NCBI RefSeq assembly: GCF_000275865.1
Contig: NZ_CM001555.1
Location: 1,285,521-1,349,520, forward strand
DNA from: Methanofollis liminatans DSM 4140
GTDB taxonomy: Archaea > Halobacteriota > Methanomicrobia > Methanomicrobiales > Methanofollaceae
Direction: 5' to 3'
DNA length: 64,000 nt
Positions within the stretch are counted from its first letter, which is position 1, and every line of letters starts with the position of its first letter. Position numbers and translations under genes: made by a program. Below, in pieces: positions 1-64,000 of the stretch. The notes below the pieces were generated by a model. That model was not told the origin of the DNA. It saw only the letters and a program-made list of their open reading frames with translations, and did not search any database.

Positions 1-14
1 AGATCCCTGAAGAG

Positions 15-1187
15 ATGAAGGGAATATTCGGGAAGACGATCACATCAATGAAACATAAAGATGCTCTTCCCCTGTTAAAATCTGCTAAAAAATCAAAACC
101 TGCAGCCGACTCTGAACTCTTCCAGCAGGACGCAGATATCATGAACGATCCAGCATTCAGAAAAATGAACCGGTTGCTCACGGCCAAAAACCAGATCATC
201 CTCTACGGTCCCCCCGGCACCGGCAAGACCCACGCGGCACAGCGATACATCGCCGCGCATAAGCCTGGAGACAGCGCTTTCGTCACCTTCCACCCCTCCT
301 TCGCATACGAGGACTTCATCGAGGGGCTCAGGCCGCAGACCGACGACGAAGGCCGGATCTGCTACGGCATCGAGGATGGGATCTTCAAGTCCTTCTGCAT
401 GAAGGCCTTCAATGCCCTGATGGAGACGGCAGGGCTTGAGCGCCGGTGGGAGGAGGGACATGACGTGCCGGCGCTCTCTGAGGCGGAGAAGGCGCAGGCC
501 CTCAACGCGCGGGACCGCGTCCTCTTCTATCTGGTCATCGACGAGATCAACCGCGGCGACATCCCCAGGATCTTCGGCGAGCTGATCACCCTCCTGGAGA
601 AGGACAAGCGGCTCTGCACAGACCACGAACTGGTCACCACCCTTCCCTACTCGAAGACCCGGTTCGGCATCCCTCCGAACCTCTTCATCATCGGGACGAT
701 GAACACCGCCGACCGCTCGATCGCCCTGCTCGACATCGCCCTCCGCCGGCGTTTCGGCTTCATCGAGATGATGCCCGACTACGGGGTGCTGGAGGAGCAC
801 CTTGGGCATGACGATCCGTCGGTACAGGAGATACACGACCTCGCCATCGCGGCGCTCAGGCAGGTGAACGCCCGGGTCGCCGAGCAGTATGACCGTGACC
901 ACCAGATCGGCCACAGTTACCTGATGAAACTTGGAGGGAGCAATTCGCGGGATGAGGCGGTGGAAACGCTGCAATACATCTGGTACTACGAAGTCCTCCC
1001 CCTCATGCAGGAATACTTCTATGACGCTCCTCAGAAACTGAAGGACTGCGTAGGGTCAGGTTTTGTCATACTGGGAGAGAAAGGCCGTTCGTTCACGCTT
1101 GCAGAGGAGCGTGATGGGGAGGAGTTCATCCAGATGATCCAGATGCTGGTCGGTGCCGCGATCCCCCAGGACGAGTATGAGGCATGA
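15..1187 (+). CDS. mcrB: McrB-like AAA+ GTPase subunit of a modification-dependent restriction system (5' end may lie outside the window)
   Basis: Motor subunit of an McrBC type IV restriction enzyme, which translocates on DNA carrying modified cytosine and activates the McrC nuclease. Visible motifs are Walker A GPPGTGKT (about residues 65-72), Walker B with VIDEINRGD (about 173-181), and the NTADRS / LRRRF sensor and arginine-finger region (about 227-245). There is almost no sequence before the motor: E. coli McrB has an N-terminal base-reading domain of about 160 residues. The frame stays open to the window edge (Ile-Pro-Glu-Glu before the Met), so the real start may be upstream and the reader domain outside the window. 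The stop overlaps the next gene as ATGA, so the two are translationally coupled. Family call is secure; completeness is not. Confidence 0.88.
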   Translation: MKGIFGKTITSMKHKDALPLLKSAKKSKPAADSELFQQDADIMNDPAFRKMNRLLTAKNQIILYGPPGTGKTHAAQRYIAAHKPGDSAFVTFHPSFAYEDFIEGLRPQTDDEGRICYGIEDGIFKSFCMKAFNALMETAGLERRWEEGHDVPALSEAEKAQALNARDRVLFYLVIDEINRGDIPRIFGELITLLEKDKRLCTDHELVTTLPYSKTRFGIPPNLFIIGTMNTADRSIALLDIALRRRFGFIEMMPDYGVLEEHLGHDDPSVQEIHDLAIAALRQVNARVAEQYDRDHQIGHSYLMKLGGSNSRDEAVETLQYIWYYEVLPLMQEYFYDAPQKLKDCVGSGFVILGEKGRSFTLAEERDGEEFIQMIQMLVGAAIPQDEYEA

Positions 1188-2548
1188 CCTCCACGGCAAC
1201 ACTCTTTGAGTACGTGGCCTATCCGTATGAGGTCGCCGGACGTGACTCCTTCTCGGAGGGTCGCCTGCACCTTACCGAGGAAACGCTGGATCGCCTCGAC
1301 ACCCTCAATGAAACAAAAAGATTCCTGGACATCGGCCGGCACACCCTACGGCCCCTGAACTATGTCGGCGTGGTGAAGGCTGGCGGGATCACCCTCCAGA
1401 TCCTCCCGAAGCTCTACCGGGGGGACGCCTATGAGAGGCACCGGGCCACGATCGCCGGCAACCTGCTCACCATGCTCTCGTGCACCGAGCGGCTTTCCAT
1501 CAGGGAGATGGATCTCGCGGGTCTGGATGTCGAGAATACCGATCTTTTTGAGGTGTTCATGGCGCTCTTCGCCCAGAATCTCTCAAGGCTGCTGAACTCC
1601 ACCCAGAAAAAGGCATACACACGGGAGGAGCGGGAACTCCGGGTGGTGCGGGAGCGGATCGATGTCCGGGCCTACACGAACCCGGCCCGGCTCCATATCA
1701 TCCCCTGTACATTCCATGAATACACGGTCGACAACCTCCTCAACCGGACCCTGAAGTACACCTGCCACCTGATGGCCAGAACGGCCCGCCGGTTCGAGAC
1801 CGTGAAGACGCTGCGCTCCATCATCGCCCTGCTCGATGCCGTCACCCTCACGCCGGTGACAGTGGCAGAGGTGGACACCATCACCTTCGACCGCCTGAAC
1901 CGGCGGTTCGAGCCTTTTGTCAGGATCTGCCGGATCTTCCTCGCCAGCTCCACCCTCACCCTGCAGGCCTCGGATGTCGAGACCTTCTCCCTCCTCATCC
2001 CGATGGAGAAACTCTTTGAGGAGTTTATCGCCGCGGTGCTCATTGACGATCCGGCCTATTTCTTTGGACGGGGGGTGAACGTATCGGCACAAGGGCGGAT
2101 TGGTCATCTGGTGCAGAAACGCAGTGGAGGTCGATTATTTTCCCTCATCCCCGACCTCCTCGCCGAGGGGCCGGGCGGTGCACTGGTCATCGACACCAAA
2201 TACAAACTGCTCGATGAGGCTGAGAACGCCTACGATGTTTCCCAGGCCGATGCGTACCAGATGTTTGCGTACGTGGTCAAGATCCGGGCAAAGGCCGGGA
2301 TGCTCCTCTATCCTGATACTGAACTGAAATCGTCTCTGGACGTTTCTTATGAGGTGAAGGACGAGGGGAAGAGTCGAAAGATTCCCTTGCTGATCCGGTC
2401 AGTGCGGCTCTCCCACGCTCTGACGACGAAAGAAGGTTGGGAGGCGTTTCGGGCGGAACTGGCAGGGGTTATACAGGAGATGGTTGATCAGGCCGCGGAT
2501 TATTCTCCTGAGGAAATGTGCGAAGGGAAGACGCCGGTGTTTTCATGA
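1184..2548 (+). CDS. mcrC: McrC-like nuclease subunit
   Basis: Nuclease partner of McrB, 454 aa. The N-terminal part matches the McrC fold, including a segment reading LRPLNYVGVV and the repeated QILPKLYRG context. A PD-(D/E)XK active site is visible as IPDLLAE (about residue 322) followed by VIDTKYK (about 334-340), i.e. D...D-x-K, so the enzyme should be catalytically competent. The start codon overlaps the mcrB stop by four bases (ATGA). Together they form a two-gene McrBC operon that would attack incoming DNA with modified cytosine. Length is somewhat above E. coli McrC (about 350 aa), as is common in archaeal homologues. Confidence 0.88.
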   Translation: MTSTATLFEYVAYPYEVAGRDSFSEGRLHLTEETLDRLDTLNETKRFLDIGRHTLRPLNYVGVVKAGGITLQILPKLYRGDAYERHRATIAGNLLTMLSCTERLSIREMDLAGLDVENTDLFEVFMALFAQNLSRLLNSTQKKAYTREERELRVVRERIDVRAYTNPARLHIIPCTFHEYTVDNLLNRTLKYTCHLMARTARRFETVKTLRSIIALLDAVTLTPVTVAEVDTITFDRLNRRFEPFVRICRIFLASSTLTLQASDVETFSLLIPMEKLFEEFIAAVLIDDPAYFFGRGVNVSAQGRIGHLVQKRSGGRLFSLIPDLLAEGPGGALVIDTKYKLLDEAENAYDVSQADAYQMFAYVVKIRAKAGMLLYPDTELKSSLDVSYEVKDEGKSRKIPLLIRSVRLSHALTTKEGWEAFRAELAGVIQEMVDQAADYSPEEMCEGKTPVFS

Positions 2549-2956
2549 AGAGTCAGGTTCTCAGTCCCTTCGAGGGCATGCTTCCTCCAAGTCATTGCAG
2601 GTGAGATGGACACTGTATCTTCCGACCTCCTGTGCGTTGAGCAATATAACCCTGGATTAGCACGGTCTCACAACAGTACCCGGATGCGATCCAAACTGAA
2701 TGAGATCTGTTCCGGAGGGAGACCTAACGGTTCGATACTGGAGAGAGTGAAACACTGTAGTGGTTGGCACATTGACCGGACCACTTATGCCTTTGATACT
2801 GTAGGGGGAAGACCAAAGATCCTCTTTTTGGTGTTCGCCTCCTCGTTCATCCTTCTTTTATCTCTGAAAAGGCTAAGCATTTTTTAAGAGAAATAGCCTA
2901 TCTAGAAATAACTAGATAATTCTTGAAATAATTGCAGGTCAGGAAGTTGGTGAACG
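2549..2956. other. Intergenic region after mcrC with an unconvincing short reading frame
   Basis: About 400 bases without a recognised gene. A 93-codon frame (2606-2887, +) exists, but it has no clear ribosome binding site, no recognisable domain and an arbitrary composition ending in a short hydrophobic stretch, so it is not annotated as a gene. The last 80 bases are AT-rich and contain an inverted repeat and probably the promoter of the following zinc-finger gene. Confidence 0.5.
2899..2918. promoter_or_regulatory. Inverted repeat upstream of the zinc-finger gene
   Basis: TATCTAG and CTAGATA form perfect 7-bp arms around a 6-bp AT spacer, 38 bases before the next start codon and inside an AT-rich promoter-like stretch. 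This could be an operator. No hairpin-plus-T-run terminator arrangement is seen. Function is inferred from position only. Confidence 0.35.
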
Positions 2957-3475
2957 ATGGAGAAGTGTTTGTGTGGCAGGTGGTTCAAATCTCGGCGGGC
3001 GATGTTCGGGCATGTGGGGAGCTGCAAGGAGTATGCGGCGTTCAAGGAGTGGATGGATGGCTATAAGGCTACGAACTCCGCTGAGGAACTTCGGCGATGG
3101 AGTGAGCGGGCCGGGAAAATGGTTCCATGGGGCTGGAAGGACTATTACAACAAGTATGTCGAGATATACGGGTATAATCGGCTGGAGAAGGAAAAGAGCC
3201 GGTCGCGGGTGAAGGCCGTGCATGAGTCACACGATGCAAAAAATAGAATCAAAGATCTTGAAGCCGAAAATAATGCCCTCTACGAGGATATCAACTTCCT
3301 CTTACAGCAGATCCATGAGGAAGCTGCTGAAGTACTCCAGATGAAGCAAGAGTTGTTGCAGTCCCTCCAGCCAATACTGATCCAACCCTATATGCAGAAC
3401 GTTGCACAGATTCTTCTGCGGCATGGAGAGCGATCGAGCAGGAGAGAGGCGGAATGGAAGAAGAGAGTTTTGTGA
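2957..3475 (+). CDS. Small CCHC zinc-finger and coiled-coil protein, unknown function
   Basis: 172 aa. The N terminus has one zinc-finger-like arrangement C4-x-C6-x12-H19-x3-C23 with the phrase AMFGHVGSC, typical of single-finger archaeal proteins. Residues about 75-135 are charged and heptad-like (KDLEAENNALYEDINFLL), suggesting a coiled coil, so a finger plus dimerisation helix is likely. The start is supported by GGTGAACG directly before the ATG. It stands alone between mcrC and an integrase relic. It could be a DNA-binding regulator or a host-takeover protein of mobile DNA; no function can be assigned. Confidence 0.6.
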   Translation: MEKCLCGRWFKSRRAMFGHVGSCKEYAAFKEWMDGYKATNSAEELRRWSERAGKMVPWGWKDYYNKYVEIYGYNRLEKEKSRSRVKAVHESHDAKNRIKDLEAENNALYEDINFLLQQIHEEAAEVLQMKQELLQSLQPILIQPYMQNVAQILLRHGERSSRREAEWKKRVL

Positions 3476-3600
3476 CATATGGACAATATCAGGGAAAATT
3501 GATGATTGATGTCTAGATCCTGATCTCTTGGTTCTTACGCCATACACATTCACCTGACGCTGTTTTCCTTTAAGCCCATCGTCTGTGGAGGTGTATCAGG

Positions 3601-3960
3601 GAACCAGATCTTGAAGAAATAGCTCGCCGGACCGGCATCACCAAATGGGTCACCCCGCACCTCCTCTGCTACTCCCGGATCACCCACCTCACCGGCCTTG
3701 ACATCGACCGCGAGATCCTCGGCCACTACAGCGTCACCATCACCGCGGCCGACAGTGGACTCGAACCCAGGGCGTGCCTCAGGTGCCACACCATCAACGC
3801 GCCGACCGCCCGCTACTGCACCACCTGCCACCGCGCCCTCACCGGCGAGAGCATCGCCACCATCGAGGAGATCGAGGCCGATCTCACCGCCCACCCGCAG
3901 ATCTTCTGGGCGATGGTCGAGGAGATGAACAACGAGAAGAAACGGAAAGGTGAGATTTAA
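3601..3960 (+). pseudogene. Decayed 3' end of a tyrosine integrase with C-terminal zinc ribbon
   Basis: An open frame without a start reads through the integrase box II region as TPHLLCYSRITHL. The intact integrase in this window (43501-44763) has NPHLFRHSRITHL there, so the catalytic HxxR has been lost (R to C, H to Y). The segment with the catalytic tyrosine is deleted and the frame passes straight to a zinc ribbon (CLRCH...CTTCH) and a charged tail ending NEKKRKGEI. It is a dead remnant of the same integrase family, facing opposite to the intact copy about 40 kb away. Confidence 0.75.
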
Positions 3961-3973
3961 ACTCTTTTTTAGT
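3961..3973 (+). terminator. T-rich stop region after the integrase relic
   Basis: ACTCTTTTTTAG directly after the stop codon is a T-run of the kind that ends archaeal transcripts. No stem is needed in archaea. Weak evidence. Confidence 0.3.
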
Positions 3974-4058
3974 CAACCAATGGAATACTAGGCCATTATT
4001 TTTTAAATTATGGCATAAAATTAGATACATTTAATATTCCTGGAATGAATTATGAGAT

Positions 4059-5651
4059 ATGGACCCCTTGACCCTGGACCAGATCGATGTTTACGGACTC
4101 TTCACGCCTGATACAAATTATACAGAAATCAAATTGAACGATCCGGAACGGACCACAATCATCCACGGCATCAATGGGTGTGGCAAGACCACTCTTATGA
4201 AAATGCTCTATGGATTTTTTACAGGGGATTACAATATTTTCAAAAAAACAAGATTTAACAGTTTCCACTTGCAATTTAGTGATGGAACCACCATTCGGAT
4301 TTATTCTCACTTTTTTTATCTGATACGGCAATCACTTGAGGATAATTCCTATGATAAGTTCTTAAATTCCTTTGAAGAATACATGGATAATAATAGTGCC
4401 ATTTTTTTAGAATATATAAACAACATGAATCTTAAAAACTACGAAATATTCGTAATAACTCCTGAGGGTATCAAGATTCTTATACCGGATTATGTAAATT
4501 CATCAAATAATGAAGAGATCAAATCAAAAATCAGAGAATATGAAGATGCACTCTTCGAGAGATCCAAACATGATACAGATCCAATGAACATGTCCGAGGC
4601 ATTTAGCTCATTAAATATTAAATTAACATATGATAAATACTTAAAAAAGAACAAATTAAACCCAAATCCGTTTGAACCTGATATTTACCCACATTCTTTC
4701 TCTGATGAACCTGATCCTCTGAAAAACATTCGGGATAAAATAACTGTATTTTTTATTCAAACACAACGGTTAGTTCATTTTGGTGATGATCCGTCGGAAG
4801 GAAAATCAGCAATTGATGAATGCGTCGATGATTATAACTCGATATTGGACAATGCCACAAACATAACACAAAAAATGGCAGAATATAGTGCATTAAGTTT
4901 CCCTGATCGATTGATTACAAAGTTTAATGCCCTAGAACGAAGTGAATATCCAACCATACTCGAATTAGAGGAAAAAATCAATTTATTAAACGAAGAAGTG
5001 GATGAACTCTCCTCCCATGGGATTGTACTTGACTTAAAACTCGATAAAAGGTTTGAAAATACAATCGAAGAGCCCGACACAGAAATGGACTATTATGGAG
5101 AGTCATATTTGCTTTGTTCGGACAGATTGATAAATCCAATTTCAAGACCTATAATAGATCTTGCACTGGACGATGCATTAGACAATGTGCGTTACTTTGT
5201 TCCGTTGTTGTACAGTAAGAACTATCTTGATTACCTAATTGAAGAATTTAAGACATCCAATATTTTTTTACAAAAGAACATGGGTCCAAAGGTATTCAAT
5301 GAGAGAACAAGGTTAGAGTCAAACACCTTCAAGGTGCTGTCATCTGGAGAACAGAATTTACTTAAGATATTTTTTGAACTACTGTTTAAACCACTTACTG
5401 TCTTTTATGGGAAATTATTAGAAGGATCATTCGAACACATTAGTTGTAAGCTAAATTTACTTTTTCTTATTGATGAACCAGAATTATCTCTTCACATCAC
5501 ATGGCAAAATAAATTGTTGGAGGAGATGCTGAAAGTTCAAAAAAATAGCGTATTGACAACAAATTCAATATTGATCGCAACACACTCTCCCGACTTCATC
5601 AACGACCGATGGGATCTGACCTACTCAATGAACCCTTCAGGTCGTGATTAA
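4059..5651 (+). CDS. ABC/OLD-type ATPase, AriA-like (PARIS candidate)
   Basis: 530 aa ATPase of the SMC/OLD type. Walker A is GINGCGKTT (about residues 34-42), the signature is LSSGEQN (about 428), Walker B is FLIDEPELSLH (about 469) and a switch histidine lies in IATHSPDF (about 506). The middle is charged and probably helical. It overlaps the following DUF4435 gene by eight bases. ATPase plus DUF4435/TOPRIM with these sizes (about 530 and 310 aa) is the AriA-AriB layout of PARIS, in which the ATPase cage senses an anti-restriction protein and releases the toxin subunit. The gene is markedly more AT-rich than mcrBC or BREX, a sign of transfer. Alternative: another OLD-like ATPase pair. Confidence 0.65.
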   Translation: MDPLTLDQIDVYGLFTPDTNYTEIKLNDPERTTIIHGINGCGKTTLMKMLYGFFTGDYNIFKKTRFNSFHLQFSDGTTIRIYSHFFYLIRQSLEDNSYDKFLNSFEEYMDNNSAIFLEYINNMNLKNYEIFVITPEGIKILIPDYVNSSNNEEIKSKIREYEDALFERSKHDTDPMNMSEAFSSLNIKLTYDKYLKKNKLNPNPFEPDIYPHSFSDEPDPLKNIRDKITVFFIQTQRLVHFGDDPSEGKSAIDECVDDYNSILDNATNITQKMAEYSALSFPDRLITKFNALERSEYPTILELEEKINLLNEEVDELSSHGIVLDLKLDKRFENTIEEPDTEMDYYGESYLLCSDRLINPISRPIIDLALDDALDNVRYFVPLLYSKNYLDYLIEEFKTSNIFLQKNMGPKVFNERTRLESNTFKVLSSGEQNLLKIFFELLFKPLTVFYGKLLEGSFEHISCKLNLLFLIDEPELSLHITWQNKLLEEMLKVQKNSVLTTNSILIATHSPDFINDRWDLTYSMNPSGRD

Positions 5652-6576
5652 TGTGGCGGAAGACCAGATGAGAGAGCATATCACACCCAAAAGAATTTGT
5701 AACAAGGTCAGAATGTTCGACGCCGCAAAAAAGTCCAGATGGTCGTACTTGCTGCTGGAAGGGGATAGCGACACCATTCTCTTCAATAAGATCGTTGAAG
5801 AGAACTCCTGTGAAATCATCGTCGCGCATGGAAAATCGAAAATCATTGAGTCAATAAATGAACTGAATGGCGATCAGCATTATAGATCCCGGGTCGTGGG
5901 AATTGTCGACAAGGATTTCGACCCGCTTGTGGATAACCCAAAGTATGATAAAAACATTATATTGCTCGATACACACGACATTGAAACACTGGTAATAACT
6001 TCCCCGTCTTTTTATTCATTTGTCGAAAAATATGTTGACAGAGAAAAATTAGCCCAGTTTGAGAGAAAAACAGGCATGGGTTTGTTAGAGACTCTGCTCA
6101 GGTCTGCATACCTTATCGGGACAGTGCGTTGTTATAATGAACGAAAGAGATGGGCATTGAATTTTAAAGACTTGGTGTTTTCTCCATTTACCGACAAAAA
6201 ATCATTAGTCCTTGATTTTTCAGGACTGCTTGAGATTATCGAAGCTGTTACAGACCAGGACGAAGACGTTCTGGAATATAAACTGGAGACGATCAGAGAA
6301 AGGAAAGATCGGTTTATCGAGATCTGCGATAAATTCACATGCCCCAGTATAATGTGTAACGGACATGATATAGTAAAGATATTAAAGATCGGTCTCGACG
6401 AAATTTTTGGATCTGAGGAATCCAAAAAGCTCCGTAAGGGAAATAGCATCGAAAGGGCAATTATCGAGATGTACGACCCCAAATTGTTCTGCGATACAAA
6501 TGTCTATAGATCTGTGAGAGAATGGGAGAAAAATACAGAACAACAGATATTCAAAGATCCTATCTCTTCAACATAA
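5644..6576 (+). CDS. DUF4435 TOPRIM-like protein, AriB-like (PARIS effector candidate)
   Basis: 310 aa. The N-terminal TOPRIM-like core is visible: LLEGDSDTILF (about residues 36-46) carries the acidic E..D pair, VGIVDKDFDPL (about 86-96) the DxD-like strand, and DTHDIETL (about 109-116) the conserved DIE motif of DUF4435. AriB of PARIS is a nuclease that, once released from AriA, cuts host tRNA and aborts infection. The annotated start is a GTG overlapping the ATPase gene; an ATG 24 bases later is possible. AT-rich like its partner. DUF4435 identification is firm; the PARIS role is inferred from gene order and sizes. Confidence 0.65.
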   Translation: MINVAEDQMREHITPKRICNKVRMFDAAKKSRWSYLLLEGDSDTILFNKIVEENSCEIIVAHGKSKIIESINELNGDQHYRSRVVGIVDKDFDPLVDNPKYDKNIILLDTHDIETLVITSPSFYSFVEKYVDREKLAQFERKTGMGLLETLLRSAYLIGTVRCYNERKRWALNFKDLVFSPFTDKKSLVLDFSGLLEIIEAVTDQDEDVLEYKLETIRERKDRFIEICDKFTCPSIMCNGHDIVKILKIGLDEIFGSEESKKLRKGNSIERAIIEMYDPKLFCDTNVYRSVREWEKNTEQQIFKDPISST

Positions 6577-6716
6577 GCACATTGATCAATTTTTTTAAAT
6601 CACATAAGCACGAAAGGCCATCTCTCATTGCCTGATGCCATTAATATTCTCCGCATTCACGCCCTCCATTCTCCATAATATTAGAGAGATTGTTGTACAA
6701 ATAGAGGTAAGATCTC

Positions 6717-6746
6717 AACGAAAAGAAAAGGAAAGGTGAAATCTGA
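6717..6746 (+). pseudogene. Second remnant of the integrase C-terminal tail (NEKKRKGEI-stop)
   Basis: These 30 bases encode NEKKRKGEI and a stop, exactly the peptide that ends the integrase relic at 3931-3960. The two DNA copies differ at 5 of 30 positions, all silent (including TAA versus TGA). This indicates two once-functional related genes rather than a recent duplication. The upstream frame is closed by a stop within three codons, so only the tail survives. With the first relic it brackets the PARIS-like pair. Confidence 0.55.
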
Positions 6747-7013
6747 AAAAACACATTCAAAACACCAACTTTTCATTTATAACCCCAAACCGGCTCTGTA
6801 GAAATGCTTCCCACAACCCCCAGATATTGCCTGATCATCGATGGAGGAAAGTGGCATGAACCCTAAAAGGAGGTTTTCAACAGAGCCCCCAAACCATTCA
6901 TCTCTTTTTCGAGGGCTGCCAGGCCGTCACCCCCCCACCACCCGCTGCCATGGACGGCAGCATTTGTTTTCAGCGAACCCAGTCGGGCACCCTCACTGCG
7001 GAGGCAGACCTCC

Positions 7014-7157
7014 ATGAAAAACGGACCACGAAAAGTCAGACCGGAAGACATCGACGCCTTTGAGGAACGGTCGCCGTTCTACCGGGGCATCGGGAAACGA
7101 ATGGTTGAACACGGCATCTGGGAAATCGTCGCGGAGGAGAAGAGATGCAGGGCATAG
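7014..7157 (+). CDS. Possible 47-aa small protein
   Basis: Short frame reading MKNGPRKVRPEDIDAFEERS at the start, highly charged. A GGAGG motif sits nine bases before the ATG. No family recognised. It could be a genuine small protein or the start of a broken gene; the sequence after it (to 7372) is open in another frame, which may mean a frameshifted remnant. Confidence 0.3.
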   Translation: MKNGPRKVRPEDIDAFEERSPFYRGIGKRMVEHGIWEIVAEEKRCRA

Positions 7158-7685
7158 ATGGCAGCCAGGACGAACATGGTTACCGCACCAACCGCTGGAA
7201 CTCCATATCTTCAACCCTGATTATGACTCTTCTCAATTTCTCCCGGCGGGATGGCTTTAGGGACAGTGTCCGGGCGGAGCGGTCGGACGTTGCGACCGAG
7301 GCCGGGATCTATATGGCGATCAGGGGGTTCAATGTCCTCCTGTGCGTGTATGACGGGGCAGTCCACAGTTAAACTGCTGTGTCAAAAGAAAGAATCACAA
7401 GCATCTACATAAAAAAAGCGACGACACAAAAATAGTACGAAAGGGTTCAGTCTCACTGGACAATTATATCACTTTTTACTGACCGTGATGCAGCCATCGT
7501 AGCACAAACCTTGTAAGGGGGATTCTGCTCCAAGTTGAGCGTGAGCCTGATGTCTTAGATGCCGTTTTGCCGTGCAGACATGGATGGAGTGCTGCTCCTC
7601 CAGGGAATCCTCGTCCCTGAATTCTTGGAAATATAGAGCCCTTAGTCATCAAAATATTCAGGTGGGATTATTTTCAAACTGGCTC

Positions 7686-8090
7686 CTAATGATATTCAGA
7701 AGGTAAGATCTTCTTTGAATATTGTATTCCGCCGTCTGTGAGTTCCCATATTCCTTTAGGTGAATTCGTGCTTAACAGGTCTTTATCCACCATGTGTTTT
7801 CTGGACCAATCGATGTGGTGCACCATTCTGGGAATTCCCCGCCCATCTTTATTGGTATTTACCCGTGTGTAATCTTCTGGAACAGTTGAATTACTTAATT
7901 CCATTAAATCAGTAATTCGAGTTATTGCAGTTTCCCGTTTTAATTTTCTGTGGTTTTCTCCAAATATATATATCGTAATTGCTATTAGTTTAACGTATTC
8001 CTTCTGTTTTATCCCTCCAAATTCTCCTTTTTCAAATGTCTCACATAGATCTCCATATAGTTTTTTCATTTCTTCAATTTTTTTATCCAT
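7686..8090 (-). CDS. Small winged-helix-like protein, unknown function
   Basis: 134 aa, minus strand, AT-rich. The C-terminal half reads like an Mrr_N-type winged helix: RMVHHIDWSRKHMVDKDLL followed by a GIWELTDGG segment. That phrase recurs at the end of winged-helix domains in restriction endonucleases and their regulators. No nuclease motif is present. It could be a regulator of the island or a stripped restriction-associated domain. It is separated from the TBP gene upstream by about 320 bases and probably has its own promoter. Confidence 0.5.
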   Translation of the reverse strand: MDKKIEEMKKLYGDLCETFEKGEFGGIKQKEYVKLIAITIYIFGENHRKLKRETAITRITDLMELSNSTVPEDYTRVNTNKDGRGIPRMVHHIDWSRKHMVDKDLLSTNSPKGIWELTDGGIQYSKKILPSEYH

Positions 8091-8409
8091 CTCTGTCCTC
8101 TGTCGTCAGCAGTTCAAAGACCATACTGGGGTTCTAGATATCAAATCTACTTATATGGTGGTTTTTTTACTATTAATAGACATTTAAATTGATATATCGA
8201 CATAATTTTGGTATATATTGGTTTTATCTGTATAACGTTGCCATACAACTGTCGATATCTCCTTCTTGATTTCATAGGGATGGGCGGAACCGGGGACGGG
8301 TGCTGGACTTGATGGGGTTTGTGGTGTCCGGTTCCTCGAGGACGCAAATAATTGATACCAACGGCGAGTGCGGGGAAGAAAAGAGAGATGCAATGACACC
8401 CTTCCGGTG
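8091..8409. other. AT-rich spacer between the helix-turn-helix gene and the TBP gene
   Basis: Very AT-rich around 8140-8240, with TATATAAG-like elements on the minus strand about 65 bases upstream of the 7686-8090 gene. It probably holds that gene's promoter and the end of the long BREX-side transcript. No coding sequence seen. Confidence 0.4.
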
Positions 8410-8928
8410 CTATGCGATCGCCCTGATAGTCTCCCTCAGTCTGGACGCGAACACCTCCATCGAATCCAGATCTTTGAACCCGGCAAGGACCACCTTCCCC
8501 GAAGAGAAAATCAGGGCGGTCCCCTTCTCCCCACGATAGATCACGCCCGGGAACTGCTCTGGCTCGTACTCCACGTGCTCCATCTGGAGGGCGACGACGA
8601 GGTGGGTCAGGGGAACCTTCATCCCTATATCGTCCATGCCGACGATGTTCTGAACCCGAGGCGGCGAGACGTGGGTGGGGTCGATGATTGGGGAGAGGAG
8701 GGCGAGGAACTTCTGATAGGAATGATCGACATCATCAAGGGACTTCAGGCCGTAGATGATATATTTCCCACTCCGGTAGACCGTAGCCTTGCCGGTGGAG
8801 AGGAGGATGTAGGCACCGTGGTAGATCTCAGGATCGTACCTGTAGGTCTCCGGCCCGAGTTCTGGCAACCTCTGGAAGGGGACAGGCTGGCGGAGGTCGC
8901 CTGAACAGACGATATTGACGATCTTCAT
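8410..8928 (-). CDS. Divergent TATA-box-binding protein (TBP paralogue) at the end of the BREX gene run
   Basis: 172 aa with the two-repeat TBP saddle. Repeat 2 is canonical: VEYEPEQFPGVIYR then ALIFSSGKVVLAGFKD. Repeat 1 is recognisable but altered: YRYDPEIYHGAYIL then ATVYRSGKYIIYGLKS, so the DNA-kinking phenylalanines of FPG and LIF are Tyr here. TBP recruits TFB and RNA polymerase to promoters. It lies 20 bases after the DUF365 gene on the same strand, the last of a continuous row starting at the BREX genes, so it may be co-transcribed. No strong ribosome site is visible. It is unlikely to be the only TBP of the cell; a specialised factor or a decoy are both possible. Confidence 0.85.
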   Translation of the reverse strand: MKIVNIVCSGDLRQPVPFQRLPELGPETYRYDPEIYHGAYILLSTGKATVYRSGKYIIYGLKSLDDVDHSYQKFLALLSPIIDPTHVSPPRVQNIVGMDDIGMKVPLTHLVVALQMEHVEYEPEQFPGVIYRGEKGTALIFSSGKVVLAGFKDLDSMEVFASRLRETIRAIA

Positions 8929-8948
8929 TTGAGGAGAAAGAGTGGGTG

Positions 8949-9377
8949 CTATTCCCTCAGATACTTTCCGCCGACCGGAACAAACCGGTCAGGTTTCTGT
9001 ATTGTTTTATAGTGGCGGATCGCTTCGAGTTCTAGGGCAATCCAGGCTTTCTTTTTACCATCCCCCTTCCTGACCCGAACGCCCTGCCAGCGCTCTTGGT
9101 TTTGGACGTAGGCCTTCACCTCCTCCTGCGTCAGGAAGATCGCGTCGCCAAAGGTTTCAAAGAAGGTGAGAGGATCGTCGGTGATGATGACCCCCTTTAT
9201 CCTTGCCTCGCCGACATAGCCGGTGTCCTCGTGGGACTGGTAGAAGACCAACTTCATGCCGGGTTTGAGTTCCTTGAAGACGGTGGCCGGTTTGATGAAG
9301 ACGGTCTTGCCCTCGTCGAAGAAGCGGGTCATGTAGGTTTTTGGTATGGGGAAGGTGACGCCAGTGATCGCTGTCAT
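8949..9377 (-). CDS. DUF365 family protein (PUA/ASCH-like fold)
   Basis: 142 aa. The sequence has the marks of archaeal DUF365: FPIPKTYMTRFFDEGKTVFI, then FVYKPGMKLVFYQS-type strands (here KPGMKLVFYQSHEDTGYVGE). The family is predicted to have a PUA-related beta barrel, a fold used to read modified bases or RNA. It lies between the nuclease and TBP genes on the same strand, with a 65-base gap on the nuclease side. Two PUA-fold genes (this and EVE) next to BREX suggest base recognition, but no function is established. Confidence 0.7.
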   Translation of the reverse strand: MTAITGVTFPIPKTYMTRFFDEGKTVFIKPATVFKELKPGMKLVFYQSHEDTGYVGEARIKGVIITDDPLTFFETFGDAIFLTQEEVKAYVQNQERWQGVRVRKGDGKKKAWIALELEAIRHYKTIQKPDRFVPVGGKYLRE

Positions 9378-9442
9378 ATGCTCTCTCTTTTCCTGCTTAT
9401 TGAGATAAATGTGGTGTTTGTCGGGGCGGGATGTTCCAGCCC

Positions 9443-10357
9443 TCAGTTTTCCTCATAACTCCGCAAGATGAGGGGCCTGGCCCTCTCCAGGTCGTCATCA
9501 GACCGGATCACAATCTCCAGGTCGCCGGTTCCCCAGTGACCGATCTTCCTCACGTCGCGGGTGAATCCTTCTTCGAGGGCAACCGTGTCGGGGTCGAGGC
9601 GGAGGTAGAGGAGCATGAGGCCGGACTGTGGGCGTATCTCGACACTGGTGAAGTTTTTGATCCGCCGAAAGGCCGCATACAGTTTGGTGACCTTCACCTG
9701 GACGTCGTCGCCAAGGGCGAGGCAGAACGCCTTGAGGGCTTCGTAGCGGTCGTGCAGATCGGTGTCTGAGAAGGCAAGCGATTCGCTGAAGGTCTTCGCC
9801 GCCGATTTTTTGCCGGGAGAGGAGGGTGCAGGGGCGGCGGTGTCGCCGTTTTGGGACGTTACGTTCACCAGGTCGAGAAGGAGGAGGGAACGGTCGAACT
9901 GTCGGTAGCGGATCAACTCTACGTTCCGGTTGATCTGCTGGACGGCGTAGATGTCATATTTCGTGAAGTCGCCAGCGATGCAGAGGAGCCTTGGCCCAGA
10001 CCAGTCGATAATCTCGTCGGCCCTCGTGCCAATTTTTTTGAGGTAGAGGAGTTCGAACTCGGCCTTGTGGTCGAGGAGCCAGTCGAGGTAGTAGAGCCCC
10101 TGGTTGATGACGTTCTCGTTGAGCGCCCGCTTGTATTCGATGATGACCGGGAAACCGTTCTCGTCGATGCCGAGTGTGTCGATCCGGCCGCCGTGGGTTT
10201 TGCCGGTGACGTATTCGCTGGCCAGGAAGGTGACGCCCAGGAGGGGTTCGAGGTTCTGCTCCATGTAGGTCTGGAGGGATTTTTCCAGGGCGACGGAGGT
10301 TCCTTTGAGTTCTTCTGCCTGCGGGCCATCGATGCGGAAGATGCGGATGTCGCCCAT
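9443..10357 (-). CDS. NucS-like PD-(D/E)XK nuclease with C-terminal DUF5655 domain
   Basis: 304 aa. The N-terminal part carries a PD-(D/E)XK core in the NucS/RecB-like arrangement: GGRIDTLGID followed by PVIIEYKR (Asp, then Glu-x-Lys), around residues 57-78. After a Ser/Ala/Pro linker (about residues 180-195) comes a compact C-terminal domain with CLALGDDVQVKVTKLYAAF, matching DUF5655. Predicted single-strand or branched-DNA endonuclease. It follows the EVE gene with only four bases between them, so they are probably translated from one message. Confidence 0.75.
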   Translation of the reverse strand: MGDIRIFRIDGPQAEELKGTSVALEKSLQTYMEQNLEPLLGVTFLASEYVTGKTHGGRIDTLGIDENGFPVIIEYKRALNENVINQGLYYLDWLLDHKAEFELLYLKKIGTRADEIIDWSGPRLLCIAGDFTKYDIYAVQQINRNVELIRYRQFDRSLLLLDLVNVTSQNGDTAAPAPSSPGKKSAAKTFSESLAFSDTDLHDRYEALKAFCLALGDDVQVKVTKLYAAFRRIKNFTSVEIRPQSGLMLLYLRLDPDTVALEEGFTRDVRKIGHWGTGDLEIVIRSDDDLERARPLILRSYEEN

Positions 10358-10361
10358 CTGA

Positions 10362-10814
10362 TCAGTCCCTGTGGGTCTCTGCTGCCTTCATAATATATTC
10401 ATAATCCTCTTTTGGGATCTCCCGCATCGCAACCCTGATGTGACCGGTCCACATGGTCTTATTTTTGATAAACATCAGTCTGGGTATCAGGGGCTTGAAT
10501 TCGACGGGCTCGGTGAAGATTTTGATGGGCTGGAGTTTGACTCGGTAGGGGAAGATCTCGTCGCCCATGCTTTCTGGCGTGATAAAGACGGGCTTGTGGT
10601 CTTCGTACCCCTCCGAGACGATCTCATAGGCTCCCACAACTGCTGAGGGAAGGACCGTATCCCCCTCCTTTTTCTGAGCGACATAGATGACGATCGCATC
10701 GCCGATCTTTACGCGCTGGATGATCGCTTTGTTCCGTTTTGGTATCCCCCAGATGTTCTTTTTCCGGATTATCTCCCAGTTGTCGCGGTTGGAAGAGGCG
10801 AACCAGTAGGTCAT
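10362..10814 (-). CDS. EVE-domain protein (PUA superfamily, predicted modified-base reader)
   Basis: 150 aa. It begins MTYWFASSNRDNWEIIRKKN and contains GDAIVIYVAQ and PRLMFIKNK, the hallmarks of an EVE domain. EVE proteins are predicted to bind modified nucleotides and are frequent in defence islands, often fused to nucleases such as McrB-type motors. Here it is separate but immediately precedes a nuclease gene, so a reader-plus-cutter pair is plausible (inference). It starts 39 bases after brxL on the same strand. Confidence 0.8.
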   Translation of the reverse strand: MTYWFASSNRDNWEIIRKKNIWGIPKRNKAIIQRVKIGDAIVIYVAQKKEGDTVLPSAVVGAYEIVSEGYEDHKPVFITPESMGDEIFPYRVKLQPIKIFTEPVEFKPLIPRLMFIKNKTMWTGHIRVAMREIPKEDYEYIMKAAETHRD

Positions 10815-10853
10815 GATTGATTCATATGCAGAACATGAAGAAAAATAGTGGTG

Positions 10854-12935
10854 TTATGTTTCGCTGATCGCCTTGAATGCCGCCTGCATCGGATCGGAAT
10901 AGAACTCCACCCGAATTTTATCCAGCAGTTCCGGAGGTATGTTCCCGAAGTCGGCGGCATTGATCGTCGGGATGACGACCCTCTTTGCCCCGGCATCCAT
11001 GGCGACTCTCATCCTATCGCCGAGATACTCGACTCTGGCAAGTATGCCATGGAGCGTCATCTCCCCGAGGATGATCAGTCCGCCTCCCAGGGGTTTGTTT
11101 ACGATGGCCGAGAGGATGGCCACATAGAATGCAACCCCCATGTCTTCTGCTTCTTTTGCATGTCCCGGGCTCATGACTTGAATGTTCAGATCATAGCTGC
11201 CGATATCCTGTTCAAGCCCCAGTTTCTTACAGTTGAGTCTGAGATAGTTGTACGCCATCTGTACGGACTCTTTCAGTGCCTTGGAGGTCAACCCGACCAC
11301 CCGGAGTCGTCCTGATCCAGGGATGGCTGCGACCTGTATTCTAAAGAGCATCACCCTCCCGAGGGTCGGGTCCCACCCGATGCTGAAGACGTCTCCTGGA
11401 GCGAGGGGGCCATCGGGTATCAGTTTTGTCACCCCCATCTCGGAGCACTCGGCGATATACTCTTCCCCGGTTTCTTTGTCCAGATACGAGAGGTTCACCC
11501 GCGAAAACTCGATCGGGTTCATCCGCTTCAACTGTTCTTTGACTCTCCTCCTCATTTCAAGGCCGGTGCTCACGTACTCAGCCATCTCTTCCTTTGAGCA
11601 GGTGCCGTCCGGGTGGAGGAGTTTCATGAGGCCGGATACGGTCCGGACAACTGCCTTTCTGTCGCGCTGGCCGACATGGTTCCCGAATGAGAAGAATTCG
11701 TCATAGGTATCGGTATAGTTCAGGGGGCGGAGGCCGTTGTGGAAGATCTCGGCCATATAGTCGGCGACAAAACCCATGTGCTGGGTGAAATGGTCGGGTT
11801 TGAGTTTCAACATCTCCCACCCGGGAAGATAGGCGTGCCATCGGTCATGGAACGCCGTGTCGTTCCTGATCGTCTCTGGCAGGGGGGAGAAGAGGTGCGA
11901 TGTCCTGGCAATCGATTCGACGTCCCCGTCGATGTTGCCATTGAAGACGATGCCTGCTTCGGCGGAGAGGGTTCCTTTGTCGTCGCCGCGTGAGAATGAA
12001 CCCTGTTCCATGTAGCCCTTGAACATCTGCTTGTTTGTCTCGTTCTTGAAGTGCGATCCTGCCACTTCGTCGAATGCCACCAGATCGTTCTTGAGCACCA
12101 GGCCGGGTTTGTCTTTCCGGTTTTTCCATCCGAAGAGGTCAGGCACCGAGCCCTGGCCTCCGGATAATAGAATGGCATAGGGGGAGATTTCACGATATAC
12201 AAAGGATTTTCCTGTTTCACGGGGTCCCAGTTCGATGAGGTTGTAATTTTTCTCGACCATGGGGATGAGCCTGAGAAGGATGAGCAGTTTCACCCGCCAT
12301 GTAAGGTCGGGATGCGTTGGTTCGTATCCTATCGACCTCAGCAGGATGTCCACCCATTCCTCCCGCGTGAACTGGCGGCGGGCCTCGATCCATTCGTCCA
12401 TTCTGGCGCTGGCGATCTGGATGGGTTTCATGTTGGCGATGACGAAGGGACGGGTGACATTGCCGTGCACGATGTTTTCGTCATAGACGAGTTCGATGTT
12501 GGACCAGACGCCGCCGGTCAGCACACGCTCATATTTCTCGACGAAATCTTCTTCGATGTGTACCTTGTCAAGACCCGAGGTCGCAAGGTGTGCCCAGTAC
12601 TTCCCTCCCTGGTCTTTTTCATCGAATGTGACCGTCACCAGGTCGATGATCTTCATCGATCCCGATCTCTTCAGCCGCGCCTTGATCAGTTCTCCCTGGT
12701 CGGCCCTGACGACCCGTTCAGCAATGGCGCCTTTGACGAGCTGGAGACCTTCGTTGACTCCTTTCTCATCTGTTGTGGAACAGTATTTTCCCAGGAGGTA
12801 CTCCAGGACGTACACGGGGATGGAAAAGCCCACTTTTAATTTGTGGACGAGATCCTTTCTGACGACCCTGCCGGGGAATGCGGCGACGAGTTTCCTGTCG
12901 AGATCGTCGAGTTCGAAGTGTTCACCAGAATTCAT
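10854..12935 (-). CDS. brxL: BREX type 1 Lon-like protein BrxL
   Basis: 693 aa. An N-terminal domain precedes an AAA+ core with Walker A GPRETGKS (about residues 236-243) and Walker B LVAFDEVAG (about 283). The last 200 residues have the Lon fold, visible in GEMTLHGILARVEYLGDRM and AGAKRVVIPT. The protease dyad is absent: the Lon serine motif (PSAG) reads EDMG and the GGLKEK lysine motif reads EYLGDR. It is therefore expected to act as a DNA-engaging AAA+ machine rather than a protease, in line with BrxL studies. It overlaps the pglZ end by 14 bases and marks this BREX as type 1. Confidence 0.9.
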   Translation of the reverse strand: MNSGEHFELDDLDRKLVAAFPGRVVRKDLVHKLKVGFSIPVYVLEYLLGKYCSTTDEKGVNEGLQLVKGAIAERVVRADQGELIKARLKRSGSMKIIDLVTVTFDEKDQGGKYWAHLATSGLDKVHIEEDFVEKYERVLTGGVWSNIELVYDENIVHGNVTRPFVIANMKPIQIASARMDEWIEARRQFTREEWVDILLRSIGYEPTHPDLTWRVKLLILLRLIPMVEKNYNLIELGPRETGKSFVYREISPYAILLSGGQGSVPDLFGWKNRKDKPGLVLKNDLVAFDEVAGSHFKNETNKQMFKGYMEQGSFSRGDDKGTLSAEAGIVFNGNIDGDVESIARTSHLFSPLPETIRNDTAFHDRWHAYLPGWEMLKLKPDHFTQHMGFVADYMAEIFHNGLRPLNYTDTYDEFFSFGNHVGQRDRKAVVRTVSGLMKLLHPDGTCSKEEMAEYVSTGLEMRRRVKEQLKRMNPIEFSRVNLSYLDKETGEEYIAECSEMGVTKLIPDGPLAPGDVFSIGWDPTLGRVMLFRIQVAAIPGSGRLRVVGLTSKALKESVQMAYNYLRLNCKKLGLEQDIGSYDLNIQVMSPGHAKEAEDMGVAFYVAILSAIVNKPLGGGLIILGEMTLHGILARVEYLGDRMRVAMDAGAKRVVIPTINAADFGNIPPELLDKIRVEFYSDPMQAAFKAISET

Positions 12936-15417
12936 CTATTTCCACCTTGAGTTCAACCTCTTCTCTGGCCAGTATTTCTTCGTCGTCCGCATCCTGTACG
13001 ACCACAACGAGTTTCGATCCAAAGGGGGGTGCAGATGAGGCATCTACCCGAGAGAGCGCGATTGTCTGGGCCCCGCCGGCGGGTTCGATGGTCACAGCGT
13101 TATCATGGCGGAAAATAACCTTTCCGGTTTGGAGGTCTTTGATTTTCACCAGCACTTTCCGCGATAGCAGATTGGAGTCGGCGCCGATGAGTTTCTGCTG
13201 GCCTCCTGCCCCTGGCTCGACCTGTACCCTCGGCATTTCGCTTGTGATCTGTCCGACCGGTTTGAGGACGGCGTTCACCTTCTTTGCCTTCTGGGGCCAG
13301 TGGACCAGGACGACGGGGATGATGAGTTCCTGCAGGGTTGCTCCGCCGTGGAAGAAGCCGAGGCCCCCGTATGTCTTGAAGGCGTTGATGCTTCTCGGGA
13401 CCATGGCGTTCAGGTCGGAGGAGGGGACAGGGAGGGCGAGGGCGGTCTTATGGGAGAGGGCCCGGCCCACCACGGCGCGGCGTGATGTCCAGAGGCGTTC
13501 TCCTTCTGGTTTGCTCTCTTCGATCTCGTCGGGTTCGGGTTGCCAGTGGAAGAATCCGTGGTCGGTGACGATGATGATCTGTGAGTAGCCGGCATCCCTG
13601 AGTTTTCGAAGGGCGGTTGTGTAGCGGTCGAGGCTGTCCCCGGCGCCGTCCAGTTTGAGGTTTCCGTCATGGCCGGCGGTGTCGAACTCTGCGCCTTCGA
13701 CGACAAGAAGCGGCGATGAGGAGGTTGCCTTCTTCATCTTCCTGCCGTCGATGATCTCTTCGATGGAGAGGAATGTGGTGACGCCCATGGCGTCCCTGAA
13801 CCAGTTCCGCCATTGTTCGGCAATGGCGAGGTTGCCTGATTCTCCTGCGGTGACAGAGAAGGTTTTCTGGTCTGGAGAGAGGTCCACGCGGAGCGTGCGG
13901 GAGTCGACCGGGAGGGCGAAGGGTTTTCCGATGGGGGTGATGCTGGGCACCGGCGCCCGTGCGATTGCGACCTCTGCCCGTTGTTCGGGTTCGCCTTCGT
14001 TGATCTTTTCGGCGAGCCGGTGGCCGAGATCGAGGCGGAAGGCGTCGAGGAAGATGTAGGCTGTTCTGGAGGGGTTGCCGTCCAGGATGGAGAGGGCACG
14101 TTCTCCTGCTGTCGGGAGGGCTGCAAGGGCGGTCTGGTCGATTTCGAGGAGGTCTGAGAACGTTCTGCCGATGCGGTCGATGGTTCTGAGGTAGTGGCGC
14201 CTGAGCGATCCCCTGACGGTCCTGAGCACCTCGGGGAGGGAGGGGGTTTCGGTGAAGAGGATTTCTCCGGCCACGTCCAGGGTCCAGCCGCCGCCGGCGT
14301 ACCATGCGATGGCGTCGCCGGCGCGGGTCCAGGTCTTTTCGACGCCTGCGTGCATGACGAGGGGGTGGGCGACGCCGGCGAGTGAGGAGAGGTGCCGCCA
14401 GCCGACGCTGTCGGTGGCAATGCTCCCCCAGAAGCGGGCTTCGCGCTCCTGGAAGGTGGGGAGGGCGCTGTCAAGTTCTTTTGCGAGGGCCTCGACGTCG
14501 CCGATCGCGGTGAGGCGGTCCAGGTATTTTTTGAGGATGGCCTCTTCGACGGCCCGCGAACCTGCCGATGCAGGGGGCGTTGCGAGCCTTTCAGCCCAGG
14601 GGCCGAGGGAGGTGATGGCGTCCGCCTTCTTTACGGCACGCTCGAAGGAGGGGATATAGGTGATGTTCTCCTCCCACTGCCTGAGCAGGGCGAGGGCGTG
14701 TTCGCGCGGCAGGCCCGGCGGGATGATGCGGTTCTTTTCCGCCGGGGGTGAGTGGGGGGAGGCCTCGGCGGCCTCGGTGCAGAGGAGGACGGCGGTCGCC
14801 TCCCGTCGCCAGGTCTCCTCGTCCATCTGTTCGGGGTCGGGGAGGCCGAAGTCCTCTCTGGCGCGGCGGGCGAAGATCTCGAACCTGCTCTCTGACCTGA
14901 GCCGGTCGAATTCGCCGGTGCTGCCGGCGAGGACGTCCAGGATCTTCCGGTCGTTGACGAGTTCGCCTTTTGCCGAGCCGGCGGTGAAGTCTTTCCAGTC
15001 GGCCCGCGGGCTGTCGAACCGCTCGTTGACGTAGGCGGGGAGGAGGGGGATGAGTTCTTCCTCCCGGTCGCCGGGGATCTGCACCCCGTAGTCACGGAGG
15101 GCGGAGACCAGGCGGGTCTCCCAGACATGGTCGGCCTCGGGCTCGAAGACCCTGAACCAGGTGATCTCCTCCTCGGAGCGGGGAAGCCAGACGATCCGGC
15201 TCGTTCTCGGCCGGGTTGCGAAGCGGTTTCTGAGGGCGAGTTCGTGCTCGTCGGGGTCGGCCCAGAGTTCCAGGCCGTCGGCTTCGGCGGTCTTCTTCAG
15301 GAGGTCGAGCCATTCCCGGCGGGGGTCGCACCAGAGGATCCAGCCGTTGTGCTTCTGGAGGTGGGGGCGGATCCTGGAGGTGAGCCAGGCGTGGAAACTG
15401 GTGGGGGGTTCGGTCAT
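12922..15417 (-). CDS. pglZ: BREX phosphatase-fold protein PglZ
   Basis: 831 aa, the signature BREX protein of the alkaline phosphatase superfamily. The PglZ domain shows metal-site strands AYIFLDAFRLDLGHRL (about residues 450-465) and IIIVTDHGFFHW (about 613-624). PglZ is essential for BREX exclusion; its exact substrate is unsettled. A good ribosome site (AGGAGGAGAG) lies just before the ATG, between it and the dNTPase stop 12 bases upstream. The gene is separated from pglX by three genes not part of canonical BREX. Confidence 0.92.
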   Translation of the reverse strand: MTEPPTSFHAWLTSRIRPHLQKHNGWILWCDPRREWLDLLKKTAEADGLELWADPDEHELALRNRFATRPRTSRIVWLPRSEEEITWFRVFEPEADHVWETRLVSALRDYGVQIPGDREEELIPLLPAYVNERFDSPRADWKDFTAGSAKGELVNDRKILDVLAGSTGEFDRLRSESRFEIFARRAREDFGLPDPEQMDEETWRREATAVLLCTEAAEASPHSPPAEKNRIIPPGLPREHALALLRQWEENITYIPSFERAVKKADAITSLGPWAERLATPPASAGSRAVEEAILKKYLDRLTAIGDVEALAKELDSALPTFQEREARFWGSIATDSVGWRHLSSLAGVAHPLVMHAGVEKTWTRAGDAIAWYAGGGWTLDVAGEILFTETPSLPEVLRTVRGSLRRHYLRTIDRIGRTFSDLLEIDQTALAALPTAGERALSILDGNPSRTAYIFLDAFRLDLGHRLAEKINEGEPEQRAEVAIARAPVPSITPIGKPFALPVDSRTLRVDLSPDQKTFSVTAGESGNLAIAEQWRNWFRDAMGVTTFLSIEEIIDGRKMKKATSSSPLLVVEGAEFDTAGHDGNLKLDGAGDSLDRYTTALRKLRDAGYSQIIIVTDHGFFHWQPEPDEIEESKPEGERLWTSRRAVVGRALSHKTALALPVPSSDLNAMVPRSINAFKTYGGLGFFHGGATLQELIIPVVLVHWPQKAKKVNAVLKPVGQITSEMPRVQVEPGAGGQQKLIGADSNLLSRKVLVKIKDLQTGKVIFRHDNAVTIEPAGGAQTIALSRVDASSAPPFGSKLVVVVQDADDEEILAREEVELKVEIDEFW

Positions 15418-15429
15418 TCTCTCTCCTCC

Positions 15430-16842
15430 TTAAGCACCTGTATCCTCTTCAAGGTACAGTTTCTTGTACTCGGTGAAGGCATAGAGATCGGTCATCGATG
15501 CGATATAGTCGCTTAATACACGCAAGAATTTCGGGTCTGATATTATTTTATGCCGGCATTCTTCGAATTCCCGGTCATTGAGATATCTGATCGTTTCATG
15601 GTGGAGGTCCAGGTTTTTCAGATATTTTTTTACCTCCGGGACTTCACAGACCGCCGTGTACTTCTTCAAGACGCTGTCGGGCAGCTGTTTCGGGTTGGTC
15701 AGATATGCCTTGATGATCTGGCGCAGGATAAACTTGGCTTTCCCATTTTCACGGTGAATTTTGTAGTTGTTAATGATAAACCGTTCCTGCAGATCTTTGA
15801 GCCGTGCGAATAAAATATTCTTTTCAAGAATTGTTTCACTGGCGAGATCTTCTGTGATCGGATAATATTCTGGTTCTGGATATGGGAGTTTCGCTTTCCT
15901 TTTTAAATAATTCTCCATGTTTTGTTTTATTGTTTCGACGGACTCAATAACGATAAGACTAATAATCCAGCTGGTAAATTCTTTGAAATAGTGCGTGTCA
16001 ATCCAGGGTTTGCAATGGTCTGATTTTTTGATGAAGGGTTGGTCTTCAATTCCTTTCAAGAGACCTTGATCAATTAACTCACCGATGAGTTCCAGAATCA
16101 GTTTTTTGCTATTATAGTCTCCTTCAATCGCGTCCTCGATGTCATGGCAGACCTGCGCAATTTCATCGGACAGACTGATAATCTGCCCCTCTATCGAAGC
16201 GGAGAATGGTTGCTCGAAGTGCAGTTCCGGCAGGTTGGTAATCGTTTCATACTGGATAAAATCTGGTTCTTCCTTAAAGCACAATTTTGAATGTTTTAAG
16301 ATGCCCTCAAGGACGGGATAACTGATGTTCAATCCAGAAAATGAGCAATATCCGTTTTCAACATCCATCAGCACTCTGACGCTCTGGTAGTTGTGCTTGA
16401 ACCCGATGCCAACCTTTTCGGGATCTATGTTGAATTTGTTCAGGACTTTGCGCTCGTCCTGCCCTGTTAAAAGTTCATGGATAACATATTCGCCAATATG
16501 GCCGAAGGGGGTATGGCCGACATCGTGCCCCAGTGCAATCGCCTCGGTGAGGTCTTCGTTCACACCGACCTGACGTGCGATTGTCCGGGCGATCTGCGTT
16601 ACCTCAAGGGTGTGTGTCAGCCGTGTTCTGATGTGCTCATTCATCGTTCCGGTGAAGCAGACCTGCGTCTTGTGCATCAGTCTTCTGAAGGACTTGCAAT
16701 AGAGGATCCTGTCTTTATCATGCTGGAACGGGCTCCGCTCATCCTGAGAATGGAGTGTAGGAAACTCTTTTTTCGGTTCTGTGAACTTCCGTTTCACGCA
16801 CTCAGAGTCGTTCCGGATGGCAAGGGGGTGGAGTTTTGCCAT
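15430..16842 (-). CDS. dGTPase-like HD-domain dNTP triphosphohydrolase inserted in BREX
   Basis: 470 aa. It has the Dgt layout: RSPFQHDKDRILY, FRRLMHKTQV, then the HD motif residues in RTRLTHTLEV (His77) and AIALGHDVGHTPFGH (His106-Asp107), with a later conserved Asp in SDEIAQVCHDIEDA. Such enzymes hydrolyse dNTPs to nucleoside and triphosphate; in bacteria, dGTPase and dCTP deaminase homologues starve phages of dNTPs. Start chosen at the ATG preceded by GGTGATG; a longer start at 16860 is possible. It sits between the zinc-hook ATPase and pglZ, both on the same strand, and is more AT-rich than pglZ. Enzymatic family is clear; the antiviral role is inferred from location. Confidence 0.85.
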   Translation of the reverse strand: MAKLHPLAIRNDSECVKRKFTEPKKEFPTLHSQDERSPFQHDKDRILYCKSFRRLMHKTQVCFTGTMNEHIRTRLTHTLEVTQIARTIARQVGVNEDLTEAIALGHDVGHTPFGHIGEYVIHELLTGQDERKVLNKFNIDPEKVGIGFKHNYQSVRVLMDVENGYCSFSGLNISYPVLEGILKHSKLCFKEEPDFIQYETITNLPELHFEQPFSASIEGQIISLSDEIAQVCHDIEDAIEGDYNSKKLILELIGELIDQGLLKGIEDQPFIKKSDHCKPWIDTHYFKEFTSWIISLIVIESVETIKQNMENYLKRKAKLPYPEPEYYPITEDLASETILEKNILFARLKDLQERFIINNYKIHRENGKAKFILRQIIKAYLTNPKQLPDSVLKKYTAVCEVPEVKKYLKNLDLHHETIRYLNDREFEECRHKIISDPKFLRVLSDYIASMTDLYAFTEYKKLYLEEDTGA

Positions 16843-16945
16843 CGTCATCACCATCCGCACGCAGACTGCTCTTTTTTCATGAATTTGCTGTTGTTCATTT
16901 GTGGTCTCTTCAGATTTTTGATATCGTAATAACTAGTGGCATCCA

Positions 16946-19345
16946 TCATTCACCCTTTTTATATCGGATTTTTTCGCATTTACAGGACCATAAATTGTCA
17001 ATCTCACTAATTCTTCTAATAAATTCATTGCAATGTTCACAAAATACACCTTTCCGAAAACCAATTACTGCATCACAAAATTCCCGTGCTTCGCTTTCAG
17101 TCAAATTTGTTGCCCATGAGTTCCAGTGAGCACCTGCCCAGTTCCGCATGGTTCGTGTTTTTTCGATTGTATCAAGACATTTCTTGTTAGAGGAATAAAA
17201 ACTGTTAAATTCTTTTGATTTTGAATAAAATGCATTCCAGAGGGGATCTATTGTATATTTACTTGAAAGACTAAATCGGACGCTAACATTTAGATTGTTG
17301 CAGAGGTTCTGAAGAATTTCCTCCAGCACTCGACCTGCTTTTATCGCTTTATCCTGAGGGTTGGATTTTCCAGCGTTTTTTGATATTAACCATTCATAAT
17401 CATTCAGATGATCTCCGAATATCGGACCTGTATCAATATTCCAATCTGAAATTTTGTAATACTTTAACTTCTTACTCCTCATATGACGTTTTGAAGCCTG
17501 TTTTAAATATTCAAACCATAGAAGATCATGTGTTGTAATTACAATTTGGTGATCGTTGAATTTTTCAAAGATCATTTCTGCTGTTTTTCGACGATGACCA
17601 GCATCTACACTTTGTAGTACATCATCCAACACAAGCAATGAAAGATTAGGATTTTGGTTATACTGGAACCTTCGAATCGCTAAAAATATACAAAGCCCGA
17701 GTGAATCAACATGTCCCTCGCTATAGTGACCGCGGGGATCGTCTTCTGTCCCATAAAATTCGCTGATGATCTTTATACTTCCTGATCCTCCATCTGGGAG
17801 CTCAAATGCTGGAGAGCCTATTGATTCGCCAGGGTGGATATACTGATAATATTCATTGGTCACTTTTCCTATCTCAGACATTAGAATTTTAATTGCTTCT
17901 TTGCGGGCTTTCGTTGCATATTCAGATATTTGCGTTATTTGTTCGGAAACAACTTTAGTATTATTTTTTGTATTTATGGAGCCTTGAATAGTCGAATGAT
18001 GAAGTAATACGGCTGCGATCGAATTTTTCAGGTCTATTAATTTTTTATATCGATCAATATCTGGTGATGAAGCGCATCTCTCATCAATCACTTCTTTCAT
18101 TGAATGAATGATTGCATTTCCATCAAATTCGAGTAATCGAGCAAGTTCTTGTTCTATTTTTTCAGGCTCACTGATTTTACTATTACTTGCTACTATCTCC
18201 TCAATTACCTTCTGAAAGGTATCATACCTGTCGATCAACGGTACTTTCAGCAGTTCATCCCAAGTTCTACGAGTTTTCTCCAAAAATTTAGCATAATTTG
18301 AAATCGCCTGAAAAAAAAGATTATATTTTGCATTACAAATATTTTTAGATGCAATGATGGACTTATGTTCGTTAATTTTTTGTTGAACAAATTTCTGAAT
18401 CTCATCTGCGTTTATAGGGGAGTTGCAGAGGGGGCATTGTTCGAGAGCATCTTCTTTTATCCAACGAAGGCCGTCCTGAAGTACTTTCTCATATAATTGT
18501 CCTTTTAATGTCCCAGATTCAATTTTAAATTCCTTAGAAGCACTGTAATACTCTTCTTCGGATCTTATAACTTCTGAATACGAAGGAGCATTGGCGAGTT
18601 CTTTGGAAAAATCAATGATACCTTGCCATTGAGAAATATTTTGAAAAGATCTCAAATCTGCATCGATAATCCCTACACATACCTCAAACTCCTCGAAATC
18701 TGTGACTTCCCTTATTCCGGCGTCCTTCAAGCAGATATTAAATTGTTCAATCAAGCACTCCTTTGTTATTGGGATTTTGGGGTCAATTTTAAGGATTTTT
18801 CGAATTTCTTGTTTATTTTGAGATATTTTATCGTCTAATTCCTTCACCCCTTTCTCTAAATCTTTTTTATGATCGATCAACTTTTGTTCAAACGCCACAT
18901 ATCGATCAACATTTAGAAAACCTTCAATCGCCTTGTATCGCTGCGCTGGTTTTGCTTCAATAAAATCGAGGAGTATTCGACGTCGAAGGATGAATTTACT
19001 TTCTTGAGAGGCTTTCAAGAATTTTTGAACATCTTTAGGGAAAGACTCGGTACTTTTTCCAAGAGAGACCGTTTCATCCTTATTGCCGTCAGTTAGAATC
19101 ATTTGAATTTCAGGATTTGAATCAGAGCGAATATGAGTCCCCTGCTTTTTCCATGAGAGCTCCTGAGCACCGATGTCAAGGGATGAGCACTTCCCCGTTA
19201 GCACTTTTTCAAGAGCATCGATATATGAACTCTTACCTGTGCCATTATCTCCACAGATTACTGCCCCACCTGTTCCAAATACTACATCCGGCCCATCAAT
19301 GATCCCGCGACAATTCTTCACTTTCAGCCTCTTGAGTCGAAGCAT
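16946..19345 (-). CDS. Zinc-hook ABC ATPase with HEPN-like C-terminal domain, RloC-like, inserted in BREX
   Basis: 799 aa, AT-rich. Rad50/RloC architecture: Walker A CGDNGTGKSS (about residues 31-40), a long helical region interrupted by a zinc hook CPLC (about 300-303), the signature around YSEGHVDSLG, and Walker B LLVLDDVLQSVD (about 570-580). The C terminus continues past the ATPase. It has GRVLEEIL (about 668-675) and TMRNWAGAHW (about 731-740), an RxxxE plus Rx5H pattern like HEPN ribonucleases. A terminal zinc ribbon follows (CEHC, CKC). RloC combines the same ATPase type with an anticodon nuclease, so an RNA-cutting effector is a reasonable hypothesis, not proven. Start chosen at the ATG with GAGGAGGG upstream; it overlaps the preceding small gene by 50 bases. 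Confidence 0.75.
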   Translation of the reverse strand: MLRLKRLKVKNCRGIIDGPDVVFGTGGAVICGDNGTGKSSYIDALEKVLTGKCSSLDIGAQELSWKKQGTHIRSDSNPEIQMILTDGNKDETVSLGKSTESFPKDVQKFLKASQESKFILRRRILLDFIEAKPAQRYKAIEGFLNVDRYVAFEQKLIDHKKDLEKGVKELDDKISQNKQEIRKILKIDPKIPITKECLIEQFNICLKDAGIREVTDFEEFEVCVGIIDADLRSFQNISQWQGIIDFSKELANAPSYSEVIRSEEEYYSASKEFKIESGTLKGQLYEKVLQDGLRWIKEDALEQCPLCNSPINADEIQKFVQQKINEHKSIIASKNICNAKYNLFFQAISNYAKFLEKTRRTWDELLKVPLIDRYDTFQKVIEEIVASNSKISEPEKIEQELARLLEFDGNAIIHSMKEVIDERCASSPDIDRYKKLIDLKNSIAAVLLHHSTIQGSINTKNNTKVVSEQITQISEYATKARKEAIKILMSEIGKVTNEYYQYIHPGESIGSPAFELPDGGSGSIKIISEFYGTEDDPRGHYSEGHVDSLGLCIFLAIRRFQYNQNPNLSLLVLDDVLQSVDAGHRRKTAEMIFEKFNDHQIVITTHDLLWFEYLKQASKRHMRSKKLKYYKISDWNIDTGPIFGDHLNDYEWLISKNAGKSNPQDKAIKAGRVLEEILQNLCNNLNVSVRFSLSSKYTIDPLWNAFYSKSKEFNSFYSSNKKCLDTIEKTRTMRNWAGAHWNSWATNLTESEAREFCDAVIGFRKGVFCEHCNEFIRRISEIDNLWSCKCEKIRYKKGE

Positions 19346-19559
19346 GGATACCCTCCTCAATCATCTTGGATAATGGTGTGATATCTTCCGGCACACCATC
19401 TTTGAGTAAATCAAGCATTTTATCCTTCCATTCTGGTGCAAGAGACTGATCCTGGTGAATAAGGCGAAGGAGTTCCTTCGCCGCGAGTGAATTGATATCT
19501 CTGAGATCTTCTATCGAGTATGACCTGCTCTCATCAGATGGGGTTTCATCATCACTCAT
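19296..19559 (-). CDS. 87-aa acidic helical protein between pglX and the zinc-hook ATPase
   Basis: Acidic, predicted mostly helical, beginning MSDDETPSDESRSYSIEDL. No family recognised. GGAGGG lies seven bases before the chosen ATG, while an ATG six bases earlier abuts the GGAGGG directly and is less likely. Its 3' end overlaps the ATPase gene start, so translation of the two is coupled. It may be a small partner or inhibitor of the ATPase; that is inference from coupling only. Confidence 0.6.
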   Translation of the reverse strand: MSDDETPSDESRSYSIEDLRDINSLAAKELLRLIHQDQSLAPEWKDKMLDLLKDGVPEDITPLSKMIEEGIHASTQEAESEELSRDH

Positions 19560-19576
19560 TTTCATCCCTCCATTAT

Positions 19577-22500
19577 TCACCACCACCCGCACTTCGGCAG
19601 TTTCCCTTCCCTGCACCACCGGCGCTCGTCCGACCGCCACTCGGCCCGGTCGGAGACGGCCTTCTCCAGGTCCTTCTTTGCGATCACGTCGGCCGCGAGC
19701 AGCCCGGCCTTCTGGAGGGGGACGACGTTCACCCGCACGCCGTCGTTGATGTCAGGGATGTAGCTCCGCTCCTGCCGCAGGAAGGCCTCCCTGTCGGCCG
19801 GGGCCGGGCGCGTGCCGTCGATGGAGCACCAGGAGTCGAGGGGCTCGCTCTTTGCGATCTTCTCCAGGGTCTTGCTCGAAAACCCGTTCTCCGCAACGTC
19901 GGAGAGGGTCGCCCCGAAGGTCTTCAGTTCGGCGATCAGCCCGTCGAGTTCGCGGAAGCGCCGCTCCTGCACCTCGGTTCGTGAGGCAGGGGGGATGCCC
20001 TCGATGCCCCGCATCTCGGTCTCGTAGCGCTGCCGCAGGGGGCCGACATACTGGTTCTTGATCTTGTGGAGGGTGTCCTCGTCGAGTTTGTGGTAGTAGG
20101 CCAGGCAGGCGAACGCCGGCTGCCGCTTCTTCGTGAACTTGCCGCTCTGCACCTGCCAGGCGATGGGGCGCTTCTTGAACTGCTGGGTGTGGTGCTTGAA
20201 GAACTCGGTGTGGAGCCAGTCTTCGAGACTCTTGCCCATCACCTCCTCGAACTCCCGCTCGATGGCGGCAGCCGAACCGCCGGGGAACTCCGCGGCGATC
20301 CGCCCCCTGACCCGCTCCAGCAGGGTCGCCTCCCCGGAACCCGGGGTGAGCGGGATGATCCCGTCGGCATCGGCCCAATCCGGAACCGCTTCGCCGGCCT
20401 CGATCTGCTTCGGCCACCTATGGCCGAGCATGCGGAGGACCATCACGGTGAAGCGGTCCTCGGTGATCCGCCGCTCCTCCGGGATGCACCGCCAGCACTC
20501 CTCCTCGATCCCCTCCTTCAGGAGCCAGTAGACGGAGATGGGGTGGACCTGTAACTTCTGGGAGAGCTCTTCAAGGAAGGTCTCGGCCGGGATCGGGATG
20601 TAGGCCCCGGCGACCGCCTCCTCCTCGCCGTCGCCAGAGGTGCTGTCGTCCTCGATCTCGATCTTCGCCCCCGGCCCGCCCTCGTAGAGGGTGCGGAGGT
20701 TCGCCTTCAGGGTGGCGAGGTCGTTGGGGGAGAGGTTCCGGCGCTCGTGTTCGGTGAGATCGTCGAGGACTTCCTGCGGGATCTCGGGGAGGCCGTCCGG
20801 GAGCGGGGGGAGGGCGTCGTAGGCGGCGATGAGGGGGTGCCACCCTGAAGGCAAACCTGTTTCTGTATAGATTTGATCTTTAATGTTCTGAAGATCTAGC
20901 ACTCCTAATAACTTGGTCTCATTGAAGCCCTCAATGGTATGTAGTATAGCATCTAGATGATAATAGGCCCAATAGGAATTTAATGTGCTACTAGGATTAA
21001 ATTTGACATCTCTAAGATCTTGTTCAACGTCTTCTGATTTACAGTAACAGATTAATTTAGATAACTTGTTGTCTAATGCGGTTTCGTTTGGGCAGATAGG
21101 GAGCTGCTTGACGTATCCTGTCTTAAAATGTAAATTAGGGCTTATTGCACGAAGCAATATTGTTACCAGATAGGTATTAAAATATATACCTAATGTATTT
21201 AGCTGCGTTCGCGTAATAAACACGCCAGGTCCTGTATCCGAAAAGATTGAATTTTTTAGCAAATACCGCGCACTAAAAGCACCATTTGAAATATCGGAAT
21301 ACGTTAAGCCATCAGCGAAATATAACTCTTCATTCCTTACAAGCCAATCGGTATTTCCTTTCAGGTAGGGATATTTTTCAGAGATTTGGGACTTAATCTT
21401 AGTACCTTTGTAATTATAGTCAACAATCCAATAATTGAATCCCATCCAGCGGGAGTATCCTCCACCTTTTGAATACATGAACCAACGATTATTGTCAATC
21501 ACTGCTTCCCATTGATATCGTACAAACCTAGAGTCATTTCTTGTTCCAAGCCCTTCGCTAGTAGTAATTTGATGACTTAATCGATTGCTTGTGGATAAAT
21601 GCAATAACAAAGGTTCGGGGAGCCAATAGATAAGTGAATAAAAGGGGATGTGAAGAAATAATTTTTGAAGTATGCGATAGGTCTGATTATTGCCTCTATT
21701 TCGCAGTAATTCTGCTTTCTTTTCTGAGCAGCCTCCTGCAATAGCCCTAGTTGCTGTTAGATGGTGGTTCTCTTTTGGTCCACTGTTAGTTAAAGTAAAA
21801 AGAACGACACTTACAACCTCGCCTCCGATTTCTCCAAAAGCTTTCGGTCCAAGTTGGGCGATTGTTTCGATACTGGTCTGTCTAATTAGGCCTGAAAATT
21901 CTTCCTTTTGCGCACTTTCCGTCCTTTTTTCAGTAATTGCTCGAAGGTTTTCATAACTTTGCAAAAATAACCAGGATTGTTGTGTGACCATAGCCACTTT
22001 GCCACTAAGTTTTGAAAGTTTCAGATTTCGGAGTATAAATGCTGCAAAAAGATCGCGTTTTCCTTTGTCATAATTGGTATCTAGGTATTTTTTCACCACC
22101 AATGACATGGTTCCTGATCCCATATACGGCGGATTCGCCGCCACTACATCGTATCGCTTCGACAGCAACTCAAACAGCCGAACACCCTTCCCGGCGTTCT
22201 GCGAAAAGAAGGCGTTTACGAGATCCGCCACCTCCGCCTCTGCGGTGAAGTGGTCGGCGAGGCGCTCGACCACGCCGTCCTTCCAGGTCTCCCACTCCTC
22301 GTCGGTCGTCGGGGCGGCGAACTCTCCGGTGGAGAGCGTCGTCTGCCCGCCGAGACGGGTGCGGAGGCTGCGGAGTGCCCGCTCCACCGGCTCCTCGATC
22401 TGGAGGAGGGAGCCGAGTTCGTCGGCATGGGCGAGGCCCTCGAAGATCGATTCGAGGGCCGGGGCGAGGGGGGCGTCTTCGGGGTGCTTGGCGAGGAAGG

Positions 22501-23698
22501 CCTGGAGGTGGTCCTTTCCCTTCGGCAGGCGGATGTTAGTGGCGATGATATTCTTCGGCGTGCCCGAGAAGTCGAAGACCCGCTCGGCCGCCTTCATCCA
22601 GAGGGCCGCACGGGCGATCTGCACCGCCCGCTCGTCGATATCGATCCCGTAGAGGTTGCGGGCGAGGATCTTCTTGCAGATCGTCTCCGGGTCGGTGTAC
22701 TTCCCCTCGGCCTCGTACATCTGGTAGAAGAGGTCGAAGGCCTCGATCAGGAAGTGCCCCGAGCCGCAGGCCGGGTCCAGGAAGGTGATATTCTCCACGT
22801 TCTTCCTGCGCACCGGCGCCCGATCGGCGTCCTTCACGTAGTACTCCCAGCCCCCGGAGAGATCCGAGTCCGGGTACATCCCCATCCAGGTCGCGCCCAG
22901 CGAGTTCTGGACCAGGAACTTCACCATATAGGGCTCGGTGTAGAGCTGCGTCGCCGGGATGATATCGGCACCCGCGATCTTCGCCTTCTTCGTCCTGACC
23001 TTCTCGAAGACCCGGTCCTTCTCCTCGGTGTTCCAGTACTGATACGCCCACCCGAGGGCATCCGGTGCCGCAAACACCTCGTCCGTCGCGGTGCCGGAGT
23101 TGTTCACCGCCTCCGTCCCCGAGAGGAGGGCGATGCACCGCTTCAGCGCCGCCACCGACGGCCGCAGCGCAACCCCGGCCGCCTTCGGGTCGAAGAGCAG
23201 CGGCAGGTGCTTTGCATGGAACGAAAACGCATCCTGGAGCATCGCAAAAAGCCCCCCGTCCTCGCCGGTGCAGACCTCCGGGTGGCGCTGCGCCAGCCGG
23301 TGGTGGGCAAGCGACCGCCCGCCATAGACCTCCTTCGTCGCCACCACACCATCGATGAGATCGCGGGCCTCCATGCACCTGAGCACCAGCAGGCGGTTCG
23401 CCCAGGTGTACGCCGTCTCCCGCACAAACTCCTCGATCGCATCCCGCCGCGCGATCCCCGCCTCCTCCCGCAGGGCAAGATAGGCATCGATCACCGCGCG
23501 GGCGTGCCGGTCCTCAGGGGAGCGGAACGGCACCTCACCGGCCGGAACCGGCTCCCGGTCCCACCAGACCCCCAGCGCATTCATCCGCTCTTCGAGATCG
23601 CCGCCATGCCAGTTCCCGTGCTCGTCGTACCTCCCCTCCAGCAGGTGCCTGAACTCGAGGACAAGCGGCTTGAGGATCTTCTTCTGCTCTGCCTCCAT
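19577..23698 (-). CDS. pglX: BREX adenine-specific DNA methyltransferase PglX
   Basis: 1373 aa. SAM-binding motif FLDPACGSGHFL (about residues 301-312) and catalytic NPPY in VVAANPPYMG (about 519-525) identify an N6-adenine methyltransferase. PglX marks host DNA at a non-palindromic site in BREX. The start is the ATG two bases after the brxC stop; an upstream frame extension is ignored. The segment coding residues about 523-949 (20850-22130) is strikingly AT-rich (about 35-42% GC by eye) inside a gene otherwise about 65-70% GC. That segment corresponds to the target-recognition part downstream of NPPY, suggesting exchange of the specificity region. The gene is longer than many PglX proteins (about 1200 aa). 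Confidence 0.92.
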   Translation of the reverse strand: MEAEQKKILKPLVLEFRHLLEGRYDEHGNWHGGDLEERMNALGVWWDREPVPAGEVPFRSPEDRHARAVIDAYLALREEAGIARRDAIEEFVRETAYTWANRLLVLRCMEARDLIDGVVATKEVYGGRSLAHHRLAQRHPEVCTGEDGGLFAMLQDAFSFHAKHLPLLFDPKAAGVALRPSVAALKRCIALLSGTEAVNNSGTATDEVFAAPDALGWAYQYWNTEEKDRVFEKVRTKKAKIAGADIIPATQLYTEPYMVKFLVQNSLGATWMGMYPDSDLSGGWEYYVKDADRAPVRRKNVENITFLDPACGSGHFLIEAFDLFYQMYEAEGKYTDPETICKKILARNLYGIDIDERAVQIARAALWMKAAERVFDFSGTPKNIIATNIRLPKGKDHLQAFLAKHPEDAPLAPALESIFEGLAHADELGSLLQIEEPVERALRSLRTRLGGQTTLSTGEFAAPTTDEEWETWKDGVVERLADHFTAEAEVADLVNAFFSQNAGKGVRLFELLSKRYDVVAANPPYMGSGTMSLVVKKYLDTNYDKGKRDLFAAFILRNLKLSKLSGKVAMVTQQSWLFLQSYENLRAITEKRTESAQKEEFSGLIRQTSIETIAQLGPKAFGEIGGEVVSVVLFTLTNSGPKENHHLTATRAIAGGCSEKKAELLRNRGNNQTYRILQKLFLHIPFYSLIYWLPEPLLLHLSTSNRLSHQITTSEGLGTRNDSRFVRYQWEAVIDNNRWFMYSKGGGYSRWMGFNYWIVDYNYKGTKIKSQISEKYPYLKGNTDWLVRNEELYFADGLTYSDISNGAFSARYLLKNSIFSDTGPGVFITRTQLNTLGIYFNTYLVTILLRAISPNLHFKTGYVKQLPICPNETALDNKLSKLICYCKSEDVEQDLRDVKFNPSSTLNSYWAYYHLDAILHTIEGFNETKLLGVLDLQNIKDQIYTETGLPSGWHPLIAAYDALPPLPDGLPEIPQEVLDDLTEHERRNLSPNDLATLKANLRTLYEGGPGAKIEIEDDSTSGDGEEEAVAGAYIPIPAETFLEELSQKLQVHPISVYWLLKEGIEEECWRCIPEERRITEDRFTVMVLRMLGHRWPKQIEAGEAVPDWADADGIIPLTPGSGEATLLERVRGRIAAEFPGGSAAAIEREFEEVMGKSLEDWLHTEFFKHHTQQFKKRPIAWQVQSGKFTKKRQPAFACLAYYHKLDEDTLHKIKNQYVGPLRQRYETEMRGIEGIPPASRTEVQERRFRELDGLIAELKTFGATLSDVAENGFSSKTLEKIAKSEPLDSWCSIDGTRPAPADREAFLRQERSYIPDINDGVRVNVVPLQKAGLLAADVIAKKDLEKAVSDRAEWRSDERRWCREGKLPKCGWW

Positions 23699-23700
23699 GG

Positions 23701-26700
23701 TTACTCGAACTCCACCATATCGTAGCCTTCGTTGATCTTCGCCCGCACACGGGCATCGATATCGTCCCTGAGGCGCTCCCACTCGGCAATGCTCCTGACG
23801 CGCTTCCCTGACACCAGGGACGTCAGGGAGAGGCGCACCTTCTGGCTGGGGACACTCACTCCTCCCTTCTCTATCGCCTTCTCCCGCTCGATCCTGGCGA
23901 CCTCGGCATCGATCTTCATCTGCAGATCCGCCACCGCCTTCCCTGCACGCGACGGCAGGGTCGCCACCTGCGCCGGGATCGAACACTCCTCGATCTCAGA
24001 GCGCAAATGCTCCAGAGGCGGCCTCCACTTCTCTGCAAGCCCGGCGTCCAGATCCCTCTCCGCAAGGTTCGTCGGCAGGGCGGCCAGACCCTCCTCCAGG
24101 ACCTCCCGCGCCGACTCCTTCCAGCCGGCCACCAGCTCCTTCACCTCCAGCTCAGCCTGCTTCTGGGTGGCGAGCAGGCGTTTCCAGGCCTCCGGGTCGG
24201 TGAACGACGCCTTCTCCACCGCCGCATTCCAGGCCGACACCATCTCCCTGACACTGCTGCTCTCATCCGTATGGTAGGATACCGCTTCCATCTGCCCCTT
24301 CAGCGCCCGAAGACGCGTAAACGCATCCCCATTTTTCTCAACAAACGCGTCGGCAGCGCATATCGCGTCATGCCCGGCGGCAAACCCCTCGCGGTTACCT
24401 GCAATCTCACGGACCCGGTGCACCGGGTTTGTCATCCCGGAAAGCGCCGTCCACGCCTCCTTCCCCTTCGTAAACGCAGCAGAAAGGGGCATCCCCGACC
24501 CCCTCGCCCAGAGTTCGACACGGTGCGCCCTCTCAATCAGCGCATCCGCAAGAGACCCCGCCGCTTCGGCAAGAGCCGCCGGCGTCTCCTCGATCCGGCG
24601 GCTCTTCGCAAGATTGATCAGCACGGACCTCACCTCGGTCAGCATCTCCGGCGGGATCGTCGTCTCCTCCAGCTCCAGCTCCGACTTTTTGAAGTGCGAC
24701 GACACCCGCATGGCATCCTGGAGATCCTGGTCGTCAGGGTTCGTGTACACCTTCTTGTTCAGGACCACCTTCACGCTGCCCGCCCTGGCCATCGCCGCGA
24801 CACCCACGCGGACGGCATTGGGATCCCAGCCGAAAGGCGGCTCTTCAAAATAATCCAGCATCTCCTTCCCCAACGCCCTGCGGCCCTGCGTCTGCTCTCC
24901 GGCAAGGTACGTCCTGATCGCATCGATCAGAGGGCTCTGCGGATTGAGCGTCCCGGTCTGGTCATACAGTGCGAGCGCCTTCACATCCGCCGAAACGCCC
25001 GTCTTCCCTGCCAGCACATCCCGGATCGCCTGCTGGTCATTGGAGATTCTCACCGGCACGCGGTCAAAGTTCGTATAAATCTTCGGCCAGAACTCGGCCA
25101 TCACCGAGAGCAGGCCATCTCCCGCACTCTGGCTCGACGGCAGATCCAGCGTCCGTGAAGCGCCCCTGAAGACCACCGTACCCGACCGGATCCCGGCCCT
25201 CAACCCATCGACAACCCTCTTCTGCAACTTCGGCAGATCGATGCCTTCCCGGTCCCTGGCCAGTTTCCGGGCGTCCTCGGATTTATGGGGGTCCTGCTTC
25301 CACCGGTCGATCACATCCTTCATCGCAATATACCGGGTCAGGTCCTGCTCGAACTCGGGCACACGCCCCGAAAGGAAAAAGATCGTGTTCCGCTCATCAG
25401 AATGGAGGCTGTCAGACTGCAGATCCTGAACCGTCGCGCCCCCCACCCGCTCCAGAGGGGTGATCATCTTCAGCGTTACCGCACCCGACGTCCCGCCGAC
25501 CCTCTTATGATCCACCTCCAGGGAAAACGAGAACTCCTGGCTCTTGAAACTCACCGTATTGGACCCGAGCCACTTCCGCCAGTTTGATTCGCTGATAAAC
25601 AAACGGCCGAACTGCTCCTCGCGAATCCCCTGCCCCATCTGGGCCTCGACCGTGGTCACCTCATCCTCAAACGTCCGGCGCTCACCGGTCAGGAACTCAT
25701 ACTCCTCACCGATCCTGGCGACAAGCCCGGCCTTCATCAACCGTTCAAGCTCAGGCCTGACACGCGCAATCGCATCAGAGAGGTCATCATCCACGTCCCG
25801 AATGGTCAGGCGGGCGACATTATCGATCGTCCTCGGGATATACTCCAGTTCCCTGACAAGGAAAAGCACCTCTGCAACCGACGCCGTAAACCCGTTTGCA
25901 TCAGGCACCACCTTCGAGATCCGTGAAATATCGGTCCGCACATCCGGGCTGACCTCGCCCTCCCCTGAGAGATTATGATAGATCTCATCGAAACGCACGA
26001 GCACACCGGGCTCCATCTCCAGGTACCTGACCCGGCCCGCACGCAGGACATCCTGCGTGATCGCCAGCAGCGTCCTGGTGGACCCGCTCATCTGCTCGCC
26101 CCGTCCACCCCGCGAACGGAGCGACTTCACAATATCAGGGATCAGGTGCACCTGATAGGGCAGGAAGGGATAATACGTGACAAAAGAATCCTCCGAACAA
26201 TCCGGCAACACCTGGAGGGCGTTGGAGAGTTCGCCGATACCCTTCAGGTTTCCGCTCCCGCACCTCTCGTACAGGCTCTGCAAAACCCGCCTACCCTCCG
26301 TTCGCTTCCTGAGCAGCCGGTTCTCAAGGACCTGCTCGATATTCTCCGTTGTGAGAGCCGGCTTGAACCTGAACCGCCCCTCGATCTTTTTCATATCGCC
26401 GTCAAGGGCGCGGGCTTCCTTGTAAATCGCCCCCATATCCCCGTGCGTCGTGACAGCAACCCAGATCCGGCCCTGCCCCTTGAGCGCCGCCTCCTCGACA
26501 AACGCCTGCAGCCGCGCAAGACGGCCATTATTGTTCTCGATCCACTGCCCGGTCTCATCCATTACCCACATGAACCGTTGCGGCTTCCCTCTCTCCCTTT
26601 CCAGGCGCTCCAGGTCATCAAGGACGGTATCGACAAGGGTGGACACATTGATGATCGCACCGGCCTCGGCCTCGCTCAGCGCCTCCTTCACATCCTCCGG

Positions 26701-27369
26701 CCTGGGAAACATATCCGGGGCGACCTCGCTCGCGGCGGCAAAAAGGTGCTTCCTGAAAAAGGTCGGGTTATCGCGGATCTCGGCCCACTTTTTATGGGAC
26801 AGGCGCTCAAATGCCGCGTGCAGGTCATCGATCTTTCCCTGTCGGTCCATCTCGGCCTCGATCACCCTGGCATAGGTGAGGTTGTTGCAGTAACCCCGGG
26901 AGAGATAGTACTGCGAGAGGAGGAGTTCGGGAAGTTCCCGCGTCTTGCTCGCAGAGAGAGTATTGAGATTGAAGGCCAGCACCGAGGCCTCGCACTGGTC
27001 CATCCTCTTCAGGCTCCTCAGGATCGAGGTGGTGCGGGGCCCGTCGGGCGGCAGGCGCGATTCAAAACGCTCGCATGCAGAAACATTCTCAATGACCCTG
27101 TTCTCCGCGAGCAACGCCATGATCTTTGCAAGATGGGACTTACCCGAGCCAAAGTACCCGGAGATCCAGATCCCGATCTCTGTCGTCTTCGTCAGAAACG
27201 TATCAGTATAATGCTCAAGAAAATCGTCCAGGAATTTCTCGATCATCGGGGTGACGACATAACTGCCAATCTCAACAGCGAGTTTATGTTCGTCCTCTCT
27301 CTCGGCAACCTTAATAACGGGCTCAATTTTATCTTCAACGCGTGTTTCGAATAGATCAGCGATTATCAT
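23701..27369 (-). CDS. brxC: BREX ATPase BrxC
   Basis: 1222 aa. Walker A is GYFGSGKSH (about residues 69-77) and Walker B is MWVMDETGQW (about 265-274), both in the context typical of BrxC/PglY. A long charged C-terminal half follows. BrxC is a large ATPase required for BREX methylation and exclusion, probably organising the complex. The start overlaps the brxB stop as ATGA and pglX starts two bases after its stop, so brxA-B-C-pglX are tightly coupled. Confidence 0.93.
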   Translation of the reverse strand: MIIADLFETRVEDKIEPVIKVAEREDEHKLAVEIGSYVVTPMIEKFLDDFLEHYTDTFLTKTTEIGIWISGYFGSGKSHLAKIMALLAENRVIENVSACERFESRLPPDGPRTTSILRSLKRMDQCEASVLAFNLNTLSASKTRELPELLLSQYYLSRGYCNNLTYARVIEAEMDRQGKIDDLHAAFERLSHKKWAEIRDNPTFFRKHLFAAASEVAPDMFPRPEDVKEALSEAEAGAIINVSTLVDTVLDDLERLERERGKPQRFMWVMDETGQWIENNNGRLARLQAFVEEAALKGQGRIWVAVTTHGDMGAIYKEARALDGDMKKIEGRFRFKPALTTENIEQVLENRLLRKRTEGRRVLQSLYERCGSGNLKGIGELSNALQVLPDCSEDSFVTYYPFLPYQVHLIPDIVKSLRSRGGRGEQMSGSTRTLLAITQDVLRAGRVRYLEMEPGVLVRFDEIYHNLSGEGEVSPDVRTDISRISKVVPDANGFTASVAEVLFLVRELEYIPRTIDNVARLTIRDVDDDLSDAIARVRPELERLMKAGLVARIGEEYEFLTGERRTFEDEVTTVEAQMGQGIREEQFGRLFISESNWRKWLGSNTVSFKSQEFSFSLEVDHKRVGGTSGAVTLKMITPLERVGGATVQDLQSDSLHSDERNTIFFLSGRVPEFEQDLTRYIAMKDVIDRWKQDPHKSEDARKLARDREGIDLPKLQKRVVDGLRAGIRSGTVVFRGASRTLDLPSSQSAGDGLLSVMAEFWPKIYTNFDRVPVRISNDQQAIRDVLAGKTGVSADVKALALYDQTGTLNPQSPLIDAIRTYLAGEQTQGRRALGKEMLDYFEEPPFGWDPNAVRVGVAAMARAGSVKVVLNKKVYTNPDDQDLQDAMRVSSHFKKSELELEETTIPPEMLTEVRSVLINLAKSRRIEETPAALAEAAGSLADALIERAHRVELWARGSGMPLSAAFTKGKEAWTALSGMTNPVHRVREIAGNREGFAAGHDAICAADAFVEKNGDAFTRLRALKGQMEAVSYHTDESSSVREMVSAWNAAVEKASFTDPEAWKRLLATQKQAELEVKELVAGWKESAREVLEEGLAALPTNLAERDLDAGLAEKWRPPLEHLRSEIEECSIPAQVATLPSRAGKAVADLQMKIDAEVARIEREKAIEKGGVSVPSQKVRLSLTSLVSGKRVRSIAEWERLRDDIDARVRAKINEGYDMVEFE

Positions 27370-27935
27370 AAGAGATCTCCCCGGTACATGAACTCGTCTC
27401 TCCGGTCAAGGAAACGATAATGTCTCGGCCCGGTGAGCGCCCCGGGAATCAGGACAATAACCGGACAATCGAGTGATAGTTCTGCATCATTCCACAGGCT
27501 CTGCATGACATCCCATGGACCCGACGCAGGATAAAGAGCAGAAATATGTTCAATACTCAGAACTGGTTTTCCAGAACTCTCTTCCGTCATCCTGAGCCTG
27601 ACTTCATCGGCAATTGCGCTCACCCAGAGCCGGCTCAGGTCCTCCTGTGCGCTGACCCCCCACTCCCTGTCAGTCAGGGATTCGACAACATTATCGACGC
27701 CGATATCGGAGAGGACAGACTGTGTGACAGTAAGCACATCGACCGTTTTCACATCGATATCAGGCTGCAACGCCCGCGCCTGCGTGTGCCACTCCCTGAG
27801 GACTGCCACCTCTGCAGAGACAGGATAGACAACCGCGAGAAAAGGAACGCCGGTCTTCCTCCCGATGAAATCGTAACGCGTCTGGATACGGGTGATCGCC
27901 TCCCCGATTTTCCATTTCCAATCGTTATGCGTCAT
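27366..27935 (-). CDS. brxB: BREX protein BrxB (DUF1788)
   Basis: 189 aa from the ATG at 27935, which overlaps the brxA stop (ATGA) and has GGAGAG nine bases upstream. A start 15 bases earlier is possible but less well placed. The sequence matches DUF1788: RYDFIGRKTGVPFLAVVYPV and DCPVIVLIPGALTGPRHYRF near the C terminus. Small core component of BREX of unknown biochemical role. Confidence 0.9.
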   Translation of the reverse strand: MTHNDWKWKIGEAITRIQTRYDFIGRKTGVPFLAVVYPVSAEVAVLREWHTQARALQPDIDVKTVDVLTVTQSVLSDIGVDNVVESLTDREWGVSAQEDLSRLWVSAIADEVRLRMTEESSGKPVLSIEHISALYPASGPWDVMQSLWNDAELSLDCPVIVLIPGALTGPRHYRFLDRRDEFMYRGDLL

Positions 27936-28756
27936 CTCAGGTCTCTCCACTCATCAGGCGTCTGTAACACAACCGTTCGTCCAGCCCGCTCAAAATGGAT
28001 GATCCGTTTCAGGGCAAGATGCTGCAGATGGTGAGCGACCTCATCCTCGGTACAGAGAAACAGGCGCCAGGTCGGATCAGTCAGCACGTCGTTTCCCCTG
28101 ACCCCCTCTGCGGTAAGAATGCGGAGAATGTGCTCTGCGGTCTTCAAAGGCAATACCGGCTTGACCAGTCTTTTCTTCTGTTTCCCCTCAAGCACACCAA
28201 AATCTCTCAGAGAGGAGAGGATGATCCCGGCAAGTTTTACCCGTGTTGCTTCTGTCCAGGTCGTGACCTGAGGTTCGGCCTCTGCACAGTCGTCGAGCAT
28301 CTTCAGAATATCGTCATTCGCCACGTTGAACTGCTGAAGGCTCCACTTCTCCCAGAGAACCCGGGTTATGAAATCAAACGTAAACCGATCGCAGAGTGCA
28401 TAATGCACATACAGAAGCGATACGAACTCCCGACCGTGAGGGCCAGATCTATATGCTTCGATCACCTCATCCAGAGCCCATTTAGGGAGTTTGAAGTAGC
28501 GGCTCTGTAACATGGTCCAGAACCTCTTCCTGCTCAGGAGAGCCCTTTGTGTGAAGAGGGTGCCATGGAGCGCCATCTCACGGATCTCCTCAAGAGAGCG
28601 CCCTGCCTCCAGACACCCAAAAACCCTTTCTGATTCTGGTAAGAGGGCCCCGATCATGTTTCTGGCGCGGTAGGGGCTTGTATCATGATAGTGAGAGGAT
28701 GGATCCTCTTCGGGATCGCTTTCAGTATTATCTAAATTGTCAAATGAATGGGCCAT
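27932..28756 (-). CDS. brxA: BREX protein BrxA (DUF1819)
   Basis: 274 aa. After a variable acidic N terminus comes the DUF1819 body: GALLPESERVFGCL, then FTQRALLSRKRFWTMLQSRY and LYVHYALCDRFTFDFI. BrxA is a small DNA-binding helical protein of the BREX core. It is the first gene of the coupled brxA-B-C-pglX string, with a promoter-like AT-rich stretch before it. Confidence 0.9.
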   Translation of the reverse strand: MAHSFDNLDNTESDPEEDPSSHYHDTSPYRARNMIGALLPESERVFGCLEAGRSLEEIREMALHGTLFTQRALLSRKRFWTMLQSRYFKLPKWALDEVIEAYRSGPHGREFVSLLYVHYALCDRFTFDFITRVLWEKWSLQQFNVANDDILKMLDDCAEAEPQVTTWTEATRVKLAGIILSSLRDFGVLEGKQKKRLVKPVLPLKTAEHILRILTAEGVRGNDVLTDPTWRLFLCTEDEVAHHLQHLALKRIIHFERAGRTVVLQTPDEWRDLR

Positions 28757-28830
28757 TCTAGATGTTGATGGGGTTTTATTCCAATAAGGGTTTTGTCTTT
28801 TGAATAAAACGATAGATTCAAATTAAAATC

Positions 28831-28845
28831 AGATATATTTCCAGA
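28831..28845 (-). promoter_or_regulatory. Candidate BRE/TATA promoter of the BREX operon
   Basis: On the minus strand the sequence reads TGGAAATATATCTG: a purine-rich BRE-like GGAAA followed by ATATAT. It lies about 80 bases before the brxA start in the AT-rich gap between the helicase and brxA. Start site would be near 28810. Not experimentally supported. Confidence 0.4.
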
Positions 28846-29016
28846 TACGGTTTTTCTCTAAAATATCGGACACGGGCACACTTCTCCCGGATTACTTCTT
28901 CAATATCCCATCTTCCCTCAATACCCGCGCACCCCGCCACCACAACACCTCAACCTTGACGGGGGGTGTCTCCATCAACAACACCTATCGTTCATCAGCG
29001 GCCTTATAAAAACCTC

Positions 29017-31689
29017 TTAAATTCCCTCCAACATCTTCAACGCATTTTTTGCAGCGATTTTTACGCCCTTCGCATAATCCCCTTTGAGTTTCATAAGGGC
29101 GCGTTTTGAACCTGTATCGTTTAAATATCCGAGTGCCAGTGCGGCCTGCTGCCGCACACCCGGTTCTTGATCTTGAAGAAAGGGACGTATGAAAGGTATA
29201 GCCTCGCGGGAACCGATCTGACCAAGGGCGATGATCGAATGTTCCCTGACGCGCTTATTACCGTCTTTGAGCACGGCGATCAATGGCTTGACCGCCGAAT
29301 GTTTTTCCCTGACAAGGAGGTCCAACGCCCTGTTCTGTTCCTTTTGTGGTGCCTGATCATCTATCAAAATCGAAATGAAACGCTCAACTCTACTCTGACC
29401 CATCGACTTCGGCATCTCCCACTGAGCGGGCAGCTCGCGGGGAGGGGGACTGGCAGGTACGCTCTCCTTTCTCTCCTCGACAGCCACCCCCCCATACCAC
29501 AGGATCAACCCCCTGATCGCCGCCGGCTCCCTCCCGCCGATGACCAGCAGCCAGCGCTGGCTCGGCACCTCCACCATCTGCTCGTTTCGGTACGCCGACC
29601 TCAGCACCCGCGCCCACCCCTCATCGGTCAGGGGGCCGGTCATCCCCTCCAGCAGGCCGACCAGCCGCGCCCGCGCCTCGGGCAGGATCGATTCGACGAT
29701 ATTCCTCACCTTGATCACGCCGAAGTCATCGGTCGCCAGGCCTTCATGGCCGGCATAGTATGCCCTGACCGCCTCCTCGGACTCCCGCTCAAAGGCGGAG
29801 AAGACCCCTGCATCAGCAGAGACCTCCTCGGTGATCGGGATCCCCATCTTCAGGGCCACATCGGTGATCCATGCGAGATCGTTCTGGTAGGTAAACGAGT
29901 CCTCCGAGACGATGTAATTGCGGGGGACGGCCACAAAGTGGTGGAAGACCGGCCGTTTGCCGGGCCTATTCCGCAGGATCCTGCCCAGGCGCTGGATCAG
30001 CTGGAGTTTTGTCTTCGACGAGGCCACATTGATCCCGACCTCCGCATCCGGAATATCGATACCCTCGTCGAGCATCCTCGGGGCGATCAGCACCCCGTTC
30101 CTCGCCGCCCTGAAGGCCTGGAGGGCGTGCTTCACCTCCGGGTCCTTCATCTTTGAATGGACGATGAACGCCGGCACCGCCCCTGACAGACGCTCATAGA
30201 CCCGCTCGCAGGTCGCTATATCCATCGCAAAGAGCACGCACTTCCTCGCCCCGGCCAGATCCCGCGCCAGCCTGATCGCCTCCTCGAGCTTCGGCGACGA
30301 GCGGTGGATCACCCACCGGCGTTTGTTGATCAGGCCGATCATCTGGAGCCACTCGTCCGGGATCTCCACGCTGCGGTACCTGAGATCGGTCATCAGGCGG
30401 ACAAAATCCGAAAGGCTCTCAAACCGTTCAAACCGGTTCCTCGACAACACCCTGATCCGTTCTCTCTGGCTGGCGTTGATGTAGTTCAGGAGTTTCCTGA
30501 TGCTCTCGGTGATCGACGCAAACTCCTCCTCCTCCATGATATCCAGGAAGGTCTTGTGGACCACAAGGTTGAACTCTGGGATGATCCCGTCCCGCCGTGC
30601 ATCGGCCAGCGTATAGGTGTAGACCGTCCTCCCGAGGTAGCCGTCCAGGACATCGGTCCGCCCGCGCCCCTCCACTGTTGCCGAGAGCCCCATCTTCCAT
30701 TTGCACGGGACGGAGAGGGCGTTCCGAAACTGCGGGCCGGCCCCGTGGTGGACCTCGTCGACGATGAGCAGGTCGGTGCCGTACTGCCCCGGATCCCTCA
30801 TCACCATCTGGAGGGTGTTGAACGAGATCTCAAACCTCCCCTTATACGAGACCGGCACCGAATAGTCCTCGTCAGGGTCGCCCAGGAACCCCAGTCTCTC
30901 TATCGCCTCCCGCCGCCACTGGTTCAGGATCGCCCGCGAATGGCAGAGCACCAGCACCCGCAGGGAGCGGTGGACTCTGAAGAGATGATAGGCCGTGGCA
31001 AGGCCGATCAGGGTCTTACCGGTCGCGGTGGCCATCTCCAGCACCCCTTTCCCGCCGGCACCGAGCCAGCGGTCGCGGGCCTGGACCTGGTGCTTCCAGA
31101 GGGAGAGCAGGACCTCGGGCGTCTCGGCGATCTCGCGGAGGCCCTCGTCGGATGGGGGCCATGCGCCGAGGTAATCCCCCCACTTTTTTGCGTTCTTCAG
31201 GCCGAGATAGAACTCCATCGCAAAGAGCGAACTCCCTACAGAGAAGAGGCGGGCGCTCTCGTCGATCGGTGAGGGCGGCAACGCGATCTTCACGGCGATC
31301 TTCTTGAGGATCTGGACCTTCTGGATCTCGGGGTAGGTGTGGAGGGCGGTGACCAGGTGTTTTCTGAACCCTGAAAATTCTCCCCAGGCATAGTCTGCGT
31401 CAGATCCCTCGGTGAACCGCTCGGAGAGCACGGCGGTAGACGTCTCTGCGACATAATCCTCCAGGAGCTGATAGGCAGGCCCGGTGGTGTCGAGCCTGGG
31501 AAAGAAGAGGGTGCGATGAAAGGTGCGGTGGTGGTATTCGTTATCGTAATGGTTGAGGAGCTCCTCATCGGCCAGGCTCAGGGCAACCGGGAGGGGATGG
31601 GGGTTGAGAGACTGCTCTCTGAAATAGTCAAAGGTGAAACGCTCCGGGTGTTCGAGATATTCCAGTTCAAATGCCGAGAGATGTTTCAT
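29017..31689 (-). CDS. XPB-like SF2 helicase with C-terminal HEAT repeats
   Basis: 890 aa. Helicase motifs: MATATGKTLIGLATAY (motif I, about residue 218), LLIVDEVHHG (motif II, about 306), GLSAT (motif III) and IQRLGRILR (motif VI). The N-terminal 200 residues are unrecognised. The C-terminal 120 residues are HEAT/PBS-lyase repeats (HSIIALGQIGSREAIPFI and QQAALALGYLND). It precedes brxA on the same strand with a 260-base gap, so it may belong to the BREX locus as an accessory motor, although it is not the usual BrxHI or BrxHII. GGAGAG lies before the ATG. Confidence 0.8.
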   Translation of the reverse strand: MKHLSAFELEYLEHPERFTFDYFREQSLNPHPLPVALSLADEELLNHYDNEYHHRTFHRTLFFPRLDTTGPAYQLLEDYVAETSTAVLSERFTEGSDADYAWGEFSGFRKHLVTALHTYPEIQKVQILKKIAVKIALPPSPIDESARLFSVGSSLFAMEFYLGLKNAKKWGDYLGAWPPSDEGLREIAETPEVLLSLWKHQVQARDRWLGAGGKGVLEMATATGKTLIGLATAYHLFRVHRSLRVLVLCHSRAILNQWRREAIERLGFLGDPDEDYSVPVSYKGRFEISFNTLQMVMRDPGQYGTDLLIVDEVHHGAGPQFRNALSVPCKWKMGLSATVEGRGRTDVLDGYLGRTVYTYTLADARRDGIIPEFNLVVHKTFLDIMEEEEFASITESIRKLLNYINASQRERIRVLSRNRFERFESLSDFVRLMTDLRYRSVEIPDEWLQMIGLINKRRWVIHRSSPKLEEAIRLARDLAGARKCVLFAMDIATCERVYERLSGAVPAFIVHSKMKDPEVKHALQAFRAARNGVLIAPRMLDEGIDIPDAEVGINVASSKTKLQLIQRLGRILRNRPGKRPVFHHFVAVPRNYIVSEDSFTYQNDLAWITDVALKMGIPITEEVSADAGVFSAFERESEEAVRAYYAGHEGLATDDFGVIKVRNIVESILPEARARLVGLLEGMTGPLTDEGWARVLRSAYRNEQMVEVPSQRWLLVIGGREPAAIRGLILWYGGVAVEERKESVPASPPPRELPAQWEMPKSMGQSRVERFISILIDDQAPQKEQNRALDLLVREKHSAVKPLIAVLKDGNKRVREHSIIALGQIGSREAIPFIRPFLQDQEPGVRQQAALALGYLNDTGSKRALMKLKGDYAKGVKIAAKNALKMLEGI

Positions 31690-32566
31690 GTGCGCTCTCC
31701 ATGAAATCAGGGATCAGGACATGCTCTGTTATCTCTTCACGATTAATGCTGTTTTCGGTATTGTTCTCGCACATCTGAGATCAGGAAATGAGGACATAGA
31801 GGAGAAGAACCTCTCGCTCCATCAAACGAGTACGAAAAGAGCTCTGCCCGCCTCTTCACCGACATGGTGCACCGGAGGGAGGGGGAAGGTTCGGAGAAAG
31901 GTTTCCCAAAAAGTTCTAGATTGTGATATTATAATGCTGCAAACAGTGTCCAGAGTACGGAGCGTATCGAAACAATTTCAAATAACACTGGAGTGAAAAC
32001 GGCATATCTCGCAATATATTCTATTTTTTGCATTCTAAAGAATAAATGGGCTTCATTTCCATCATGTCGCCATATCGTTCCTCTCAGGCCCTCTCACGTT
32101 ATTGAATCGAGAGAAACCCTCTATTGATGGCTGCTCTCTTTTTTGGCTGACGGGGATCTGTGGTGATGGAGAACACAGTCAGAATCGGCGTATGAGCGGA
32201 GCGCCCAGAACAAGATAAGTACCATGCAGGTGACACCTATCAGGAAGACAAACCATCTGCTGTTCCGCAAGGCAGCCATTGCCATCTACACCGCACAGAC
32301 CGCCCAAATCTCTTCTTATCTGCCGGAGCTAGCCACAGATGCAGGATATCACATTTCTCAGAGTGGGATACTCACTATCCGACATAGGAATCATGCCTTC
32401 TGGAGAAGCGGCATGAGTCTCACAAGAATTGTGGTACGCCGCCCCCGATTCTGGCCGGGAGTTCATATTCGCTACCTGAACGACTACGAGCGAAACGATA
32501 GAGCCATTTCACCCAATCAAACCGAATAAATTATCAGAAGAGAGACGGATAGAACCAGATGATCTC
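31690..32566. other. Intergenic region between the divergent helicase and Wadjet operons
   Basis: About 880 bases between a minus-strand and a plus-strand operon, so it must hold both promoters. A 101-codon frame at 32224-32529 has no ribosome site or recognisable domain and is not accepted as a gene. AT-rich patches near 31920-32050 and 32520-32540 (AATAAATTATC) are promoter candidates. Confidence 0.4.
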
Positions 32567-33661
32567 ATGCAGAACATCATCAGAGCGATCCTCCTCCGGC
32601 ATAAAAATAAGAGGATCGCCCTCAGCTATATGAAAAGAATCCTCAAAGACGATGGGATCAACCTCCTTGCTGATACCGAGTGGCAGAAGCAGTTCATCTG
32701 CACGATCCGCTACCTCATCCAGAAGGGCGTGCTCGTCCCCCTCAAGAATGCACGACCGCTCACCGGGTACGGCGGGCTTCCCGATAGATATACCATCCGG
32801 CGGGACCTGATCGCAGAAAAAGAAGCACCCCTCTCAGCGGAGCATAAAAACGAACTCTTCTCCCTCCCTGCCCCGATGTCCATTGATTACTACGCACACC
32901 ATGCAGACACCTATCGCCGGGACCGTGACGCCATCATCAGGATCAGGGACCTGATCGACGGGGACGACCACGAGGTGCTGACAGTCAACGAACGCTCCTA
33001 CGAGATCTTCGGCGACGAGAAGGCGATCGATGAACCGCAGCACGCAGCAGTCGACGGCTCGGCGGTGCTCAGGAATCTCGGCCTGATACTCGCAGACATC
33101 AGGGCAAAAAAGGTGTTTGAACCATTCTTCTACATTGAGAAGGGCTTCGGTGCAGAGCAGGGGAAAACGAAGAGAAACGTCCTGATTGTCGAGAACAAGG
33201 ACACCTTCTGGACCTTCCAGCGGGCGGTGATTGCAGGGGAGTTTGACGGCATCAACCTCATCATCTACGGGGAGGGAAATGCGATCCAGAAAAAATTCGA
33301 GTACATCGAGACCGTGGGTGGGACACCGGACGACCTATATTTCTATTTCGGGGACATTGACAGGGAGGGCATTGCCATCTTCAACCGTTTGCAGGCACGC
33401 TACCCCGACTATGGCATCAAGCCGGCCACCTCCTTCTACACCGCCGTTCTGAGGAAGGCAGGATACCGGAATGCTCGCCCTCTCAGGACAGAACAAAACA
33501 GAGGGCAGATTCCACTTTCCCCTTTTATCGACGGTTTCGACGAAGAGAGCAGGGCGGCGATCGAGTGGATCATCACGGAAGAGAGATATCTCCCGCAGGA
33601 GGTCCTCACCGCTGTCGACCTCAGGAGGATGAAGGCCCTTGGACTATCAGAGACATTTTAA
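32567..33661 (+). CDS. jetD: Wadjet TOPRIM nuclease subunit JetD
   Basis: 364 aa. The C-terminal TOPRIM domain shows VENKDTFWTFQ (about residue 206-217, catalytic Glu), NLIIYGEGNAI and YFYFGDIDREGI (about 258-270, DxD). In Wadjet this subunit cleaves circular DNA once the SMC complex has extruded it. The N-terminal 190 residues are the DUF3322-like arm. It comes first in the operon, whereas type I Wadjet has it last. The next gene starts inside its 3' end. Confidence 0.85.
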   Translation: MQNIIRAILLRHKNKRIALSYMKRILKDDGINLLADTEWQKQFICTIRYLIQKGVLVPLKNARPLTGYGGLPDRYTIRRDLIAEKEAPLSAEHKNELFSLPAPMSIDYYAHHADTYRRDRDAIIRIRDLIDGDDHEVLTVNERSYEIFGDEKAIDEPQHAAVDGSAVLRNLGLILADIRAKKVFEPFFYIEKGFGAEQGKTKRNVLIVENKDTFWTFQRAVIAGEFDGINLIIYGEGNAIQKKFEYIETVGGTPDDLYFYFGDIDREGIAIFNRLQARYPDYGIKPATSFYTAVLRKAGYRNARPLRTEQNRGQIPLSPFIDGFDEESRAAIEWIITEERYLPQEVLTAVDLRRMKALGLSETF

Positions 33662-35165
33662 AGATATCAACGAACGCATGGAGCACCTCGTGTGCTTCTA
33701 CCCTTTTTTTAAGGCCTATGCCCAGAAGAGGGACTATGATGCCCCCTCCCTCGCCCTCGGCGTGCTGACATTTCTCATCGAAAAAGGCCGTCTCCAGGGC
33801 CGCACCGTGAGGCCCGACGAGATCCGGGGATACATCGAAGGAATGATGAAAGAGATGTACCCTGGGCAGACATTTGACTACCAGGAGGTGACACGGACCG
33901 TGCTTGGCGATCTCGAGACCACACCCGGTGGCGAACTCTACCACTTTCAGTACCTCGACACGGTCAGGAAGCAGCAGGTCGACCGCTATGTCCACCTTGT
34001 CGAGTACAACGTGAGCGAGGGCGCCTACCAGATCACCGACGCCGGTCTTGAGTTCATGATCACCATCAAGGAGCTCCCCGAAGAGTCCAGGGTCACGGTC
34101 GCTCTCATCCTCTTTAAAAAGCAGATCGAGAGCGGGTCCTTCAGAAACGCCCTGGAGACGGTGAGGAGCCTCAACCTCGAAGTCCACCGGAAAAAAGGGA
34201 AAAGACAGGCCCTGATTGACAGCATGATCTACGGAGACCCCGACGTCGTGGAGAAATTCACCGCCTACACCAGGGACATCATCTCCCAGCTTGAGCAGGA
34301 AGAGGAACTCTTTCGTCAGGTCCAGAATACCCTCCAGGAGATCTCAGAGGATAAAAAGCGGATCACCGATCATTCCCGTTCACTGGGTGACGAAGAGGAC
34401 TTCATCACCATCAAAGAACTCGCAGACGAACTGGACCGCGGCTACAGGCTCCATAACAAACTCCTCGAAGACTACACCACGATCCCCTCGGAGTATGAAC
34501 GGATCAAGAATGTCAGGTTGCACTCGCTCTTTGAACGCCGCTACCAGTTCCAGAAAACGCTCGAAAACCACATCCTGGCCAACCTTCCCAATGACGTGCA
34601 TGTGGTGGAGATGCTCCCCCTCCTCCTCCCCGGCCCCAGGAAAACGTTCAGTATCTGCAAACTCTTCGAGCCGCAGAATATCATCGGGAAAAAGGCAGAG
34701 GTTGCAGAGAGTCGGGTGAAAGAAGAGTGGGGCGATGCAAAGCCACCCGATGAGATCGTGCACGAACGGCAGGTGAAGACCTTCACCGCCTATGCGTCCG
34801 TTCTGCTTGAAGCCCTCAGCGAGGGAGGGCACCTTGACCTGCCCGCATTCTTGGACCTGGTCCTGGCGAGGTACGGGGACGGGGGAATGGACCACATCGA
34901 CCTGATCCCCTTCCTGATCGAGTTGAACAAAGGCGCGCGGCAGGAGGAGAAAGAAGCGTACGAGACGGTCTTCGACCTCCACACACCAGAAGAACGGCAG
35001 GGCGCGATCGAGAAGGTTCTGGTCTCTGTTGCGACTGAAAAGGAGGTCGGGATCGACACGATCAGAGTCAGGTCCATGCCCGAGATCCGGGTGCCGCTCA
35101 CCGATGAGAGAGACGTGTACGTCTCGTACCTTGACTTTATGGGAGAACGACAGAATGAAGTTTGA
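33639..35165 (+). CDS. jetA: Wadjet kleisin-like subunit JetA (TTG start)
   Basis: 508 aa, largely helical and acidic, beginning with the phrase DYQRHFKDINERMEHLVCFY. It fits the JetA/MukF-type kleisin by gene order and size. The start is TTG: GGAGGATGA stands seven bases before it, inside the jetD end, while the next ATG (33678) has no such site. It overlaps jetD by 23 bases and jetB by 11, so expression is coupled. It would bridge the JetC heads and bind JetB. Confidence 0.8.
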   Translation: MDYQRHFKDINERMEHLVCFYPFFKAYAQKRDYDAPSLALGVLTFLIEKGRLQGRTVRPDEIRGYIEGMMKEMYPGQTFDYQEVTRTVLGDLETTPGGELYHFQYLDTVRKQQVDRYVHLVEYNVSEGAYQITDAGLEFMITIKELPEESRVTVALILFKKQIESGSFRNALETVRSLNLEVHRKKGKRQALIDSMIYGDPDVVEKFTAYTRDIISQLEQEEELFRQVQNTLQEISEDKKRITDHSRSLGDEEDFITIKELADELDRGYRLHNKLLEDYTTIPSEYERIKNVRLHSLFERRYQFQKTLENHILANLPNDVHVVEMLPLLLPGPRKTFSICKLFEPQNIIGKKAEVAESRVKEEWGDAKPPDEIVHERQVKTFTAYASVLLEALSEGGHLDLPAFLDLVLARYGDGGMDHIDLIPFLIELNKGARQEEKEAYETVFDLHTPEERQGAIEKVLVSVATEKEVGIDTIRVRSMPEIRVPLTDERDVYVSYLDFMGERQNEV

Positions 35166-35904
35166 CGAAGAAAACCTCGGAGTCGCCCTGGAGATCTTCT
35201 ATTCCATCCTGAAGAACGGGTCGATCACACGCACCGACAATCCCCGCGAATTTTTACGGTATGACCAGGAGACCGAGGTGAGGGAGGCACTGGAGGTCTG
35301 CGCAAGAAAGCAGGGATTGGTCCTCTGCAGGTACCACGACGTCTTCTACCTCAGCCCCGGCATAAACAACCCGGTCTTCGGCCTCTCAAACACCGAGATC
35401 AAAAACGGTCTGGGGTACGGCTTCAAAAACCCCGAGATGTACACGGCATTTTTTATCATGCACATCCTCATCGCCGAGTTTTACCGGGACTCAACCCGCG
35501 AGCCCTACCTGGAGAAGGTGCACAAAACCCGTCTCCTTGAGGTGGTCGAGCAAAAGATGAAGGCAATGGAAGCACTCGAAGACCTGGAGACGACCAGCGA
35601 AGGCCACCAGTTCAACTTCAAAGTGATCGCCGAAACCTGGAACAAACTCCCTTCGGCCGAACTCAGACCAGACGAGTGCGATGAGATCAAACAGCGCGGT
35701 ATCAGTTCGAAGAACGCCCTGGTCAACAGCACCATCGCCTTTATGGAGAAAAACCAGCTTGTCAGGGAGCACGACGGGGCGGTCTACCTCACCCCAAGGT
35801 GCAAGGCGATCATCGCCGGGACGTACAGCAACGAGGAGGTCCAGGCCGACCTGAGAGCCTTCATCGAGGGGCTTGGCGATGCCGCGGAGGAAGACGATGC
35901 CTAA
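35155..35904 (+). CDS. jetB: Wadjet MukE-like subunit JetB
   Basis: 249 aa, winged-helix-rich like MukE: EIFYSILKNGSITRTDNPRE near the N terminus and ALEVCARKQGLVLCRYHDVF. In Wadjet it dimerises and binds the kleisin JetA. Start at ATG 35155 within the last codons of jetA. The stop lies within the first codons of jetC (8-base overlap). Confidence 0.8.
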   Translation: MKFDEENLGVALEIFYSILKNGSITRTDNPREFLRYDQETEVREALEVCARKQGLVLCRYHDVFYLSPGINNPVFGLSNTEIKNGLGYGFKNPEMYTAFFIMHILIAEFYRDSTREPYLEKVHKTRLLEVVEQKMKAMEALEDLETTSEGHQFNFKVIAETWNKLPSAELRPDECDEIKQRGISSKNALVNSTIAFMEKNQLVREHDGAVYLTPRCKAIIAGTYSNEEVQADLRAFIEGLGDAAEEDDA

Positions 35905-38900
35905 ACTCCAGCGTGTACGGGTTGTGAACGCCCAGTTCGACGACGGGAGGGGTATATACGAAGACTTTACGATGCCCTTCTATAGCCGGAACGCCACCTA
36001 CGAACTGAGAAACGGCGGCGGGAAGTCTGTCCTGCTGATGCTCATGCTTCAGTGCATCCTCCCCAACACCTCGCTTGATCCAAACCACCCGTTCAAGGAT
36101 ATGTTCCGCGGTGGAGACCAGAACCGCACCACTCACATCCTTGCCGAATGGGAACTGGAAGAGGGCATTGCAGAGAAAAAATATCTTCTGACAGGTTTTT
36201 GTGCGAAGAGAAGGTCGGACCAGGACGAGGGAGAAAAAAATGACGGGATCAAGTACTTCTCCTATATCCACCTCTATGACAGGCAAAACGATCTCGACCT
36301 CAAAAATATCCCCCTCTGCTGGAGGGAGAGGGGTGACTTTGTGGTCAGGGACTATGCCGACAGCCAGAGAATGCTCAGGGAAAAGGCAAAGGCAGGCTAC
36401 GACATCTGGGCCACGGACGTCCGAAAGGAGTACCTGGAAAAGATCCAGACTTACTGTCTTCTCGAACCCGAATGGGAGTTCATCAAACAGATCAACAGAC
36501 AGGAAAATTTTCTGAAGTCATATTTCCGGGAGTTCAGGTCCTCACGGACGCTTGTGGAAAAACTCCTGATAAAGACGATCGAGAGGTGCCTCCAGCACAA
36601 ACAGTCTCTCAGGACCGGGGAAGAGACAGGCGGGTCGAACGAGAAGTCTCTTGCGGACGCACTCTATCAGTGCCAGGAGGAACTCAAAAGGTTGCAGGAA
36701 GAGCAGAAATGCCTGCACGACTACGAACACCTTCTGGACGGAATCACCACTCTGCAGGAGGCAAACCAGGAGATGATCGGGTCATTCCAGGCATTCGAGG
36801 AGTCCAAACAGAGGGCTGCATCGCAGTACGCCGCACACCGGGAAGCGCTCGCCCGCAAGGAGGAAGAGATCCGTGACCTCCAGGAGAGGGCCGCCGGGAA
36901 AGAGGCGGCACTCCACTCCATAGAAACCGATATCGAGATGACCGGACTCATCGTGCAGAACGTCCGCGTCAATCTCCTCAGGCAGAGCCTTGAAAAGGTC
37001 GGAGGGGAGAAGACGCACCTCGAAGAAGCGGTGGAGGCACAGGAACACGAGGTGAAATGTGCATGGGCGGTGAACAAATATCTCAGGTACAGAGAGGCGC
37101 TGGCAGAGGTCAGGAAAAACGAGGAGTACATAGAGAATACAACACGCGATCACCTGGAGATCTTCACCCGGCTCCAGAGACTGGGAAAGACGCTCCTCGC
37201 CCATTCTCTGCGGGAGAAGCAGAGGGTCACCGACGACCTCCAGAGAGGAGAGGATGAAGCGGAAGCCCTCAAAGAGGCAAACACAAAATTAGAGCGGGCT
37301 CTCGGTGGCATCACGACGCGGATAGAGGAAAACAGACTTGCAATTGATAATTTAGAGCGACAGATCGCGGAGCTGGACGAGGAGGAGGCAGACCTCCACC
37401 AGAAACACAAACAATGTCCCCGCGTCGATACAGGGCTCTCGGATCAGATCCCCACACTCATCGAGGCGACGGAGAGGCGTATCACACGCGAAAATGATGC
37501 CTGTGCTCTTCTCTCTGCAGAGATCGATGAAAGAAAGAGGCGGCTCGACAGAAACGAGGTGTCAGAAAAGGGACTGAGAGAGCAGATTGATTTAAGGAAC
37601 CGGGACATCGATCGGGTGAAGAGGGAGGTGGAGGCCTATACTGCCGAAGAGCAGGCGGCACACCAGATCGCCGGCCTCTACGGGACGGACGAGGTCGAGA
37701 CCTGCCGTGCACATCTCAACGACCGTATCGGTGAGCTGCAGGAATCTCTGAGAGACCTGAAAGATCGTCGCACCTCCCTGGAGAAGGAGTTGGAGGGGGT
37801 ACTGCACTACGGCGTCGCCCTGAACAGGGACACTCTGGACGCCCTCGACACCCTGCGCGAGAAATATGCAGAAGTCATGAGCGGGGCCGAATACCTGAAA
37901 GACCTCCCTCCTGATGAAAGAGAGGAGAGCCTGGCCAACGCTCCCTGGCTTTCAAAAGCTATCCTCCTCCTTCCCCAGGACTACGAGACAATTGTCCACA
38001 GTCCCTCCGTCCTCCCGGCCCTCGTCCAGGACGCATCAGTCGTCATCACCAGTTATGGTTATCTCAGGGAGAAGAGGGTCCTCACCCTCGGCGACGTATA
38101 TATCCCGTCCAGGCCGCCGAAACACACTCTCCGCGTCCTCGACAGTGACCGAGAGGCGGAACGCCTCAGGAAGGAGATCTCAAGAATCAACGATGAAAGT
38201 ATCCGGACCGGGGAGGAACTAGAAGGCGCCCGGAAGAACGAAGAGGCCCTCAGGTCATTTGTCCTGCGCTTTCCCCCCGGATACCAGGAGCAGAAAGAAG
38301 CCGAGATCAGGGGATATGCAGAGGCACGGGATGAAAAGGTCGCCCTGCATGCCGCCGTGCAGAAAGAGATCGAGGACGACCGGGACGCCCTTCCCGAAAT
38401 AGAGGCACGCCTGGAGAAAAAAAGAGAAGAGGTCAACCTGTTCGAGAGAAAGCGTCTCCTGCTCCTAAATATCCAGGAGATATCAGGGAAGAAGAAAGAG
38501 GCCTCCAAAGGTCTGCAGCAGAAAATCCAGTATGGGAAGGAGTACGAGGCGGCGCTGGAGCAGACCGAGGCCGGGATCGCCCGGGGCACGCTAGACCTGA
38601 AGAACAAAGAGCAGTCGAACAGACAGCTGAATGCCCATCTCCGGACGGTAACGGGGGCATGTGCGGAGTACCGGGAATATGAAAAGGATGAGGTCGACCT
38701 TCTCCCTGACACCGACATCTCACGACTCACGACCGACTACCACGCCGCAAAGGATGCAGTCGACGGGGTCAACAAAAATATTGGCCATGTCCGGGAAATG
38801 ATCACCAGAGACAGACGGGAGGCGGAGGAGGCACTGGCCGACATAAAGAATTTACAGGTCTCCATCGCCGAGATCGAAGCCCGAAAACCCCACGAACCCG

Positions 38901-40300
38901 TCCCCGAAGAGGCCATCGAGGTGCTGAAAGAGGGGGTGCAGACCCTCCGCGGTCCCCTTAAGAGGGCAACAGAACGGTATAATGCTGTGGAGAAGGAACA
39001 CCACTTCGAGTCCCTTGGCCTGGAGAAGGCGGAGGGGGCCTTCAACAGCCACGCACCAGAGCCCTATCTCCGGAACCCGGCACTCCTCGACGCCTCGCCA
39101 TTTGAAGCGGACCTGGAGGGGCTGGAGGACGTACGTGTGCGTACCCGTAGCGAGATCGCGGCCCTGCACGGTGCACACACAGAGGCGGATGACGAACGGA
39201 GAGACTTGGATGCCCAGTACCGGAACTATGAGGTGCTCGACGGTGTCTATCATTTTGCGGGGAAGACACCTCTTCCAGCCAGAGACCTGGTCCCCTATGC
39301 TGATCTCCGGCAGGAACTTGCTTCAAACGATGCACGGGTGAAAAAAAGCAGGAAAAATTTTGAGGGCAGAAAAAATATGGTCATCGAAGACCTCAGCAGG
39401 GTCACCGTCGCAGTCGAGTTCGTAAACGAGATCAGGACAAAACTCAGGGCGGCGGAAAACCTGGACGAGGCATACTCCACCCGCCAGAGCCTGGACGAAT
39501 CTGCCGGGATGATCAGGTCGGACATCGCCATAACCAGGGAGATGGTGGACGGGCTGCGCGAAGCCGAGACAAAGATCGTCGCTCAGGCTCTTGGTATAGC
39601 ACGGCAATACAGGGACTACCTGAAAAAGTTCCCGACAGCCTCGAAGATCGAGATCGACGGGCGGACGTATGAGATGGTGCATATCAACTTCGAGACATGC
39701 GAGTATTCCAGCGAGGTGGCGGAGGGGACGATGCACCAGTACATTCAGGACCTCACCCACCAGATCCAGACTGGCGAGATCGGGCGGAAAGAACTGGAAA
39801 AAGCGCTCATGCCCGACCAGCTGGTGGGCAGGGTGCTGGACATGGAGCAGATCATCGTCAAAATACGCAAGATCGACATAGCCTCTCACCCCCTCCAGGA
39901 GTGGGAGAAGATCAAGGCCTCAGATGGTCAGGAGAATACGATGTATATCATCTTCCTCGTGGTCATCATGTCCGCGATCCGGGAGGTCGTCGTCGACCGG
40001 TATGATATGAAGACCGCAAAGGTGCTTATTGTCGACAATCCCTTCGGTTCGACGGGGGCACACTATCTCTGGGAGAAGATCGGGTCGATCCTTGAGCGCA
40101 ACAACGTCCAGATCATCTGCTCGGGGCATAATATCGGTGCAGATGTGAGAGAGTTCTTCCCGGTCAACCATATTCTAACCGAGGAGATGTCGGCGTCGGG
40201 CAGGACCAGAATCGGGATCAGGTTTGAAGGAGTAGGGAAGGAACTGGATCGGCTTGAGCGGCAGAAGCAAGAAGATGTCAGGGCCTGGCTCGGATCATGA
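35897..40300 (+). CDS. jetC: Wadjet SMC-like ATPase JetC
   Basis: 1467 aa, MukB-like. Walker A is ELRNGGGKSVLLMLML (about residues 36-51). About 1250 residues of alternating charged coiled coil follow, with a hinge-like globular part near the middle. Walker B is VLIVDNPFGSTGAHYLWEKI (about 1376-1395) and the C-terminal end is IICSGHNIGADVREFF. It would extrude loops on small circular DNA. Start chosen at the ATG with GCGGAGGA six bases upstream; a start eight codons earlier is less well placed. Shares message with jetD-A-B. The long, SMC-type JetC and the D-A-B-C order point to a Wadjet type other than I (probably II). Confidence 0.87.
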   Translation: MPKLQRVRVVNAQFDDGRGIYEDFTMPFYSRNATYELRNGGGKSVLLMLMLQCILPNTSLDPNHPFKDMFRGGDQNRTTHILAEWELEEGIAEKKYLLTGFCAKRRSDQDEGEKNDGIKYFSYIHLYDRQNDLDLKNIPLCWRERGDFVVRDYADSQRMLREKAKAGYDIWATDVRKEYLEKIQTYCLLEPEWEFIKQINRQENFLKSYFREFRSSRTLVEKLLIKTIERCLQHKQSLRTGEETGGSNEKSLADALYQCQEELKRLQEEQKCLHDYEHLLDGITTLQEANQEMIGSFQAFEESKQRAASQYAAHREALARKEEEIRDLQERAAGKEAALHSIETDIEMTGLIVQNVRVNLLRQSLEKVGGEKTHLEEAVEAQEHEVKCAWAVNKYLRYREALAEVRKNEEYIENTTRDHLEIFTRLQRLGKTLLAHSLREKQRVTDDLQRGEDEAEALKEANTKLERALGGITTRIEENRLAIDNLERQIAELDEEEADLHQKHKQCPRVDTGLSDQIPTLIEATERRITRENDACALLSAEIDERKRRLDRNEVSEKGLREQIDLRNRDIDRVKREVEAYTAEEQAAHQIAGLYGTDEVETCRAHLNDRIGELQESLRDLKDRRTSLEKELEGVLHYGVALNRDTLDALDTLREKYAEVMSGAEYLKDLPPDEREESLANAPWLSKAILLLPQDYETIVHSPSVLPALVQDASVVITSYGYLREKRVLTLGDVYIPSRPPKHTLRVLDSDREAERLRKEISRINDESIRTGEELEGARKNEEALRSFVLRFPPGYQEQKEAEIRGYAEARDEKVALHAAVQKEIEDDRDALPEIEARLEKKREEVNLFERKRLLLLNIQEISGKKKEASKGLQQKIQYGKEYEAALEQTEAGIARGTLDLKNKEQSNRQLNAHLRTVTGACAEYREYEKDEVDLLPDTDISRLTTDYHAAKDAVDGVNKNIGHVREMITRDRREAEEALADIKNLQVSIAEIEARKPHEPVPEEAIEVLKEGVQTLRGPLKRATERYNAVEKEHHFESLGLEKAEGAFNSHAPEPYLRNPALLDASPFEADLEGLEDVRVRTRSEIAALHGAHTEADDERRDLDAQYRNYEVLDGVYHFAGKTPLPARDLVPYADLRQELASNDARVKKSRKNFEGRKNMVIEDLSRVTVAVEFVNEIRTKLRAAENLDEAYSTRQSLDESAGMIRSDIAITREMVDGLREAETKIVAQALGIARQYRDYLKKFPTASKIEIDGRTYEMVHINFETCEYSSEVAEGTMHQYIQDLTHQIQTGEIGRKELEKALMPDQLVGRVLDMEQIIVKIRKIDIASHPLQEWEKIKASDGQENTMYIIFLVVIMSAIREVVVDRYDMKTAKVLIVDNPFGSTGAHYLWEKIGSILERNNVQIICSGHNIGADVREFFPVNHILTEEMSASGRTRIGIRFEGVGKELDRLERQKQEDVRAWLGS

Positions 40301-40656
40301 AAGGTGCCATCACTGCCGAATCATACGGTGCGGTCATAGAACTGTTTCAGTCGAATCGACAAGTCTAAAGAGAGGCTGAGCGAGGTTATATCCATCAAAT
40401 CGAATAAAGAATTCATCGATCATGTGTTCAGTAAGTATTTCCTGGCAGTCACAGCAGAGGAGGAAATCTGCTCAAAAAACAGTCTCCCTTGAAAACCAGG
40501 CAAGGCATCATCATTATAACCAGAAAAAAGTCTGCCCGGGGGGTTAAGACATCGGATATGTTCGTGACGTGGCCGAATGATCAGGGAAATTTCAGAAAGG
40601 CTTTAATTTTCTTTCTCCGAACAGGATCGATCAGAGCAGGACTCAACTGAGGAAAG
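40301..40656. other. Spacer after the Wadjet operon
   Basis: About 350 bases. A 50-codon open stretch (about 40345-40492) without a start and closed by a stop on its left reads like a gene fragment, with SKERLSEVISIKSNKEFID near its middle, but no family is recognised. AT-rich sequence near 40600-40640 is the likely promoter of the next gene pair. Confidence 0.35.
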
Positions 40657-41295
40657 ATGAAGAGCAACAAAAAACTCACGATCATGGTTTCATCTACGGT
40701 CTATGGCATCGAAGAACTTCTGGACCGGATATACACGCTTTTAACTGAATTCGGGTATGAAGTCTGGATGTCGCACAAGGGAACCATGCCGGTCTTTTCA
40801 CAACACTCAGCTTTTGAGAATTGTATAGCGGGGGTAACAAACTGCGATCTGTTTCTCGGTTTGATTACCCCTCATTACGGTAGTGGAAAAGATGCAGACG
40901 GACTTTCCATCACCCACCTTGAACTGAGAAAAGCCATCGAACTCAACAAACCGCGCTGGCTTCTGGCCCATGATCATGTAATTTTCGCCAGATCGCTGCT
41001 GAACCATCTGGGTTATAAAGGAGAGAGCGGCCGAGAAAAACTTTCACTGGAGAAAAACCAGATCCTGGATGATCTTCGTGTCATTGACATGTACGAAGAG
41101 TCCATTCTCTCTCAGAAGCCCCTGCAGGACCGACAGGGGAACTGGGTCCAGAAGTTCGGTTCTGATGATGACGCTGCTCTTTTCGCTATGGCACAGTTCT
41201 CTCGCTATCAGGAAGTCGAGGCGTTTGTGCGCGAGAACTTACGAGATAGTGCCCGTGTTTCTCGAATCATCCAGGACAGGGGAGGGAGGCTATGA
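40657..41295 (+). CDS. DUF4062 protein (TIR-like effector/sensor domain)
   Basis: 212 aa. The N-terminal 100 residues match DUF4062: TIMVSSTVYGIEELLDRIY, then EVWMSHKG and NCDLFLGLITPHYGSG with HLELRKAI. DUF4062 is related to TIR/SLOG-type nucleotide-handling domains and is frequent in defence genes. GAGGAAAG lies directly before the ATG. Its stop overlaps the AlbA_2 gene start as ATGA, so the two act as a pair. No fused effector is present beyond about residue 110, only a helical tail. Function unknown. Confidence 0.7.
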   Translation: MKSNKKLTIMVSSTVYGIEELLDRIYTLLTEFGYEVWMSHKGTMPVFSQHSAFENCIAGVTNCDLFLGLITPHYGSGKDADGLSITHLELRKAIELNKPRWLLAHDHVIFARSLLNHLGYKGESGREKLSLEKNQILDDLRVIDMYEESILSQKPLQDRQGNWVQKFGSDDDAALFAMAQFSRYQEVEAFVRENLRDSARVSRIIQDRGGRL

Positions 41296-42818
41296 AACCG
41301 GAGAATATAGATGAGGCTCTGCTGCCTGAAGATGACCAGAGCATTGAATTTCTGCCGAAGTGCCAGGATCTTGATGTCGTCGGTTCTGTGGTCTGCGGTT
41401 TTCTCAATACGTCCGGTGGCTCTCTCGTCTGTGGTGTGAATGACAGGGGGGATATCATCGGCATCGACGACGCCGATACTGTAGCGAAGAATCTCGAACA
41501 AGGACTGCTCGACGGTGTTTCTCCGGGCGCACTGGTATCTGTTCAGGTCCATCCTGTCGGAGAAAAGAGGGTGCTGATCGTCGAGGTGCCGGCCGGCAAA
41601 GATCTACCGTACGCCTTTGAGCATGTGATCTATATTCGTGACGGTCAGACCACAAAAAAAGCCGATATCGATACGATCCGCGATATGGTGCTCCGCAAAC
41701 AGGTGGAACCCGAACGATGGGAGCGCCGTTTTTCTTCTGCAGACATGAAGGAGGATCTGGATGAAGATGAAGTCCGTTCCACCGTGAATGCAGTGACCGA
41801 AAGGGCCAGGCTCCAGTTTCGAGAGAGCAAAAATCCGATCAGGGTTCTTGAAGACCTCGGAGTGTGTCGCTATGGACGCCTGACCAATGGCGGCGATGTC
41901 CTTTTTGGAGCCAATCCAGCCATGCGTTATCCGCAGGTACGGGTCCGTGCTGCCTGTTTTACGACAAACAGGGCAGATGACACGTACCGGGATATGAAAT
42001 CCTATGAAGGCCCACTGGTACCGGTTTTGGAGGAAGGTTACCGTTTCATTCAACGAAATACACCAACTATCTCACGTTTTGACAGGGACAGTCTGAACCG
42101 GCAGGACGAGCCTCTCTACCCTATAGCCGCGATCAGGGAAGGGTTGGTAAATGCGTTTGTCCACCGGGATTACAGCGATTTTTCCGGGGGGATTAGCATT
42201 CACATCTATCCGGACCGTCTGGAGATCTGGAACGCCGGCAGGTTTCCTGAAGGTGTGACGCCCGATAACCTCATGTCCGGGCATATCTCGGTGCTGCGCA
42301 ATCCGGACATTGCCCATGTGCTTTATCTGCGAGGATTAATGGAGATGATAGGCCGTGGCAGTGTGATGATCAGGAAGGCCTGTGACGAGCGCGGTTTACC
42401 TCCGCCGAAGTGGTCGGAAGACGATCGTGGTGTCACCTTAACCTTCTATGCCCCGGAAGTCACCCCGGAAGTCACCCCGGAAGTCACCCCGGAAGTCACC
42501 CCGGAAGTCACCCCGGAAGTCACCCCGGAAGTCACCCCGGAAGTCACCCCGGAAGTCACCCCGGAAGTCACCCCGGAAGTCACCCCGGAAGTCACCCCGG
42601 AAGTCAGAAAGATGCTCGGTGTCCTGGAGGGAGAAATGTCGCGGCAGGATCTTCAGGATACTCTCGGTCTGAAGGACAAAGAACACTTCAGGAAAGCCTA
42701 TCTGCTGCCGGCCCTGCGGGAAAACCTGATCGAAATGACGCTCCCCGATAAACTACAGAGCAGCAAGCAAAAATATCGGCTCACAGCAAAAGGACGCACC
42801 CTTTCAGAAAAGTTTTGA
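41292..42818 (+). CDS. Schlafen AlbA_2 / HATPase-like protein with a PEVT repeat linker
   Basis: 508 aa. The N-terminal Schlafen AlbA_2 domain reads EDDQSIEFLPKCQD and GFLNTSGGSLVCGVNDRG (about residues 12-50). It is followed by an HATPase_c_4-like domain with EGLVNAFVHRDYSDFSG and RLEIWNAGRFPEG (about 278-325). Residues 387-438 are a Pro-Glu-Val-Thr repeat of 13 units. A C-terminal winged helix (LGLKDKEHFRKAYLLPALRE) closes the protein. Such proteins are often annotated as transcriptional regulators; Schlafen-type AlbA_2 domains can be nucleases. Paired with DUF4062, a two-gene defence unit is plausible. The repeat length likely varies between strains. Confidence 0.75.
   Translation: MKPENIDEALLPEDDQSIEFLPKCQDLDVVGSVVCGFLNTSGGSLVCGVNDRGDIIGIDDADTVAKNLEQGLLDGVSPGALVSVQVHPVGEKRVLIVEVPAGKDLPYAFEHVIYIRDGQTTKKADIDTIRDMVLRKQVEPERWERRFSSADMKEDLDEDEVRSTVNAVTERARLQFRESKNPIRVLEDLGVCRYGRLTNGGDVLFGANPAMRYPQVRVRAACFTTNRADDTYRDMKSYEGPLVPVLEEGYRFIQRNTPTISRFDRDSLNRQDEPLYPIAAIREGLVNAFVHRDYSDFSGGISIHIYPDRLEIWNAGRFPEGVTPDNLMSGHISVLRNPDIAHVLYLRGLMEMIGRGSVMIRKACDERGLPPPKWSEDDRGVTLTFYAPEVTPEVTPEVTPEVTPEVTPEVTPEVTPEVTPEVTPEVTPEVTPEVTPEVRKMLGVLEGEMSRQDLQDTLGLKDKEHFRKAYLLPALRENLIEMTLPDKLQSSKQKYRLTAKGRTLSEKF
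42451..42606 (+). repeat. 13 perfect copies of a 12-bp repeat (CCCCGGAAGTCA) inside the AlbA_2 gene
   Basis: Thirteen identical head-to-tail copies, 156 bp. Each unit encodes Pro-Glu-Val-Thr in the gene frame, and as 12 is divisible by three, gain or loss of units keeps the frame. The perfection of the copies indicates recent expansion by slippage or recombination. The decayed relative at 44959-45159 has only one unit. Confidence 0.97.
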
Positions 42819-43500
42819 TGGTTTTTACTTATGCGGCATTGACAGGATCATTGGTCAATTGCCCCCACCTTCAGACCGAGACGATCCACTAATAGGGATC
42901 CTGATATACCAAACCCAAACATCAAAGGCAGACTGATACGAGGACGACGATGTTTGCATCGAGCGAATGATATCGCTGAACCTCCAGCACCTCATCGGGA
43001 TGCTCCATCCCCCTGTCTAGACCCTTTGAAATATTCTGGCTCATCGATCAGCCGCAGATCCCCTTTTTCTACCATGACAAGGGCCACTGCCTTATTGATC
43101 GTAGGGAGCTGGTCGAAGACGTCCCTCCTCAGTGTTTTAATTAGTTTCATGCCCTCACTCCTCTTTCTGAAAGAAGGTGTAGGGGGCCGTCCCCGATCCT
43201 TCTGTTCACGTCATACAGGCAGGCTTCTCCGCCAGATTCATGGTTCCATCCTCTGGATGATGAGTTGTCTTCTTTCTGGGTCATCAAGGGAGAGTCGGAG
43301 GGGGCAGGATATAAACACAAGTCCCGAATGTCACATTAAAATGGCCATTATCACGATCGAAGCAAAATATGCGGTTTGAATATTCCTCTGAAGAGCCCCG
43401 GCGTTCTCCAGAGGGCACCGCGCTCCCCTGTTGGGGTGAGAAAGTCTACTGCCAGAAATTTGTCCGGAAAAAATGTCACGTTCTCAAATAGGGGAGAGGC
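42819..43500. other. Region between the AlbA_2 gene and the integrase
   Basis: About 680 bases with one plausible small minus-strand gene (42992-43150). Other frames (for example 42954-43379, +) are antisense or of random composition. No repeat or terminator was identified with confidence. Confidence 0.4.
42992..43150 (-). CDS. Possible 52-aa small protein next to the integrase
   Basis: Reads MKLIKTLRRDVFDQLPTINK at the start, then a hydrophobic strand (AVALVMVEKGDLRLID). GGAGTGAG is placed six bases before the ATG. No family recognised. The clean ribosome site and amphipathic look favour a real gene, possibly an antitoxin- or excisionase-like small protein, but this is a guess. Confidence 0.4.
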   Translation of the reverse strand: MKLIKTLRRDVFDQLPTINKAVALVMVEKGDLRLIDEPEYFKGSRQGDGASR

Positions 43501-44763
43501 TCAGGTCCTCATCGAACCCGATGCCCCTGTGATGCTCTGCAAGGTCCAGGTCAATTTTTCGAGCATGGCAGGATTGGTCAGGATCTTTTTGAGATAATAC
43601 TCATCGGTGGCCTCCTGTGCCCCCCTCAGTTCAATCTCTGCGTCCTGGTCCAGCGCAAGTCCGCAGGTCGCACAGAAGTGATAGGTCGGGCCGTTCACCG
43701 AGTGGCACCGCGGGCACTGTTTGGCCTCCAGAGCCACGCTCCTCTCTTCCTCCTCGGTCGTCACACCGGTGAGCTTGGCCATGGCCGTGTCGATATCCCG
43801 GTTGGTGAGATGGGCATAGGTCTGGAACATACCGGTGTTGAGACTCCCCCACATCATCAGTTTGATCACCGATTCAGGCATCCCCTGCTGGATCAGGTGC
43901 GTGATCCTGGAATGCCTGAAGAGATGGGGATTGATATGCTTTTTGACCCCGCCTCTTTGTGCGATGACCCTGAACTGCTTGACAACGCCTGCATATTGCA
44001 GGGGCTGCTGGGTGGTGGCGGTCAGGAAGACGTGTGCTTCCGGGGTAATTTTCTTCGGATACGCTGCCTTCCATGCGGCAAGATAGGGGCGGGCAATGAC
44101 AAGAGGGACATATCGCGGTTTCTGGGTCTTGCCGTCCACATTCAGGGTGACGTTCCAGTTGGTGAACTTCACCTGTCCCCACGTGAGCGTGCCGAGCTCG
44201 CCGATCCGGCAGCCCGACTCATAGAGGGTGGCAAGCAATGCCCGGTCTTTCGGGGTGCGGGCCGCTTCAAGCATTGCCCTGATCTCGTCCTCGGTCAGGA
44301 GTTCCTCGGCGGTCTTGGTCATCCGTTGATAGGCCGGCGGTTTGATCTTCTTCACCTTCGCTTCCGGAATAACGCTATAGCCGTTCTCGATCATCCAGAG
44401 ATAAAAACGGCGGAGAAACCGGGTCATATCGGAGACCGTGTTCTGCTTGAAGAGGGGTGCACCGTCATCGCCGGTGGCGGCCCTGATCTGGTTGACAGCG
44501 TGATACAGGTCCCCGGCGGTCGCCCCGGCAAACGGTGGGAGGAAACGGCGGAGGCCGACGATCTGGATGGCGATCTTGTACTGGCGTACGGCGCTTATTC
44601 CGCTCTCGGCGGTGATCTCGGCGAGATACTCCCTGAGAAGACCCGCATCCTGCGGTGTAATCTCGCCGTTATGGGTCTTCCGTGCAATCATCTCCTGGGT
44701 GTTCCTGAGATAGGTTGCATCAGACTTATGGAACGATGTTCCTGTCCGTACTCCTTTTGCCAT
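43501..44763 (-). CDS. Tyrosine recombinase/integrase with C-terminal zinc ribbon
   Basis: 420 aa. N-terminal SAM-like arm-binding domain, then a catalytic domain with box I arginine in ESGCRIGELGTL, HxxR in NPHLFRHSRITHL, and nucleophile tyrosine in MFQTYAHL. A zinc ribbon (CPRCH...CATCG) and a helical tail follow. This archaeal integrase family is common next to variable islands. It could move the adjacent genes or be a resident recombinase. All catalytic residues are present, unlike the relic at 3601-3960. Confidence 0.9.
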   Translation of the reverse strand: MAKGVRTGTSFHKSDATYLRNTQEMIARKTHNGEITPQDAGLLREYLAEITAESGISAVRQYKIAIQIVGLRRFLPPFAGATAGDLYHAVNQIRAATGDDGAPLFKQNTVSDMTRFLRRFYLWMIENGYSVIPEAKVKKIKPPAYQRMTKTAEELLTEDEIRAMLEAARTPKDRALLATLYESGCRIGELGTLTWGQVKFTNWNVTLNVDGKTQKPRYVPLVIARPYLAAWKAAYPKKITPEAHVFLTATTQQPLQYAGVVKQFRVIAQRGGVKKHINPHLFRHSRITHLIQQGMPESVIKLMMWGSLNTGMFQTYAHLTNRDIDTAMAKLTGVTTEEEERSVALEAKQCPRCHSVNGPTYHFCATCGLALDQDAEIELRGAQEATDEYYLKKILTNPAMLEKLTWTLQSITGASGSMRT

Positions 44764-44783
44764 AGATCTCCGTTGCCCTCTCC

Positions 44784-44793
44784 TTTATAAAAA
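44784..44793 (-). promoter_or_regulatory. Candidate TATA box of the integrase gene
   Basis: On the minus strand TTTTTATAAA ends 21 bases before the ATG. That places the start site at or near the start codon, i.e. a leaderless or very short-leader message. Confidence 0.4.
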
Positions 44794-44958
44794 CATTTTT
44801 GGATTTCAAACATTCTATTCGAAAGCCCCCTCGCAGCATCTTTTGTGGTATTTTTGTGTTTTTTTATTGTGATTTTCTTAAGAATTTTTTAGCAATAAAC
44901 CGCTGACTGTTTCGTTTGCCGGGATTGAGTTTTTACCAGACCCTGATATGGCCGTCCT

Positions 44959-45159
44959 TTCTACGCCCCGGAAGTCACCCTGGATGTTCGGTGTCCTGAC
45001 AGGGAACTGTCACGGCAGGGCCGTTTGGGTATGAAGGACAATGAATGCTTCAGGAAGGCCTCTCTACTGCCGGTCCTCCGGTAAAATCTGATAGAACGGA
45101 CACTCCCGGACAAATCAGAGAGCAGCAAGAAAATATACCGGTGCACCTCTTTGTACTAA
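44959..45159 (+). pseudogene. Decayed 3' end of an AlbA_2 gene paralogue
   Basis: Translation gives FYAPEVT, then a short divergent stretch, then KDNECFRKASLLPVLR, a stop, and NLIERTLPDKSESSKK. The intact gene has KDKEHFRKAYLLPALRENLI and MTLPDKLQSSKQK. The in-frame stop arises where GAA became TAA, and a few codons are missing. Only one PEVT unit is present, against 13 in the intact gene. The integrase gene lies between the intact gene and this relic. Confidence 0.8.
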
Positions 45160-45188
45160 TCTCAATTAGTACTAACCGCGATTAGGGT
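45153..45188. promoter_or_regulatory. Two tandem CTAA-N6-TTAG dyads, operator-like
   Basis: GTACTAAT-CTCA-ATTAGTAC is a perfect 8-bp inverted repeat. CTAA-N6-TTAG (45156-45169) is repeated exactly 16 bases later (45172-45185). Regular spacing of dyads suggests a regulator bound to consecutive sites. It lies about 550 bases before the MFS gene, so the target is unclear. Confidence 0.35.
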
Positions 45189-45731
45189 CTTTGTCGATCC
45201 CTCTCGACCAGCCGGAGAGATGCCGCAAACTGTTATACCCAGTGCGATTCCGCCCGTCCCCCCTCCCTTCGTTTCGATGCAGCAGCCCTCAAAGGAGGGA
45301 AAAACAACCCCGAGAGAGCGATCTCAGAAGGTCTTCGACCCGATCAGAGAGCCAGCCTGCCAGCGGTGGATAGCGGACGGCGCAAGCCTGATTGAAAATG
45401 CAGAACAGGGAAGTACAGAAATGCCAGACAACGGTATGATGAATGGCAGCCCCCGGATTGAATCGTGCGCCAACACAAGTTCAGGGAGGACCGCCATCAC
45501 GAGATTGGCATGCAAAGAGATAAATCTCTCGGATCCGGTGCCTCGTACCTGGTGCCGCTGGCGAGATCGGTCGTTCGAGGGCTGCAGTCTCATCCAGGAG
45601 CAGGTTCATTGGCGCCGGTCCTGGAAGACTGCCTGGATGTTTCACGCCAGCCCCCCCTTTTTTGCCGGGAGCCGTCACACTGATGCTCAAGAAGAGCAGA
45701 AAAGAATAGAGAACTTAAATAGGCAGATACC

Positions 45732-47126
45732 GTGAAACCCCCTTTCAATGTAACAGACCCCCGCTACCACCTCTGCGCCCTCGTCGTCCTGAGCGCCGTC
45801 GTCGTCACCGTCATGTTCACCGAGGCGATGCTCACGCCGGCCCTCCCCCTGATACAGGACGAGTTCGGGATCTCGGGCGTCTGGACCTCGCTGATCCTCA
45901 CGTCCGTCCTCCTCGTCGGGGCGATCATCACGCCGGTCATCGGAAAGTGCGGCGACCTCTTCGGGAAGAAGCGGATGATGCTCGTCTGCATCGCCATCTA
46001 CGCCGCCGGCGTCGTCGCCAGCGGGTGGGCCACCGACATTGGAAGCCTCCTTCTCTTCCGGGCCCTCCAGGGCACCGGCCTCGGGATGTTCCCCCTCTGC
46101 TATGCCCTGATCCGTGAGCAGTTCCCGCCCGAGCGGGTGCCGGTCGCCGTCGGGACGATCGCTGCCATGTTCGGGGCCGGAACCCTCCTCGGGATCTTTG
46201 TCGGTTCATGGATCGTCGGACTGTATAGCTGGCGGATGACCTTCCACCTGGTCGCCCCGGCCGTATTCATTCTCCTGGCGCTGACGGCGATCGTGATCAT
46301 TCCATCCCCGCCCAGGGCAGGCGCACCGATCGACCGTGCCGGGATGGCGGCCTTCACCCTCACCCTCCTCTCCTTCGTCCTCGCCCTCACCCTTGGAGGG
46401 ACGGCAGGATGGTCGTCGCCGGGCATTCTGCTCCTCATCCTCATGACGGCCGTCTTCGGCGCACTCTTCGTACGGGTCGAGGCCGTGGCCGAGGAGCCGA
46501 TGCTCGACCTCTCCATGGTGCAGAAACTCCCGGTGCTCATCGCCCTCGTGATCGGGCTCATCGTCGTCATGGCGACCTTCATGCTCATCCAGACCCTCCC
46601 CTACCTCATCGAGAGCCCGACCGGCCTCGGCCTCCCGGCCCTGGCCGTCGGGCTGATCCTGATGCCGGGCTCGGTCGCCGATATGATCTCGGGCCCTGCG
46701 ACCGGGGCGATGGTCGGCAGGTGGGGGGTGCGCCCGGCGATGGTCCTTGGATCGGCCCTCCTTCTCGTCGGGGCCCTCCTCTATCTCTTCACCGGCCCAT
46801 CGGTTGCAGTCCTGGTGATTGCCGGAGTTCTCTTCAATGCCGGCATGTCGGTCACCCTCACCGGCAACACGATCATCGTCATCAGGGCGGCGGATGCAGC
46901 CGATACCGGGGCATGGACCGCCGTCTACCACACCTCGCAGAACATCGGCGGAATGATCGGGCCGGTGATCGCCGGCGCATTCCTCACCGGTTTTGCGGTG
47001 AATGTGCCCGGGTGGACGGCGCCCATGCCATCGACGGAGGCGTTCCACCTCGTGTTCGTGGCGATCTCGGTCCTATCTCTCGCCACGCTTCTCCTCTCCC
47101 TGCGGGTGAGGGACAGCGAAACCTGA
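45732..47126 (+). CDS. MFS multidrug-efflux-type transporter
   Basis: 464 aa integral membrane protein with about 14 hydrophobic segments, of the drug:H+ antiporter (DHA2/EmrB-QacA) type. The motif-A-like loop GKCGDLFGKKRMMLVC (about residues 75-90) follows the second segment, and RALQGTGLGMFPLCYALI (about 110-127) is the motif-B/C region. The start appears to be GTG. The substrate cannot be told from sequence. GC-rich, like the core genes to its right. Confidence 0.85.
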   Translation: MKPPFNVTDPRYHLCALVVLSAVVVTVMFTEAMLTPALPLIQDEFGISGVWTSLILTSVLLVGAIITPVIGKCGDLFGKKRMMLVCIAIYAAGVVASGWATDIGSLLLFRALQGTGLGMFPLCYALIREQFPPERVPVAVGTIAAMFGAGTLLGIFVGSWIVGLYSWRMTFHLVAPAVFILLALTAIVIIPSPPRAGAPIDRAGMAAFTLTLLSFVLALTLGGTAGWSSPGILLLILMTAVFGALFVRVEAVAEEPMLDLSMVQKLPVLIALVIGLIVVMATFMLIQTLPYLIESPTGLGLPALAVGLILMPGSVADMISGPATGAMVGRWGVRPAMVLGSALLLVGALLYLFTGPSVAVLVIAGVLFNAGMSVTLTGNTIIVIRAADAADTGAWTAVYHTSQNIGGMIGPVIAGAFLTGFAVNVPGWTAPMPSTEAFHLVFVAISVLSLATLLLSLRVRDSET

Positions 47127-47180
47127 TGGCGGTCGTTCAGGGCCGGACACTTTTTGTGCGCAGGCGCCAGAGGGAGGAGC

Positions 47181-48515
47181 ATGGTCCAGCCCGAACGCAT
47201 CAGCCCCCTGAACGGTCGCGAGGCCGTTGCAGGGGAGTACGTGCTCTACTGGATGCAATCCTCGCAGAGGGCGGGGGAAAACCCTGCGCTCGAGTACTCC
47301 GTCGAACGGGCGAACAGCATCAATAAGCCGGTTTATGTCTGTTTCGGCCTGGACGTCTCCTATCCAGAGGCGAACCGCCGTTCCTTTGCGTTCATGCTCG
47401 AAGGTCTCCGGGAGACCGGCGAGGACCTGAAGGTGCGGGGCATCCCCTTCTTCGTACGTGAGGGGCCGCCGTACGAGGTGGCGGCGGCGTTCGGCGAGGC
47501 GGCCTGCCTGGTCGTCACCGACCGCGGCTACCTCCGCCACCTCAACGCGTGGAGGGAGCGGGTTGCAGCGGCGGTCCCCTGCCCGGTCATCACCGTCGAA
47601 TCCGGTGTCGTTGTCCCGGTGGAAGTGGCGTCGGGAAAAGAGGAGTGGTCGGCGGCGACGTTCAGGCCGAAGATCCTGCGCCAGCTCGAGACGTACCTTA
47701 TCCCGGTGAAAGAGCGGCAGGTGAACGTGCCTCTCCAGCCGGACGAGGTTGCAGATGCAGGTGTGCCGGCGGTCGATCGCCTTTTAGTCGACGGAAGCGT
47801 CCCTGCAGGCATGTTTGCCGGCGGGACGGCAGAGGCACGCCGCCACCTGGGGATCTTCTGCTCTGAGCGCCTCTCCGCGTATGAGGACGGGCGAAACGAT
47901 CCAAACAGGGATGTGCTCTCAGATCTGAGCCCGTATCTCCATTTCGGGCAGATCTCCCCGGTCGAGATCGCCCTCGCCGTCAGGGCGACCGGGATGCCGG
48001 CGGCCCGGGCCTACCTGGAGGAGGCGATCGTCCGCCGGGAGCTTGCGGTGAACTTCGTCAGGTACAACCCGGGGTATGACGCCTACGATGGGTTGCCGCA
48101 GTGGGCGAAACAGACCCTCGCCGACCATGCCCGCGACCAGAGGGAGTACATCTATACGCTCCGGGAACTTGAAGAGGGGCGGACTCATGACCAATACTGG
48201 AACGCCGCCCAGCGGCAGATGGTGGTCACCGGAAAAATGCACGGCTACATGCGGATGTACTGGGGAAAAAAGATCCTGGAATGGTCGGAGACGCCTGAAG
48301 ACGCATACCGGGCGGCGCTCTACCTGAACAACCGCTACGAGATCGACGGGCGGAACCCGAACGGCTATGCCGGCGTGGCATGGTGTTTCGGGAAACACGA
48401 CCGCCCCTGGAAAGAGCGTGCGATCTTTGGAAAAATCCGGTACATGAATGCGAACGGGCTGAAGAGAAAGTTTGACGCCGACCGGTATGCAGAAACCTTC
48501 CCGCCGGAAACCTGA
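47181..48515 (+). CDS. phr: Class II CPD photolyase
   Basis: 444 aa, light-driven repair of cyclobutane pyrimidine dimers using FAD. The class II marks are visible: VLYWMQSSQR near the N terminus, FAD-domain phrases DLSPYLHFGQISPVEIA and FVRYNPGYDAYDGLPQWA, and the conserved end region MRMYWGKKILEW and YEIDGRNPNGYAGVAWCFGK. Start at the ATG with GGGAGGAGC just before it; an upstream in-frame extension is rejected. Class II enzymes are usual in methanogens. Confidence 0.93.
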   Translation: MVQPERISPLNGREAVAGEYVLYWMQSSQRAGENPALEYSVERANSINKPVYVCFGLDVSYPEANRRSFAFMLEGLRETGEDLKVRGIPFFVREGPPYEVAAAFGEAACLVVTDRGYLRHLNAWRERVAAAVPCPVITVESGVVVPVEVASGKEEWSAATFRPKILRQLETYLIPVKERQVNVPLQPDEVADAGVPAVDRLLVDGSVPAGMFAGGTAEARRHLGIFCSERLSAYEDGRNDPNRDVLSDLSPYLHFGQISPVEIALAVRATGMPAARAYLEEAIVRRELAVNFVRYNPGYDAYDGLPQWAKQTLADHARDQREYIYTLRELEEGRTHDQYWNAAQRQMVVTGKMHGYMRMYWGKKILEWSETPEDAYRAALYLNNRYEIDGRNPNGYAGVAWCFGKHDRPWKERAIFGKIRYMNANGLKRKFDADRYAETFPPET

Positions 48516-48536
48516 AAAAAGAGGAGCGCCGGGCCC

Positions 48537-48992
48537 TTACCAGGACTCGGGGAAGGCCATGCCGGTGTAGATGTCCTCAAGGCGCGCCTTGTGCCCCCGC
48601 TCCATCTTCGCCAGCTCAAGGAAGACGTTCTTCTGTTCGGCGTCGGTGCTGAGGTCGGCGAACTGCTCGTACATCTCCATCGCGTCCTCTTCCCGCTTTA
48701 TGGCGAGTTCTATCCCCTCGACCGGCTTCATATCGACGGTCGGGTTCGGCCGCTCGATCGTCGCCGAGACCTTGTAGTCCCTGGCCTCATTGAATTTCAA
48801 CTTCTTTGCGCCGCCCGAGAGATAGCCTTCGAGCAGTTTCCTGTGGCCTTTCTCTTCCTCGGCAAGTTCTGAAAAGATCTTCTTGAGGTTTGCATCGTTC
48901 ACTTTTTCATAGACCGACTGGTAAAACACGTAGGCCTCGACCTCTTTGTCGATCGCCTGTGCAATGATCTTTTTGTACTCTTCCGTGTCCAT
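48537..48992 (-). CDS. Rubrerythrin-like ferritin-fold diiron protein (no rubredoxin domain)
   Basis: 151 aa four-helix bundle with the diiron ligands in EVEAYVFYQ, AEEEKGHRKLLE, REEDAMEMYEQF and MERGHKARLED. The usual C-terminal rubredoxin domain is missing. Probably peroxide reduction or iron handling in this anaerobe. Start at ATG 48992, preceded by GGGGGATT and a strong BRE/TATA promoter; the longer frame is rejected because it reaches into the 5' leader. Confidence 0.85.
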   Translation of the reverse strand: MDTEEYKKIIAQAIDKEVEAYVFYQSVYEKVNDANLKKIFSELAEEEKGHRKLLEGYLSGGAKKLKFNEARDYKVSATIERPNPTVDMKPVEGIELAIKREEDAMEMYEQFADLSTDAEQKNVFLELAKMERGHKARLEDIYTGMAFPESW

Positions 48993-49037
48993 CTGACAAT
49001 CCCCCCGTACGGGCAGAGAGATTGGCAACAGTTAAGC

Positions 49038-49050
49038 ATATATAGTTTCC
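49038..49050 (-). promoter_or_regulatory. BRE/TATA promoter of the rubrerythrin-like gene
   Basis: Minus strand reads GGGGAAACTATATATGC: BRE-like GGGAAAC plus TATATAT. About 50 bases before the ATG, leaving a short leader that holds the ribosome site. The block is almost identical to that before the ferritin-like gene at 53935. Confidence 0.65.
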
Positions 49051-49120
49051 CCAGAGCCCGGGAATGCGGCCACCTCAACCTATTTTACAGCGCCCTGCCC
49101 TGATCATAAGGGAGGGTACC

Positions 49121-49999
49121 ATGCCGTTTTCTGATACGCATGCCGACTACATCAGGCAGTTCGAGCGGGCGCTTGCGGCGCACGGCCGCGGCCCTGAGGC
49201 ATGTGCCGCCCTCCGTCTGGTGATCTGCCACTATTTCAGGCATCATGGACGGCAGATGGCATGGCGGGAGACAGAGGATCCGTACCACATCTTCGTCTCA
49301 GAGGTGATGCTCCAGCAGACGCAGGTGGAGCGGGTGCAGGTGAAGTATCCTCTCTTCATCGAGCGGTTCCCTGACTTTGCCTCGCTTGCGGCGGCCGGTA
49401 CAGAAGACCTCCTGGCGGTATGGCAGGGCATGGGCTACAACAGGAGGGCGCTCTCCCTCAGGAAGGCGGCGCAGATGGTCGTCGATATCTATGGCGGCGC
49501 ACTCCCCCGCACCGTCGAGGACCTCCAGACCCTGCCCGGCATTGGAAGGGCCACGGCCTCTTCAATCGCCGCCTTTGCATTCAACGCCCCGACGGTCTTT
49601 ATCGAGACGAACATCCGTCGCGTCTGCATCCACTTCTTCTTCAGGGACAGCACGGACGTCACCGACGCCGAGATCCTCCCGCTCGTGGCGATGACCCTCG
49701 ACCGGAAGCACCCGCGGGAGTTTTACTGGGGCATTATGGACTATGGAACGATGCTCAAGAAACGGTATCCAAACCCGAACCGGCGGAGCGCCTCCTATGC
49801 AAAGCAGACGAAGTTCGAAGGTTCAGACCGGCAGATCCGGGGGAAGGTGCTCAGGATCCTTCTCAAAACAGGTCGCCACGATCCCTCCTCCCTCTTCAGG
49901 GAGGCGGGAGTGGACCCGGAAAAGGGAGAGGCTATCCTTCAGAAGCTGATTTCTGAGGGGTTTGTGGCAGAGGAAGACGGAACATACCGTCTCCGGTGA
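49121..49999 (+). CDS. MutY-like HhH-GPD DNA glycosylase lacking the iron-sulfur cluster
   Basis: 292 aa. N-terminal MutY-type signature with the proton-donor glutamate: YHIFVSEVMLQQTQVERV (about residues 57-74). The helix-hairpin-helix is LPGIGRATASSIAAF; it has no lysine, so no lyase chemistry of the Nth type. The position of the catalytic Asp of the HhH-GPD motif is Glu (FIETNIRRV instead of a D-G-N phrase). No cysteine cluster follows. Unlike E. coli MutY there is no 8-oxoG-sensing C domain, only a small winged-helix-like end. Good GGAGGGT site before the ATG. Likely base-excision repair; substrate uncertain. Confidence 0.8.
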   Translation: MPFSDTHADYIRQFERALAAHGRGPEACAALRLVICHYFRHHGRQMAWRETEDPYHIFVSEVMLQQTQVERVQVKYPLFIERFPDFASLAAAGTEDLLAVWQGMGYNRRALSLRKAAQMVVDIYGGALPRTVEDLQTLPGIGRATASSIAAFAFNAPTVFIETNIRRVCIHFFFRDSTDVTDAEILPLVAMTLDRKHPREFYWGIMDYGTMLKKRYPNPNRRSASYAKQTKFEGSDRQIRGKVLRILLKTGRHDPSSLFREAGVDPEKGEAILQKLISEGFVAEEDGTYRLR

Positions 50000-51368
50000 G
50001 CAGGGGAACGAGGCCGCCGCCCGGCGTCCCCCTTTCATCCTCTTCAGGCGCCGCAATGATCCCGTAGGCCGTCAGGGCATAGGGGGATCTGCCCTCAAAG
50101 ACCAGACGGCCTTCGGGGTCGTATCCAATAAACGAGGTGGGAATCATCTCGACCAGGAAAGGAACGCTATCGAGAGCATCAGGATGTGCCGCCACCATCA
50201 CCACCCCCTCCTGATCGCCGTGTGCGGCAACCCATTCAGGCCCCACGGTCATCCGCACCATAACCGGCGCCTTTTGATCGGCCTCTTCGCTCACGATACC
50301 GGCGATCGAGACGCCGTCGAAATCATGGGCGATGGTCGGGACCTCGCCGGTATCGGCCATAATATATGCTTTCATCAGGTAGGGATCGGCTACGGCCCTG
50401 GAGGCTGCCGCATCCTGGAGGTCAGCCTCAGGGTCGTCTACGGAAACCGGCGCACGTATTCCCTCAAGGAAATGAACGGCCGGTGCACCGGAACCGACGC
50501 CGAGGGCGATCCTCCTCCCGTCCGGCGTCATCGCCACCCCCTGGACGGTGTTCCCGGCGTCATAGCGCCAGACCAGGTTCCCCTCCCGGTCCAGGAGGAG
50601 CAGGCCGGTGCCGGCGGCGGCCGCCACATACTCTCCGCCGGTCGAGACCGAGACGTCGAATACCCGTTCACCGACGATGTAGTGCCAGAGCAGGACACCA
50701 TCCTGATCAAAGAAATAGATCACCTTGTCGAGGGAACCGGCCGCCACATATTCGCCTTCAGGTGAGACCGAGACCCCCATCACCGTCTTTCCGGTCTCGT
50801 ACGACCAGAGGGGGACGCCCCGGTTGTCGAAGAAATACAGGCGCTCGTCCTTGGACCCGGCGGCCAGGTACGACCCGTCCGATGAGAGCGACAGGGAGAC
50901 GGCGTCGTCGTCGAGTTCCGCGGTCCAGAGCTCCTGACCACCTGCGGTATAGAGGGCGACCGTGCTGTCGTCGTAGCCGGCGGCAAGGTAGGCGCCGTCG
51001 GCAGAGAGGGCGGTGCTGTAGGCGAAAAATCCCGTATCAAAGTTTGATATGATCTCGCCGTTCCTGTCGAAGAGGCGGACTTTATCAGATGCGGCGGCGA
51101 CAAAACGGCCGTCGCCCGATATCGAGACCTGATAGACCGGGCACCCGGTCGGATAGTTCCAGACCTCGGTGCCGTTCTCGTCGAAGACCCTGACGCCCCC
51201 TGTATCACGGGTCCCTGCCACGATCAGGCCGCCATCTGTCGTCACTGCTGTAGATGTCACGCCCCCGCCGACGGCAATGCTCCAGAGAGGGCCGGCCATT
51301 TCTTCTCCCGAGGCCGCCGGGACGATCAGAAGGGTCAGAACGCCAAGAACCATGAATACTTTTTTCAG
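49932..51368 (-). CDS. Secreted beta-propeller protein with WD/PQQ-type repeats (probable CTG start)
   Basis: About 478 aa. A signal peptide (KKVFMVLGVLTLLIVPAASG) is followed by seven or so repeats of about 40 residues. Each repeats the pattern seen in SLSLSSDGSYLAAGSKDERLYFFD, i.e. a blade strand, SxDGxYLAAG, then FDxxG. A C-terminal domain of about 150 residues is unrecognised. The ribosome site GGGGTGG lies four bases before CTG 51368, which puts two lysines at the N terminus; the first ATG is five codons later (51353) and is too far from that site. Its 3' end overlaps the glycosylase gene by 68 bases (convergent). Extracellular binding or sensing role inferred. Confidence 0.75.
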   Translation of the reverse strand: MKKVFMVLGVLTLLIVPAASGEEMAGPLWSIAVGGGVTSTAVTTDGGLIVAGTRDTGGVRVFDENGTEVWNYPTGCPVYQVSISGDGRFVAAASDKVRLFDRNGEIISNFDTGFFAYSTALSADGAYLAAGYDDSTVALYTAGGQELWTAELDDDAVSLSLSSDGSYLAAGSKDERLYFFDNRGVPLWSYETGKTVMGVSVSPEGEYVAAGSLDKVIYFFDQDGVLLWHYIVGERVFDVSVSTGGEYVAAAAGTGLLLLDREGNLVWRYDAGNTVQGVAMTPDGRRIALGVGSGAPAVHFLEGIRAPVSVDDPEADLQDAAASRAVADPYLMKAYIMADTGEVPTIAHDFDGVSIAGIVSEEADQKAPVMVRMTVGPEWVAAHGDQEGVVMVAAHPDALDSVPFLVEMIPTSFIGYDPEGRLVFEGRSPYALTAYGIIAAPEEDERGTPGGGLVPLLTGDGMFRLPLPQTPQKSASEG

Positions 51369-51482
51369 ATTACCACCCCGCGTACACCTGCTGCAGAGCA
51401 GGCGAACATGCAGTATTTTCTGCGAGGCGGGAGGCATTAATCATTGGGATACGCACAAAAAAAAGGAATGTTTCGGCCGCAC

Positions 51483-52100
51483 TCAGGTGAGGGCGGCAAG
51501 CCCGTTGAAGTCGATCATGTTGCCGAAAACCGTCAGATAGTCCTTTTTGCCGTTTGAAACGTCGATGAATACCATGATCCGGTCGTTGATCCCGACATAC
51601 AGGGTGTACTCGTCTGCGGTCTTGTCGACAAACTCCCATGCCGGATAGCCCTTGAAGGTCGTCGACTTCCAGGAGAATTCGGGCGTATCAACAACCGTTG
51701 CCGTCTCCCAGATCGTCCAGTAGCCCTCGGTCATCCCGGCCGTGTCCTGGATGACGACTGTCACCGAGACGTCGGGGTTGGTCGTCTGGGTATAGGTGGC
51801 CTCGGCCCAGCTCCAGTCCTCGCCCCCGCTCGACATTGTCATCCCGTTTTTGTCGCCGGCCTCCCAGTTTGCGGTTGCCGACGGGAGGAATTTAATGAGG
51901 TCGGTGTAGTGGACCGCGGAAACCGAACCGCCCGTGGTGGCACCCCCTGCGGCGGTCGTAACAGGGGTCGATGCTTCGGGCGTCGGGGTAGCGCCCGAGT
52001 CGGAGGAGCCTGTACAGCCTGCTATGCAGGCGATCGCAACGAGCAGCACAAGAAGCCCGGAGAGGAGGGCTGCGGATCTACTAAAGTGTTTTTCGGACAT
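51483..52100 (-). CDS. Lipoprotein, unknown function
   Basis: 205 aa. Signal sequence with lipobox IAGC (LLVLLVAIACIAGC), then a Ser/Thr/Pro/Ala-rich linker, then a globular domain of about 155 residues with alternating strands, containing WSWAEATYTQTTNPDVSVTV. This build is common among lipid-anchored surface proteins of methanogens. Start placed at ATG 52100, nine bases after a GTG also in frame. No family recognised for the domain. Confidence 0.75.
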   Translation of the reverse strand: MSEKHFSRSAALLSGLLVLLVAIACIAGCTGSSDSGATPTPEASTPVTTAAGGATTGGSVSAVHYTDLIKFLPSATANWEAGDKNGMTMSSGGEDWSWAEATYTQTTNPDVSVTVVIQDTAGMTEGYWTIWETATVVDTPEFSWKSTTFKGYPAWEFVDKTADEYTLYVGINDRIMVFIDVSNGKKDYLTVFGNMIDFNGLAALT

Positions 52101-52283
52101 TGCTATCACGCATTCGGGCTTTTGATAACATAGTATTTCAATATTTCTAAAATTATCCGGGACTTTTTTTAGACCGCATCACATTTATTCATGAGAATGG
52201 GATGGCACCGGGATAGCATTGCGGCGAGCACGGAGGAGCAAAACCTTAATATTTTAGGAGTCGAGCGAAGACCGGGAAGAAGG

Positions 52284-52568
52284 ATGCCGAGAGCAGAATG
52301 GAAAGGACAGGTTCTCGCCGAAAGCGGGGATGTGAGGATGGTGGAGGGAAATGTGTATTTTCCTCCGGAATCTGTACGATTTGAGTATCTGAAGGAGTCT
52401 CACACGCGGACAACATGTACCTGGAAGGGGGAGGCGCACTACTATACCGTTGTCGTGGAGGGTCAGGAAAACAGGGACGCTGCATGGTATTATCCCGAAC
52501 CCAAACCGGCGGCCAGAGAAATTCGTAATTATGTGGCCTTCTGGAAGGGTGTGAAGGTGACGGACTGA
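52284..52568 (+). CDS. DUF427 family protein
   Basis: 94 aa, the usual single-domain length: VLAESGDVRMVEGNVYFPPE, CTWKGEAHYYTVVV and AAWYYPEPKPAAREIRNYVA are DUF427 signatures. Function unknown; a small beta-barrel fold is expected. Start chosen at ATG 52284 because upstream codons do not resemble the family. Confidence 0.85.
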   Translation: MPRAEWKGQVLAESGDVRMVEGNVYFPPESVRFEYLKESHTRTTCTWKGEAHYYTVVVEGQENRDAAWYYPEPKPAAREIRNYVAFWKGVKVTD

Positions 52569-52626
52569 GGGACAAATGAAAAGGTATTTAATTGGATGAA
52601 CAGAAAAGGCAATCAGGAGAGCATAC

Positions 52627-53103
52627 ATGGAGATTGTCAAAATCCCAAAGATGGAAAAGGAGGAGTACGATACACTCATTGCCGAGGGCTATATCGCACG
52701 GATCGCCTTTCAGGGTGACAAGTATCCCTACATCGCCCCGTTCCTCTACGTCTTCGACGGTCGGTTTCTCTACTTCCTCTCCACGAAGTACGGAAGAAAG
52801 AATGAGCTCTTCAGGAAAAGTCCGTACGTCTCGGTTGAGGTGGAGAAATACACAAAAGACCTGTCATGTTACACATTTGTAACCATGCAGGGATATCTCA
52901 GGCAGGAGGAGGACTCCATCCAGAAAAAGATCGTCCGGGAGAAGTTTGTGAACATGATCAAGGAAAAGCACCTCTCGATGAATATCCTTGCAGCCCTGGG
53001 CCACAAACCCGGCGACCCGATCGAGTCGATCGCATCGGAAGAACGCTCCAACATCTGGAAGCTGACCGGCGTCGTCGATATCGTGGCCTTGAAAAACCTC
53101 TAA
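52627..53103 (+). CDS. Pyridoxamine 5'-phosphate oxidase-family flavin-binding protein
   Basis: 158 aa split-barrel protein of the PNPOx-like type: YIARIAFQGDKYPYIAPFLY and RFLYFLSTKYGRKNELFRKS are the FMN-binding strands. Many members are flavin reductases or oxygen-stress proteins rather than true PNP oxidases. CAGGAGAG lies just before the ATG. AT-rich TATTTAAT about 40 bases upstream may be its TATA box. Confidence 0.85.
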   Translation: MEIVKIPKMEKEEYDTLIAEGYIARIAFQGDKYPYIAPFLYVFDGRFLYFLSTKYGRKNELFRKSPYVSVEVEKYTKDLSCYTFVTMQGYLRQEEDSIQKKIVREKFVNMIKEKHLSMNILAALGHKPGDPIESIASEERSNIWKLTGVVDIVALKNL

Positions 53104-53105
53104 CC

Positions 53106-53340
53106 TCATTTTTTCTTTTCAAGGCGCCTCTCCATGACTGAAAGGGCACTGTCCACCGCCAGGGCGATCAGGATCGCCGGCACCGCTCCGGAGAGCATTT
53201 TTGTGACATTGCTCCCTGCAAGCCCTTCGAGGATCAGGCTGCCAGGACCGCCACGCTGTTCGTCAGGATGGCAGCAAACCTGATCCCGGCGAAGATCGTC
53301 GGGTAGGCGAGTGAGGTATCCCGCTCCGCCCCGAACGCCC
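53106..53340 (-). pseudogene. Broken end of an osmoprotectant ABC permease
   Basis: One frame reads YPTIFAGIRFAAILTNSVAV and then stops; another continues LEGLAGSNVTKMLSGAVPA and LIALAVDSALSVMERRLEKK to a stop. Joined, they match the C-terminal part of OpuBB/OpuCB-type glycine-betaine permeases. The frame break and missing front show a dead gene. The rest of the transporter is not in the window. Confidence 0.6.
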
Positions 53341-53354
53341 CCACAGGTTGAAGG

Positions 53355-53846
53355 TTATTCCCCGGCAAGGCGGCGGGCGGCGGCGACCATCTCCCTGATC
53401 GCCTCCTCCCCTCCATACCCCTCCCCTCTCAGGCGCACTACTCCCTCCTGGTCGAGGAGAAAGGCCGATGCCGTCGAATGGTCCGCGATCCCCAGGGCGT
53501 TCATGATACCCCTCGTGTTCCCATAGACCGTGACCACCGATCCATGCACTGCAGGGGGGATGCCGGCCCGCATGCCCGCATCGATCATCCCCGAGAGAAA
53601 AAACCCGATCTTCCGGTCGATCACCGGGACTTCGTACCACGCATAGCCGTCCAGCCCCGCGAAGGCATCCCTGAACGGAGAGATCCAGGAGTCCACCCTC
53701 GGCTGAGCCGATCGCTCCATGGCGACGACGACGAGCGTCACCTTCCCGGAAAGATCGTCCGGGAACGTCACCTCATCTCCTGCGAGTGATCGCCCTTTGA
53801 TCGCCGGAAAGCGCTGACCGATCAGAGAAGCGGATATCTGCGCCAT
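53355..53846 (-). CDS. Thioredoxin-fold protein of the peroxiredoxin/ATP10 kind, lacking cysteine
   Basis: 163 aa. The opening IGQRFPAIKGRSLAGDEVTF and VTLVVVAMERSAQPRVDSWI give the redoxin/ATP10-like fold. The protein contains no cysteine, so no peroxidase chemistry of the usual type is possible. The C-terminal strand FLLDQEGVVRLRGEGYGG fits. Function unknown; a chaperone-like role as for ATP10 is one option. Confidence 0.6.
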   Translation of the reverse strand: MAQISASLIGQRFPAIKGRSLAGDEVTFPDDLSGKVTLVVVAMERSAQPRVDSWISPFRDAFAGLDGYAWYEVPVIDRKIGFFLSGMIDAGMRAGIPPAVHGSVVTVYGNTRGIMNALGIADHSTASAFLLDQEGVVRLRGEGYGGEEAIREMVAAARRLAGE

Positions 53847-53893
53847 GCATGCCGATAGACCGCACCCTATATCTCTCTGGCGGTGGCCGCTGA

Positions 53894-53909
53894 GGGAAAC
53901 TATTTATGA
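53894..53909 (+). promoter_or_regulatory. BRE/TATA promoter of the ferritin-like gene
   Basis: GGGAAACTATTTATGA, 26 bases before the ATG. It differs at one position in 15 from the block before the rubrerythrin-like gene (GGGAAACTATATATG). The short distance implies a very short leader. Confidence 0.6.
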
Positions 53910-53934
53910 TATTCTCAAGAATAGAGGATCTATT

Positions 53935-54240
53935 ATGCCGGAATTTACCAATCCGTTCTCCGGGAACGCATACAACAGGAAACTGACCGACATGGAACTC
54001 GTGCGGGCAATCAGGTTCCAGATCGCCGCCGAATACGAAGCGGTCCAGATCTACCAGCAGCTCGCCGAATCGATCGACAACGAGCTCGCAAAGGAAGTCC
54101 TCTACGACATCGCAGAGGAGGAACTCGTCCACGCCGGAGAGTTTCTCAGGCTCCTGAAGGAACTCTACCCTGAAGAGGAGAAGTTCTACCAGGAAGGTGC
54201 AAAGGAAGTCGAAGAAGAGATTGAAAAAATGAAAAAGTAA
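53935..54240 (+). CDS. Small ferritin-like protein, EncFtn-type
   Basis: 101 aa. Two-helix ferritin-like core with ligand motifs ELVRAIRFQIAAEYEAVQIY and DIAEEELVHAGEFLRLLKEL, resembling encapsulin-associated ferritin, which assembles from half-bundles. An acidic C-terminal helix follows. No encapsulin gene is in the window. Iron oxidation or storage is likely. Start at ATG 53935; the in-frame extension upstream runs through the promoter and is rejected. Confidence 0.8.
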   Translation: MPEFTNPFSGNAYNRKLTDMELVRAIRFQIAAEYEAVQIYQQLAESIDNELAKEVLYDIAEEELVHAGEFLRLLKELYPEEEKFYQEGAKEVEEEIEKMKK

Positions 54241-54262
54241 TTTTTCCCATCACTTTTTTTCA
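54241..54262 (+). terminator. T-rich terminator after the ferritin-like gene
   Basis: Two T-runs (TTTTT and TTTTTTT) directly after the stop codon, as in archaeal intrinsic termination. It also covers the end of the convergent gene. Confidence 0.5.
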
Positions 54263-55780
54263 CGCCCGGTGAGAGTAGTGCTCGATCTCACCATAGGGTA
54301 TGAGTTTTCCATCCTCGATCACGGAGACCGCACCGTGGCCGCCGCAGATCAGGCAGCGCCTGCCGGTACCGGCAAAGGCGGCGTCCACGCCGGCGGCGAG
54401 GTCCTGGAGAGCGCGGCGTTCCTGCCGCGCCACCCCGGAGTCGACGTTGACCGAGGTGACCAGGAAATCGGCAAGAGAGTTATATTTCTTCCGCGCCTCG
54501 GTGAGGCTGCCGAAGTTGATCACCGTGTCGCTGGTCATGAGCAGACCGGCCTCAGGGCAGAAGAGGTAGACGAGCCCATGAATATGCCCGCCCAGGGCCT
54601 CCAGCACCTCGAAGGTCAGGCCCCCGAACGAGAAGCGGCCGAGGACCGGGAAGATCCCCTGCCTCTCCCCTGAAGGTCTATCGAAGAGGGTGTAGTTCTC
54701 GGGCGGGTTGAACCTGGAGAAGAGGTTGATGATCGTGGTATAGACCACCTCCAGGATCGAGGACTCTGAGGGCGACCCGGTGGCGCGGTTCTGGCTCCTG
54801 ATGATCGCCTCGGTCCCCCGGTGCATGAAGGCCGGTACGTCGTAGAACCCGCCGGCGCCGCAGTGGTCGGCATCGGCGTGGGTGATGATGATCCGCTTCA
54901 GCCTGGTGCCGTCGCCGATGCCGTAGTGGCGGAACATCTCGATCACGTCTGGATAGTAGATGCCGTAGCCGGTGTCCACCATCATCGCCTCGTCCGGCGT
55001 CTCGAAGAGGAAGATGTTCCCGCCGCCGGGGAGCTGGAAGCAGAATAGGGTCATCCCGGGCGTGACCTCGATCCGCTGGACGTCGGCATAGAAACCCTCG
55101 CCCGAGGTCCGGTTCAGCGTATCCCCGACCTCGATGATGCTCGCGAAGACCTGCAGGGGGTCTTCGCCCCGGTTTGTCAGCTCCTGGACGATGTGGTTGA
55201 TCTCCTGGAGGAGGCCGAGGAGGAAGGGGTCCTCAGCCGACCCGATCATGGTTCGCAGACGCTGGGCGAAGCAGATGTAAAAGACCGTCTCGTCGAGGGT
55301 GTTGCCCGTGGTGTCGTAGTCCAGGATCTCGAGGGGGTAGCGCGACTTCAGGGCGTTGAGGAGGGTCTCGACCTTCCCGCTCTCCTCGAGGCTGAGGCTG
55401 ACCGTGAGGCGGTCGGGGTGCTTTCCCGCGTCGTCGAAGTCAATATGGGCGATGTTCGCCCCGGCCTCTGTCGTCAGGGCGAGAAAGTCCGAGAGGGCTC
55501 CCGGCGTGTGCGGGAGGTGGGCGTGGAACTTGAGGAAACTGATCGCGGGGAGATTGGTCTGGAGGTAGCCGATGGCCGAGAGTTCGTACTGCACGGCGAT
55601 ATAGTCCTGGGGCAGGGCCGTGACCTCAAAGAAGACCGTCGAGGGGTCGATGCACCGACTGAACTGGATCCGGTTGATATTGCCGCCATAGCGTTTGATG
55701 ATCTCTGCCGCACGCTGGAGGGAGCCCGGGCGGTCGGGCATGCGTGCAATGAAGGAGTATTTCTCTTCCTGTGACTCCAT
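54260..55780 (-). CDS. Two ACT-like domains fused to a metallo-beta-lactamase domain
   Basis: 506 aa. N-terminal ACT domain (ARMPDRPGSLQRAAEIIKRY) and a second one (HTPGALSDFLALTTEAGANI), which usually bind amino acids as regulators. The C-terminal half is an MBL-fold hydrolase with HADADHCGAGG (metal site) and GHIHGLVYLF and SDTVINFG. A histidine near the end (GGHGAVSV) completes the site. The substrate is unknown. Ligand-controlled hydrolase is inferred from architecture. Confidence 0.8.
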   Translation of the reverse strand: MESQEEKYSFIARMPDRPGSLQRAAEIIKRYGGNINRIQFSRCIDPSTVFFEVTALPQDYIAVQYELSAIGYLQTNLPAISFLKFHAHLPHTPGALSDFLALTTEAGANIAHIDFDDAGKHPDRLTVSLSLEESGKVETLLNALKSRYPLEILDYDTTGNTLDETVFYICFAQRLRTMIGSAEDPFLLGLLQEINHIVQELTNRGEDPLQVFASIIEVGDTLNRTSGEGFYADVQRIEVTPGMTLFCFQLPGGGNIFLFETPDEAMMVDTGYGIYYPDVIEMFRHYGIGDGTRLKRIIITHADADHCGAGGFYDVPAFMHRGTEAIIRSQNRATGSPSESSILEVVYTTIINLFSRFNPPENYTLFDRPSGERQGIFPVLGRFSFGGLTFEVLEALGGHIHGLVYLFCPEAGLLMTSDTVINFGSLTEARKKYNSLADFLVTSVNVDSGVARQERRALQDLAAGVDAAFAGTGRRCLICGGHGAVSVIEDGKLIPYGEIEHYSHRA

Positions 55781-55826
55781 AGGCGGTTTAGCGTTGGACA
55801 GACGCCCTCATATAGTTCGTGATGGT

Positions 55827-56558
55827 TCAGGCAGGAACGAGGACGTAGAGGGCGAACCCCATGTACTCGGGGCCGTAGCCCGCATACTCGTCCTGGATCC
55901 GGTGGAGGTACTCCCGCACCTCGTCAGTTTGGGGATCGTCCGGGTGCTCCTCGATCCACTGGAGGAGCCCGCCCCAGTTCGAGGACTCGTAGGCGTCCCA
56001 GTCCTCGGGCGATGCCCTGAAGACGCCCCTGACCTCGAAACCCGCCTCTCGCGCCGCGGAGAAGATCTCGTACTCGGTGAGCACCTCGGGCCACTCGCGC
56101 GAGAACGATGGCGGGACCGCTTCTTTTGCCCAGTAGCGCTCGCCGATGAGGATTCTTCCCACAGGAGTGAGCCATGCTGTCATGGCGGCGAGGGCCGGGG
56201 CAAAGCCGCCCCAGATGTGGGACGAACCAACGCAGGCCGCAAGGTCGTACGCCCGGTCGGGCGTCTCGTCCAGGAGGTCGGCGCAGGAGATCTCGATCTC
56301 TCCGGCGAGGCCGGCGCCCCTGAGGGTCTCTTCTGCCCGCGCGCAGGCATCTTCCCTGATATCGATGCCGCGGCCCATGATCCCGAACCGCTCTCCGAAG
56401 AGGGCGAGGACGGCGGCGTAGCCGCACCCGAACTCGATCACCTGCTCCCCGGCCTTCAGGCGGGCCATCTCCCCGGCCATGACCACCTTCTTGGGCGTCG
56501 TCGGGTTCATGATCGCCCTGTTTCTGGTGGAGATCGAGATGAGGTCGAAGTAATCCAT
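55827..56558 (-). CDS. SAM-dependent methyltransferase
   Basis: 243 aa. SAM motif I is VIEFGCGYAAVLALFGE, then GRGIDIREDACARAEE (motif II, acidic residue) and YDLAACVGSSHIWGG. Class I fold, substrate unknown. Start chosen at ATG 56558 (DYFDLISISTRNRAIMNPTT); the longer frame upstream overlaps a well-supported small gene and is rejected. No clear ribosome site, so possibly leaderless. Confidence 0.8.
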   Translation of the reverse strand: MDYFDLISISTRNRAIMNPTTPKKVVMAGEMARLKAGEQVIEFGCGYAAVLALFGERFGIMGRGIDIREDACARAEETLRGAGLAGEIEISCADLLDETPDRAYDLAACVGSSHIWGGFAPALAAMTAWLTPVGRILIGERYWAKEAVPPSFSREWPEVLTEYEIFSAAREAGFEVRGVFRASPEDWDAYESSNWGGLLQWIEEHPDDPQTDEVREYLHRIQDEYAGYGPEYMGFALYVLVPA

Positions 56559-56631
56559 GTGAAGAAGAAAGGATGGGGGCGGATATAGGTCATTCGAGTG
56601 AAAGAGGAAAATTGACGGGGGGGCCACCCCG

Positions 56632-56736
56632 TCAGAGTCTGTTCGACTTGGTGCTCTTCTTGACCGGCGCATTCTCCTTTGCGGCCGGAGCTGCCTTTCC
56701 CGCGGGTGAGGCTTTCTTCTGGTTTTCTTTCGACAT
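56632..56736 (-). CDS. 34-aa Lys/Ala-rich basic protein with a near-perfect ribosome binding site
   Basis: It begins MSKENQKKASPAGKAAP and ends KKSTKSNRL, with nine lysines, one arginine and no hydrophobic core. AAAGGAGGTGA, a near-perfect complement of 16S rRNA, lies five bases before the ATG, the best in the window. Too short for most gene finders. Composition resembles a disordered nucleic-acid-binding or tail-like peptide. Function unknown. Confidence 0.65.
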   Translation of the reverse strand: MSKENQKKASPAGKAAPAAKENAPVKKSTKSNRL

Positions 56737-56893
56737 AGAAGGTTCACCTCCTTTCCTGATCGGATGATCTCTGGGTCTGCAGGTCAGGGGATAAACCTAT
56801 CTCAGATATCTGGAAGATCCTGGATGTATGCCGGAATCCAGGCGATTTACAGGGGATTTATGGGCCGGTCAGGGGGGCCGGCGCACCGCCCCT

Positions 56894-57655
56894 TCAGGGT
56901 TCGATCTCGATCCCGATCGGGCAGTGGTCTGAGCCCATGACATCGGGGAGGATGAAGGCGTCCTGTACCGCTCCGGCGAGTTCGCTGCTCACGAAGAAGT
57001 AGTCGATCCGCCATCCGACGTTCCGGTCGCGGGCGCGGGTCTTTAAGTCCCAGTAGGTGTAGTGCCCACCCTCCGCGGTGAAGAAGCGGAAGGTGTCGAC
57101 GAGCCCGCTCTCGATCCAGAGGTCGAGGGCGGCGCGCTCTTCCGGGAGGAACCCGGAAATTTTCACGTTCTCTTTCGGGCGGGCGAGGTCGATCGCCTGG
57201 TGGGCGGTGTTCACGTCGCCGCAGACCACGACCGACCGCCCCTCCTCGTTCATGCCCCGGACAGAGGAGAGGAAGGCGTCGTAGAACGCCATCTTGTATG
57301 CAAGCCTCTCGGGCGAGGACTTGCCGTTCGGGAAGTAGATGTCGAAGAGGGTGAACGCCTGGTACTCGGCGATGATGATGCGCCCCTCGTCCCCGAACCT
57401 GCCGTCGAAGTCTCTTGTGATAGAAATGGGCTCTTCGCGGCTGAAGAGGGCGACGCCGCTGTAGCCTTTCCGCATCGCAGAGGAGAAGTAAGCGTGATAG
57501 CCTGGAGGGGAGCGGATCTCCGGGGGGATCTGGTCCTCCTGCGCCTTTGTCTCCTGGATGCAGAGAATGTCAGGAGACTCGTCACCGAACCATTTGCAGA
57601 ACCCTTTCTTGTGGACCGATCTGATCCCGTTCACGTTCCAGGAGAGGAGCCTCAT
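56894..57655 (-). CDS. xth: Exodeoxyribonuclease III / AP endonuclease
   Basis: 253 aa, standard length. Motifs: LLSWNVNGIRS (Asn), ILCIQETKA (catalytic Glu), GDVNTAH (Asp-x-Asn), GWRIDYFFVS and MGSDHCPIGIEI (Asp-His). Cuts DNA at abasic sites and removes 3' blocks, so it could process the products of the MutY-like glycosylase. Start at ATG 57655, giving MRLLSWNVNG; an upstream extension is unrelated. Confidence 0.93.
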   Translation of the reverse strand: MRLLSWNVNGIRSVHKKGFCKWFGDESPDILCIQETKAQEDQIPPEIRSPPGYHAYFSSAMRKGYSGVALFSREEPISITRDFDGRFGDEGRIIIAEYQAFTLFDIYFPNGKSSPERLAYKMAFYDAFLSSVRGMNEEGRSVVVCGDVNTAHQAIDLARPKENVKISGFLPEERAALDLWIESGLVDTFRFFTAEGGHYTYWDLKTRARDRNVGWRIDYFFVSSELAGAVQDAFILPDVMGSDHCPIGIEIEP

Positions 57656-57693
57656 CAGAAAGCGTGGGAGCGGGAGGGTAAAAAAGGAGGGGT

Positions 57694-58062
57694 TTAGAGT
57701 TTGACCCCGCGTTTTCTGAGCTCCTCGGATTTCTTCCGGGAGCACTCCTCGCACCTGAACTCCGGCTCTTTGTCGTCGGTTTTGTCGTAGTTCGGCGTCT
57801 TTACCAGGCGGTATCCCCGGCAGACCTTGCCGCAGTCGACGCAGGCGATGTTGTCCTTCACTTCCCACTGGGCGTCGAGCACTTTCGAGGTGAAGATGAA
57901 CCGGTCGACCCAGAAGAAGATGAGACCACCGATGAGGTTGGCGATGATCGTCGCCATCAGGGCGTCCATGGTGGAGAGGACGATGAGCACCCCGGCGAGG
58001 ATGGGGGTGGAAAGCTGCCACCTGACCAGGTAGAGCCCGTAACGCTTGAAATTTACATCCAT
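57694..58062 (-). CDS. Small membrane protein with a C-terminal zinc ribbon
   Basis: 122 aa. Two hydrophobic segments around residues 18-55 (ILAGVLIVLSTMDALMATII and LIGGLIFFWVDRFIF), then a basic stretch and CVDCGKVCRG...CEECSRKK, a four-cysteine zinc site at the end. GtrA-like membrane part. Function unknown. Divergent from the SET gene. Confidence 0.7.
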   Translation of the reverse strand: MDVNFKRYGLYLVRWQLSTPILAGVLIVLSTMDALMATIIANLIGGLIFFWVDRFIFTSKVLDAQWEVKDNIACVDCGKVCRGYRLVKTPNYDKTDDKEPEFRCEECSRKKSEELRKRGVKL

Positions 58063-58158
58063 ATATCAGTATAAAATTTCAGAGCCGGGATGATAAACGT
58101 GAGGATGGGAGCAGGCCGCCACCTTCATCTCCCTGGAGTGCGATCTCTCACTACTGCA

Positions 58159-58578
58159 ATGGAACCGGAAAAAGAACTCTGTATTGAGCGGCCGGCGATC
58201 TACGTCGGCCTCACCGCGGGGCGCGGCCGCGGCGTCTTTGCCGCACGGGCGTATGCGCCGGGCGAGGAGATCGAGGTCTGCCCGGTGATCGTCTGCGGCG
58301 GGACTGATGCGACGACACTCCTGGACCGGACCGAACTCTTCAACTATTATTTTGCCTGGGGGGAGGGGGACGAGGGGTGTGCGATCGCCCTGGGGTTCGG
58401 GTCGCTCTACAACCATTCCTACCGCCCGAACGCCGACCACGTGCGCGATTTCGTCACGGGGACGGTCACGGTCGCGGCGTGCCGCCCGATCGCGGCAGGC
58501 GAGGAGATCACGATCAACTACACGGGCGCGGTCGACTGCAGGGATCCGGTCTGGTTCGAGATGAGAGAAAAAGAGTGA
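58159..58578 (+). CDS. SET-domain protein
   Basis: 139 aa. SET marks: AGRGRGVFAARAYAPGEEIE, FGSLYNHSYRPNADHV (catalytic-site NHS) and GEEITINYTG. SET proteins methylate protein lysines; archaeal targets are little known. A TATA-like TATAAAATTT at 58070-58079 would start the message near 58097, which excludes the longest possible frame (58090). An ATG at 58105 is an alternative start to 58159. Confidence 0.85.
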   Translation: MEPEKELCIERPAIYVGLTAGRGRGVFAARAYAPGEEIEVCPVIVCGGTDATTLLDRTELFNYYFAWGEGDEGCAIALGFGSLYNHSYRPNADHVRDFVTGTVTVAACRPIAAGEEITINYTGAVDCRDPVWFEMREKE

Positions 58579-58582
58579 GAGT

Positions 58583-59056
58583 TTACGCCACAACCTCGGC
58601 CGTGATGATCTTGACCTCGGTGCGGGGCCGGTCCTGGCGGCCGGTCGGCACCTTGCCGATGGCGTCGACGACGTCCATGCCCGCGATCACCGCACCAAAG
58701 ACCGGGTGCTGGCGGTCGAGGTAGTTGTTGTCCACCAGGTTGATGAAGAACTGGGACCCCCCGGTGTTCGGGCCGGCGTTCGCCATCGAGATCGTGCCGC
58801 GGTCGTTCCGGTTGGAGGAGGAGAACTCGTCCCGGATCGCGTATCCGGGTCCGCCCGTGCCGGTGCCGGTCGGGTCGCCGCCCTGGATCATGAAGTTCGG
58901 GATGACGCGGTGGAAGATGACGCCGTTGTAAAAGCCGTCCTTCACGAGTTTTTCAAAGTTTCCTGCGGTGACTGGCATGTCGCCGTAGAGGTGCAGGGTG
59001 ACGTCTCCCATGGTGGTATGGAGGACGACCTTTGTTCCTTCTGGGTGTTTGTCCAT
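58583..59056 (-). CDS. Cyclophilin-type peptidyl-prolyl isomerase
   Basis: 157 aa single-domain cyclophilin: VIFHRVIPNFMIQGGDPTGT, the catalytic Arg and Phe-Met-Gln residues, and STANAGPNTGGSQFFI (here SMANAGPNTGGSQFFI), then VFGAVIAGMDVVDAI. No signal peptide, so cytoplasmic protein folding. Confidence 0.95.
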   Translation of the reverse strand: MDKHPEGTKVVLHTTMGDVTLHLYGDMPVTAGNFEKLVKDGFYNGVIFHRVIPNFMIQGGDPTGTGTGGPGYAIRDEFSSSNRNDRGTISMANAGPNTGGSQFFINLVDNNYLDRQHPVFGAVIAGMDVVDAIGKVPTGRQDRPRTEVKIITAEVVA

Positions 59057-59144
59057 GATGGATCCTCATGATCCATCGACGGTCTCCGTAATAGTCCTTC
59101 CCGGCCGCGGGTTTTTTGTGGGGGGCCGACAGAGAGGGCAGGGT

Positions 59145-59489
59145 ATGGGCACGAGTGGCGAAGAGGCCGACCGGCGGGCGGCCGAGCAGGAGATGATGAT
59201 TGCGGAGTTCCTCAAAAATCTCACCCACGAGCGCCCCGAGTACCGCTGGGGTGCTGCCGACGCCCTCGGCAGGATCGGCGACGAGCGTGCGGTCGAACCC
59301 CTGATTGCGGCGATGAAGGATCCCGACCCCCGCGTGCGGAAGAAGGCGGCCTGGGCCCTGGGGCAGATCGGCGACTCCCGTGGCCAGCGCCCCCTGCTGG
59401 AGGCGATCCGGGACGAGGACGACGATGTCAGGGAGATCGCCGCGGAGGCGTACGAGATCCTGAAAAAGAAGGTCTTTGGGGGCGGATAA
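59145..59489 (+). CDS. HEAT-repeat protein
   Basis: 114 aa with about two and a half HEAT/PBS-lyase repeats: GAADALGRIGDERAVEPLIA, KKAAWALGQIGDSRGQRPLL and VREIAAEAYEILKKK. A small protein-interaction scaffold. GAGGGCAGGGT lies before the ATG. It precedes mutS on the same strand by 58 bases; no functional link is proven. Confidence 0.8.
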   Translation: MGTSGEEADRRAAEQEMMIAEFLKNLTHERPEYRWGAADALGRIGDERAVEPLIAAMKDPDPRVRKKAAWALGQIGDSRGQRPLLEAIRDEDDDVREIAAEAYEILKKKVFGGG

Positions 59490-59547
59490 GGAGGAGCGGA
59501 TCCGACGAAAGAAACTCCTTTTAGCATGGCGGTGGACTTCATACAGA

Positions 59548-62157
59548 ATGATCGAGAAGATGACCCCGGCCATGCGGCAGTTCTATGCGATGAAGGAGAA
59601 ACATCCGGACTGCATCATTTTTTTCCGCATGGGCGACTTTTACGAGACATTCGGCGATGACGCAGGGGTCGTCTCACGGGAACTCGACATCGTGCTGACG
59701 GCACGCGGCAAAGACCAGGAGGGGGAGCGGATGCCCCTCGCCGGCGTCCCGTACCATGCGGCCGAGACCTATATCGCGCGCCTGGTCTCGAAGGGCTACC
59801 GTGTCGCCGTCTGCGAGCAGATCGAAGACCCGAAGAAGGCGAAGGGGATCGTCAAGCGCGACGTCGTGCGGGTGATCACGCCGGGCACGGTGATCGACGC
59901 CTCGATGATCGCCTCGCCCGGCGCCCGCTACCTGATGGCCCTCTGCCCTGACGGTCCGAAATTCGGGCTCGCATTCCTGGACATCTCGACGGGAGAATTT
60001 TTCGTGGAGGAGTGCGCCGGCGACCGGGACTTCTCCGGTATCCTCTCCGAGGTGGAGCGTTACCGCCCGCAGGAGTGCATCGTCGGCCCGCCCCTCCCGG
60101 ACGGCCTGGAGGGGCGCCTCGCCGACCTCGAGGTGCTCGTCACCCGGTTCCGCGAGGACGCCTTCTCAGAAAAAACGGCCCGCGACCTCCTCCTCGGCCA
60201 CTTCAAGACGCTCTCCCTCGACGGCTACGGCTGCGCCGAACTCGACGCCGCCGTCAGGGCGGCCGGAGCCGCCCTCGCCTATGCGACCGAGACGCAGTAC
60301 TCGGCCCTCTCCCACATCACCGGACTCTCGGTCAGGGCGCCGGCCGATCGGATGATGCTGGATGCGATCACCCTGCGAAACCTCGAGATCACCGAGACGA
60401 TCCGGGGCGAGGGGAAGGAGGGCACCCTCATCCATGTCCTCGACCGCACGAGGACGGCGATGGGAAGCCGGACCCTCCGCAGCCACCTGGTCAACCCCCT
60501 CATCTCGGCGGCGCGGATCGACGCCCGCCTCGACGCCGTCGAGTACCTCTGCCAGAATACGGCGGTGCGCACCGACCTGCGGGATCTCCTCAAACAGTGC
60601 GCCGACATCGAGCGGATCGCCGGGAGGATCGCCTACGGAAACGCCACGCCCCGCGACCTGGTCACCCTCGGCGCCTCGCTCGGGTGCGTCGCCGGGATCA
60701 GGGGCCTCTTCCCTGAAGAGGCGCCCGAGGAGATCACGGACGCCCTCGGCCGCCTCGGCGACTTCGCCGGGGTGATCGACCTCATCGACCGGGCGATCGC
60801 CGACGATCCCCCGGCCACCCTGAAGAACGGCGGGGCGATCAGGGAGGGATACAGCGCCGAACTCGACGAACTGCACCGGCTCTCGGGCTCGGGGCGGACC
60901 TGGATCGCCGAGTTCCAGCAGACAGAGCGGGAGCGGACCGGGATCAGGTCGCTGAAGGTGAAGTACAACCGCGTCTTCGGCTACACGATCGAGATCACAA
61001 AGCCGAACCTCCACCTGGTGCCCGACGACTACGACCGCCGGCAGACGACGGCCAACGGCGAGCGGTTCACGACGCCGGCCCTGAAGGAGAAGGAGGCCCT
61101 CATCGCCAGCGCCGACGAGCGTCTCCTCTCCCTTGAGGCCGAACTCTTTGCCAATCTCCTCGGAACGCTCGCCGCCTCGGTCGCTGCCTTCCAGGAGACC
61201 GCACGGGCGGTGGGCGTCCTCGACCTCCACGCCGCCCTCGCCGACGTCGCCCTCAGGAACGCCTACGTCCGCCCCGAACTGGACGACGGCCTCAAAACAG
61301 TCATCAGGGACGGGCGCCACCCGGTCGTCGAGGAGAAGACCGCCGGGACGTTCATCCCCAACGACACCCTCCTCGACAGCGAGGGCGACCAGATCCTCAT
61401 CATCACCGGGGCGAACATGGCCGGCAAGTCCACCTATATGCGGGCCGTCGCCCTGATCACCGTCATGGCCCAGATGGGGAGTTTCGTCCCGGCCTCCTAC
61501 GCCTCGATCGGCCTCGTGGACCGCGTCTTCACCCGCGTCGGGGCCTCGGACGACCTCTCGAGCGGGCGGAGCACCTTCATGGTCGAGATGCAGGAGCTCG
61601 CCAACATCCTCAACAACGTCACCGAACGGAGCCTCGTGATCCTGGACGAGATCGGGCGGGGGACCAGCACCATCGACGGGTATTCCATCGCAAAGGCCGT
61701 GCTCGAGTACCTCCACGGCACCAGAGGAAAAGGGCCGCGGACCCTCTTCGCCACGCACTTCCACCAGCTCATCGACGTGGAGGGCTCGTTGAAGCGCGTG
61801 AAAAACTACCATTTCGCCGTCAAGGAGACCGGGTCGGACGTGGTCTTCCTGCGAAAGATCATCCCCGGCGCCACCGACAAGAGTTACGGCATTCATGTCG
61901 CCCGCCTCGCGGGCGTGCCGGCGAAGGTGACCCAGCGGGCCGAGAAGATCCTTCAGGAGACCGCCGACGCCGTATCGTCGCCCGACGCGAAGGGGCGGCG
62001 CTACACCCAGATGCTCCTGATCAGCGACACCCCCGTGACGCGGCCGAGCCCGGTCGTCGAGGAGTTGAAAAAACTCGACCCCGACACCCTGACCCCGCGC
62101 ACCGCCCTCGAGAAGATCTATGACCTCAAACGGATTGCAGGGGAGGAGGGGCGATGA
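59548..62157 (+). CDS. mutS: DNA mismatch repair protein MutS
   Basis: 869 aa, typical MutS1 length. Mismatch-reading motif GDFYETFGDDA near residue 30 (Phe-x-Glu), the clamp and lever region, then Walker A ITGANMAGKSTYMRAV, SSGRSTFMVEMQELA and Walker B LVILDEIGRGTSTIDG. Start taken at ATG 59548 (IEKMTPAMRQFYAMKEKHPD). The stop overlaps the mutL start as ATGA, so the two are coupled. Bacterial-type MutS in methanogens is generally regarded as a transferred gene. Confidence 0.97.
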   Translation: MIEKMTPAMRQFYAMKEKHPDCIIFFRMGDFYETFGDDAGVVSRELDIVLTARGKDQEGERMPLAGVPYHAAETYIARLVSKGYRVAVCEQIEDPKKAKGIVKRDVVRVITPGTVIDASMIASPGARYLMALCPDGPKFGLAFLDISTGEFFVEECAGDRDFSGILSEVERYRPQECIVGPPLPDGLEGRLADLEVLVTRFREDAFSEKTARDLLLGHFKTLSLDGYGCAELDAAVRAAGAALAYATETQYSALSHITGLSVRAPADRMMLDAITLRNLEITETIRGEGKEGTLIHVLDRTRTAMGSRTLRSHLVNPLISAARIDARLDAVEYLCQNTAVRTDLRDLLKQCADIERIAGRIAYGNATPRDLVTLGASLGCVAGIRGLFPEEAPEEITDALGRLGDFAGVIDLIDRAIADDPPATLKNGGAIREGYSAELDELHRLSGSGRTWIAEFQQTERERTGIRSLKVKYNRVFGYTIEITKPNLHLVPDDYDRRQTTANGERFTTPALKEKEALIASADERLLSLEAELFANLLGTLAASVAAFQETARAVGVLDLHAALADVALRNAYVRPELDDGLKTVIRDGRHPVVEEKTAGTFIPNDTLLDSEGDQILIITGANMAGKSTYMRAVALITVMAQMGSFVPASYASIGLVDRVFTRVGASDDLSSGRSTFMVEMQELANILNNVTERSLVILDEIGRGTSTIDGYSIAKAVLEYLHGTRGKGPRTLFATHFHQLIDVEGSLKRVKNYHFAVKETGSDVVFLRKIIPGATDKSYGIHVARLAGVPAKVTQRAEKILQETADAVSSPDAKGRRYTQMLLISDTPVTRPSPVVEELKKLDPDTLTPRTALEKIYDLKRIAGEEGR

Positions 62158-63899
62158 ACGGGACGACGATCCAGGTGCTGGACGAGCGGACGGTGAACCA
62201 GATCGCCGCCGGCGAGGTGGTGGAGCGCCCGGCCTCGGTGGTGAAGGAGCTTGTGGAGAACGCCATCGACGCCGGCGCCCGCCTGGTCCGGGTGGAGGTG
62301 ACCTCGGATAGAAACCACGTCACCGCCGTCAGGGTGGTCGACGATGGCGCTGGGATGGGGCGGGCCGACGCCGTCCTCGCCTTCAAGGAGCACGCCACCA
62401 GCAAGATCAGCCGGATCGACGACCTTGACCGGGTGCTCACCCTGGGCTTCAGGGGCGAGGCCCTGCCGAGCATCGCCTCGGTATCTGACGTCACCCTGGT
62501 CACGCGGCGGCGGGGCGGCGACGAGATCGCCGGGACCAGGGTGGCGATCCGGGGCGGGAGCGCCCCTGAGGTCGCGGAGGTCGGGGCGCCCGAGGGGACG
62601 AGCGTGGAGGTGCGCGACCTCTTCTTCAACACCCCGGCGCGGCGGAAGTTCCTCAAGTCCCTCCACACCGAACTCGCCCATATCCACGGGGTGATCGAGA
62701 GGACGGCCCTCGCCCGCCCGGAGATCTCGTTCCGCCTCCTCCACAACGGGCGGGAGCGGATCGCCACCCATGCCACCGATGACCTGAAGGAGACGGTCGC
62801 CGCCCTCTTCGGGACGGCCGTGGCAAAGGGCCTCGTCCCGGTTTCCCTCAAAACCCCTCTCGTCCAGGTCGCCGGCTACATCTCGACCCCCGCGGTCTCG
62901 CGGGCCGACCAGTACCAGGTCTTCCTCTCCATCAACGCCCGCCCCATCTCCTCCCTCCAGATCGTGCGGGCGATCAAGGAGGGCTACGGCACCCTCCTCC
63001 CGAAGGACCGGTTCCCGGTCGCCTTCCTCAGCATCGGGATCAACGGCGACCTCGTCGACGTCAACGTCCACCCGACCAAAAAACTCGTGCGGCTCAGCCA
63101 CGAGAAGGAGATCTACGGGGCGATCGCCGATGCCGTCCGCACCGCCCTCGGGGGGAAGGACCTCAGCGCCCCGGGCGCAAAGCCCGTCTTCCCGGCCGTC
63201 GCCATCCCGTCACACCCCCTGCCCGGGCCCCGGGCCGCCGGCGTGGCCGAGAGCCGCGCCCCGTTCACCCTCACCGACCGGCGGCTGCGGCAGAGCGAAC
63301 TCCCCCTCGCGGGCGCCGAGCGAAACCTCCTCCCGGAGATCGAGGTGATCGGCCAGCTCGACGCGATGTACATCGTCGGTTCGGCAGAGGGGCGCTCCCT
63401 GGTCGTCATCGACCAGCACGCCGCCCACGAGCGCGTCCTCTACGAGCAGGCGCAGGATCGGGCCGGCCCGGGATCGCAGGAGCTGATCGTCCCGGTGCTG
63501 GTCACCTTCTCCCCGCAGGAGGCCGAACTGGCGCGGGAGGCCCTCCCGACCCTTGCGGAGGAGGGCTTCGTCCTCGAAGAGTTCGGCCCCTCGACCTATG
63601 CGGTGAACGCCATCCCGGTGGTGCTCGGGAAACTCGAAGAGCCCGAGGTGATCAGGGACCTCGTCTCCGCCCTGGTCAGGGAGAGCCCGTCCGATCCGGT
63701 GGGAAAAAGGGAGGCGGTGCTGAGACGCGTCGCCTGCAGGGGGGCGATCAAGGCGGGCGACCACCTCTCGCGGGAGCAGATGCGCCGCCTCATCGACCAG
63801 CTCGCCCGGACGAAAAACCCCTACACCTGCCCGCACGGGCGCCCGACGATCGTCTCCTTCTCACCTGACGAACTGGCGGCGATGTTCCAGCGGACGTGA
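62154..63899 (+). CDS. mutL: DNA mismatch repair protein MutL with endonuclease motif
   Basis: 581 aa. GHKL ATPase: IAAGEVVERPASVVKELVEN, DDGAGMG, and GFRGEALPSIAS. The C-terminal domain has the metal-binding endonuclease motif DQHAAHERVLYE and the CPHGRP motif near the end, as in MutL of organisms that lack MutH. It is therefore the nicking enzyme of this pathway. Translationally coupled to mutS. Confidence 0.97.
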   Translation: MNGTTIQVLDERTVNQIAAGEVVERPASVVKELVENAIDAGARLVRVEVTSDRNHVTAVRVVDDGAGMGRADAVLAFKEHATSKISRIDDLDRVLTLGFRGEALPSIASVSDVTLVTRRRGGDEIAGTRVAIRGGSAPEVAEVGAPEGTSVEVRDLFFNTPARRKFLKSLHTELAHIHGVIERTALARPEISFRLLHNGRERIATHATDDLKETVAALFGTAVAKGLVPVSLKTPLVQVAGYISTPAVSRADQYQVFLSINARPISSLQIVRAIKEGYGTLLPKDRFPVAFLSIGINGDLVDVNVHPTKKLVRLSHEKEIYGAIADAVRTALGGKDLSAPGAKPVFPAVAIPSHPLPGPRAAGVAESRAPFTLTDRRLRQSELPLAGAERNLLPEIEVIGQLDAMYIVGSAEGRSLVVIDQHAAHERVLYEQAQDRAGPGSQELIVPVLVTFSPQEAELAREALPTLAEEGFVLEEFGPSTYAVNAIPVVLGKLEEPEVIRDLVSALVRESPSDPVGKREAVLRRVACRGAIKAGDHLSREQMRRLIDQLARTKNPYTCPHGRPTIVSFSPDELAAMFQRT

Positions 63900-64000
63900 G
63901 GGGGGGGCGACCTGGCAGGGGTTGCTCGGTTTTCAAGAACTCTCACGTTCTCGATGCGAAGAGACGATAGAACGAATCGCGAAGTCCGCCTCTGCCCGGG

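What the first reader, a model, noticed from the sequence alone, without database searches (positions are those of the whole stretch)
15430..19559. Three-gene module (87-aa protein, zinc-hook ATPase with HEPN-like end, dNTPase) embedded inside a type 1 BREX locus
brxABC-pglX and pglZ-brxL are contiguous in canonical BREX. Here three coupled genes on the same strand are set between pglX and pglZ. The ATPase has Rad50/RloC features (CPLC hook, P-loop, LDD Walker B), a C-terminal RxxxE...Rx5H HEPN-like pattern and a zinc ribbon. The neighbour is a Dgt-type dNTP hydrolase with an intact HD site. An RNA-cutting plus dNTP-draining pair controlled by, or backing up, BREX would be a combination I do not know to be described. 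The module is more AT-rich than the surrounding BREX genes.
Basis: partly seen in the sequence, partly recalled or inferred. Interest (0 to 1): 0.82.

Follow-up and report, generated by a model that had tools for sequence, protein, structure and literature searches.

The report
BREX locus carrying stacked backup effectors
In this methane-producing archaeon, an anti-virus gene cluster called BREX holds two apparently separately acquired add-ons between two of its core genes: an enzyme predicted to destroy DNA building blocks, and a small protein paired with an ATPase whose end is predicted to cut RNA, which together would likely shut an infected cell down if the main defence fails.

Summary

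But it is not one three-gene module. A relative (L078) has the same BREX locus with the dNTPase (87% identical) and no ATPase pair. There the pglX end overlaps the dNTPase start; in the window a near-copy of that overlap stands on each side of the ATPase pair, which therefore sits exactly in a former pglX-dNTPase junction.

Small gene plus ATPase is a recurring two-gene unit of archaea and bacteria, sometimes beside restriction systems, found in the pglX-pglZ gap in five places on the tree's evidence by several entries. A long Dgt occupies the same gap in two further archaeal BREX loci of another branch. Of 38 evaluable archaeal gaps, 30 hold genes. The exact trio was found nowhere else; one Clostridiales restriction locus has distant versions. 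RNA cutting, dNTP depletion and control by BREX are untested inference.

The parts
27932..28756 (-). brxA (274 aa)
   Evidence: PF08849 92.1 bits, above cut-off 23
27366..27950 (-). brxB (194 aa), weak match
   Evidence: PADLOC BrxB E 0.0013; position between brxA and brxC
23701..27369 (-). brxC (1222 aa)
   Evidence: NF033441 615.6 bits, above cut-off 400
19577..23905 (-). pglX adenine methyltransferase (open frame runs to 23986; the start is not fixed)
   Evidence: NF033452 641.9 bits, above cut-off 500
19577..19592 (-). left copy of the 16-nt junction sequence, end of pglX (GTGCGGGTGGTGGTGA)
   Evidence: the same 16 nt is the pglX-end/dNTPase-start overlap in L078
19296..19559 (-). small partner gene, 87 aa, no match in Pfam, PADLOC or NCBIfam
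   Evidence: relatives at the same place in L002 (59%), L003 (35%), L081 (32%); 7 database relatives P0189-P0195
16946..19342 (-). Rad50-like zinc-hook ABC ATPase with C-terminal HEPN-type domain (798 aa; overlaps the small gene by 47 nt)
16946..17425 (-). HEPN-type domain plus zinc ribbon of the ATPase (residues 640-798)
16845..16860 (-). right copy of the junction sequence (GTGCGGATGGTGATGA), first codons of the dNTPase
   Evidence: 14 of 16 identical to the left copy
15430..16860 (-). Dgt-family dNTP triphosphohydrolase (476 aa); the genome has another dgt elsewhere
   Evidence: TIGR01353 202.6 bits, cut-off 152.35; H83, H112, D113, D232 present; other dgt at G000:C1:339528, 42% over residues 12-246
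12922..15417 (-). pglZ (831 aa), divergent
   Evidence: PADLOC PglZ E 2.6e-28; below Pfam and NCBIfam cut-offs
10854..12935 (-). brxL (693 aa)
   Evidence: TIGR02653 757.6 bits, above cut-off 628.25

Best explanation
This is a type 1 BREX locus whose pglX-pglZ gap holds two apparently separately acquired add-ons, a Dgt dNTPase and then a small-protein/Rad50-like ATPase pair, which are predicted to act as backup cell-shutdown effectors when BREX itself is beaten. In a relative's BREX the dNTPase sits directly against pglX, and in the window the ATPase pair lies exactly in that junction (shown by sequence). The likely working: the ATPase dimer, held idle with the small protein, senses foreign or damaged DNA or a blocked BREX complex, and ATP-driven movement of head, coil and hook frees the C-terminal HEPN domain to cut RNA, most likely tRNA as in RloC and PrrC (inferred). 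The dNTPase would drain dNTPs and stall viral replication (inferred from family). Whether BREX proteins contact or control either add-on is untested.
For: Natural with/without pair: L078 has brxA (cut by the fetched end)-brxB-brxC-pglX-dgt-pglZ-brxL, 69-88% identical, without small/ATPase; its pglX end overlaps the dgt start, and that 16-nt sequence stands on both sides of the pair in the window, 14 of 16 identical. The same gap holds the ATPase in Halohasta litorea (L040), L118, L124 and L117 = Halorhabdus plasmid pHTIA (annotated BREX-5 pglX, small CDS, ATPase, pglZ), and a dgt in L089 and L090. Among close haloarchaeal BREX loci the gap is empty (L151, L153), has the ATPase pair (L040, L118) or other genes (L152, L154). 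Quick trees need, by starred branches, at least 4 changes of the BREX label among ATPases (5 BREX rows) and 2 among dgts (4 BREX rows). HEPN. dNTPase. A short ORF lies at the ATPase 5' end in 56 of 60 loci (chance background is high, see against), and a small CDS is annotated overlapping the ATPase start in 6 of 6 plasmid records opened, of 22 matching.
Against: No other genome was found with this same trio. ATPase and such a dgt do not co-occur beyond the window's genome in 392 phylum genomes. In 52 of 65 fetched ATPase loci the queries used found no BREX or restriction genes (several are short contigs), so the pair can probably work without BREX. Foldseek alone gave no significant HEPN match, and VIA-align warns that helical bundles can reach such Z by arrangement alone. 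The Rx4-6H arginine is in only 11 of 38 of the wider family. On a stricter mechanical count a small ORF ends near the start of 46 of 55 ATPases but also of 73 of 222 other large genes. Homology of the window's small protein to the distant small proteins is only hinted (hhalign E 0.0052 and 0.0022 against two groups, 0.16 and 0.42 against two others; its reversed control 0.15). A label change on a tree can be loss as well as gain. No activity is shown for any of the three proteins.
Confidence: 0.6

Rival explanations
1. The pglX-pglZ gap is only a convenient landing site: the small/ATPase pair and the dNTPase are independent stand-alone defences that share the operon's transcription but have no functional link to BREX or to each other.
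For: On plasmids of Roseibium, Mesorhizobium, Fibrella and Aliiroseovarius no methyltransferase or BREX gene is annotated within about 9 kb of the pair (the gene tables are incomplete). The gap holds many unrelated gene types in other archaea (AlbA/Schlafen, OLD with UvrD, AAA_21 with RloB, GmrSD). The window's two add-ons are not associated across genomes.
Against: Both families are in this gap in more than one lineage, and 77 of 78 gap ORFs of 120 aa or more are on the BREX strand (my tally), which suggests selection for being in the BREX operon, though shared transcription alone could explain this.
Confidence: 0.3
2. One co-adapted three-gene module: small protein, ATPase and dNTPase work as one machine.
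For: Same strand, tightly packed; one Clostridiales locus (L021) carries an Eco57I-type methyltransferase, a 51-aa ORF, a 25% ATPase and, after a 190-aa, a MazG-like and a Schlafen-helicase gene, a 33% dgt on one strand.
Against: L078 has the dNTPase without the pair; L040, L117, L118 and L124 have the pair in BREX without a dgt; GC differs, 37% against 45%; the pglX-end copy kept at the dNTPase start shows that pglX and dNTPase were once adjacent.
Confidence: 0.06
3. The dNTPase is a regulator rather than an effector: it sets a dNTP signal that gates the ATPase (PrrC is tuned by dTTP), so its loss or inhibition would change when the RNase fires.
For: PrrC activation involves dTTP (passages of PMC2610378 and PMC3710099); a MazG-like nucleotide hydrolase also lies near relatives of this ATPase in L021 and L033.
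Against: A dgt relative was found by the queries in only 1 of the 65 distinct ATPase loci (L021); in the passages read, dTTP sensing is given for PrrC, not for RloC, the nearer analogue.
Confidence: 0.06
4. The C-terminal domain is a non-catalytic RNA- or nucleotide-binding HEPN, and the pair acts on DNA as a Rad50/SMC-like clamp, as in Lamassu or Wadjet.
For: Foldseek's best matches for the whole protein are Rad50/SMC, and Lamassu LmuB is listed too; the Rx4-6H arginine is replaced in 27 of 38 wider-family members.
Against: In the window's clade R-N-x4-H is in 54 of 56 (2 gaps), with E674 in 56 of 56 and R671 in 51 of 56.
Confidence: 0.12

Closest known systems
RloC (Davidov & Kaufmann 2008, PMC2610378; passages read)
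   Same: Rad50-like zinc-hook ABC ATPase with C-terminal ACNase (HEPN) domain; 658-897 aa; sometimes in restriction loci (8 of 73)
   Different: Here a small gene overlaps the ATPase start; triad-like residues are R-x2-E-x64-H (R-x3-E-x36-52-H in RloC); extra C-terminal zinc ribbon; the window protein has no AAA_13 match at 0.01; many archaeal members, whereas RloC was in 1 of 45 archaeal genomes
PrrC in the EcoprrI type Ic restriction locus (passages of PMC3710099 and PMC2610378)
   Same: ABC-HEPN nuclease embedded in a modification-restriction operon as second-line defence
   Different: PrrC is about half the size, lacks the zinc-hook insert, sits with hsdMSR rather than BREX, and is silenced by the linked restriction enzyme
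RloC and pEK499_p136 HEPN proteins in Pgl operons (Anantharaman 2013, PMC3710099; passages read)
   Same: HEPN proteins of these families inside an operon of Pgl (BREX-related) genes were noted there 'in a few instances'
   Different: No small partner, dNTPase, slot census or empty-site comparison in the passages read
Backup nuclease effectors in BREX (Rakesh & Krishnan 2026, PMC12839542; abstract, part 1 of 2 of section 35 and term searches read)
   Same: Effectors inside core BREX loci: HEPN, PIN, Schlafen, OLD/TOPRIM (PARIS), GmrSD
   Different: HEPN described as standalone, MNT-fused or DUF499-fused; dNTP, dGTPase, triphosphohydrolase and RloC do not occur in the main text; supplements not seen
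Anti-phage dGTPases (NF041026; dNTP depletion as phage defence is recalled, not read here)
   Same: Dgt family with HD active site
   Different: Window protein scores 149 bits against a cut-off of 400; sits in BREX
CxC/DndD ABC ATPase with DndE (PMC10853773; passages read)
   Same: ABC ATPase (CxC form with Zn-hook) obligately paired with a small gene in modification-linked defence
   Different: Hook is CPLC, not CxC; the partner here is 87 aa and not shown to be a ribbon-helix-helix protein; HEPN end instead of a separate nuclease gene

Membership tests
Type 1 BREX | PglX methyltransferase of the BREX-1 model | tested here: met
   NF033452 641.9 bits, cut-off 500
Type 1 BREX | BrxA, BrxC, BrxL in the order brxA-(B)-C-pglX ... 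pglZ-brxL | tested here: met
   PF08849, NF033441, TIGR02653 all above cut-off
Type 1 BREX | BREX-1 PglZ model | tested here: not met
   NF033450 101.4 bits against 400; PADLOC PglZ match E 2.6e-28: a divergent PglZ. The locus is filed as type 1 on its other genes
Type 1 BREX | BrxB | tested here: inconclusive
   PADLOC BrxB E 0.0013 only
HEPN superfamily (ATPase C-terminus) | HEPN helical fold | tested here: met
HEPN superfamily (ATPase C-terminus) | Rx4-6H motif, polar residue after R | tested here: met
   R733-N734-x4-H739 in 54 of 56, 2 gaps; definition from PMC3710099. In the wider alignment R is in 11 of 38
HEPN superfamily (ATPase C-terminus) | metal-independent RNase activity | not testable with these tools
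   needs an assay
RloC | Rad50-like ATPase with CXXC zinc hook | tested here: met
   C303-P-L-C306, both cysteines 56 of 56; Foldseek best matches Rad50/SMC
RloC | R-x3-E-x36-52-H triad | tested here: not met
   R671-x2-E674-x64-H739; the alternative E675 gives R-x3-E but is E in only 37 of 56 and the spacer stays too long
RloC | Pfam AAA_13 (the PrrC/RloC family, by recall) | tested here: not met
   no AAA_13 match in the window protein at E 0.01; 5 of 56 aligned sequences match
Dgt dNTP triphosphohydrolase | family score and HD metal site | tested here: met
   TIGR01353 202.6 bits, cut-off 152.35; H83, H112, D113, D232 aligned with 2dqb
Anti-phage dGTPase (NF041026) | family score | tested here: not met
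   149 bits against cut-off 400
MADS mad3 | mad3 model with the other mad genes nearby | tested here: inconclusive
   best PADLOC hit of the ATPase, E 1.8e-14, one stretch of residues 8-617 over 328 of 374 profile positions; no other mad model among the rows shown for the nine proteins scanned (lists capped at 25)
PARIS/Gabija OLD-type ATPases | OLD ABC ATPase with TOPRIM | tested here: not met
   no TOPRIM match in the window ATPase or its two insert neighbours at E 0.01; GajA/AriA scores of at most 24.9 bits

The most novel reading that the evidence does not exclude
The pglX-pglZ junction of archaeal BREX is an exchangeable effector dock: BREX acts as the sensor, and whatever occupies the dock is the kill switch it releases when its own restriction is blocked. 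In this locus two orthogonal switches are stacked, an RNA cutter (with a dedicated small adaptor between BREX and the ATPase) and a dNTP drain, so that translation and replication are stopped together and an escape virus would have to beat BREX plus two unrelated shutdowns.
Probability: 0.2. Interest if true: 0.82.

Novelty: new variant of a known kind. Interest (0 to 1): 0.57.

Why it matters
How BREX restricts viruses is still unsettled, and backup effectors inside BREX loci have been catalogued but rarely tested. Here nature supplies matched loci that differ mainly in what fills one gap: BREX plus dNTPase with and without the ATPase pair in two methanogens, and closely related haloarchaeal BREX loci with an empty gap, the ATPase pair or other cargo. 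That makes the question 'does BREX control its embedded effectors' directly testable by swapping the gap's contents. It also points to a widespread small-protein/Rad50-HEPN pair that crosses archaea and bacteria (the window's small protein matches no model in Pfam, NCBIfam or PADLOC), and it adds dNTP hydrolases to the kinds of gene found inside BREX.

Tried and rejected
The single-protein scan of genome contigs found no relative; the alignment scan found 50 loci. A scan of viral contigs with A1 gave three loci, one broad (24% over residues 34-697, E 3e-40) and two matching only the first 51 residues: little sign that the pair is mainly virus-borne. The dNTPase against plasmids found 24 and 26 records, mostly alphaproteobacterial, whose contexts were not opened. 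Foldseek with the HEPN-domain model gave no significant match (best E 1.3); the fold rests on VIA-align plus the motif. I considered that the small protein might be a DndE-like partner and found nothing for it. The paper on ABC ATPase classification (10.1093/nar/gkaa726) is not held, so a prior description of the small/ATPase pair there cannot be excluded. The search for MADS papers returned nothing relevant in the 8 rows shown of 23. One paper holding BREX, RloC and dGTPase (PMC13249269, a Vibrio pangenome) was seen in the listing only.

Census bookkeeping: one search gave 66 BrxL rows. Six fragment rows were not used. Of the other 60, 12 (L173-L184) had no pglZ match and were left out; of the 48 examined there, 10 lacked readable pglX and pglZ on one strand; 38 were evaluable. 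In 13 of the 38 the pglX frame is under 800 aa (one, L147, cut by its contig end), so part of what fills the gap there is probably the other half of a split methyltransferase (inference); 12 of these 13 are among the 30 occupied gaps. Of the 25 with a pglX frame of 1000 aa or more, 7 are empty and 18 occupied (my tally). The gap ORFs are longest-ORF picks of my script, not curated genes.

Tree caveats: both trees are 'quick' ones with SH-aLRT support, long branches and skewed compositions flagged. For the ATPase's BREX label 38 of 500 shuffles needed as few changes, for the dgt's 4 of 500; database rows without known context were not counted.

Full report
What is there. The window lies in a single-contig archaeal genome of 2.48 Mb, 98.4% complete; the closest named relatives of its proteins are Methanoculleus and Methanocalculus. 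On the minus strand runs a type 1 BREX operon: brxA, brxB, brxC, pglX, [three extra genes], pglZ, brxL. The extra genes are an 87-aa protein with no family match, a 798-aa ABC ATPase and a 476-aa Dgt protein. pglX stops 17 nt before the small gene; the small gene and the ATPase overlap by 47 nt; 85 nt separate ATPase and dNTPase; 12 nt separate dNTPase and pglZ (from the coordinates).

The small gene. Relatives at the same place lie in L002 (59% identity), L003 (35%) and L081 (32%). Of 60 evaluable ATPase loci, 56 have a short same-strand ORF ending -30 to +75 nt from the ATPase start; a stricter mechanical count gives 46 of 55 against 73 of 222 other large genes, so presence alone is only about 2.5-fold over background. 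By profile comparison two distant groups resemble the main archaeal group (E 1.5e-5 and 4.3e-5); the window's group and a fourth are only hinted (0.0052, 0.0056), and the window's group does not match two others (0.16, 0.42); reversed controls gave 0.019-0.27. In 6 of 6 plasmid records opened (of 22 with matches) an annotated CDS of 61-81 aa overlaps the ATPase start by 4-26 nt. I take small gene + ATPase as one two-gene unit.

The dNTPase. It passes the dGTPase subfamily model and keeps H83, H112, D113 and D232. It differs from the common Dgt of the order: 129 of 150 relatives have some match at E 0.001, and 16 sampled ones (390-457 aa) form a separate, fully supported clade in the tree. The window's genome has another dgt too (G000:C1:339528, 42% over residues 12-246; not placed in the tree). 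Matches at E 1e-40 or better are in 7 of 392 phylum genomes.

Two units, not one. There the end of pglX and the start of the dNTPase share GTGCGGGTGGTGGTGA. In the window this stretch ends pglX (19592-19577) and, as GTGCGGATGGTGATGA, also starts the dNTPase (16860-16845), with 2716 nt holding the ATPase pair between. So pglX and dNTPase were once adjacent and the pair lies in their junction, by insertion here or by clean excision in the L078 line. GC fits two origins: 37.0% for the ATPase, 45.3% and 45.4% for the two dNTPases, 52.4-63.7% for the window's BREX genes.

The gap as a slot. In the phylum sample, 59 of 392 genomes have BrxL. In 38 loci pglX and pglZ could be read on one strand (bookkeeping under Tried and rejected): 8 have gaps under 200 nt and 30 hold ORFs, and by my tally 77 of 78 ORFs of at least 120 aa are on the BREX strand. 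Thirteen of the 38 have a short pglX frame, so part of the content there is probably the rest of the methyltransferase. The ATPase is in 3 of 38 (window, L118, L124) and a dgt in 3 of 38 (window, L089, L090). Outside this count the pair is also between pglX and pglZ in Halohasta litorea (L040) and on Halorhabdus tiamatea pHTIA (L117), annotated BREX-5, and a dgt in L078. Close haloarchaeal BREX loci have the gap empty (L151, L153; 7 and 6 nt), filled by the pair (L040, L118) or by other genes (L152, L154). Other cargo seen among ten proteins tested includes AlbA/Schlafen, AAA_21 with RloB, OLD with UvrD, and GmrSD; three had no family. Quick trees need at least 4 changes of the BREX label among ATPases (5 BREX rows) and 2 among dNTPases (4 BREX rows).

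Other homes of the pair. Of 65 distinct fetched ATPase loci (67 less two duplicates, some fragmentary), 4 are in BREX gaps, 6 have hsdM/hsdR relatives within the fetched flanks (up to about 10 kb) and 3 have Eco57I-type methyltransferases beside them (with for two of these three); in the other 52 these queries found nothing. L081 adds a type I locus, and on a Halobacterium noricense plasmid the pair lies beside DUF499 and DUF1156 genes. Others neighbour GmrSD (L002), PIN (L004, L005) or AbiE (L006). L021, from a Clostridiales bacterium, has methyltransferase, 51-aa ORF, ATPase (25%), unknown, MazG-like, Schlafen-type helicase and dgt (33%) on one strand: the only other locus examined with ATPase and dNTPase together.

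How it likely works. By analogy with PrrC and RloC (PMC2610378 and PMC3710099, passages read), the ATPase would keep the HEPN nuclease idle and release it on a DNA or anti-restriction signal; the small partner is the obvious candidate for restraint or signal input. The dNTPase would lower dNTPs. Both would halt viral growth at the cost of the cell, a backup to BREX. All of this paragraph is inference.

Novelty. HEPN proteins of the RloC family in Pgl operons were noted in 2013, and BREX backup nucleases were catalogued in 2026 (part 1 of 2 of that section). I found no mention of a dNTPase in BREX: the 2026 main text lacks dNTP, dGTPase and triphosphohydrolase, one search returned nothing, and of 12 papers holding both 'dGTPase' and 'BREX' the 11 listed show nothing on it by title or start of abstract (not opened). 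The small/ATPase pair was not seen in the listings or in the passages read of three of those papers, but a key classification paper is not held.

Verdict. A real and well-anchored find, less exotic than proposed as a trio, more useful as a natural swap experiment.

Noticed in passing
window 4059-6576, + strand: PARIS-like pair: AAA_21/AriA-type ATPase (530 aa) followed by a DUF4435/AriB-type protein (310 aa, PADLOC AriB E 3.1e-16), AT-rich.
   Followed up: partly
window 15-2548, + strand: Protein matching PADLOC REase_II models (E 5.7e-17) coupled to a McrC-family protein (PF10117, 246 bits): possibly a McrBC-like restriction locus.
   Followed up: no
window 32567-40300, + strand: Wadjet type III-like genes: JetD3 (E 1.4e-89) and JetC3 (E 3.8e-133).
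   Followed up: no
window 41292-42818, + strand: Possible short Argonaute-like protein (PADLOC pAgo E 1.9e-14) right after a 212-aa ORF.
   Followed up: no
window 8949-10814, - strand: DUF365, DUF5655/NucS-like (PADLOC PDC-S18, E 1.1e-141) and EVE-domain genes follow brxL; L078 has two ORFs of 149 and 142 aa right after brxL, near the sizes of the EVE and DUF365 proteins.
   Followed up: partly
window 29017-31689, - strand: Helicase with HEAT repeats (best PADLOC match PbeA, E 2.5e-55) upstream of brxA, possibly part of the same defence island.
   Followed up: no
window 21001-22000: A 38% GC stretch inside pglX (neighbouring kilobases 61-62%), within a gap of DNA similarity to L078, which suggests exchange of the target-recognition part.
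   Followed up: no
L021 12989-13324 and L033 3995-4312: MazG-like nucleotide hydrolase genes near relatives of this ATPase, one in a bacterium and one in Methanobrevibacter: a second kind of nucleotide hydrolase in such loci.
   Followed up: partly
L091 6500-9807: A dgt relative close to a TIR-domain gene; no BREX gene found by the queries.
   Followed up: no
L186 (Halobacterium noricense plasmid) 1545-11502: The small/ATPase pair stands next to DUF499, DUF1156 and helicase genes, which look like a BREX-related (DUF499) system.
   Followed up: no
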